From NCBI RefSeq assembly GCF_032854445.1, contig NC_088303.1, positions 19,165,501 to 19,229,500 of the forward strand: a stretch of 64,000 nt of DNA, read 5' to 3'. The notes beneath the pieces were generated by a model. It had not been told where the DNA came from, searched no databases, and saw only the letters and a list, made by a program, of their open reading frames with translations. This document shows, piece by piece, positions 1 to 64,000 of the stretch. The position numbers and the translations under genes were made by a program. The stretch comes from Liolophura sinensis. Its lineage: Eukaryota; Mollusca; Polyplacophora; Chitonida; Chitonidae. Every line of letters starts with the position of its first letter. Within the stretch, counting starts at the first letter, position 1.

Positions 1-1944
1 GCAGAAACTGCAGGTCCGGGTTCACATATATTCATTTTCGAATGAATGGGTGCTCCGGAGTTATCTTCTAGATGAGCACATTTAGATCTTAAGTTTTAAA
101 CTAAAACTGGATTTCAAACTAGACATCCTTGGAGATCATATAATATAGTTTTTCGATTTGATTATGATGTTTATCGATCAACTGATTTTTTGCTTAAAGG
201 ATTTTCCAATGGTAGTCTCCATAGCATGTGTTATAGTGGGGTTACTTTTGAGTCCCTTTGGGTTAATGGCGCTCAAGGCCAGTGACTTTGCTGTCTTTAC
301 AGCCGTCCCTCAATGCAGCTACATCCAGGCATTGTTTTTGGAAAATTTGGTGAGTGAATTTTCTTAAATGGGAAAATGGCAATGACGAATCAGGTCCAAG
401 CTGGATTGGCCATCATCCTCTTTTAATAATTGGATAAAATAAACGATACCAAATTGTCCACAAATCGCCATCGTCCCTGAAGGAATGAACAACGGACTAA
501 ACAGAATTATACCTTTGGCGGGAAATGTACCGTATACCCAAGACAGGTTGATGGTGAATTAAATAGATTGACTGACTGACATACTGGCTTTGGAGTTGTA
601 CAAAAGTTTGCGTGCTTTGCAAATGTTATGCCTGGTGCCTTGATTGCGGTCTACTTGGTCAGTATAGGCCTTAGCAGTCACCTTAATTGCGAGCAGTCAA
701 TAGAATATATATATATATATCTTTATGCTGGACTAAATTGCGCTTGTTTTATATTAAGATAAAAATCTGGCTTTACATTTGTACACACTGCCATAGTTGT
801 GTTTTACCTGGTTCATATGTCGACATGTCGTGTAAGTTGATATGGGGCTGTTTATAGGCTACAGGTATAAGCGTGACCAATCATACATCTTGTGAAGTCT
901 GTTAGGTCGGAATTCAGTGTGTCTCTGAATATACATGTACATGTATATACACTGTATTTAGAAAAACAGAGGGTTGGAAAGGTGACGCGAGGGGGTAGGG
1001 TGAGGTGTTTGGGGTGGAGGCCGAATGTTTTAGAGTGGGAGATGAACCAGCACAAAACTGATCACTTGTAGATTGAACAGACTTATATAACTGCACGAGT
1101 TTATGGTGTTTTGGACCAGATGATTGAAGAATGTACGATATATGGTGTCAGTGCACGGGGCGGCACGATGCATAATGAAATGTGCGAAATGTGCACTTTA
1201 ACTTAATCAGTGACTTAATTGTTACATGCATTAGCGCGTTTGTAGCTTTAAACAACAGCCAGCCTGCGTTGAAAGTGCGCAGAATTTGTTTTCATGGGAG
1301 GCTCTGTACCGCTTACTCTATTTATGGAAAACTGAATAATCGAGGGCTCATTTCAAGAGATTACATTAACTTTTCAAATCTACAAATATCTTTCAGACTG
1401 TGGCTGATTCGACGTAGCTTATATACTACAAACATATTGTAGTCTTCTTGTCTCATTAATTGCTGTAAATAAACTAACATCACTTAAAACTGTTTAGTAT
1501 ACAGTGAAGAATTTTGTAAACAAACAGAACAAATAAATGCGTGGTGTGCTAAACTGTTGAAGATGACATAATATCCGACGAGCTGTCATGGGTCTGCATC
1601 GCAGGCGGGCTTAGAGCTTATCCAGCTCAGGTATAGGTCAGTTTGCTAAACGCACCGGGATGAGCAGCGCGCAACTCTGACACAGTCCCCACCATACACC
1701 GTTTTATACAGAGTGAGGTTGTTAACAGTTGTCATAAGGCGTGCGTATAACAGATACCGCAAAGTGTCAGTGCTTGTGCCCGGCCGTCTAAGACCACGGA
1801 TTAAAATCTGGCACGTAAAGACATGACTGCAATTTGAAGCTGGGCCTTTCAATTTTATTAGAGCCGGATTCATCCCGAACCACATTTCATCATTGACCAA
1901 CTTATAGAAAGTCAACTTCACAGTATATAACAAGTTCCGAAGCG
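1..1944. other. 5' flank of the dipeptidase gene
   Basis: About 1.9 kb lie before the dipeptidase start codon. I see no convincing exon here; the open frames are short and unlike any family I know. A short (TA)n tract lies near 704-720. The promoter and 5' UTR of the dipeptidase must lie at the right-hand end, but there is no TATA box or initiator I would defend. Confidence 0.5.
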
Positions 1945-4900
1945 ATGGATTCTAAAAAGACGTCGTCAAAGCAAGATCTGGTGTCTCATCAAATTACATT
2001 TAGCAAAGGAACAGGGTGTAAGCGCTACCTTCTGGTTGCTGCCGTGGTGATCGTGATTCTATCAGTTATCATTGGTCTGGCAGTAGGTTTGCCCAGGGCT
2101 CTTCGGGAAACAGATGATGAATACATGACATTGGCCAGAGAAGTCTTGAGCGATTACCCACTGATAGATGGGTGAGTTATTTATTTATTTGTTTGTATTT
2201 GCATGGCTAATGTCTAAACCTATACTCAAGAATTTCATTTGGATAAATCTTTCATGTGATGTTATTAAAGGGCGAATTTACACACTATTATTTTCTTTGC
2301 AACTCTGTACTAACGATCTCCGCATTTACTGCCGAGTTTAATTGCATTTGACGAGGCTGTGTTTCAGCGAATATTCACTTTGTAGACTGATTTTGTAATA
2401 AAACTCATTTAAAACTGGAATTTGAATGTTGAGGCTGCTATAATGTGGTAAAGTCATGTCAGTTCAATGAGGAACCAGCTTTTCACAATGAGCACCCGAG
2501 AAGGGGCTCATTGACTAACATGAGGACAAAACCTAGTTTTCACAACTGCCAACAAAACCTGTGATCATTTTAATCATTTGAATTTAAGTTCTGGCTGAGT
2601 GCTAAAGCACAACTCCATAACTTACGAAAACTTGCCGTGAAAACTCTCGAGCATACATTTTTGTACAGTTCGCAGCTAGCTTTGTACCTCACACACTTGG
2701 TTTGTACCTCGTGCGCCTGACTTTGTACCGTTCGCACTTGGCTATATAACATAAACACTTGGCTTTGTACCTCGTGCGCCTGACTTTGTACCGTTCGCAC
2801 TTGGCTATATAACATAAACACTTGGTTTTGTACTGCGCACACTTGCTTTGTACCTCGTGCGCCTGACTTTGTACCGTTCGCACTTGGCTATATAACATAA
2901 ACACTTGGTTTGTACCTCGTGCGCCTGACTTTGTACCGTTCGCACTTGGCTATATAACATAAACACTTGGCTTTGTACCTCGCACACTTGGTTTGTACCT
3001 CGTGCGCCTGACTTTGTACCGTTCGCATTTGGCTATATAACATAAACACTTGGTTTGTACCTCGTGCGCCTGACTTTGTACCGTTCGCACTTGGCTATAT
3101 AACATAAACACTTGGCTTTGTACCTCGCACACTTGGTTTTGTACCTCGTGCGCCTGACTTTGTACCGTTCGCACTTGGCTATATAACATAAACACTTGCC
3201 TTTGTACCTCGCACACTTGGTTTGTACCGCGTGCGCCTGACTTTGTACCGTTCGCACTTGGCTATATAACATAAACACTTGGTTTTGTACCTTGCGCTGG
3301 CATTTGAATTGTGCAGTGCTAATTTACCTTTGCCTGTAGATTGCAGTTGATGATTTTTAGATTGCATTATTGTGCGTTGCATCAATTCGGGATGCGCATT
3401 CGAGGTTTGCGTGCTAGCGCGGCGCAGTGACACAGGAGCCTCTCTCACTAATGCGATTACCATGAGTTCGAGTCTAGCTCATACTGGCTTCTTCTCCTGT
3501 CGTGCATGAGAAGGCCTGCCGGCAACCTACGGATGGTCTTGAGTTTCTCACGGGCTCTGCCCGATTCCTTTCAGGTGTAAGTGGAACATCAATTAAATAA
3601 TTTAATTAATTGATGAGTATTCTTTGATGCTTAGATAACCATATGCATATAGCATATCAATCCGTCTTATTAGGCCTATGCCTATGCAATATATTCTATT
3701 AGTGTGTAGTTGTACAGTTTAGAACCTGTTTCGATCCATTGAGACACATACCGGTAGCTTATGTACTTGTACTCCTGGTCCACATGCTGTTTGGGGTGTA
3801 CTAACTTTCACTTTGCATTTGGCATCCATTGTTTTTTGTTGTGTTCCTAAATTGTTTTCAGAAATGAAACCATTTCCCTGTATACACGGTATTTACATTT
3901 ATTCTAAGTGCAAGGGAAAGAAAAGCACTTTACACCCCTGAATAACGGAATTATAACTTCCTAAAAGCACTTTACACCCATGAATAACAGATTATTACTT
4001 CTGAAAAGCATTTTACACGCCTGCAGAAATAGTACTTCTAAAACGTCTATAACTATCCCTGTAAATGTCTTAATATAGTAGCAACTCTCATACACCCTCA
4101 CACAATGGCTTAAACAGAATTAGGTGAAAGAAATTACAAGTCATCAGAATAACCCGAAACTCTACAGTGTCATCACATTTAATACACACTCAAGTGAGAT
4201 GGCCAGAAACAGGATTTAGGCCTATTGAGAGGACGGCCTGAAACAATTTCTCTGCTGTCCTCCCCCGACCGCCGCCCGACCTTGCACTGACCGTCAGTTC
4301 TATAAGTACTCCGACACTTGAGCTAATGGGTTTGTATGGTGGTATCATAAAGCCCCGATTACGTCATTTAATGTGGGCCTATTTGTGGCGTTTTAATCCT
4401 GATTTAGGCTGCGACTTTATCTGTTTGCACACCCGGCGCCCCATGTTAGTGTAGATGACCACAGGATATGACTTGTGGTTTACGTCTTGTGTCTATGAGC
4501 CCCACAATGAGCACAAGAGAATACTTGAACGTCCAGCTTCCTATACAGTACCCATTGTTCTCAGTCTACATGGTGTGTGATTAATGCACCTTTAGCACTT
4601 TCTATTTGTAAATATATGAACACCCTTTGTCTGAAATAAAATATCATCATAAACTGAAACTGAAAGCACATTGGTACACACGTAGCGGGCATTTTCTGTC
4701 CAGGGGCTGCTTTTGCACAAAGACCGTAAGTCTATTTTGAGTGTAAATCACAGAGGTGACGATCGTGTCCTTAATTTACAGAAGACACTATCTTGCACAA
4801 AGCCACAATAGTTGTAACTTAGGCCCCTACAATCAGAAATTTCAATTTGGTTGACCCTGTTGTCAATATTTACAGTCGGCCCAAAATTAACGTTAAGTAG

Positions 4901-7900
4901 AAATATTTGCCTTAGGTAAGCTTTTAGTACCTTTCGGCTCGGTTTGCGAAAATGTGTAATGTAATTGTCTGAAAAAATATGTTACGAGCATTTTTCCACA
5001 TGTTGTTGTTATTAGCTGCTGAGTCCTTATGATATAAATCTCTTAAAAATAGAGGCAAGAAAATTTATTGACCCGTACATTGCCCATTTACACAGACCAC
5101 CTTTATGTACGAGTCAAATTTCTTCTGCGATCGCGGTTATATCTTCAAAAAATTAAAATTACCGTACAATTCCTTTGTTCAAAGCGACGCAACTTATTTT
5201 CACAATCGATTGTAAAATTGGCTGTAGGGTAGCTTTAATCGCTTTGTGGCGTTCAGCATGAAGAGGATGACCCGTAACAGTATGTCTCAGGCGGGTCCGC
5301 TTACTAGCCTTCTGTAAGTCGTCTCAGTGAAGCATCACTGGATCAAAGAGCGGTGGAAATCCGTCCTGCAGATTACCTGCACTCTTTGACTCCTTCGCCG
5401 TCATATGACTGAATAATTGTTACGTGCGACATTAAACCCCAATCACTCATTCACTCACTTATTCACTCATTCAATCACTTTTAAATGAAATATAAAAGGC
5501 GACAGCATACAGAGTAAACCAGAGAGGCGATGATCGTGCAATATTTATGGAATGCAGCCTTTGTAAATTTACTTTAGAGATTTTCTAATTGTTCATGTAA
5601 ATGCTTAAAGAAGTGACAACATGCATATAGACGCCCCCGAGCACCATGTTTCTGAAGCTTATCAAATTTTAAAGAAACATTTGGGTGTCATAGGCTATTT
5701 GATCTGGCAGCCATTTTAGATTATTTACGCTTACGCCTGAAACCTTCTCCAAAACAGCTGAATCTAAAGTATGACTTCAAAATAATGCATATGTGTTTTC
5801 CAAGACCTTCTCTACAATCTATGCTTATTTTCATTTCGATTCCACCGCAAATTGGGCAACGTGACCTATTTTTAACTTATATTCCATTTTCTCTGTAACT
5901 TGAAATGAGATCGCTTAGACTTACCTATGGGAACTGGGTCCAACAATGCCAATAATTTTCACCGGAAGTTTCAAAATTTTACCGGAAGGGACAAATAAAT
6001 ACAATGAAAATGGCGGAAATTATATTTGGCGAAAACTCAAAAGTGGCGTTTTATACGCAGTTTGCCATGCCAAGTTCAGTGGTTCATATTTTATGCCGGC
6101 AAAGTAAATATAGTTTTCTTTCTATTTCCTGAGATCCGTCATTTTGAAGGATCATTTTTTGCCTTGTAAAATGTTACAAGACAAAACTAGAAAGATGGGA
6201 CCTGTCATCAAACTGATGGACTGTTTGTCTGATTGTAGCCCATGATCTGGCCTTTCATAAGTATGTCAATAAATCTGAGCTACGACTAATAGTTTTTTTC
6301 TACAGATTAATTGATGCTAACCTTGATTTAACTAACCGGAACTGATATCATGAAAACCGAAAGTATTCATAAATCATTGACAAAGGACACTAGAGACATT
6401 CAATATTTCAATATATCGAGAAAGAATTGATCAAATCGAATTGGTCGTATTACAGACCCCAAAGCCGGCTTAACACCCGGCGTCGCTGTATGGAACGTAA
6501 CAGCTATATTTGGACTGATTTTTGTTTAGAAGAAAACAAACGAATAATTTAAACTTAGCTTCTTTTGGAAGAGAGGTGGAAATAGAAATAAACGGCCACA
6601 GCCACTTTGTTCTGACATGGTTGGTACAGGTAACTCATTAAATCAACTTTAAATTTGGACATTCTATGCCCTGGGATACGCCATGTTATATCGTCTTGTC
6701 ACTCGGCCTCGGGCTCACATGGCTAAGAGACAAAAGAGGGTTCGGTTGCTTCAGCGCCTGTTTGACTAAAATAGACAACATGGCGGCGCTTTGGATTTTC
6801 TCAATGTGCGCGATATTGCATGTTTTTATCTGCGATACCTCGGCTATGCAACGTAACAAAAATAAAAAGTTATACTTTTCAAACTTTATGTAAGATACTC
6901 CATCTATTCATATATACATTTGATGTTGTCTTTTAACGGCTTTGCTCAAGAACTTATTTGATGGCGGTGAGTTTAAACATCGGTTGTCACGGATTACCAC
7001 TGACATTTGTCAAGTTACAGCGTGTGATGTACAGACTTTGTGCCCTCTTTCGCAGAGTTCAGTACATCTACAAGTACCAGTCGTTGAGAGAATATGGGAA
7101 ACCGACGCAGGTAAAGCAGCCATTCTGGTGGAAGACAAATGGCTTTGGACAAACGCATAAACTGGGCAAACAACCCAACGATCGACCATTTATTACCATC
7201 GACCCGTCAAAGCCTTCACGAACAATGAGAGCTGGAGAGGCCACAGCGGGATGGTTTTATCTGTGAAATATGCATTTTTAATTCATGTAGTCTTCACATG
7301 CATGTTTATTTTTTCTTAAGGCCGGACACGAGTTTTATTTGCATTGACACATGTATAGGCCCTACAAGAGGTCATGCACTTTCAGTTCAGCTCGGATATA
7401 CCATCCCTCCCCACACGCTCTCCCATGTATGCACATATACATCAAATATGTACCTCAAAAGCGAAAAGTGGCTCAGTGACCAGTTACACGCGTGTGTGAG
7501 TGGTAAGGTGCACATGTCCCAATTCTGGTACATGAAAACGAGGTACGCGTACAACCAGTCTGCTAAACTAGCGAGGGAGTTTCTCTATTACCACATTCTG
7601 AGGGCCCTCGTTCTGTTTTTCAATAGCCACCAATTCTATAAGGTAAACCCCTAGACCCTCGCATAATTTGAAGTTCTGAAGAGACAAACCCTACTTTCTG
7701 ACTGAATGTGCAAAATTCTACCCACTTTTGTTTCTTTTCAATGTTTATTCGGGAGCTCCATCTTTGTTTTCACAGCAGATGCCTTCAAGGTATGGGCCTC
7801 CCATTGTTTTTTTTTTTTTTTTTTTTTTTTTGCTTTTTTTTTGCCCTTGTAACAAACTACAACTACAGGCTTGAAACCTGTTCTCAATTCGTACACCGAA

Positions 7901-10900
7901 TAGACACCGGGAGTCATTGTGACATCTTTCTATACGTGTATCTACTCTTTCACATGTCTTTCCTGCCAATTGACACTCATGATAGGGTGACTGGATCCGA
8001 AGTAGGCCTATTATACCATGATACCGGAGAGGCTGTAACAATACTAAGCCTACATGCCGTTTTAGTGTGACTGAAGAAATGCTGTATTACATGAGTATAC
8101 ACTCCCAACGCACTATATATGAATATAAAAAAAACAAGCACACGACTCACATGTACACGTGTACCCTGTTAGAATTTAAAGTAATTTAGAACATTTCACA
8201 TTTACAAGATGAACTGAGGTATTTTTCTCGACACAGTAACTTTTTACATTGCTATAGTAACAGTCCGTAAAGATGTAGTCTTATATATCCCTCTCTCCAC
8301 CCAAATAGATGAACGTTTACATTTGGCCATGTAAAACACTGTCTTTTAAATTACGTGTATTAAATCGCTACTTTACAAAAGCAAATAAGCCTATAGACCT
8401 ACTGCACCACGCACGAATGGGGACCACGAGTTTAGACTGTATCCTTTTGAGTAAATGTTTCAGTAAGTGTTTACTCATGACCGGTAAATTTTTATCATGA
8501 TAAATTATACCTTTATATTACAAAAGTAAACTTAGGGCTATAATTTTATGTGAAGCAAACTTTACTGAATCGGATGCAGTTCATCTACACCTTTTTCAGT
8601 AAACGTTTAGGGGAAAATTTTAACAGTGTGCCTTTACACCACATTTATAACGTAAAACGTGCTCACTACTCACACATTTATAAGTACAAAGATGGAAAGC
8701 CTCCAAAGGGAGATAAATGGAATGATGCCTGTATACCAAAACCTGTGATAATTCGTAATTACTAAAGGCATGTGTCACCTTATGATAGATCATTATCACA
8801 CTTCTTTGTCACATATACGGTCACGTTGAATACCCCCATCGTCAGTGGAGTTGGGATGAGCTAGGAGGAAAGAGAGAATCTAGCTCATCAAACTCGTTTT
8901 CACATAGACTAGTTGATTTTATTTTACACGGTACTGAAGAATATTTCAATTATACGACAGCGGCCAGTATTATGGTGGGAAGAAACCCGGCATCCACGTA
9001 CGACCGGAGAGGAAGCTAAAATTAGGTGGACTTGACCTCACAGGGACCGTAGACTGGTTGACACTTTCATGCAAAATTACCAATATATGTACAGGATATA
9101 CATATTGTGGTTAAGGCCAGAACGTGCCATATATTTTTTTTTAAATATGCAAGTAAACTCAACGGTTTCAATAGATATAAGACTCACATGGCGGTGTACC
9201 AGGCATTCCCACGTATACAGCGGAGTTTTTAAAGCACAACAGCTCTCATCTACTCTTACTCCAATTTGGTTCCGTAACACATATAGCACACAGAATGTGC
9301 TGAGACCAAATTGGAGTAAGAGTAGATGAGAGCTGTTGTGCTTTCATGCCATGTAATACCCCTAGCTATACATCACATCTACACATCTCGCTTCATAGAA
9401 CTGGTGGGGCCTCCGTGGCTCAGTCGGTTAAAGCGCTAGCGCAGCGTAATGACCCAGGAGTCTCTCACCAATGCGGTCGCTGTGAGTTCAAGTCCAGCTC
9501 ATGCTGGCTTCCTCTCCGGCCGTACGTGAGAAGGTCTGTCAGCAACCTGCGGATGGTCGTGGGTTTCCCCCGGGCTCTGCCCGGTTTTCCACCCACCATA
9601 ATGCTGGCCGCCGTCGTATAAGTGAAATATTCTTGAGTACGCCGTAAAACACCAATCAAAAAAAAAAAAAAAAAAATCATAGAACTGGTATTATTTAGAT
9701 TTAACCATCCATCCGTGCTCAGTTTATGCATAGTGATTGACACTTGTTTGCTGTTATCTTATTCAGACATAATGACCTGCCCTGGCAATACCGCCTGCAG
9801 GGCAACATGAAGGTGGAGGAGGTGAATCTGAGAGGAGACCTGCGCACACACTGGAATCCGTCTCATACCGACCTCCCCAGGCTGCAGGCGGGCATGCTGG
9901 GAGCTCAAGTAAGCATACCTTAAACCTTATACTCTGGTTGGTACTCTATAAAAGTAATTATGTGCACTTGCGCAGAGACATGCGTGTGAGATTTTTGCCA
10001 AGAACTTATTTCTTTGCATAATTTTTTATTTATTTTTATTTTATAGAATGTGCGACTCTTAAAAGCTGCTTGTGGTAGCAGAACAATACATCATGTTTAC
10101 AAATTTATTTAAACGAAATTTTGTTCATGGAAGGGCTATGCCTCCGTAAAAGTGGTAAGATTTGGCCAGAAACATGTATATATCTCAGTTGCATATGTTT
10201 AATTTTCTCAAATACCACAACGTTATAGTACATATGGAAAATATACACGGATCTGTGAACAATGCCGTTGTATATACGGTAGTAATAATACGAAAGCCAT
10301 ATATAAATCAGTTTACATATGTGCACACTTTTTCGGTGGACGAATTTAGGCTAAACTGAAATACATTGGCGTTTATGTGAATAACTGAATTCTTAATTGA
10401 CATTCATTTCGATGGAATATAGTGTGATAGCCGCGTTTTACGTATGACCCTTTAAGATAAAATAAAAAACTTTGGTTAAATAAAACCAAAAAAATGTTGT
10501 TGTTTTTTCAGTTTTGGGCATGTTACGTTCCTTGTAGTAGCCAAGGCAAAGACGCCGTTCGTATGTCGTTAGACCAACTGGACATCATCAAGCGCTTCGT
10601 GAGGAAATACCCTGACAAGTTCCAGTGGACAACAACCGCACAAGGTATATATGGTATATGATACTACAGTAGAGTGGAAATCAGCTTTGTCAGTCTAGAT
10701 CTGTGGAAAGCCATATTAAAGTGTTTCCTGATTCTATCATGTATTCTGTTATTGCAGCAGATTATTCTGATAATATAACACACATATTATAGTAACTGAG
10801 CATAAAGACTCTATTAGACTAACAGGATATTATGTTGAATATGGCAGAATATTTTGCCATTCATGCTTCTTCCAGTTAACAGATCCTGCGCCTTTCTGGG

Positions 10901-13900
10901 GTTTTGTAAAGTAGCACCAGCTATATATTACATAGTTACAATCAAAGCATAGCGGTTTTCAGTCTAAGCAGAGCAGTTTCAGTCCAGCCAGAGCAGTTTC
11001 AGTAAAGGGAGAGCAGTTTCAGTCCAAGCAGAGCAGTTTCAGTCAAGGCAGAGCAGTATCAGTCCAATCAGAGCAGTTTCAGTCTAAGCAGAGCAGTTTC
11101 AGTCCAAGCAGAGCAGTTTCAGTCCAAGCAGAGCAGTTTCAGTCCAAGCAGAGCAGTTTCAGTCAAGGCAGAGCAGTGTGAGTCCAATCAGAGCAGTTTC
11201 AGTCCAAGCAGAGCAGTTTCAGTCCAAGAAACCGGAAAAGTTTCTTGAGGCAGACAACAGAATATGCTGAGAAGACAGAATTTTCTTGTAGTTCATACCA
11301 AGGCCGTGTCCCAGTTATATTGAGAGCATTGTTTCAGATCCACTTATATTATTATGATAAGCTACCATACTCGAGACATTTACTCGCTTGAAGGATTGAG
11401 AGAAATTGTGGTTTCACCAAAAAAGTAGGCCTATTAAACATTCCGTCTGGCTTATACTGAAACACAGAAGTATATTTAAAGTTAAGCATTGACACCAGTG
11501 TCATCCTATTATAATTTAAAAAACAAAAAAACAAAATGCAATTTGACTATAGTTAATAATAATAATATACTTAATAGAAATTTTAACACGGGGGCGCATT
11601 CCACAAAGTTATTTCTGACTACGTCAAAATTTAAAATCTCTTCACAGTGCTTAAATTTTTTTGGCACTGTAAGTTGAAATTTAGACGGATTTGCCTTAAG
11701 ATTTAAAAAACAAGCTTTCGTGCGTATGACTATACACATATACAAGTTGTGTTTCCAAAACTTGGTTTGCGCGACAGAGGAGCCTGTGGCGTCTTTGATA
11801 AGTGCATATACACATTTCAGAGAATAGAGCCGTATGTCAAATCCGTGTACTTGAAAAGTAAGTAGGTTAACTGTGTTGATAACTCCCTCTTCAGCATATA
11901 TGAATACGTGAACGTATTTTTAAGAGAGGTTTTAATTTCTTTACCTACCCTTCTCTCAAAACATAAAGCGCTGCACATCGCTATAGATGGTATGCATGTG
12001 GGTTATGCACACATGCCTGTCATGTGGGTCATGTCCTTCAGGCGAAACCACAATTACATTGTACATGCCTATTGTGATAACTGCTTTAGACGACATGCCG
12101 TGTTTGCTTTTTACATATGCATCATTAATAGCGCCAGATTTATATATTTCAGAACATGTTCAGACAGTTTCACAAAACAGTGTTGGTTTGAAAACCTAGA
12201 CATAAAAACGTAATACATGTATATAGGCTATGGAACTTGAGCCTCCGTATACGGAGAATAAACATGGTTGTATAATGAACACTCCGGACATTTTGTACCG
12301 GGTGGATTGTTTTCATATGATCGAAGACTCCTGTGCAGTCTACAGCTAATGTCTTTTGATTTCTGCTTGGCTATGTATTGGCCATTTGAGGGTAAATGCT
12401 GAATTTATATTTGAAAGACTGCATTTGTTAGTGGATAATAATTGCTCGAGAATGTAGCTGAATACTTGTATGGGATTGACAGTCAGGATGAGGAAGGCTG
12501 GATTGTGGAGACTGGTGGATTGGCTATATGTTTTGCTTGTCTGAACTAGGAGAATTGAACAGCGGTATGTGATTGGTTTGCTGGCATGGGATAATTAAGT
12601 GATTACCTGTAGTTGGTTTTCTGGACTAGGTTAATTTAGGTACTGTATGTGATTGGTTGCCTAGACTAGGACACATTTAAATTTGTTGGTTTTCTGGATT
12701 AGGATAATTGAATGGCCATGTGGTTGGTTTTCCAGGCGAGGATAATTATGTGGTTGGTTTTCTAGACGAGGATAATTATGTGGTTGGTTTTCCAGATCAT
12801 GATAATCATAATTATGTGGTTGGTTTTCTAGACGAGGATAATGTGGTTGGTTTTTCAGACCAGGATAATTATATGGTTGGTTTTCTAGAAGAGGATAATT
12901 ATATGGTTGATTTTCTAGTAGAGGATAATTATGTGGTTTGTTTTCTAGACGAGGATAATTAAATGACGATGTGGTTGGTTTTCCAGACCATGATAATCAT
13001 TTGGTTGGTTTTCTAGAAGAGCATAATTATGTGGTTGGTTTTCTAGAAGAGGATGTGGTTAGTTTTCCAGGCCAGGGTAATTACGTGGTTGGTTTTCTAG
13101 ATGAGGATAATTATATGACTATATTGATGTTTTTTTCTGAACTTGGATAATTGATTGAGTGTATGTAATTGGTTGTCTGAACTATAGAATGATTGAATGG
13201 TTGTATATGATTGGTTCACTGCCCGCTCTTTGAAACCTCGTTCTCGTCGCCGCCGATCAGTGTCCAACTAATGACATTCCTGGATCATATTTACCTCTCA
13301 CTGTTTTGACTATAGCAAGACAGGAGCGAGTTTGTGAAGTATACATTGGGAAATGAGGCGGTTTCGTCTGGCCACACCAGTCTCCTTCCAAAAAGTTATG
13401 TCATAATCGACTCAATTCCTGTATCAAGCTCATGATGACTTCAGACTTCTGTCCAAAATATATTTATTTATTTATTTATTTGATTGGTGTTTTGCGCCGT
13501 AGTCAAGAATATTTCACTTATACGACGGCGGCCAGCATTATGGTGGAAGGAAACCGGGAAGAACCCGGGGAAAACCCACGACCATCCGCAGGTTGCTGGA
13601 AGACCTTCCCACGTACGGCCAGAGAGGTCCACAATATAAAAGTTCGCATACATGGAAAACAAATTATCACTGTTTGCCTTTCCATTTCTTGTATTGACTT
13701 ATCGTGCAGACATATATTTGTTGTTACAGGTATTCTTGATGCCCACGCCAATAAGAAATTAGCTAGTTTGGTGGGTTTGGAAGGGGGGCATTCCATCGAC
13801 AGCAGTTTGGCAACGCTGCGCATGTTTTATGACCTGGGCGTCAGATACATGACCGTCACACACAGCTGCAATACACCATGGTGAGCTGAACTCCAGGGGC

Positions 13901-16900
13901 CGGTTTCATGAAGCTCACATAGCTAAGTAAGCCCTTGGATAACACGGCAACATATGGTGTAGAGATATAAAGTGCACTTAGCTAAGGGCAACTAACCGTG
14001 AAAACCGGTCCCAATCTACATAATATAAAGGGGTTGAGGGATTACACGTGACGTCATCACCTTGGTAGAACAATAGCCAGGTAACCATATTGGAATCCTG
14101 TTAACATGCGCTGCTATATCCACGGTTCTCCAATATGGTCGGCAGAAGTAGGTCATGCAACCCGTCGTTCAGTCTACGCAATATTTATCCCTCGTTTTAC
14201 ACAATATTCATCCATCCGTGTGAGTCTTCGATATTTTTTTTACAAGTGTGCGCGTTTTCTGCAGATGCGTATCATGAGAATTGCTGAATTTCAGTTTTTG
14301 TACCAGGTAAAACATCCTGACGTAAAGTAACAGCCGAAACATCCAGAGGTGAATTCGAACTAAAAGCCTCATTAGTCACGACCCACGGTAAAAGAATCAC
14401 CGACAGACAGAGATCGATTTTCGTCCATGACTAAAGATAATCATTTTGCTTGATTTAAAGGGTATGGTACTATTAATCTTAGAAAGATGTTCGGAGATTT
14501 GTTTGAAAGCTGCAGAGTGAAATATTTCTGTACATTTCATCACATGTACTTTCCTTAAAAAAATGCTCTTTTGAGATGAATATTAAGGCCAATACCATGT
14601 ATATATGTAATTCCAGTATCTGATGTTGTAGGGCAGACAACTGGAAAGTGGACGTACCAGAGGACCCTGATCCCAAACAATCCAACGGGTTATCCCCGTT
14701 TGGAGAGGTAGATATGAACTATACGTATACAGGACTTAAAAAATGTGGCTATAAAACTTAATCAATGAATGTGTAATATTTATTTGTTTATTTATTTTCT
14801 TATTTAACTGTAGGCCTACCTACATGATATGCCTATCACTGTGATGTAGACTTGTGTCCCGCCTCTGTCATTGCAGCAAGTGATTCTGGAGATGAACCGC
14901 CTGGGGATGTTAGTTGACCTCTCTCACGTTTCCAAAGATACAATGCTGGATGCTCTGAATGTTACCAAAGCGCCGGTCATCTACAGCCACTCCTCAGCCT
15001 TTGGTGTCTGCAACCACTTTCGGAACGTTCAAGATGATGTCCTCGAGGCAACTGTAAGGATTTGCTGATTAAAATGGATGTAGTTTTATTGGTATTTTGT
15101 CCTATGTACCAAAGGGTGCGGTAAATCGCCCATGACCAAATTACTCATTTGCGTCATTCCGCAGAAAAGTTACTGATCTTAAAGATGCATTTTGAGATTT
15201 GTCAGTTTGACATTTATTTACTTCTTGGGGCTAAATTTTAGATAATTTACCATATATTAGTTGTATGACAGGCTTAAGGTGTCTGGATGTATCGTCACAA
15301 TTCACCAAGTTCCTGCCAACCTTCCTGGTGTTAAGCTGTGTAACGGTGTCGTATGAGCCAAATATTTTGAGTACGCCATAAAACACTAATAAAATAGACA
15401 AATAAAGCCATGTAACAAAACCATGCATGCAGCAAGATTTACAATTTCAAAACGGTACAGACATCACACTATGTACACATCGTGTGCAGATGCCAAATCA
15501 TGTACAGACGCCACATCATGTAGACACCAAAACATGTACAGACACCACATTATGTACACCATATCATGTGCAGAGACTACTTCATGTACAGATGCCACAA
15601 CATGTACGAAGACCACACCATCTACAGACAACATATCATGTACAGACACGACATTGTGTACACACACCACATCATCTTCAGACACCACATCCTGTACAGA
15701 CACCACATCATGTACAGACGCCACATCATGTACAGATTTCACATCATTTACAAACACCACACCATGTACAGACACCATCATCTTCAGACACCACATCATT
15801 TACAAACACTACACCATGTACAGAGACCACTTCATGTACAAATGCCACATCAAGTACAGACACCATTTCATTTACAAACACCACACCACGTACAGACACC
15901 ACATCATGCACAGACAACACATTGTGTACAGACACTGCATCATCTTCAGACACCACATCATCTTCAGACACCACATCATTTACAAATACCATACCATGTA
16001 CAGACACCACATCATGTACAGACACCACATTGTGTACAGACACCGCATCATCTTCAGACACCACATCATGTACAGATGCCATATCATGTACAGGGGCCAC
16101 GTCATGTACAGACACCACATCATGTGCAAGACACCTCATCATGTACAGATACCACATGGTGTACAGACACCGAGTCATGTGCAGACACCGAGTCATGTGC
16201 AGACACCACATCGTGTACAGACGCCTCATCATGCACACACACCACATCATGTACAGACACCACATTATGTACAGACACCATATTATGTACAGATGCCTCA
16301 TCATGGTATCCGAAACTGGCCTGGCCTCTCCGCATTCACCTAGATAAAAATAATTAATTAATAATATTAATTGATAGTTTGCTGACATTATTATTTGTGT
16401 GTCGAAAAGGATTAAAAAAATTAATCCAAAAATTAATTAAATTTCTCCTGCAGAAGAAAAACGGAGGCGTGGTCATGGTGAACTTCTATACTCCGTATAT
16501 CAACTGTGCACCCCACCTACAGGCTAATGCAACCTTGTCTCAAGTCGCAGGTAAGGGGAGAGCACCCCGGATGGGTTGGATGGTGTAATTGTTGGTATAA
16601 CGGTTGGCAAAAAAAAAACAAAAAAACATAACCCTCTGCGCAATTTAAAACTTAACATATACACATTATTTAATAGAAATTAGACACTTTCCATGAACAT
16701 TTCAGCAGCATAGGTGAAATCGTATTAAACCGGCGACAAATTAAACTGCATGACAGATGTCAGAGCAACCCGAGTCAGGAACGCCGCATCCCAGGGGCTT
16801 GGTGCCACTGTGTCTGCCATTGTGCATTTCAGGCATGCATTTTTAAATTTGTTGGTGATTTAATTATTTCAACTTTAGTACTGATATTTTAGAGAAAGGT

Positions 16901-19900
16901 GTCTAATATCCATTAAATATTTTGTGTTAAATTTCGAATAATTGTGCATTTTATTGGAGTTATCTTTCATTCTGACCCACGCGATATATTTATGTATTTA
17001 TTCATTCATTTATTTCCGGAGACGACCACGTTTATGGATTGAGGAGTGCCCTGGATAAACCAACAGTCTTTTGCAATTTGCTAGCGAACTTTGCCGTCGG
17101 GTGTTCATTCTAAATTGAAATGGACCCTTCTCGCCTTTGTTGAGACGGTGACCAGATCCTTTTTAAAGCAACTTTCTTTCCCCAAGCGCGTAGTTTCGAT
17201 CAAAAATTTAAATCGCACGATCCCACAATTGATTGGTCATGTCCAGATTACAGTCCTGTAAGCTTTTTTTCATGAATTTGTGGAAAAGTCGCATATGTAT
17301 AGGTTTATAAATGTTGCTCGAGGTGTGCATCTCAACAGCGCCGAAAGTTGCTCGTGGTGTGTTTGTGAACGGTGGTGAAAGTTGCTCGTGGTGTACTTAT
17401 GAACAACGATGAAAGGTACTTGCATTGTGCGTGTGTGATCAGTGAAAAAAGCTACTCGCGGCGTGCTTGTATAAACAGTGGCTAAAGCTGCTCGCTTTGT
17501 CAGTGAATGTGAACATTGCTAAAAGTTATTCCTGATGTACCTCTGAACAGTGGCGAAATCTACTAGCGTTGTCCTAGTAAACATGAGCAAATGTTATTTG
17601 TCATGTGCTTGTGAACAGGGGTGAAAAGTTGCTCACGATGTGCTTATGAACAAGGGGAAAAAGTTGCTCACGATGTACTTGTCAATATTTACATACGTTC
17701 CCCCGGTGTGCTTGTGAAGAGAGGAAAAAGTTGCTGGCGGTGTGCTTGTAAACAGTGGTTGAAAGGTGCTGGATTTGTGCTTAAGTCTCAAGTCTGGCAC
17801 AAGTTATTCGCAGTGTGCTAGTGGGCAGCGGCGAAAGTCGATCAGGATGTGGTTGGGAACATCGGCAATAGTTATTCGCAGTGTGCTTGTGAACAGTGTA
17901 CATAAAAGCTGCTGGCGTTGTGCTTGTGAAGATGGGCAAATGTTATACACCGTGAACAGCGCCAAAAGCTGCTGGCGGTACGCTTGTAAACAATGGCGAA
18001 AGGTGCTCGCTTTGTGCTTACGTGTGAACATTGGTAAAAGTTTGCTTGTGAACAGTGACGAAAGCTGCTTGCATCTCGTTAGTCAACAGTGGCGAAAGTC
18101 CCTCACGGTGTGCTTGTGAACATTGTCAAAAGCTAATTGCTGTGTGCTTGTGAACAGTGCATGCAAAAGTTGCTCGCGTTGACCTTGTAAATATGTGTAA
18201 CAGGTGCGAAAGCTGCTTGCGTTGTCCTAGTGGAGAGCGGCGAAAGTCGCTCGCGTGTGCTTGCAAACAATGGTTAAAATTATGCACGGTTTGCTTGTGA
18301 ACAGTGCATGCAAGCAAAAGATGCTCGCCTTGTGATTGCATGTAAACATTGGCAAAAGTAATTCGCGGTGTACTTGTGAACAGTGGCGAAAGTTGCTCGC
18401 ATAGTTTCGGGTAATCAGGCGTATTCCTACATGTTAGCTGACTGACACAGAGAAAAGTATAGCTATATAGGTCTATAAATATAGCACTGTTTAAATGATT
18501 TTATTCTGTTTTGGATTGTGGTATCATTGATAGAATCGACTGTTTTTTTTTTGTGCGTAATTTAGATCACATTGAATACATCAAGGAGAAAATTGGCGTG
18601 GATTATGTTGGTATTGGTGGAGATTACGACGGTGTGCCCACGTAAGTTTTGTGAAATGAGTAAACCGTTGAATGATGAATAGATTAATCTTGAATGGGAC
18701 TGACACGCCCTCTGCAATGATAAGCAATCTGGTGATGATAGATGGAACAGGAATGATGTCTATATCTACTTGAATAACAATGCTAGGTATCGTTATCCAT
18801 GATCTATGGAATCACTTGAATTGTTATTGAAATTACTGGCATTATTATTCATCAGTAGAGGCCATTGCTGCTCATCAGTTTCAAGATTTGTTTCCTTTTG
18901 TAGACAGCTGGCGAGAAGTAAAGATTGTTGAATAAATTTCTTAAGGCGATAAAAATAAAAGTCATTTCTTTCCGAAAACAACAAAACCCAGTTATGACAA
19001 ACTTTATGTAACCTGATATTTACTTACGTTTACATGGATTTTAGGCATGAAATTAGACAAAATATGTGACAGAATTGCTCACCAATGAAAATACTGTGTT
19101 GCACATGACCCTCCCTTGTAACTATACTACATGTATACCATTGCAAATGCTTTGTCTGGACATGTAGACTAATGACATGTAGGTTATAAGGATCTACGCG
19201 GTGGCTGGTGAGTCAGCTTATATTTTTCATTATTATTTATTGTTTTTGTATTCAGAGTGGAAAAAAACGTCATGAAAGGTACGTGTACCGGTACCTGAAA
19301 AAATTTAGGCCCACCTGTTCCAAAGAGAGCTGGATTTAAGCATAAAATTTCACTGATCAGGGTTCTACCCACAGTGGGTAGAACAAAGCTATGGTCGTCT
19401 GGGCCAGTTAGAAGCCTAGTCTACTTGTACGTGTATTATCTTTATTTACCAGAGTTCCCGAAGGCCTAGAAGATGTATCCAAGTATCCAGACTTGTTCGC
19501 CTATATGGCTAGGGTGAAAGGTTGGAATAAAGAGGAGTTGACGAAGTTAGCCGGCAAAAATCTTATCCGGGTCTTCATGGCCGCGGAGAAGGTACCAGTA
19601 CATGTATATTGTATATTTAAATCTAATGCTGTTTCAACGAATAAGAAAAAACTTTGAATTTGATTTAACACGTAAGAGGACAACAAGAGGTAATATATAT
19701 GACATGGTTGTGTGATGATAAAATATTCCCATCATTCACCGAAAGTACCGTATTATTCAAATTGAAGGCCCCCTATGATGAAATACATTGTAAAGTACAC
19801 ATTGTATGGTAGCGGTATATATATTTCACTTTTACAAAAAGCATATAGAGATATTAAATTCCATGTACTAATTTTCAGGTTCGAGATGAAATGAGGAACA

Positions 19901-19965
19901 ATGCTCCCTCCGAACATATGATCAACTTTGACCTCGTCAACTCTACATGTCGACCAAACTTTTAG
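1945..19965 (+). CDS. DPEP1: Membrane dipeptidase (DPEP1-like, family M19), 10 exons, 434 aa
   Basis: Zinc-dependent dipeptidase of the renal dipeptidase family, which hydrolyses dipeptides such as cystinyl-glycine and leukotriene D4 at the cell surface. Exons read by frame and GT..AG borders: 1945-2171, 9767-9908, 10512-10644, 13730-13880, 14632-14707, 14877-15053, 16454-16550, 18566-18641, 19453-19591, 19879-19965; lengths sum to 1305 nt and every phase matches. Visible motifs: DGHNDLPW (H77 and D79, zinc ligands), GLEGGHSID (E185, ligand), THSCNTPW (H212, equivalent to substrate-binding H152 of DPEP1), DLSHVS (H260, ligand), YSHSSA (H281, ligand), FRNV (R292) and GGDYDG (D354). All catalytic residues are present, so the enzyme should be active. 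Residues about 28-49 form one hydrophobic segment after a basic stretch, giving a type II signal anchor. The C-terminus ends in STCRPNF with no hydrophobic tail, so a GPI signal like that of mammalian DPEP1 is absent. Which DPEP paralogue it corresponds to cannot be decided here; the symbol denotes the family. Confidence 0.95.
2659..3297. repeat. Minisatellite with 21-bp subunits in 63/84-bp higher-order units
   Basis: Three related 21-mers alternate: one beginning TTTGTACCTCGTGCG, one TTTGTACCGTTCGCA and one TATATAACATAAACA. The last occurs eight times (starts near 2744, 2807, 2888, 2951, 3035, 3098, 3179 and 3262), spaced 63 or about 81-84 bp, so units of three and four 21-mers nearly alternate. 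Because 21 is divisible by three, the minus strand stays open for 60-94 codons in overlapping windows; these are not genes. Confidence 0.95.
3409..3587 (+). mobile_element. SINE family A, truncated copy
   Basis: Matches the body of the complete copy at 9406-9677, including a B-box-like 'gagttcgagtct', the 'ctcatactggcttc' block and the 'cgggctctgcccg' block. The tRNA-like A box at the 5' end and the normal A-rich tail are missing. Confidence 0.8.
3908..4045. repeat. Three imperfect ~48-bp direct repeats
   Basis: The block 'aaaagca(c/t)tttacac(c/g)c' followed by 'tgaataac' recurs at about 3921, 3963 and 4004, with spacers of about 42 bp. A small local tandem duplication inside the intron. Confidence 0.6.
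5248..5462 (+). mobile_element. SINE family B, 5'-variant copy
   Basis: Carries the family B body: 'aagtcgtctcagtgaagca', 'gagcggtggaaatccgtcctgca', 'cgtcatatgactgaa' and 'acattaaacccca', ending in a (CACT)n tail. It starts with 'ggcgttcagcatgaag', as does the minus-strand copy at 28322-28572, rather than with the tRNA-like head of the copy at 54104. Confidence 0.85.
8911..9015 (-). mobile_element. SINE family A, 3' fragment (reverse)
   Basis: Reverse-orientation 3' end of family A: 'gaatatttcaattatacgac', 'agcggccagtattatggtgg' and 'acgaccggagaggaagc' with the centre deleted. Confidence 0.75.
9231..9344. repeat. Perfect 40-bp inverted repeat (hairpin)
   Basis: The arm at 9231-9270 is the exact reverse complement of 9305-9344, with a 34-bp loop that contains a second small stem (AGCACA at 9285-9290 and TGTGCT at 9296-9301). 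It lies in dipeptidase intron 1, 62 bp before a young SINE. It could be a foldback element or a hairpin RNA source; the sequence alone does not decide. Confidence 0.95.
9406..9677 (+). mobile_element. SINE family A, full-length copy with perfect target-site duplication
   Basis: A 272-bp element with a tRNA-like head: A-box-like 'tggctcagtcggtta' at 9417-9431 and B-box-like 'gtgagttcaagtcc' near 9482-9495. A conserved body follows, then the tail 'aaaacaccaatc' and about 20 A residues. The 13-bp sequence TCATAGAACTGGT occurs directly before it (9393-9405) and directly after the A run (9678-9690), a perfect target-site duplication. This shows insertion by LINE-type retrotransposition and a young age. 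A dozen further fragments occur in the window. Confidence 0.95.
10942..11230. repeat. 20-bp minisatellite, about 14 copies
   Basis: The unit AGCAGAGCAGTTTCAGTCCA is repeated head to tail with few changes between exons 3 and 4 of the dipeptidase. The unit is not a multiple of three and has no open frame. Confidence 0.95.
12540..13230. repeat. 30-bp minisatellite, core 12700-13110
   Basis: The unit is close to GTGGTTGGTTTTCTAGACGA followed by GGATAATTAT. The core is regular and the flanks (12540-12700 and 13110-13230) are decayed copies. Read on the plus strand the core gives a ten-residue repeat of the type [10 protein letters not shown] over 12708-12962. It lies in an intron, lacks splice signals that would add it to the dipeptidase, and is treated as non-coding. 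Confidence 0.9.
13460..13627 (-). mobile_element. SINE family A, reverse copy close to exon 4
   Basis: Reverse-orientation family A: the 'tatttatttatttatttgattggtg' type tail, then 'cgccgtagtcaagaatattt', 'acgacggcggccagcattat', 'cacgaccatccgcaggttgc' and 'cgtacggccagagagg'. It ends about 100 bp before dipeptidase exon 4, and an open frame runs from inside it into that exon. Confidence 0.9.
15363..15407 (+). mobile_element. SINE family A, tail fragment
   Basis: Only the 3' end is present: 'ttgagtacgccataaaacac' followed by 'taataaaatagacaaataaa'. It sits directly before the 18-bp minisatellite. Confidence 0.6.
15440..16310. repeat. 18-bp minisatellite, about 47 copies
   Basis: The unit is ACACCACATCATGTACAG with common substitutions (ATCTTCAG, TTTACAAA, TTGTGTAC). 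It fills most of the intron between dipeptidase exons 6 and 7. Because 18 is divisible by three, open frames of 263-306 codons appear in all three plus frames and 214 codons on the minus strand. This simultaneous openness is expected from the repeat and argues against coding. Confidence 0.95.
17300..18410. repeat. Degenerate ~34-bp tandem repeat
   Basis: Motifs of the form 'gttgctcgcggtgtgcttgt' followed by 'gaacagtggcgaaa' recur about thirty times with heavy divergence and variable spacing. An old array in the intron before exon 8. Confidence 0.85.
19362..19384. repeat. Short perfect hairpin
   Basis: GTTCTACCCA (19362-19371), loop CAG, TGGGTAGAAC (19375-19384). It lies 68 bp before dipeptidase exon 9. 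Confidence 0.8.
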
Positions 19966-20490
19966 TATTCCACAGTGTGTGCGTCTTAGTGCTTGACCGG
20001 AAGGAGAGGCAACCACTTCCGCTTTCTGAAATGTCCTCAGTCTCATTGAATACAAGATTACATTCCTATGTTCATGCACATACCTTAAAATCACATTGCA
20101 TACATGCCATAGCATGAATTTGCGCTTGTCCTGTTAAATAGATGAACCAGACTATAACATTGAATAATGTTTCATATACAAAATTCAGGTACCAGTTGTT
20201 TCGAAATGTATACATTAGGATTGAGTTAGAGGTTGCGTATTAATACTCCTACCGTTATAGTACGGACTAACGCTCCATGTGCTGTACGTATCAGAATGTC
20301 GCTGATATATTAGTGGAACATGTATAATATTTAGGCCTGACTTAACTTTCTATTTGGAATGCTGAACAGTGGGTCCTGCAATACATACTCTGTATGAGCA
20401 GCATGTATTTCAATGATCTATTAACAGATAGTCTGACAGTCTGATATAAGCTATATGCACCTCCACATATGTTTTCTAAGCTTTCTCATT

Positions 20491-20496
20491 AATAAA
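20491..20496 (+). promoter_or_regulatory. Candidate poly(A) signal of the dipeptidase gene
   Basis: AATAAA 526 bp after the stop codon, the first canonical hexamer I found downstream. The 3' UTR would be about 0.55 kb. A second AATAAA lies near 21692, beyond the 21-bp array. Confidence 0.45.
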
Positions 20497-20934
20497 TACA
20501 TGTAGCTTCGTGCTGTTCAGTATATAAATATATGAACATATATATGTAGTACCGAACATGACACATAGCATTTTACATAAGAACTTCATGAATTATATGT
20601 ACACTATAGGACGTACAATAGAGAACGTACACACACGTGTGTGTGTGTGTGTCGCTGTATTATACCAGTCAGTAAAAAGATAAATTGATATGTCTTATTT
20701 ATATTTCATTATAGGTGATATATATGTCATTCCTGAAGGCATCATTAGACATTAATCAAATAGCTGTATAATTAGATCATGGTTGCCATCGTTGTTTTTC
20801 TTTAAAGGTAGCCCACATTGTGGTATATTGTGCCGTACATATAGCCCTGAACTAAGGGCTGATTCCGCCAAGCCATTTTGAGTTGTCAAAAGTTTAAACG
20901 TTAGATCTGAAACGGAAGAAAACTGAGACATTTT

Positions 20935-21665
20935 TTGTTACTGGTTTGCAGCCCAGATTACACATACAACTCAGACTGTTACACATACAGCTCAGATTGT
21001 TACACATACAGCCCAGGTTGTTACACATACAACCCAGGTTGTTACACATATAGTCCAGGTTGTTACACACACAGCCCAGGTTGTTACATACACAGCTCAG
21101 ATTGTTACACATACATCTCAGACTGTTACACACATAGCCCAGGTTCTTGTGCACACAGCTCAGATTGTTACACGCACAGCCTGGGTTGTTACACACACAG
21201 CCCACGTTGTTTCACACACACAGCTCAGATTGTCACACACACAGTCTTAACTGTTACACACACAGCCCTGATTGTTACACACACAGCCCAGGTTGTTGCA
21301 CACACAGCCTTGATTGTTACACACACAGCCTTGATTATTACACATACAGCCCAGGTTGTTACACGCACAGCCTTGATTGTTACACACACAGACCAGGTTG
21401 TTACACATATAGCTCTGGTTGTTACACACACAGGCTCGATTGTTACACATACAGCTCATATTGTTACAAATGCAGTCCAAATTGTTACACTTACAGTCCA
21501 CATTGTTACATATGCAGTCCACATTGTTACATTTACAGTCCAGGTTGTTACACGTAAAGCCCAGCCTGCTACACATAAAGTCCAGTTCGTTATACATACA
21601 GCCCAGAGTCTTGCACACTCTGGTACAGCCCAAACCGTGACACACACAGCTGTTTACATAGAGCA
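20935..21665. repeat. 21-bp minisatellite, about 34 copies
   Basis: The unit is close to CAGCCCAGGTTGTTACACACA, 1 kb downstream of the dipeptidase stop. Open frames up to 248 codons on the plus strand and 139 on the minus strand are by-products of a unit length divisible by three; the same tract is open in several frames. Confidence 0.95.
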
Positions 21666-23180
21666 AGAATATATAGTTTGAACAGTGACAAATAAAATAT
21701 GTGTGTATTGTTTATGTGAATTTGTAGCAATAGTGCATTAAAATGGTGTAGTTTAGTACCAATACTGCATTAAACTGGTGTAGTTTAATACTCTGTACAA
21801 CTGATACCGTCAGAGAGCACGGTTTCTGTTGTCAAAGATTGCGGAAAGTGATCGTCTTATAAGTGATCAGTCAGGCTCCAAAGATGAATGTGCTTTCTCT
21901 GATTCCCATTACAATAAACAAATATCATTTTTTATTTCCAATTTATCGATTTTTGTTTGATCTTCATGATTATCTAGAAGTTGCGTCATGTATCTTTAAT
22001 TTATGTGTGGAATATTCAACACGTGTGTGTAGACGACAAAATTCCAGTGTTCGGTTGTCCCATGCCAACATCTTGCTGAAAATTTGCGTGAAAACCCCAA
22101 TGACTCATTCAAACATCCAGTTAATTGTGCATGCAAACTTCAGTCAATGAGAACTTTCCCCTGAAGGAAATGATAATGTCAAACGTTGCCTTGGTTAGGA
22201 TCCGTAATATAGCGAACACTTTTTTATTCCAATTAAAGTGTGTTTTACCGACTTCTGTTAAAATATAGGTCATTTCCATATAAAATAACAAAATATCTCA
22301 AATAATACAATAAGTTTAGAATAATGTGTAGAATAGAATAATCCTGACAAGCGTGTGGCCAACAGAGAACATAATGGTTATATAATCATAGAGCGGGAAA
22401 GTATTAGAACGGTGAATCGGGAAGTTGATTGATACTTTAATGTCTTGCAGCTGAGCATAAGGAAAGTATAGTCTAATGCATGTGTAAAGTGTCTACAGGG
22501 TGGGACGTTATATCTGTCTCTGGTGTGCATGGCATTTAGTGAGATGTCCATGTATAGCCGTTGAAACAGGTTTACTACAAGACACCATGACCCAAACAGG
22601 GCTAGTTTAAAATGATACAAAACCTCATACATGTGCATTAGATGCACGCATAGACCTATACGTTCTCTTTGTATGAAGAAAGACAACGTCGGATAAAGAG
22701 GGGAGACAACTTTTTTTGTAGGTGCAATAATGTACGTGTATCTCATTTAAACTGTACATAATTCCAAAATTTGTCTGTTGTATAATGAATTGGGGCGTTT
22801 AACTGTGTATTTCGTTAATTTCTGCTGGCCTATACGTACCCCTTGCGGTTGTCATTCAATCGCTGCGCAGGATACAGGGACTGCCTGTTCAAGCCGGGTT
22901 TCAGACTGGGAATTTGTAGATTCCAAGCAGTGCTCTCACTACTTGTGCATTGGGCCTTGGTGACATGCAATAGGCAGACGTTGACGCTTTTTAAAGTGAA
23001 AGATAGCACTTGACCAATGTTTATGTCCACTGAAAGACTACCATTCCAAAGCATCTTAAACCGGCATTAAATCATTTTTTACATTTTTTTTTCAGCCCAG
23101 CTACTGCACGTCTCCAATAATGAGAGCAAGGTGACATCACGTTTACTCTAGCTCTCTAACGTCGAATGTATAAGCATCTA
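21666..23180. other. Intergenic, no feature recognised
   Basis: About 1.5 kb between the 21-bp array and a SINE fragment. Open frames here (up to 122 codons) are unlike any family I know and lack coding character. Confidence 0.5.
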
Positions 23181-23184
23181 AGAT

Positions 23185-23372
23185 CGCTGTGAGTTCGTTC
23201 AGCTCATGCTTGCTCCCTTTCCAGTAGTACGTTGACAGTTCTGGCAGATTGTCGTGGGTTTCCACTGGGAACTGCCCTGTTCCTCCAACCATAATGCTGG
23301 CCGCTTCGTACAAGTGAAATATTTTTCAGTACAGCCTAAAACACCAATCAAATGAATAAATAAAAGAAATAA
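23185..23372 (+). mobile_element. SINE family A, diverged copy
   Basis: Contains 'gctgtgagttcgttcagctc', 'agattgtcgtgggtttcc', 'ccataatgctggccgc', 'aagtgaaatattttt' and 'aaaacaccaatcaaatgaat'. The 5' head is missing. Confidence 0.85.
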
Positions 23373-23609
23373 ATTAAATTTACACATTTCTCATGAAGTT
23401 TCACTTACATGACCGCTTTACACTCTGAGGGAAACCTGCACACCTTACGAAGGGTGATACAGAACTAACCAATGAAGTATTCAAACAGGCGTCCTCAGTG
23501 GCCAGGGGCTAATTGTCTTTAGGCTTGGATAAATCGGTTAGTTGAAACAGTACGCTGCATTGTGGTGAGTTCACACAAACTGCTTCATAGGCACCAAGAA
23601 TAGACAACA

Positions 23610-24450
23610 TCGATGGCCTGTTATCAACAGGAAAATTGGGGAACAGCCAACCTGGACTGCATAATATCGATATCATGGAAACCTGGAAGTAACCAACATT
23701 GATTGTCGGTTATTTACACCTGGAAAACCATCAAAATCGTTTGTCTATTATCTACACCAGTGAAATTACAGAACAGCCAACCTGGATTGCCTGTTATCTA
23801 CATGAGTGAAACCCGGGAACAGTCAACATGGATTGCCTGTTATCTACATAGGTGAAACCCAGGAATAACAAACACTGATTGCCCGTTATCTACACGAGTG
23901 AAACCCAGAGAATAACCAACCTTAATTGCTTGTTATCTACAAAAGTGAAACTTGGGAACAGCCAACATTTATTGCCTGTTATCTACGAGTGAAACCGGTG
24001 AACAGCCAGTGCTGATTGCCTGTTATCCACATAAGTAAAACCCAGGAACAGCCAACACTGATTGCTTGTTATCTACAAAAGTGAAACTTGGGAACAGCCA
24101 ACATTTATTGCCTGTTATCTACATGAGTGAAACTGGGGAACAGCCAACATTGATTGCCTGTTAACTACGAGTGAAACCTGTGAGAAGCTAACACTGACTG
24201 CCTATTAACTACATGAGTAAAACCTAGGGGCACCTAACATTGATTGTCTGTTATCTACATGAGTGAAACCTGAGAACAACCTTAATTGCCAGTTACTTAC
24301 ACAAGGCAAATCAGGGAACAGCTAACACGGATTGTCTATTATCCATATAAAGCAAACTCAGGAACAGCCAATGCTGATCTATACCAGGAAAGCCAGGGAA
24401 CATCAAAAATCAACTACCTGTTATCTACTGGAGTGAAACATTGACTGTCC
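23610..24450. repeat. ~46-bp tandem repeat, about 16 diverged copies
   Basis: The unit runs approximately 'gattgcctgttatctaca' + 'tgagtgaaacccgggaac' + 'agccaacatt'. Intergenic, between the dipeptidase and CFAP20. It ends about 250 bp before the CFAP20 poly(A) candidate. Confidence 0.9.
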
Positions 24451-24703
24451 TGGATTTCCTACCCCAGGGGTAAATGTACAGATGCTAAGCAAAGCAGTCT
24501 TTGCCCTGTCCTAGCAATGCTAACTCCAAAAACGGCCACCAACAATAATTTCTCCAACTTTGTGGTATGATCCACCTATTGTCAGGTAGGTGCTGGCATT
24601 GAACTTGGGCCTCATACATAGGCCTACCATGAGGATCAGCATACATGCTTCTAACCTCAAAGAAAATTCAATAGACCACATTGTGCATAATGTATAGATT
24701 ACA

Positions 24704-24709
24704 TTTATT
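24704..24709 (-). promoter_or_regulatory. Candidate poly(A) signal of CFAP20
   Basis: TTTATT on the plus strand, AATAAA on the minus strand, 671 bp beyond the CFAP20 stop codon. Other hexamers may exist; this is the best I saw before the 46-bp array. Confidence 0.45.
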
Positions 24710-25379
24710 AGAAACTATGGGAAGTATTTACAATATCAAGATATTCAACATGAAATGGCTGATTACAAAATGCAAATTACACATTACAGATGGGATTAAA
24801 GTACAATTTTATGTGTATTATGACAGCAATTAATTGTCAGATCTGGTTCTAGAGTGTAATAAATTATAACCTATTCCCTGCCCCACCCAATGCTGCAGAC
24901 ATGTGTATTGCATCAGTGCTGCATGCAGTGTCCTCGTTGGCAATATAATTTACAAAGCTGATCATTTTTGGGTTCAAGATGATCCACCATTTCGATCAAA
25001 TGCTTGTACCACCTACAACGCTCCTCAGTAGCATTCTCAGTTATCCCCCCTGACACAGGAGTTATCTGCCCATGTCAGTTGATATCTACACAATATGAAA
25101 ACACAGCCATGTAGCTTGAATACTTCACTTATTTTAATCCAACATGATTCAATCAACAATACACAATGCGAAAATTTTCAGATGTTTTTAGGTCTCGCCA
25201 GCACAGACCAAATTTTGATTTGCCTGCTATGTCATATAGCCACTCACTCTTTCACAGTGGCACAGTGTTTTCATGGCAGTTATAATTTAGTTTGGAGGAG
25301 ATTATTCCTCTGTCAACAATTTCATACAAAAAATTTTTTTCGATTCATGTAAATAACAAATTTATAATAATGTCCGTTG

Positions 25380-27371
25380 TTACTTCGCCATTCCGGCTGC
25401 TGGTTTTTGAACAGGGAGATAAAGCTTGAATTCCGCAGGCAATTCATCTTCTGAGTATAATCTGTCCGAAAAGTAAACCCTCCTGATACGGCAGTTGGCA
25501 TGAATCTGAAAGCAGAAAAGTAAAAGAAATGTTAATATCAAAAGTATTCAAAAAATATACTACACTTTCATTATGATATTATTGATATTATGATATTATT
25601 GGTGAAATTAGCCATGTAACTGAAAACAATCATCCCTAAGTCACAATGATTTTATCCCATTATGTTAACTATTGCAAAACTGTTATGAGATATATTGAAA
25701 TACATTTTAAAAAAATTTAGGGGTTACAGCTTATTATAAGGAAAAAAAAAACATTCTTACCTGTACTCTAAGCGTCTCAATGTAGTTTGTTCCATAAGCT
25801 CTTCTCGTAAAGTCTGACAAGTTAAACTGAATCTGGTTCCAGCCATCATCCAGTCTCATGGGCATGGTACAGATGAAAGGTTTGACACGTGTCGTGCTTT
25901 GGTAATTGCTTGCCCTGAATCGCCTCTTCACGTTCTTATCGTCTAATACCTGCAATTCAATTAAACAGAAGGCTAAAGTGGTTAAACTGTACTATATAAA
26001 AAGGGAAACAAAAAAAGAAAAAATAGACAATACAAATTCTTTATTTAATCTCGTAAAAATCTGCTGCTAAGTAATATAGACAATGCTACACACCTGAACT
26101 TCAAATGTGAAATATTTCTTCAAGTTCTTGATGATCATCACCAAAAATGGAAGTTTGATGCCAAGTGTCTTCTTTTGGTCTGCTGGACATGTGATAAATG
26201 TGGTGCTGAAATAATAAGCATAATTAGTTAGTATGGTATCAGACACAAAAAATCAGTAATAATTAAATTGCATACATAAATATATACATAAATATTAGAT
26301 TTGAATTTAGTTTCATATTTAATATATTAAGAAAGCAAGATGCAAAGCAATAATAAAATGCATGTAGAAGAACCATGAGGAATTATGAACTTCTTTCCTA
26401 CACGAAGACGATATTAATTGTCAAGTACTAACTTAAGCTATAATTATTTCCGCGGTTTTTCTTACCTGACATTTGTTCCAACAATCTCTAAAACTAAGGA
26501 CTGGATATCATTGTCAGTGATTCGTTTGATGTGCCCATTTCGGACCTGAAAAATGGACAAAAATGACATTTTATTACGATAACTGAGATAACTAAATAAA
26601 CCGTGAACAAAGCTAAGCTGTGATGGCCAAAACATCATTCAAAAGCTGTCCTCCCACATTGCCATGCTAAGTAGGTCAAGTCATCCAAACATGGCGGCCA
26701 GTCCCGATATGGTTGAAATTTTAACATTCCTCATTAGTTTAACACTTGACAACAGTGTCACTCAAAGCCTTTAAAAACATAAATTAATACCGCTGTTGCT
26801 TGATGTGTTCACTTGATTGATTTGTTCCATCTTTAACGAAAACCTGGCTCTAAAATATTAAACAATTCGCAATGCAACATTCACACTTAACAGTAAAATT
26901 GCAACAACAACATATAGACATTTTCAGAACAAAAGTATCGGTTAAGCGTGGTGTACAAAATGTCGTATTTTGGTACTTTCTTTGAAACCATGCCACATTA
27001 GAACAAACTTTTACAGATTACGTCCATTGCTGGAATGGAATAAGAATTACTCATGAGTTGCACACACGTGACATGAGACGCTGACAGTTCCGAATGAAAT
27101 TCAAATTTCAACAAACTGATCGGTGACATCTATGGTCTCAAACAATCAAACAAGTATCTCAGACAATATATGCAATGATAGTCCTGATAACAGTTAACTT
27201 TAAGGTAGTTCTATGATTGTGTAAAAAGTGTAAAACACTAACGTACATGACACACAGCGAGCGTGCGTGCAAACACGTTTTACTTACCGTCTTGTCCCAT
27301 ATTTGTAATGGTTTGCTACCGATACTGTAAAGTATGGACAAAAATCCACTCTGAAATGTGTTCTTGAACAT
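25380..27371 (-). CDS. CFAP20: Cilia- and flagella-associated protein 20, 5 exons, 196 aa
   Basis: CFAP20 (DUF667 family, formerly C16orf80, BUG22 or GTL3) is a small, very conserved protein of the axoneme and centriole that seals the inner junction of doublet microtubules. Exons on the minus strand: 27371-27288, 26545-26466, 26205-26094, 25949-25761, 25505-25380; total 591 nt with all phases matching. The start [18 protein letters not shown] is diagnostic. Later blocks include [53 protein letters not shown] and [11 protein letters not shown]. The tail reads [20 protein letters not shown], the last residues being the least conserved part. Human CFAP20 is 193 aa. The fold is an all-beta domain with no membrane segment. 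Its neighbours CSNK2A and CCDC113 match the human neighbourhood. Confidence 0.97.
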
Positions 27372-27550
27372 TTTCACGAGCTTGTGTGAGTATGTAATCC
27401 TACAACTGCGAAAACTAGTTTGATGAACTTGCACTGCCCTGCGTTGGTTTTAAGCTCTACGCCTGTGAGTTGTCAAGTGAGGACGTCGGTCTGTTGTAGC
27501 TTCTCTTACCCTCGTTGCCAAGAGCCCAACAGGAGCGCGTAGTAATACCA

Positions 27551-27563
27551 GTTGCTATGCGAC
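27551..27563 (-). promoter_or_regulatory. Weak X-box-like site upstream of CFAP20
   Basis: GTTGCTATGCGAC, 180 bp before the CFAP20 start. The left half matches the RFX half-site GTTRCY, while the right half TGCGAC fits RGYAAC at only four of six positions. A true site is plausible for a ciliary gene but unproven. Confidence 0.3.
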
Positions 27564-28321
27564 TCCAGTTAAACTTTCTTTTAAAATCACATCTTTATGT
27601 TCTCTTCGACTCTATACATTCGTGAAGATGTGTTATATAAAACCGATCATTAAGATATAGTTAAATAATCTCACACCGACTTGTTTCTGGGTGTAACCTG
27701 GGACTATTTTTTTGGCCATCACAGTAGGTCATTTCCTTGCTGGGTTGTGACGCGTCACTTTGCTTGGCACCTTTGTTGCTCAGGTAATCTGCGGCCTTGA
27801 TTCAATTGGCTACACAAATATCATTGTTATCCTTAAATAGTGTTCGCAACTTCCATTCATATTCCATTGAAGTGGTGTGTTGTGTCTGAGGCACGCGTAG
27901 AAAGCATTATACTGAACTACTGTTTTTCCTTTGAAGCTGCCGCTCACCTTAGTTGCGTTCAAAGCCGGTTATTTTAGCCATTTATATCCTTGTACCACGT
28001 GTATATAGCTTGTTACCGTACTAAGGCATATAGGCATGCACTGTGCTGAAGCCATAGCTGGTCTAAGAGATATGCCAACATTAACACAACACAAGGAAAG
28101 GAAAGAATAATATTTGAATTTAAACTATATAAATAAGTAAATAGATTAATAAATAAGTAAAATTATAAAGAATTAGGAAAGAATTAAAAGGAAATTTTTT
28201 GACATGTCTACGGAGGCACACGTTCATGATAAAGGCCCACTGCTTCAGACCCATAATCGTGCCATGCATGCATAGGCTTAAAAATAACAGTCTCAAGGCT
28301 AAAAAAAAAAAAAGAAGAAGA

Positions 28322-28572
28322 GTGAGTGAGTGAGTGCTTGGGGTTTAACGTCGTACTCAACAATTTTTCAGTCATATGACGACGAAGGAATCATTAGGGT
28401 GCATGTACGCGTAATGTGCCTCCTTGTTGCAGGACGGATTTCCACCGCTCTTTTATTTAGTGCTGCTTTACTGAGACGACTTACCGAAGGCAAGTAATCG
28501 GCCCCGCCCGAGCCATTATACTGATACGGGTCAACCAGTCGTTGCACTATCCCCTTCATGCTGAACGCCAAG
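28322..28572 (-). mobile_element. SINE family B, reverse copy
   Basis: Reverse complement of the family B body: (GAGT)n tail, 'ggggtttaacgtcgtact', 'ttcagtcatatgacgacga', 'ggacggatttccaccgctct' and 'ctgagacgacttaccgaagg'. It ends with the variant 5' head 'cttcatgctgaacgcca', shared with the copy at 5248. Confidence 0.9.
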
Positions 28573-29107
28573 CGAGAAAGTTACAACTTCCTTTTTTAAA
28601 GTCTTAGTTGTGAAAAAAAGACGAAGAACAACAAAAATTATATATAACTAACGTAGATGTGTTTTATCAAATCACGTAGGCTGATTTATTAGTCGCACTG
28701 TTGCCTCTCTTACGTCGTTAAAATGTGTAAAGCTGAATGTAAATTATAATCAATGTATACGCCCATGATGGATATATACAAGCTTGTCTGCATGGGTGCA
28801 CCAATGCACAGCGCCCGCCTTGCACCCATAAGCATCTCCCTTGCATGTAAAATAGTACCAAAGCAATATAGGCCTATTATTGTGTTGGTTTACTCGGGAA
28901 AGGCGTGTCTCACATGAAATAGCCTACATGCAAATTATGACTCCAAATGAAGTCCATGCATGCCCATTCTCCAAAATATACGTGTACGGAATATATTTTA
29001 AATTAAAATTGTGGTATATATGTATAGGTGTACACATGGTAAATTAAAATGGTGGAACATGTATACAAGTGCATCCACGCATATTGCACATAACAATAGG
29101 CCTGCCA

Positions 29108-29282
29108 CTGGTACCAGCTCATGCTGACTTTCTCACTGGCCATATGTAAGAAGGTTTTCCAGCAACTTGCAGATGATCTTAGGGTAGAGCCCGGTTTCCT
29201 CACAACATAATGCTGGGAGCCGTCGTATATAAGTGAAATATTCATGAGTACAGCGTAAAACACCAATCAAATAAATGAATAA
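29108..29282 (+). mobile_element. SINE family A, diverged copy
   Basis: Contains 'ccagctcatgctgacttt', 'taagaaggttttccagcaac', 'cataatgctgggagccgtcg', 'aagtgaaatattcatgagta' and 'aaaacaccaatcaaataaat'. The head is missing. Confidence 0.85.
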
Positions 29283-31110
29283 ACATATTAAGAAATTGGC
29301 CAGGTATTGTGCACCGCGTTAAAATGCTGTTTGTAGTATAGCTGTTATATAGCAGCATAAATATAATATATATCACATTTCCTTGATTGCCTGTATGTAC
29401 TACAGTGCAAGTGGAGATTTTTGAATGTATATGTTTGATTATATTAATATAGAAGAAGGTGCGTATAGATTCATGCAGGGTTTTTGTCTCCAGTCTCTAT
29501 AATAAGATGGAGGTAAATTATTCATGTATAAACATAAAACCACAAATCGCCCTCAGATACAGACTTGTGTTATATTTGTCCATATACACTGCATCACATC
29601 TGTAAGGCAAATTCACTGATCGGTGTGACGTGGTTGGTAAGTCGACTATTATACTTGTGTAAAGGAAAGGCCTCTAAAAATCGAGGTAGATATCACCAAA
29701 TAGATCGCTTAAAACTATACATGAATATACATTGGGTTTTTTTTTTTTAGAATTTAGTGCAAAAAATTAAAGGCGTTCAAACATTTGAATTCTATGGACC
29801 ATACGATCGGAGTTTAGGAACTCTCGCGTCACAAAAATTTTTTTCAACTGTCATAATGACACTGAATGTTGAAATAACTCGATGAGTAAAAGATTGCTGA
29901 AAGAATGTTCTCAGAAATTCATTCCTTCTGGAAATATTAACATTTCTGAACATCTGGAAAAAAAGGTGATGTGACGTCAGAGTTTCTAGATACCGTCAGT
30001 ATAGCCCTAAAAGCCCACTATAGTATTTAAATATTTGAATGCCTTTCATCACTCTTCAAAAAATCTGAAAAAAATAAAAGATAAATGAAAGTATTATTTC
30101 TTATAGTTTTCAGATGATGAACCTTCATATTTTAGCTTTCATTTACTTTAACCTTACGAATGAGATGAAGGAATTTTCTTAAATACTGCATTCTATAAGC
30201 AATAATTTCAATGTTTGCTAGCATGTCAAACTCGTTTGTCGATCACCTCGTTGTTGTACATGTTATGTCAGAAAAGTAACTTTTTTGAGCCGTTAAGCTG
30301 AACTCATTCTATGGTATAAACTTATAAACGAAAGTTTGACAAGATGTTTTCATTTGAATAAAAATGTTTCCAATAACATACATATATATGAAATGATTAT
30401 GTATACAATCATCATATCGTCATAGGGCCTATGTATTTTTTTTATCCCATCATGGAAGTTTAATTCCATGACAGCGGATGGTCTTAATTAATTAGATCTG
30501 TCTGTTCCTCTGTCACTCCTTGTTGTCCGTGTAATAACTGTCAACAAAGCCCGATTTTCATAAAATCGTACGTCCAAGTTCACTTTATGAAACCTCATAC
30601 ATGCAAATCAGGTTTGGAAATCATCCATCCTGATCGGTGCATAAGTTTTGCATAATTATAATCACTCAACGATTTTCAAATGTTTTAGTCGTTGATTTCC
30701 GTGCAATAATTGCCCCATGTATGTCGTCTGATTTGCATTAAAATTTGCTGTGAGCAGGTGCTTTTTGTACATGTATCCTCAAATCCAGTTCGATCTCAGT
30801 GTAGTTTTGCATATTTAACGATTTCATTGATTCTAATTGGTTATTGCTTTCCGTGTAATGACTGCGTCAATTATTGTCCGATGTTGATAAAACGTTCGTG
30901 GTTCAAGTTTGAATGCCATCCTGGGCCATGCGAATAATTTTTATACATATTTATTGTGAGAAAAAATATATATATATATGTCGCACTCCAGATTTACTCT
31001 TATCTTAATGTATTTACCAACAATTAAACAATTTAACAATTATATAATTGTGTAGGCCCCTATATACAAATATATACAGAGGTTACGGTGGATATTTGTT
31101 CATCTCTGCG

Positions 31111-31124
31111 GTTGCCATGGTAAC
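31111..31124. promoter_or_regulatory. Perfect RFX-type X-box palindrome
   Basis: GTTGCCATGGTAAC matches the X-box consensus RYYNYYWWRRNRAC at every position. It is intergenic, 3.7 kb upstream of the CFAP20 start and beyond the 3' end of CSNK2A. Function is inferred from the motif only. Confidence 0.5.
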
Positions 31125-32930
31125 TAAATCCCCCACCCCACCCCACCGCAGGTATCCAAATCAGGTTTAGCACTATAATTCACCCAAATGTTTATTTGAA
31201 TAAAAATTCTTTCAAAATTGTTTTAAGTTGAATGTGGATTACATGAAATGTATCCATGCACTATAAACCATGAAGTCCTTCACCTGAGGCTTGGACTTCA
31301 AAACTGGAGGAAACCAACTGGAGGGAACAATAGTCAGGTCAGCTTGAACTCCTAATGTTATTTTGTGTATGTTAAATGTTATTTTATGCGCCCTTGGTGG
31401 ATTTTTTGGATAACAGGATTGCGGGTGCAAACAGTGTGAGAATACGCAGGACCATGCATAAAATGCGCCACACAAATGATGCTGCCAAGGTTTTATCTGC
31501 ATTCGTGGTATTTCCGGGTATTCAAATAGTGTCTTTCATACATGCATGCTGGATTATCCATGTTCTCCACGTTCGGTATACGCTGTGCTGGAGTCTGAAT
31601 CAAATGAAGCATGCATACTTTTTCTTTTAAACTCTGTTCAGCCTCTTGAAGTAGACTTCTGCTTTGGGCATTATGTTGCAGCCGTATATACCGTTTGGAA
31701 CAGACACGTGCTTCGGCGTCTCTGAATTACCTTGCCCTGCACGCCAACTGGATTCTGTATATTTACATATATATATTCCCTTCCACGAAGTATATATTTT
31801 TTTATACAATGCACAGCAAAGACAGCCTGTCCAATCTGTGCGGTGCTGTTATATGTCCCAACATAGAGCAACGTCGGCCTTCTGTTACATCTGAAAGCTT
31901 GTTTTCAGACTAAAAAGTTTAAATTTTGTTCCCCTCATCAATACTGTCTTAGGGAAAATGTGTCCAAATTTCAATTTCCATTACCAAAAACTAAGCATCG
32001 TACACAGTTTTAAATTTTTGTAAAAGGCTATTTGTCAAATTCAATAAGTTGGATGTGAATAGGGCAAGTCTGTTTCATCAATCTTGTGTGAACGCAACTT
32101 AACTTGTTGAATTGTAAAAGGTTTGTAATAAACTTGGTATTTCATTATTCAAACACTGAGAATTCTACCTAAAGCAATGTACAATTTCTTTATATTTGAT
32201 TGGTGTAACACAAAAAAAACGTTTTCATTAATATGACATTAGTGGATTCAGCAGAGCGAAGTCCCCAAGTGCAATCCCCGTCGGAGTGGTTTGCCAGAAA
32301 CACCATATAACATCCCAACTTACAGCTGCAGTCAAACCAGTGCGAGCTGGAATGGACCACGAGAGGCCTTGATCAAGGTTTGATTGGCTGTGGTGACTCT
32401 TCAAGCGAAAGTCTCATGTGATGTAAAACGATTAACAAACATACATTTCTTAAGAATATGTATTAGTCTTCTGTTCCAATTTACTGTGAAATTTGACTGT
32501 GATGTTGAAAATACTCCATTATTTGACTCCAGCATGATGTAAACAATGTCAGAAATAATCCATCACCCAGTCATTGACAAAGGGCGACCTTTCAAAAGTT
32601 CTTTGGTAGACCCACACTTAGAACTAAAACTAGCCTTCCCTTTACCTACAAGGAAAGGGGTGTAAGGAATCCTCCATTATATCAGTCTTCTTGGATAAAC
32701 TTCTGATGGTTTGTCCGCTATTGGTTTCTGAGACGCCTAATGAAGATAATTTATTTTTCTAGAATGCACACCTTTTCTCTTTGGACTCATATTACAACAA
32801 AATTAATCAAATATTTCTTTATTTCAGCCAGACAGTATTGTAAAAGAAGGGGAGGCCGAATTAAGATTGGATTGAATAAGACATCAGAATTCCAAATCCA
32901 AATTCTTACCGGTATAGGCCACATACCATA

Positions 32931-32936
32931 TTTATT
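32931..32936 (-). promoter_or_regulatory. Candidate poly(A) signal of CSNK2A
   Basis: AATAAA on the minus strand, 1.14 kb past the CSNK2A stop codon. A second hexamer lies at 32818-32823. The 3' UTR (about 32.8-34.07 kb) contains no intron signal I can defend. Confidence 0.4.
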
Positions 32937-34073
32937 ACTGTTACTGTGAGTTGCTGAAATGGATGGAATAAAATATCACAAACAAACAAAAAAAAAAAAA
33001 AACACATCTATTGTAGTACTGTACAAATGTTACTTTTATGACTGCAATGCGTATAAGGGGACACATCTGAGAACAAAATGAGGGGAGAATACAGGGAAAC
33101 TGTTGACCTGCCTAGCTGAAATCCACAACACAAACCAATTTGTGGTGAAGATTTCCAGAAATAGATACGATAATTATGTAACATTTATAATGTCAATGTA
33201 ACACGGATCTATCAGCTTACTATTAGCCCCTTTCATTTATAGACGCGTGGCATTCAACAGCACTGTGAGTCTGCGTAAGGTGGAACATTGGCACCATCGT
33301 GGTTGCCATGGTCACTAGAACACTGTGATGTCATGACATCCACTGTTCATGAATATTCATGTCTGCCCCAGAAAATGTTACTTTTGTAAACCTGTCTGGT
33401 TTAACATCTCCCCTCTCCAGCACTGTGTAGGACATCTCCTTGGCTTAATTCACTATCTTAAGGTTCATTTTGCCAGTAATAATATTAATTATATTTATAA
33501 TAATAACAATAATAACGATAATAAAACATAGTTATGTTACTGCTAATTTGAATTCTACAAAGAAGCTGAAGATTTGTTCACTTTCAGCTTTACCACTAAT
33601 TATGAGTCATTTTTTCATTTCTTGACTATACTTCAGTCTGTCTTAAAAAAGGAAACTAAATAAAAAAATAATCAGACCTACAGACTGAAATAAGATAAGT
33701 TATCGGCAAAATTACATAAAATGATGATGTCCAAAAAGAGTGTTGTTGGCACCAATTTCACCCAAAGAATTTCTTAAGTCTCTTCGTAAGGGAGTGGAGA
33801 CATGATAGCTAGTCCAACATTGTGTAGACCACAGGTTTGGCTTTACACAGCTGGTCACCTGATGAATGCCAATGAGAGGGCCTTCAGTTCACCAAGTCCT
33901 GTCACAACACAGTGACCTCGGCTCCCCAACAATAACACAGCCACACGACCTCCAGGCTTTTGTTTGTGGATACGTATCCATCCGGACTTTCAGTCTGAAC
34001 ATATAGTGGATATCAAATGATAACGCCAAGCCTTCCAGATCTGGTGAATGAATTCCTAGGTCCTAGAGTAGCC

Positions 34074-49990
<15,917 letters not shown>

Positions 49991-51194
49991 TCAACAATAT
50001 GTTACCAAATTGGAACGAACATTTTTAAGCACAATAAAGCAATTTCTGTACAACATGAAATTTATAGGTTTCAGTGAATATTTACTGAAGTACACACTGT
50101 CTACTTGGCATACATGATGTCTTTCTTGTAGGCAAATTGTAATGGAACATAGAGAAGAATTGGAACTTGTTAATGAAACTTCAGAAAAACCTGTTAAATG
50201 GTTTTATAATAATAAACTGTTGAATATTGATTTGAAGTTCTGCTCCAAAAGGTTTCGTTCTCACATGTAATTCAAAAACTTTTATTCTAAATTCCATATG
50301 GAAGTTGGAACTTAAAAATCTTTAGAGTTTTTTATACAGCAATGACAGTCTTTTAACAGATTGTGTAAACCTCCAGTGCATTTATTAATTCAGTGTTTTA
50401 TTATCTACACATTAAAAATAGTAGGCATCAGGGCATATCTTACTAAAGACACACACAAAAAAGAGGATAATTGTATGCAATTATAACAGAAATATATGTC
50501 CAAGTATGCTACAACTTATGATTACACATACAGTGCACGGTACAAACAGAACTGTCTGTTTGCACAAAACCGCTACTATCTGTTCAAACAAAAGTCAGGA
50601 TTAGAGAAGCGTACTGTAGTTCTGATTTTGTATTAGTGTCAAAAAGATGTCTGAATGCTTGGTTAACATTCATCTTGCCATATTTTGCGGCATAGGTTGT
50701 AGTCCATATCATCCACTGGCAGAGGTAGTTAGGAGGGGAGTGTCCTGGAATGTGTTCAAGCAACAGTAGATGTAAACTTCTTTCAGGTCTTGTTAGAAAA
50801 TTACTAAAGCAACAAATTAGCATCTCTTTATTCTGTGTAATTACACAGATAGGCCAAAAACGCGTACATGTGATGTCTGAATGGTACAACGGTGTACAAC
50901 TTCTATATTGAGACCGTTCACATCCAAGCACATGCCTTTTCATTAGCACAGTTGCAGGCGTGAAAATATTGTCTAAACAACATGTCCTATACTATCCTTG
51001 TTGACCTTCAGTATCCATACGCTGTGCAGATTAGTCTGTCGTCTTAACACATTAACCAAATTCTGGTACTCCTGCTGAACACAGCATCAAGCCAGTCATC
51101 GAAATGTCCCCAGAAGTGCTTTGATGTTCTCCTTAGGGTCAAAGTCCAATTTTTCACAGAGCAACACCTTACACAGTGAGAGTCAGCGCATTAT

Positions 51195-51208
51195 GTAACC
51201 ATGGCAAC
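51195..51208. promoter_or_regulatory. RFX-type X-box palindrome in CSNK2A leader intron
   Basis: GTAACCATGGCAAC fits the RFX consensus GTHNCCWWGGNDAC at all positions. It lies 3.7 kb upstream of the CCDC113 start codon and within the predicted first (non-coding) intron of CSNK2A. Confidence 0.4.
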
Positions 51209-51995
51209 TTAAATCATAGCCTTTTCATCTCTGTACAAGCAGCATCACATGTACTGTTCCTAAACATGTCTTATGACAAGTTGTCAGTATGAAAACATAC
51301 AGGCCTAAAATGATATTCATTGTGTTCAGGTTAATGAGAAGTAGGAGCCCTGCCATACACCCTTCCAGCACAATGTCAAGATGTCTTAATGACACACTGT
51401 TGTCTTGTATGAACAGCCAACATGAAATTTCATTTGATATTCTCTTCTTGACATTTATAAAACATGAAACTATAAATTACAACACATGTCAACGATTTCA
51501 GTCTCCTGGGAGACCAGCAAAATTAGAAGCCCATCCTCCAAATATTTGATTCAACAATCTATTCCTTGTCAAGCCTGACATTACCCCCAGCCTAGCAATT
51601 CCTCCAGTGACAACAGAGTGCGTTCTGTGATTCAAAGTATGTCACCCACTGATGGAATTTGGATGTGTCGCATTGTCTAAGCGGCATCACCACTATTTTC
51701 TGAAGAAACGTGGATCATTAAGTGTATAATCTTGAACATGAAATTACCTCCCTAGGCAGTAGAACATATAACTTAGAGGCTTTCATGGGCGTATCAACCT
51801 ATTGTGTTCTGTCCTTCGCTACCAACATACACATGGAAGGCGGACGAGGCAGTTTCCTGTGCAACATTATTTTGAGGTTGACATGCGGGAGCAGCCGCCG
51901 CACGTATCAGCCGACTGGATAGGCAGGCTTCGCTTGGGCTCCAATTTTATGACCTGAATGTAAAATGAATATGACATAGGCTTTCACAAACTTAC

Positions 51996-52100
51996 GTTTC
52001 CGAAGTCAAATGATCTAATTTAGCCAGGAAAATTGAATAACTTCACCGGTTGTGGTCAGAAAACTCTCTCATTTCCAATCAAAATGGCGGACCAAGAAAG
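51996..52100 (-). promoter_or_regulatory. Predicted CSNK2A promoter and non-coding first exon
   Basis: On the minus strand, CGCCATTTTGATTGG (near 52077-52091) contains a YY1-type site and an inverted CCAAT box. About 80-95 bp later, AAAC|GTAAGT gives a strong splice donor at 51995. This arrangement (core promoter, short untranslated exon, intron to the acceptor at 49966) would suit CK2 alpha genes, which often have a non-coding first exon. Transcript evidence is needed. Confidence 0.45.
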
Positions 52101-53145
52101 GCTTTGGGGAGCTTTCGGATCGAGGCTAAACATAAATCGCACTTTCTGATAGAGTTAGCTCCCCTGGCTAGTTGGAAAAGTTGTGAACTTGCTTTTGGCA
52201 GTCACCCACTGTCTCGGATCTGAATTATTTTAACGACGGTCAAAAACTTTTGCTTGATATTCCATCTTCTTGATTTTCCCTCAACTAGTCATAGATAATA
52301 CTTAAAAATACGCCAGCAACGTATAATTATTTCGTTTACATAATTAATATTGTTACGCTACGGGACATCTTTTTTTACCTGTTCTGGGACGTGCATATTA
52401 GATCCTGCACATTATCGTCTGTCAGTCATTGTTTCTAATCCATAAAAAATATCCGGTACTATTTGTACAACTACTAAACAAGTCAATGTTAGGTAACAGG
52501 ACAACCCTGGGTCAAACCTCTCTTACCTCTTTTAAATGACTGATTGTGTGTTAATATGATTTCGGTGTCCTTTAGTACAGACACACGCTTTATTTAATGG
52601 TGGACAAGATGTATAAAAACCGGTGTATCCATATAGGCGACGGTGCAAAGTGTAAATTCTTCTATTGGGGTCACTAATTGTAAAGCATGTGTGTTTTAAC
52701 ATGTATTTCAAAAACATGAACAGGAAGTCACATAATGTGACTTTCGGACTGCAACGTGGGACCCCGGCCATAATAGATCTTCAGCTGCACATTGTTCAGG
52801 ACATATTGTCGAGCCGATCATAAAAATATGGTTACTTACACATCGGCCATAAAAATGCTGGTCAACCATGGCTAAATTATGGTTACCTGGAGAGTGACCA
52901 TAAAAATAGTCCAAAATATAAAATAACTATGACCGACAATAAAAACATACACGCTCTTCAAACGTTGATATCTTCTTAACTATTAACTTGGAGTTCAATA
53001 ATATTATATATATGATGTACAATCTTGGCTTACTTTTTCCCTTATAATATCAACTTACGCTTTCACTCCTTACATATCTATATTCAGACCATTGGGAATG
53101 GCCTTCAGTTTGTCAGAACTGTATATTATGAATGTAATAATTAAT

Positions 53146-53283
53146 TTATTTGTTTGGAGTTTTATATGCGCCGTGCTCAAGACTATTTCACATATACGAC
53201 GGCGATCAGCATTATATGGTCGGAGGAAACCGGGAAAAGTCCCGAGGAAAACTACGACCATACACAGGTTGCCGACAGAATGC
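53146..53283 (-). mobile_element. SINE family A, reverse copy
   Basis: Reads 'tatgcgccgtgctcaagact', 'atttcacatatacgacggcg' and 'ggaggaaaccgggaaaagtc' then 'cgaccatacacaggttgc', all reverse-orientation family A. Confidence 0.85.
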
Positions 53284-53470
53284 TGCCTGCATGTTTTAAA
53301 TACGCATGTATATATAGTTTGCATGGAGTGGATATATATTTACGTGTATATACGTTTATAAGACATACTAAACCTATATGGATATTCAACATTAGTGACC
53401 ATGCCGGCTGTATTACGTCCATACCAAGACAGTCTTTCAGATCTGAGTTCTGATTAAGACAATTTGCCGT

Positions 53471-53634
53471 AGGCGTTCGTGGGAAGGTCTGTGAGCAGCC
53501 TGCGGATTGTCGTGGGTTGCACCCGCGTTCTCTGCCCGGTTTCTCTGGACACCCATGATGCTGGCCACCGTTGTATAAATGAAATATTCTTGAGTAGGGC
53601 GTAAAACACCAATAAAATAAATAAATATTAAGAA
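53471..53634 (+). mobile_element. SINE family A, forward copy
   Basis: Reads 'gtgggaaggtctgtgagcag', 'cctgcggattgtcgtgggtt', 'atgatgctggccaccgttgt' and 'gaaatattcttgagtagggc' then 'accaataaaataaataaa'. With the previous copy it forms an inverted pair about 190 bp apart. Confidence 0.85.
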
Positions 53635-53999
53635 TAAAACAATTTGGTTTGAATCAGATTGAATATATAGGTATAAAATAAGGTCTGACGGTTCACCATA
53701 CCATACTTCCTAACCATTTCTTAGTTTATACCTTTAAATTTTCCATGCCTTATGCACCGCCACGTGGTTTTTAATAGATCACGACAGGGGAGGATGTATC
53801 TTTTCGTCGACAGTTTTGAAATACAACTACATGACCGGAAATAAATGTAATTATTGATTGATTGAATTAATCCAAATTGTAAAAATTCGGAACAGCCATT
53901 TGTGTGCAGATTCATACAAACACACATGCATTTGTTATTTATGCATAAACACATAATGATTGCTTCGTAGTACCTATCCATGTCTCATAATACATTGAG

Positions 54000-54003
<4 letters not shown>

Positions 54004-54081
<78 letters not shown>
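54004..54081. repeat. (TA)n microsatellite
   Basis: About 39 uninterrupted TA units directly before a SINE. Confidence 0.98.
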
Positions 54082-54084
<3 letters not shown>

Positions 54085-54103
54085 ATTGTTCTTTCTTTGT
54101 GAG

Positions 54104-54392
54104 CGGCCCCGATGGCTCAGTTGGTAGAGCATCCACTTCAGGGCGGTAGATCGAGGGTCAATCCTTAAGACACACACCTGACCCGTATCAGCATAATGGC
54201 TCGGGCAGGGCAACTTACTTGCCTTCGGTAATTAAGTCGTCTCAGTGAAGCAGCACTAAGATAAAAGAGCGATGGAAATCCGCCCTGCAACAAAAACCAC
54301 ATTACATGCATTCTAGGGACTCATTCGTCGTCATATGACTGAAACATTGTTAAGTAGGCCTACGACATTAAACCCCAGGCACTCACTCACTC
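54104..54392 (+). mobile_element. SINE family B, full-length copy with tRNA-like head
   Basis: The head carries an A-box-like 'tggctcagttggtagagc' (54113-54130) and a B-box-like 'gatcgagggtcaatcc' (54149-54164). The body is shared with the copies at 5248 and 28322, and the end is a (CACT)n tail. It is not a functional tRNA gene: no acceptor stem closes around the head. Confidence 0.9.
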
Positions 54393-54912
54393 TAACTATA
54401 GGCCTACAGTATGTGGTCGTCATCTTTTCTTTTTATATATACATGTACATTTAAAATGATGTATATACATGGATGCATCGAGGTCCTGATGAAGTCTTAT
54501 GGCGAACAGCGATAAATGACCCTTATACCGTATACCCGACACACTGCACGCGAGTTGCTTCATACCGTACATACATGTAACTTTCGCCAATGCGTTGCTC
54601 GACATGAGTTAGCATTGGCATTCCGCAAACTAAGTCCAGTCCAAGCAAAACAAGTCATTTAATCGCCATCAAACTCATGCTTGAATTTGCTAACAACAAT
54701 TAACAGTGCTGTTTCGTTAGAAAATAAAAAAAGAACATTAGAAATTTAATGTTTTCTCTCTGTATGTTGTGATGGATAGTATACACTGTACAAATAGGTG
54801 TACATTTTATGATCTTTTTCGATTTAGTCAACGGAAATATCCGACCTTGAACGGAGTTTAACGAAGCCAACAACAGCGCCATCTGTCAGAGGTGATAAAT
54901 AGAAGAACAGAC

Positions 54913-54926
54913 AACTTCATAGCAAC
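54913..54926 (+). promoter_or_regulatory. X-box-like RFX site upstream of CCDC113
   Basis: AACTTCATAGCAAC matches RYYNYYWWRRNRAC at 13 of 14 positions and ends 11 bp before the CCDC113 ATG. Genes for motile-cilium proteins are commonly controlled by RFX factors through such proximal sites, so position and gene class support each other. Confidence 0.5.
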
Positions 54927-54937
54927 AAACAAGCAAT

Positions 54938-57900
54938 ATGGCGGACTCGGAGACACAAAGTATCGACACGAGCAATGAAACGGGGGAAGATCCTTTACAA
55001 GAACTATCTGATGACCAACTGTACAAACTTTTGGCTGACACATTGTAAGTATATTGACAATATGTGATGTTTTTTGTTTTGTTTGGTTTCGTGCATGATT
55101 TATACAACATACGGTCTGGTCAACCCAATGCAATATAAAGAAAATGCACAGTGAGAAGATTTTGCAGACTTAGCAAATCAAAGCTGAGAAGTACACATCA
55201 GTCATCATGCATTAGTCTGAGTACACTGCCTGTTGGTTGAGGAATGTTTGGATACTACATATTCATGGCTACTCAACCTAGGTATCCAAATTTGGATACG
55301 CCATATTCATTGCTGCTCCACCTTGGTATCCAAATATTCCTCAACCAACAGTCAGTGTACTCGTACTAGTCATACATCATTTTACAATTGTCGCTCAGTA
55401 CCATACTGCATTTCTTCTATCACAATAGATTGTCAATTGCAATAGTTAAATTCATCTTAAATGGGTTACATTTTACTGTTACACAGTGAAAGCTTCTCTA
55501 GAAAATCTGCATTTTAGTTGAGGGTGTCACTGACTGTCTGATTATTTGCTACCAAAAGCAGTTTTTTCCCAGTGATTCTGTACCCTGTAATTTAATCCAT
55601 TATGTTGATTTAACTTATACATATATTTATATGTATATAAATAATTAATATATACATATATTTAACTATACATATATGTAGATTTGAAAACTGATTTTCA
55701 GGTGTAACTTTGTGTGTATCCTTGTACACCAAAAAATATCTGGATGATGAAATGACTCTAGTATCAGAAATCACTTTTGACAAAACAGTTCAGTGATGAG
55801 AAATCGACCATTTTAAGCATGTTTGAAGGCTAATGCATGTATGTAGATCTGAGGCAGGCAGTTAGTATTATTTTTTTTGCAAGTGGATGGTAAGACGTAG
55901 ACAAATTTGGGATTTATTACCAAAGTATGGCATCTACCTTAATTATAAATAAGTGAGGTATTCATGGTAAATAGGCTTAAACAGTTCAGTGCGTAAGTAC
56001 ATGTAAACATTAGTCAGAAGACATTTACTATGCATAGCGTGTACACCATTCTGATGACAACTTTCTAATCTGTTAAACATTTTGAACTTTCACAGGCATG
56101 CAAATGAAGTCCTTGCAGCTGAAACACAGATGTTTGAGAAGTTTCTCAATAGAGTGGAACCTAAAGATGCTGGAGGGGTACATCAGTCAACCCCATTCAC
56201 TGGTATGGCGTCAACACAGTCAAACCATGAGAATGTTAGAACTGTTGGTAGGAAGCGGTCGAAGTCTCGCAGCAGTAACATGGACAGAAGTCTCCGTCTG
56301 ACAGCTGAACAAAAATGTGACATAGCACAGAGGGAAATTGAAGAACTGAGGGAAGAAATCGACACCCTTAAAGAGGAATCTGAGAAAGTTTTAGATACCT
56401 ACAAGGTTAGAACTATTATATTTACAAATACATGTATCTACACCTATGTGCTAATACACATGTAAGCACCAATCAGCTAGATGAATATATAATTAATGAT
56501 TTGCTACTTAATTGTTTTTTATTTATATTACTGATATGAAATGTGTTGTCTTGTCTTTGAAGACAACTGATGATATAAACATGGATGCAATAAAAACAGT
56601 TGTTATTCCATTTCAGGCCATTATGGAAGAAGCAGACCTCAGATTGGCTGAAATCAAAAAAGAATCCTATGAATTTGAGAGAGACATTACGAAGGGAGCA
56701 GTGAACTCCAGGACAGGAAAAGTTGTTGCTGAGAAAGTTATCCGTTACTTTGAGGACAAGTTACGATCTAGGGTGAGTTGTTGTGGTTTTCTGTGCAGCT
56801 ATATATAGTGCATCAAAGAATTTGAAATGTAAATCTAGGTCTCCCGTCCTCTGGACATTTCCTGATAACTCTTTAACTCTATTAATCTTGTCTCACTTGT
56901 TTTTGCAGGATACATTAATTGAGAAGTTACGTCTGAAAAATTCCACCTTGAAAGTTCAGAAGAAGAAGTTACATCTTCAGCTGAAGCAGGTTTGAGTATT
57001 TCTAGTTTCGTGTTTGATTGTAAAACATTTCTCTAAAAGTTTCAGTGTTCATAGAATATTTTTATACATATCTATATTGAAATACAGACAGGATTGAAGA
57101 AATACTGAATTTACAGTAAGTTTATCTTATAGTCAATCTAAGGTCTTGATTCTCTGTTGTAGAAAGAAGAAATGGGCGAAGTTCTCCATGAGGTTGACTT
57201 TAACCAGCTGAAGATTGAAAATCAGCAGTATTTGGAGAAAATTGATGAGAGGAATCAGGATCTTTTGCGGCTGAAACTGATGGCAGGAAACACATTACAA
57301 GTGCTCAACACTTATAAGGTAAGGGCATTTCTATATCAAAACACTTAACAGGTAAATTCCATGCTCTAATTCCATAATATTTCATTTTTATATGGATCCC
57401 ATCAGTAATTGCATTGTTTTATCCACATGAGTAAAGTTCTTAACCGTGCATTTTAACTTGCATTAAGATGGTGGAACATCGTGATAGTATGAAAATACAT
57501 GAATATATGATACTAGCATACAGTTTGATTTTTTGCTTGTTTCATTGTTAGAAAGATTTGATTCACAATATTGATTTTTTGTAGAAAAAGCTGCACACAT
57601 TGACCATGGAGTCTGAACGACTGAAGTCTGAAATTTCATCCAGAAACAATCTGTTGTGGCGTATTGATTCTGAGACAGATGCTGTAGAGCAGGTATGATT
57701 GAAAAAAAGAAAATATCAGCTGTACTATTAGTTAGAGAACACAGTTTTATACTTGGTCAGGTACCTTACCCAAGGCTGCAGCAGGATATACCAGGAATCA
57801 GATGTGCACATACAGCCTTCATTCTTCAGTCAGGCATTGAAGTGAATGAATGAATGGTTATGGCTTAATGCTACTACAGTAACATTGCAGTCAAACCTTT

Positions 57901-58822
57901 TGAGGGTCATGTATACTGAGCGAGCAGGCAACCTCACTCTTCAATATTTTGAAGCTTGCAAATAGCTGTAACTCTTTTTTTTTTTTTTTTTACAGGAGAG
58001 GTCAAAAGCTGAAAAGATCAACCGCAAGTTACGTCAGCAGCTGGCAGACTTCCGAGTTCCAGAGGTGATGGAGTATGTTAACGAGAAGGCAGATCTGTAC
58101 GAAATCCAGAAGAAAGTCAAGAGCTGGGAGAGGAAAGTGGAAATTGCAGATGTAAGTCATATAATAATATTAAGATTGTGTTATGATGCAAGCCAAATGC
58201 CATGTGATTAGGTAGTTGTTAAAAACTACGGCAAGGTACATGCATTATGAGGGTGTTTCAGATGAGACTTCTTTATGATGTTTGGGTCAGGTATGTACAA
58301 CATAAGTAAATGTTAATGTGCATGGTTGCACTTTTTGTACACAGTAGTGTTTTGTTCAAGGTTGAAGATGTATCTTGAGGACTGGTTTAAACCTTTATGT
58401 CACGAACTGCCTGGCAAGATTTTCCCTGCTTGATATTTCTTCTATATTCATGTTATAAGTAGATAATATCATTTTCTGTTTCTCATATTGAAAAATATTA
58501 TCAATTCAGTCCATAACAGTCAGGTTAAAAGATGGACAATATTTTGTTGAATTATTCCTTGATCTCTGTGATCAACTGAGTTTTGCTCAAAATATGTTGA
58601 CTAGACATTTAGAAGTTGCTAGATACAATTATTATTGTCTCCAGCTCACATCTATCTTATTCTTCACAAATCAGATTTCAAGGTTTAACAGACAATTGGA
58701 ACAAATTTATTAATTTGTAAACTCTGTTTTAGATGGCTTTGAAGACACACAGGAAAACCTGGAACTTGATGCAGATGGGGAGTAACAGCATGACGCAGTG
58801 GAGAATGATGGAAACTGCTTAA
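54938..58822 (+). CDS. CCDC113: Coiled-coil domain-containing protein 113 (CFAP263), 8 exons, 387 aa
   Basis: CCDC113 is a coiled-coil protein that partners CCDC96 (CFAP184) on the axoneme near the radial spoke 3 and nexin-dynein region, and is also reported at centriolar satellites. Exons: 54938-55044, 56096-56405, 56617-56772, 56909-56989, 57163-57318, 57585-57692, 57996-58151, 58733-58822; total 1164 nt with all phases matching. Blocks shared with the human protein (377 aa) include ETQMFEKF, RKRSKSRSSNMDR, AIMEEADLRLAEIKKES, EKLRLKNSTLKVQKKKL, HEVDFNQLKIEN, GNTLQVLNTYKKKLH, KINRKLRQQLADFRVPEVM and KSWERKVEIADMALKTHRK. Heptad-rich helices run from about residue 105 to 365. The N-terminus is acidic (ETGEDPLQELSDDQ). 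The start ATGGCGGAC has a good context and is preceded by stops. Four exons end on blocks of 156 or 108 nt, all phase 0 after exon 2. Confidence 0.96.
55219..55362. repeat. 37-bp imperfect inverted repeat with internal palindrome
   Basis: Arm 55219-55255 pairs with 55326-55362 (two mismatches). The loop holds the 18-bp perfect palindrome GTATCCAAATTTGGATAC at 55282-55299. The left and right halves also show a direct repeat ('catattcatggctactc' and 'catattcattgctgctc'). Located in CCDC113 intron 1. Confidence 0.9.
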
Positions 58823-59160
58823 GGGGAAACAACTCTGTCCGGAGAAACAACTTTAGACCTTAACCTAACTTCAGACATTTTGTCTATGAGAATTTATTTA
58901 TCGTTATAGCACTTAAGATTCTTGATACTTTTTTACACTGTGTGGACCAAGACATGTACACTTGGGTCAAAATGGTCAAGTCACTCAAGTTTACAGACGA
59001 TGCATGTTATTTCAAACTTCTGTTGTCCACTTATGATCCACAAATCATGTTCTGACATTTGGGTTTCGGTAAGGAGTTACATTCTTCATATTTCCCCATA
59101 TTGCTTGTTGTTGCTATTACTAATATGTATACATGTATGTACCTGGTTGTGTAACTTTGA

Positions 59161-59166
59161 AATAAA
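59161..59166 (+). promoter_or_regulatory. Poly(A) signal of CCDC113
   Basis: AATAAA 339 bp after the CCDC113 stop codon, followed within 30-40 bp by a T/G-rich 'cttcctgtgttgatt'. Confidence 0.65.
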
Positions 59167-59209
59167 CAAAGACAAAATATGTGAAAACTTGCAAGACTTC
59201 CTGTGTTGA

Positions 59210-61790
59210 TTAAACCGAAATTGTAGTAGTTATCGAAATTACTCCAGGGAAATATCTGACCGGAAGCAATAACAAATTCTTTGTCAGATTCATATGACAA
59301 ATACTCATTCATTCATGGGTGCTAGAGGGCTGTACTGCTGTCAGACGCTGAGTATACCCAGAGAACATGATTCTATAGGTAGCACTTCTCCAAGTTCAGT
59401 AACAAGCAAAGCTGCAAGCGTATGCCAGCTAAAATCCAGTCACACAGCAGATAAATTAACACGATATACTGTATTGTTAGTATAGCTCATTGTGCTTTAA
59501 TGTCGATTCCAACATGTCTCTGAGATGCCCTGTTCTATAATTACGAACATCGGAGAGATGGGGAAAATGGGGATAAGATTGGAAATGAGACAGCCTGAAT
59601 TCAAATTCTACTAGATCTATGTTCCTGTGGGAGACACAGTTCAGAGTCGCTTAAAAGGGTCAAATAAGTCACTCTTTAGAACACAAACTGTTTGTGTCTG
59701 TTGGTTTTATCATGTTTATGGCTGTCTGTTTTATCATGTTCATGGGAAACCAGAGTGTTCAGGATGAACCACTGGTAGGTAGCTTACAAACCTCTTGACC
59801 TCAGCCAAAGCCAGTTCTGGATTACAACTCGACTTGATTGGTCAATGAGCTTATAGTTGCTTTCCCATGTGACTTACTGGAGCCACTTTGGTGGAAGGCA
59901 AGTGGTTGACTGCTTAGGAACATTCAAAATGTCGGATTTGACGAATTTCTTTTCCAATCATCTCATAATCGGAAGCTCTCCATCTTCAGCCTTGTTTACA
60001 CCATCTGATTTGTTGTATTGACTCATCAAATTTAACACAATGACAACAAGTCTTTGCGATAGGCTGTGTTCTGAGGATGCAATTTGTCAAATGAAACAGT
60101 GCTTATACTATCTTCATTCGACTAGACTAATCTGACAGGTCTACCCGACAATTGCATCATGTGAAAACAGCTTTCTGCAACCATTAACATGATTAGATAT
60201 TCCAGATGAGACAGGAGGACCATTATTGTACTATTTACCATGTATAAATACCAATGCACAACCTTTATGACACTTGATAATTTGGCAAAAAATTTTACGT
60301 TATGCTACATACAGGAAGAATGAAGTAAGAGCACATTTCATCCCAGGGTCGGGGATATTTTGATTTATTTGACTTGTGTTTTACACTGCACTCACAAATA
60401 TTTCACTTCCACGATGGTGGCCAGCATTATGGTGTGAGGAAGCTGGGCAGAACTCTGGGAAACCCACAACCATGCGCATTGAGTCTGGGCTATACATGTT
60501 ACATATGCTTCTGATATCTCTATTACAGAAACTGACACTCAGAACATACAGTCTCTCTGTGTTGACTTGAAAGCAACCTAGAATCAACAAGCATTCAGAT
60601 GTGGTAAATAACTGAAGATTTCACCCGAGACTATGTTGCACATTTTGCCAGATTCTGCGAGTTCTAATAATCTTGTAAAGGTGTTTCAAGGGTTTTTTTG
60701 GAAGGCAGCATGATATCCTATTGGAAAGTTGTAAGCCTCAGCACCAAAAGTACAATTTTATGATAATGTTTTACCTCTAAAAATGCTCTTTTTCAGGTGA
60801 AAGATACACTTCTGGACCACTTATTGAAATCTCTCCATAAATTCAGTTGTCTAACAAATTCATCTGTTAAATGAATACCTAATAGGGTTTCTAGGATATA
60901 GCCAACTAGGTAAGTAAACAACCCAAATCTCTGGATGAAAATCAATTTCAAATACATAAAATATACGTAAAGAACAAAATACATATATGTGAAAAACACA
61001 ACAAATTCATAATATCGGAGAAGAAACATCCCTGAATTTGATCATTTCAGACATTAATGCCGATTAAAATGCAGGATATTTAGTTTTACAGACAAGGCAA
61101 AAAGAAAATAAGCTGGTTCCCTGTTCTTTTCCAGTTTTTTATTATTAGAAAACCCAGATTTATGACATTGTAGTTCACTGGAAGAATAAAAAGTGAAAAA
61201 GACAAACATGCCTCTTGTCGTTCTTAGTGGTGTTTCTTGCTTGCAGCAGCACTGGAGTCTGCCGTTGTTCTTTGAGAGGTAAATTGACTATTGTAATTGA
61301 TATTAATTCATATTTAAATGTCAGAAATTTAAATAGCTGGATTGTTACTTAAGAGTTGGATTTCACCAAGCACTTTCTGGTAGATTTGAAATGGCTCTAT
61401 GCATTTGTATCCAGCTATTTTTATACTTACAATGGTATTTGTATCTATATAGAGTGTCTGGCACATTTTCTATCGTTTTACATGCATCTATATGTAGGGG
61501 TACTTTGAGATTCATGAAACTGGAGTGTCCAATGCTATTCAGTTAGCACCATGTTCTACCATGGTGGACGACAGAATTTCTGCTCACCTGTTGTGGATGT
61601 CCTTAACGACTTGCTTGACCAATTGCATATTTAAAGTGCTGCCTCACTGGAACATCAATCTCAAGACACGAGATGATAACATCACAACCACCAGGCTGAC
61701 AAATACTTGGCCTCTGACATGCAGGGGAATCAATCACAAAATACTGATCCAGTTGATAAAGCTTTTTAAAAATGGAATAGCACTTGTGGT
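59210..61790. other. Intergenic between CCDC113 and the DHTKD1-like sequence
   Basis: About 2.6 kb between two converging genes. Besides one SINE fragment I see no supported feature; open frames are at most 130 codons and unlike known families. Confidence 0.5.
60358..60478 (-). mobile_element. SINE family A, reverse copy
   Basis: Reads 'ttgacttgtgttttacactg', 'aaatatttcacttccacgat', 'ggtggccagcattatggtgt' and 'gaaacccacaaccatgcgca'. The remainder is missing. Confidence 0.8.
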
Positions 61791-61793
61791 TTC

Positions 61794-61807
61794 TTTTTTT
61801 TTTTTTT
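61794..61807 (-). other. A14 run downstream of the DHTKD1-like stop (possible retrocopy tail)
   Basis: On the minus strand, 14 A residues start 177 nt after the DHTKD1-like stop codon. This could be the encoded poly(A) tail of a retrocopied mRNA. There is no clear AATAAA just before it, so a chance homopolymer is equally possible. Confidence 0.3.
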
Positions 61808-61984
61808 GCACAAAAACTTATACATTGGATATGTACACACAATCTGAGTCACTCATCACTATTACTCATTGTATTTTACTTAAGTATTACTTGTATGCTC
61901 CATGTAAATGTGAATGAAATATACCGACATACTGGCATATTTAAAGTGACCTCAAAATAATGCATAAAAAAACCCTCTAACTGA

Positions 61985-64000
61985 TTAATCAAATGTCTGA
62001 TCAAGTATTTCCTGATTTTCTTTCTGATGAATTTCACCAATGCCTACAGCAGGCAGGCCGAGAACTCCCCTGCCAGCATACATCAGTTTTACTCCCACGA
62101 TGTTCTGAAAGCGAGGATTGATAAATGACCAGGCACCCATGTTGCGCTGTTCCTCTTGACTCCACATGAACTCTGAAGCTTTAGGGTATTTACTGACCTC
62201 TTTCTGCAGGGCAGCAGCAGGGAAGGGACACAGTGACTCCAGTCTGACAAAGGCAATGTCTTCCCTTCCTCGTGCCTCTCGCTCCTTGAGTAAGGTGTAA
62301 TAGTGCTTCCCTGAGCAGAAGATGAGACGTTTGACCTGACTGGGAGTCACATGAGGGTCTCCTAGAACATGTGAGAAGGAGGTGCCAGGAGACATGTCGG
62401 CCAGTGTGGAGACAGCGGCAGGATAACGTAGCAGAATCTTCGGGGCGACCATCACCAAAGGCTTTCTGTAATTTCGTACAACTTGCTGACGAAGGAGGTG
62501 GAAGTACTGGGCTGGAGTGGATGGATTAGCTACCTGGAAATTCACATTATCTCCATCTACCCCGTCCTCTTCACTATCTGTCATCTGTAAAAACCTCTCC
62601 ATACGGCAGGATGTGTGTTCTGGCCCTGCACCATCATAACCATGTGGCAGCAACATCACGATCCCACTCTGTAGCAGCCATTTGTTCTCACCTGACGTTA
62701 TAAAGGTGTCTATCATGATCTGGGCACCATTGAAGAAATCCCCAAACTGAGCTTCCCAGATAACAAGGTTGTTGGGGCTTTCTAAACTCATCCCATACTC
62801 AAAGCCCAACACAGCTTCCTCTGAGAGAACACTGTTTGCCATTTCCAAGAAACCCTTCTGGTCTGGAATTGTGTTGTTGAGAGGAATGCATATTTCATCA
62901 GTGGACTGATCAACGAGCATGGTATGCCTCTGACTGAAGGTGCCCCTCCCCACATCCTGGCCGCTGATACGCACATTGAACCCTTGACAGAGCAGAGAGC
63001 CAATAGCCAGTGCTTCCCCTGTTGACCAGTCAAGGTTTGCCCCTTCTTCAAGTTTCTGGCGTCTCCTATCTATATGAGTCTTCTGAATAGTTGGGTGCAC
63101 GCTAAAGGATGGAGGAAGCTCTACAGACTTGGCACCGATGTACTTAAGCAGGGATTCATCTACCCCAGTGTCCCATGTCGTCAACTGGTCAGAGGCCTGA
63201 ACACAATCTGACCACTGACCAAGGAGGTGATACTGTTTTACTGGGTTTCCAAGCTGGCTGAACTCATGTACCAGCATATTGTTCCACTCACTTACATTTT
63301 TCAGCAGGTCTTCCTTAGAACACAATCCTTCAGGAGACTAGTTGATCTGCATACAAATCAGGCACACTTTTCCTGCCTCTTATAGCACCGTACATAAGTG
63401 GCTGTGTGAATGATGGTTCATCCATTTCGTTGTGACCAGATTTTCTGTAGCACACCAGTTCAATGATCACGTCCTTTTTAAATCTCAGCCGGTAAGCCAT
63501 AGCTATAGATGTGGCCTTGAGCACATCCTCTGGAGATTCTCCATTTACATGAAGCACGGGGCAGGGCATTCTTTTAGCCACATCCGAGCAGTACAAAGAT
63601 GATCTGCCATAGTGTTCCTCTGTGGTATATCCCAGCTGATTATTCACAATTAGATGCACGCTACCATTCACGGAGAAATGTGGACAGTTAGCAAAACTAA
63701 ATGTCTCAGCGATAACTCCTTGGCCAGAGAATGAGCCATCCCATGGACTTGTACGCAGACGGCCTTGTCAGACGGAGAAGAGGGATCCTCGCTATACTCT
63801 CCAGTCCTCACGGTCTGCTGTTTGGCCCTGGCTTTGCCCACAGCTACAGGTGAGACTGCATCCAGGTGGGATGGATTGGGTAGGAAAGACACATGTAGAC
63901 TGCAGCCATGGTAATCCAAGTTCACCGAGTTGTACAGGTGGCTTAGAACATCGCCAGTTCCTTGAACACCCGGTGGAAATTCACTTAGTCCCTTTGATCT
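61985..64000 (-). pseudogene. DHTKD1: DHTKD1-like 2-oxoadipate dehydrogenase E1, intronless, two frameshifts, 5' end outside window
   Basis: DHTKD1 is the thiamine-diphosphate E1 of the mitochondrial 2-oxoadipate dehydrogenase complex in lysine and tryptophan breakdown. About 670 codons are present without any intron. Frame segments on the minus strand: 64000 to about 63742 ([41 protein letters not shown]), about 63741 to 63333 ([55 protein letters not shown]), and about 63337 to 61985 ([79 protein letters not shown]-type block, [12 protein letters not shown]). One base is missing within VHG|DGSF at 63740-63742, and one extra base lies near 63331-63338, restoring the frame. Apart from these two changes the reading frame is open and conserved to the final TAA. 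The animal gene normally has many exons, so a young retrocopy is the simplest explanation. An intron-poor functional gene with consensus errors is the alternative. Confidence 0.8.

What the first reader, a model, noticed from the sequence alone, without database searches (positions are those of the whole stretch)
25380..58822. CFAP20(-) - CSNK2A(-) - CCDC113(+) block matches human 16q21
Three unrelated genes lie side by side with no other gene between them, in the same order and relative orientation that I recall for human chromosome 16q21 (CFAP20, CSNK2A2, CCDC113). Such survival since the bilaterian ancestor is unusual for non-duplicated neighbours. Two of the three are ciliary, and the CK2 gene separates them, with its large introns possibly hosting regulatory elements of its neighbours.
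Basis: partly seen in the sequence, partly recalled or inferred. Interest (0 to 1): 0.75.

Follow-up and report, generated by a model that had tools for sequence, protein, structure and literature searches.

The report
Ancient three-gene neighbourhood kept intact
Three neighbouring genes, two for parts of the cilium and one for a protein kinase, sit in the same order in this invertebrate as in mammals, most likely because both inherited the arrangement from the ancestor of bilateral animals; such kept blocks are a known kind, and this one offers a test of why gene order sometimes survives.

Summary
No second CK2-alpha was found in the assembly. A cattle gene table lists CFAP20, CSNK2A2, CCDC113 consecutively and a pig table lists the reverse; human strands are recalled. 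Four of five tested genes of that mammalian region lie on the same contig, against 0 of 2 control genes. Simulated shuffling within linkage groups leaves 0.016-0.06 strict triplets per genome. Inheritance from the bilaterian ancestor is the best explanation; recurrence in other phyla could not be tested here. Why the block was kept is open. Clues: the upstream sides of CSNK2A and CCDC113 meet in one CpG-normal interval, about 52-55 kb; and the only three strict RFX X-box places in 224 kb lie in the triplet's two gaps. The pattern was tuned to them, however, they lie 3.7-5.9 kb from the ciliary start codons, and a broader motif score shows no enrichment. A new member of a known kind.

The parts
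25380..27371 (-). CFAP20, 5 coding exons: 27371-27288, 26545-26466, 26205-26094, 25949-25761, 25505-25380 (stop included)
34903..49852 (-). CSNK2A (CK2 catalytic subunit alpha), 11 exons modelled, start codon at 49852; 3' coding end unresolved
54938..58822 (+). CCDC113 (CFAP263), 8 coding exons: 54938-55044, 56096-56405, 56563-56772, 56909-56989, 57163-57318, 57585-57692, 57996-58151, 58733-58822
27372..34902 (.). gap 1, between CFAP20 start codon and the modelled 3' end of CSNK2A; CpG-normal from about 26.5 to 31 kb
49853..54937 (.). gap 2, between the divergent start codons of CSNK2A and CCDC113; CpG-normal from about 52 to 55 kb
31111..31124 (+). RFX X-box-like palindrome GTTGCCATGGTAAC, 3740 bases upstream of the CFAP20 start codon
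33302..33315 (+). X-box-like GTTGCCATGGTCAC, in gap 1
51195..51208 (+). X-box-like GTAACCATGGCAAC, in gap 2; 1343 bases upstream of the CSNK2A start codon, 3730 bases upstream of that of CCDC113
27551..27563 (.). degenerate X-box-like GTTGCTATGCGAC about 180 bases upstream of the CFAP20 start codon; its score class is not above chance
45001..47000 (.). CpG-normal stretch inside CSNK2A intron 1 (observed/expected 0.71-0.99); 45018-45390 is locally repeated

Best explanation
The triplet is a block inherited from the bilaterian ancestor, not a chance reassembly (I put this at about 0.95). Of the two vertebrate CK2-alpha genes, CSNK2A2 kept the ancestral address, while the window protein is nearer in sequence to CK2 alpha (CSNK2A1). 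My preferred reason for the retention, inferred and held at about 0.4, is entangled cis-regulation: CSNK2A and CCDC113 face each other across one open regulatory interval (about 52-55 kb), so a break there would harm one or both, and distal elements in the gaps (X-box candidates) tie CFAP20 and CCDC113 to the CSNK2A surroundings. Shown: gene identities, order, strands, no second CK2-alpha detected, contig-level linkage with other genes of the mammalian region, CpG landscape, positions of the X-box matches. Inferred: ancestry, that CSNK2A transcription starts near 51.5-52 kb, any use of the X-boxes, any selection on the order. The confidence given is for inheritance plus some cis-regulatory contribution.
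For: Gene models. Mammalian order. CNOT1, USB1, CIAPIN1 and NUDT21 on the same contig C9, 4 of 5 tested, binomial 6.7e-5 for a contig holding 6.1% of the assembly; controls COQ4 on C13 and COA5 on C8. CNOT1 lies 1.4 Mb and USB1 8.8 Mb from the triplet here although both are close neighbours of it in the cattle table, so the surroundings were shuffled while the triplet was not. Chance expectation 0.016-0.06 per genome. CpG depletion, read as a mark of germline-methylated transcribed bodies (recalled), runs on past the CSNK2A start codon to about 51.5 kb and then gives way to 0.80-1.20 from 52 to 55 kb. Strict X-box places: 3 in 224 kb, all 3 in the two gaps, which are 5.6% of that stretch; flanks of the three share no longer repeat. 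CK2 alpha 715.5 bits against 667.7 bits for CK2 alpha' over nearly the same residues.
Against: COQ9, listed in the pig region, lies on C6. Only one invertebrate genome was examined. Start codons of CSNK2A and CCDC113 are 5.1 kb apart and no transcript data exist, so a shared promoter is unproven. The strict X-box pattern was shaped after seeing the three sites; with a broader pattern the surplus in the gaps is P about 0.0015-0.003 and with a general score it vanishes (14 against 12.5 expected at score 10 or more). All three X-boxes lie in 500-base bins of low CpG (0.39, 0.38, 0.27), outside the CpG-normal intervals. The CCDC96-like gene and the other CFA20-domain gene on C1 have no strict X-box within 200 kb in the listed part of the genome scan. 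Neutral retention needs none of this.
Confidence: 0.5

Rival explanations
1. Neutral retention: the block is inherited, but only because no rearrangement happened to fall inside its roughly 33 kb in this line or the vertebrate line; there is no functional reason for the order.
For: The ancestor is inferred to have had hundreds of blocks and some must survive by inertia (256 new blocks in the bilaterian ancestor, PMC8851819). The block is short here. X-box evidence is partly tuned.
Against: Mammalian neighbours of the triplet are scattered over about 25 Mb of C9, and one on C6, while the three stayed adjacent and in orientation. Vertebrates lost 84% of the new bilaterian blocks.
Confidence: 0.42
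2. A ciliary regulon block: CK2 alpha is a functional partner, co-induced with CFAP20 and CCDC113 by RFX in ciliated cells or sperm through elements in the gaps.
For: X-box places in the gaps; 1 of 100 shuffles of the window reaches the 6 strand matches seen; X-box pattern about 30-fold over its reversed control genome-wide (988/980 against 27/34); Csnk2a1 affects IFT at the basal body and ciliary length (PMC12237634, passage). Globozoospermia of Csnk2a2-null male mice is recalled.
Against: CK2 is a constitutive enzyme, needed in all cells; no expression data here; sites far from start codons and in low-CpG bins; no enrichment with a general score.
Confidence: 0.1
3. Bystander block: one or more of the genes carries distant enhancers of another gene, and the others are locked in as bystanders (genomic regulatory block).
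For: CpG-normal stretch within CSNK2A intron 1 at about 45-47 kb could be an element or a second promoter.
Against: None of the three is a developmental regulator; no neighbouring regulator was identified among the few flank ORFs checked; conserved noncoding elements could not be sought.
Confidence: 0.05
4. Independent reassembly or chance: the genes came together separately in the two lines.
For: None found.
Against: Expected 0.016-0.06 strict triplets per genome by within-group shuffling, fewer without groups; shared contig with other genes of the region.
Confidence: 0.03

Closest known systems
Ancestral bilaterian microsyntenic blocks (three or more orthologues, up to five intervening genes; Robert et al. 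2022, PMC8851819)
   Same: Three orthologous genes close together in a vertebrate and an invertebrate, and in this case strictly adjacent, collinear and co-oriented.
   Different: Presence in several species of each clade was not tested on the invertebrate side; whether this block is already in that paper's supplementary lists could not be looked up.
Mammalian CFAP20-CSNK2A2-CCDC113 region (human 16q21 by recall; cattle chromosome 18 and pig chromosome 6)
   Same: Same three genes, same order; same relative strands by recall.
   Different: Next mammalian neighbours MMP15/USB1 and PRSS54/GINS3 are not the neighbours here: DHTKD1/OGDH-family gene on the right, M19 dipeptidase exon on the left; USB1 is 8.8 Mb away.
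Divergent (head-to-head) gene pairs with a shared promoter
   Same: CSNK2A and CCDC113 are divergent and meet in one CpG-normal interval.
   Different: 5.1 kb between start codons; transcription starts unknown; about 50 kb apart in human by recall.

Membership tests
Ancestral bilaterian microsyntenic block (PMC8851819 definition) | Three or more orthologous genes | tested here: met
Ancestral bilaterian microsyntenic block (PMC8851819 definition) | At most five intervening genes in each genome | tested here: met
   None recognised in the window (10 of 11 ORFs); consecutive in the cattle table
[quoted passage not shown]
   Two mammals by published tables; only one invertebrate genome available
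Ancestral bilaterian microsyntenic block (PMC8851819 definition) | Set in conserved chromosome-scale linkage | tested here: met
   4 of 5 region genes on C9, 0 of 2 controls
Shared bidirectional promoter pair (CSNK2A-CCDC113) | Transcription starts within about 1 kb, divergent | tested here: inconclusive
   Divergent and sharing a CpG-normal interval, but start sites unknown and start codons 5.1 kb apart
Genomic regulatory block | Conserved noncoding elements spanning bystander genes around a developmental regulator | not testable with these tools
   No related animal genome held
RFX-regulated ciliary genes | X-box near the promoter | tested here: inconclusive
   Strict X-boxes 3.7 kb or more from CFAP20 and CCDC113 start codons; only degenerate sites nearer

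The most novel reading that the evidence does not exclude
The triplet is an ancient ciliogenic regulatory domain: RFX elements in its two gaps serve CFAP20, CCDC113 and the CK2-alpha gene between them, so that the kinase which tunes ciliary assembly is co-induced with axoneme parts, and this shared control has kept the gene order for over 500 million years.
Probability: 0.1. Interest if true: 0.7.

Novelty: new member of a known kind. Interest (0 to 1): 0.42.

Why it matters
Most bilaterian blocks were lost on the way to vertebrates, so a strictly collinear triplet shared by mammals and this animal is a good test case for inertia against shared regulation. It also shows that the CSNK2A2 locus, not the CSNK2A1 locus, is at the ancestral address of the CK2-alpha gene, while CK2 alpha (CSNK2A1) kept the more ancestral-looking protein: a clean example of address and sequence parting after genome duplication.

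Tried and rejected

X-box enrichment by a general score: 44 against a mean of 36 at 9.5, 14 against 12.5 at 10, 5 against 3.5 at 10.5, 2 against 0.75 at 11, with 8 shuffles each: not convincing on its own. Only the palindromic sites are unusual, and the strict pattern was written to include them; hence the small P value for it (1.7e-6) should not be taken at face value. The broader pattern gives 0.0015-0.003, depending on an assumed ratio of strand matches to places.

A tandem duplication of the end of a CSNK2A exon (three copies) was considered as alternative exons and rejected: copies 1 and 2 are as alike in intronic bases (17 of 20) as in exonic ones (29 of 36), there is no convincing acceptor, and reading through to the second copy's donor adds 61 bases and shifts the frame.

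Papers: no paper found that names the triplet as a conserved block. Searches: CFAP20+CSNK2A2+CCDC113 (2 papers, both livestock trait maps), microsynteny+CSNK2A2 (0), C16orf80+CSNK2A2 (1, listing only), ccdc113+synteny (0), CFAP20+CCDC113 (13, listing only apart from those read), CSNK2A2+synteny (6, listing only), and two broader microsynteny searches. Supplementary tables were not available, so the block may well be listed in one.

Full report
What was checked. The window is C9:19165501-19229500 of a 609-Mb assembly in 632 contigs; C9 is 37.3 Mb long. I did not identify the species. Translated searches and splice-site inspection gave complete coding models for CFAP20 and CCDC113 and a model of CSNK2A that lacks only a certain 3' end. 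CFAP20: five exons, 27371 to 25380. CSNK2A: eleven exons, 49852 to 34903, first intron 8.5 kb. CCDC113: eight exons, 54938 to 58822. Identities rest on comparison with solved structures: CFAP20 E 5e-124; CK2 alpha E 4e-219; CCDC113 279 bits against 46.5 bits for CCDC96. The other CCDC113/CCDC96-domain matches lie on C1, and weaker CFA20-domain matches on C1 and C7. For CK2 alpha, of 63 listed matches 10 are exons of this gene and the other 53 are at most 50% identical, as other kinases would be (115 of 156 candidates were scored).

Order against mammals. A cattle table lists KIFC3, CNGB1, TEPP, ZNF319, USB1, MMP15, CFAP20, CSNK2A2, CCDC113, PRSS54, GINS3, NDRG4, SETD6, CNOT1, SLC38A7, GOT2 (PMC7057717, passage seen). 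A pig table lists CNOT1, GINS3, CCDC113, CSNK2A2, CFAP20, MMP15, USB1 among others (PMC8227816, passage seen). These agree with the order recalled for human 16q21; strands in human (-,-,+) are recalled only.

Is it inherited? Five further single-domain genes of the mammalian region were placed in the assembly: CNOT1 at C9:17.78 Mb, USB1 at C9:28.0 Mb, CIAPIN1 at C9:5.2 Mb, NUDT21 at C9:3.27 Mb (its place on 16q is recalled), and COQ9 on C6, a miss. Two controls from elsewhere in human by recall, COQ4 and COA5, fell on C13 and C8. Four of five on a contig with 6.1% of the bases has binomial probability 6.7e-5. The linkage group is thus largely shared, yet its genes are spread over about 25 Mb: USB1, two places from CFAP20 in cattle, is 8.8 Mb away here. 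Against that shuffling, a triplet kept adjacent, in order and in orientation is expected 0.016 to 0.06 times per genome in a simulation with 24 linkage groups, 0.13 to 0.48 times if orientation is ignored, and 0.00025 times without linkage groups. Descent from the bilaterian ancestor is therefore much the best explanation, although only one invertebrate genome could be examined.

How unusual is it? Robert et al. infer 256 new blocks in the bilaterian ancestor, 84% of them lost in vertebrates; the vertebrate ancestor inherited 70 blocks, fewer than the 110-124 found in shuffled genomes under their loose definition (PMC8851819, section 5 part 1 read). Blocks as a kind are well known; a strictly collinear one that reached mammals is among the minority.

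An address that parted from its sequence. The window protein scores 715.5 bits with CK2 alpha and 667.7 with CK2 alpha' over nearly the same residues. By sequence it is nearer to CSNK2A1; by neighbours it stands at the CSNK2A2 address. The simple reading (inferred) is that after the vertebrate genome duplications the CSNK2A2 copy kept the neighbours while CSNK2A1 changed less in sequence.

Why was it kept? Three kinds of evidence were sought. First, the CpG landscape in 500-base bins: gene bodies are depleted (mostly 0.1-0.5), with CpG-normal stretches at about 26.5-31 kb (upstream of CFAP20, one bin of 0.49), 45-47 kb (inside CSNK2A intron 1) and 52-55 kb. The depletion continues past the CSNK2A start codon to about 51.5 kb, which suggests untranslated first exons there and a joint open interval with CCDC113. 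Local repeats cover 539 of the 3501 bases at 51500-55000 and 373 of 2501 at 45000-47500, so repeats within the 224 kb examined do not explain most of the signal; repeats found only elsewhere in the genome were not searched. Second, RFX X-boxes. The three best-scoring matches in the window lie in the two gaps (31111, 51195, 33302); in 224 kb they are the only places matching a strict palindromic pattern, which occurs genome-wide 988 and 980 times by strand against 27 and 34 for the reversed control, about one place in 570 kb by my count of 54 places in the first 100 listed rows. With a broader pattern (up to 2 mismatches; 10684 and 10572 by strand against 1857 and 1831) there are 4 places in 224 kb, 3 of them in the gaps (binomial 0.0007). 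Against this: the strict pattern was shaped after the sites were seen; a general score shows no excess at 9.5-10.5; the sites are 3.7-5.9 kb from the ciliary start codons and lie in low-CpG bins; and two family relatives on C1 have no strict X-box within 200 kb in the listed rows. Third, function: CK2 is not foreign to cilia, since depletion of Csnk2a1 increases IFT components at the basal body and ciliary length (PMC12237634, passage); CFAP20 and CCDC113 were seen at the axoneme (PMC6522010, passages).

Verdict. Observation confirmed; ancestry very likely; mechanism of retention undecided between inertia and entangled regulation, with a slight lean to the latter through the CSNK2A-CCDC113 interval. 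It is a new member of a known kind, of moderate interest.

Noticed in passing
35436-35822: Three tandem copies of 56 nt from the end of a CSNK2A exon and its donor site, 70-82% identical to the middle copy; probably decaying relics, not alternative exons.
   Followed up: partly
10934-24343: Several minisatellite arrays (periods 18, 20, 21, 30, 46 and more) and another at 2679-3292; every array scoring 200 or more lies left of 24.4 kb and none lies in the triplet. Some are open in several frames over 200-300 codons.
   Followed up: partly
13729-13881: Exon of an M19 membrane dipeptidase on the plus strand (Pfam E 2.6e-13); human DPEP genes are on 16q by recall, so it may belong to the same linkage group.
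   Followed up: no
61988-64000: C-terminal part of a 2-oxoglutarate dehydrogenase-like gene (DHTKD1 or OGDH family), minus strand, large exons.
   Followed up: no
L012:6765-7298: PSMD7 (proteasome RPN8) exon on C9 about 7 kb to the right of the window; human PSMD7 is on 16q by recall. Further right or left: a family-90 glycosyltransferase, an H2A histone and an alkaline phosphatase (10 of 61 flank ORFs submitted).
   Followed up: partly
whole assembly: The palindromic RFX X-box is about 30-fold over its reversed control in this genome, with runs of near-identical spacing on C1 that may be repeats.
   Followed up: no
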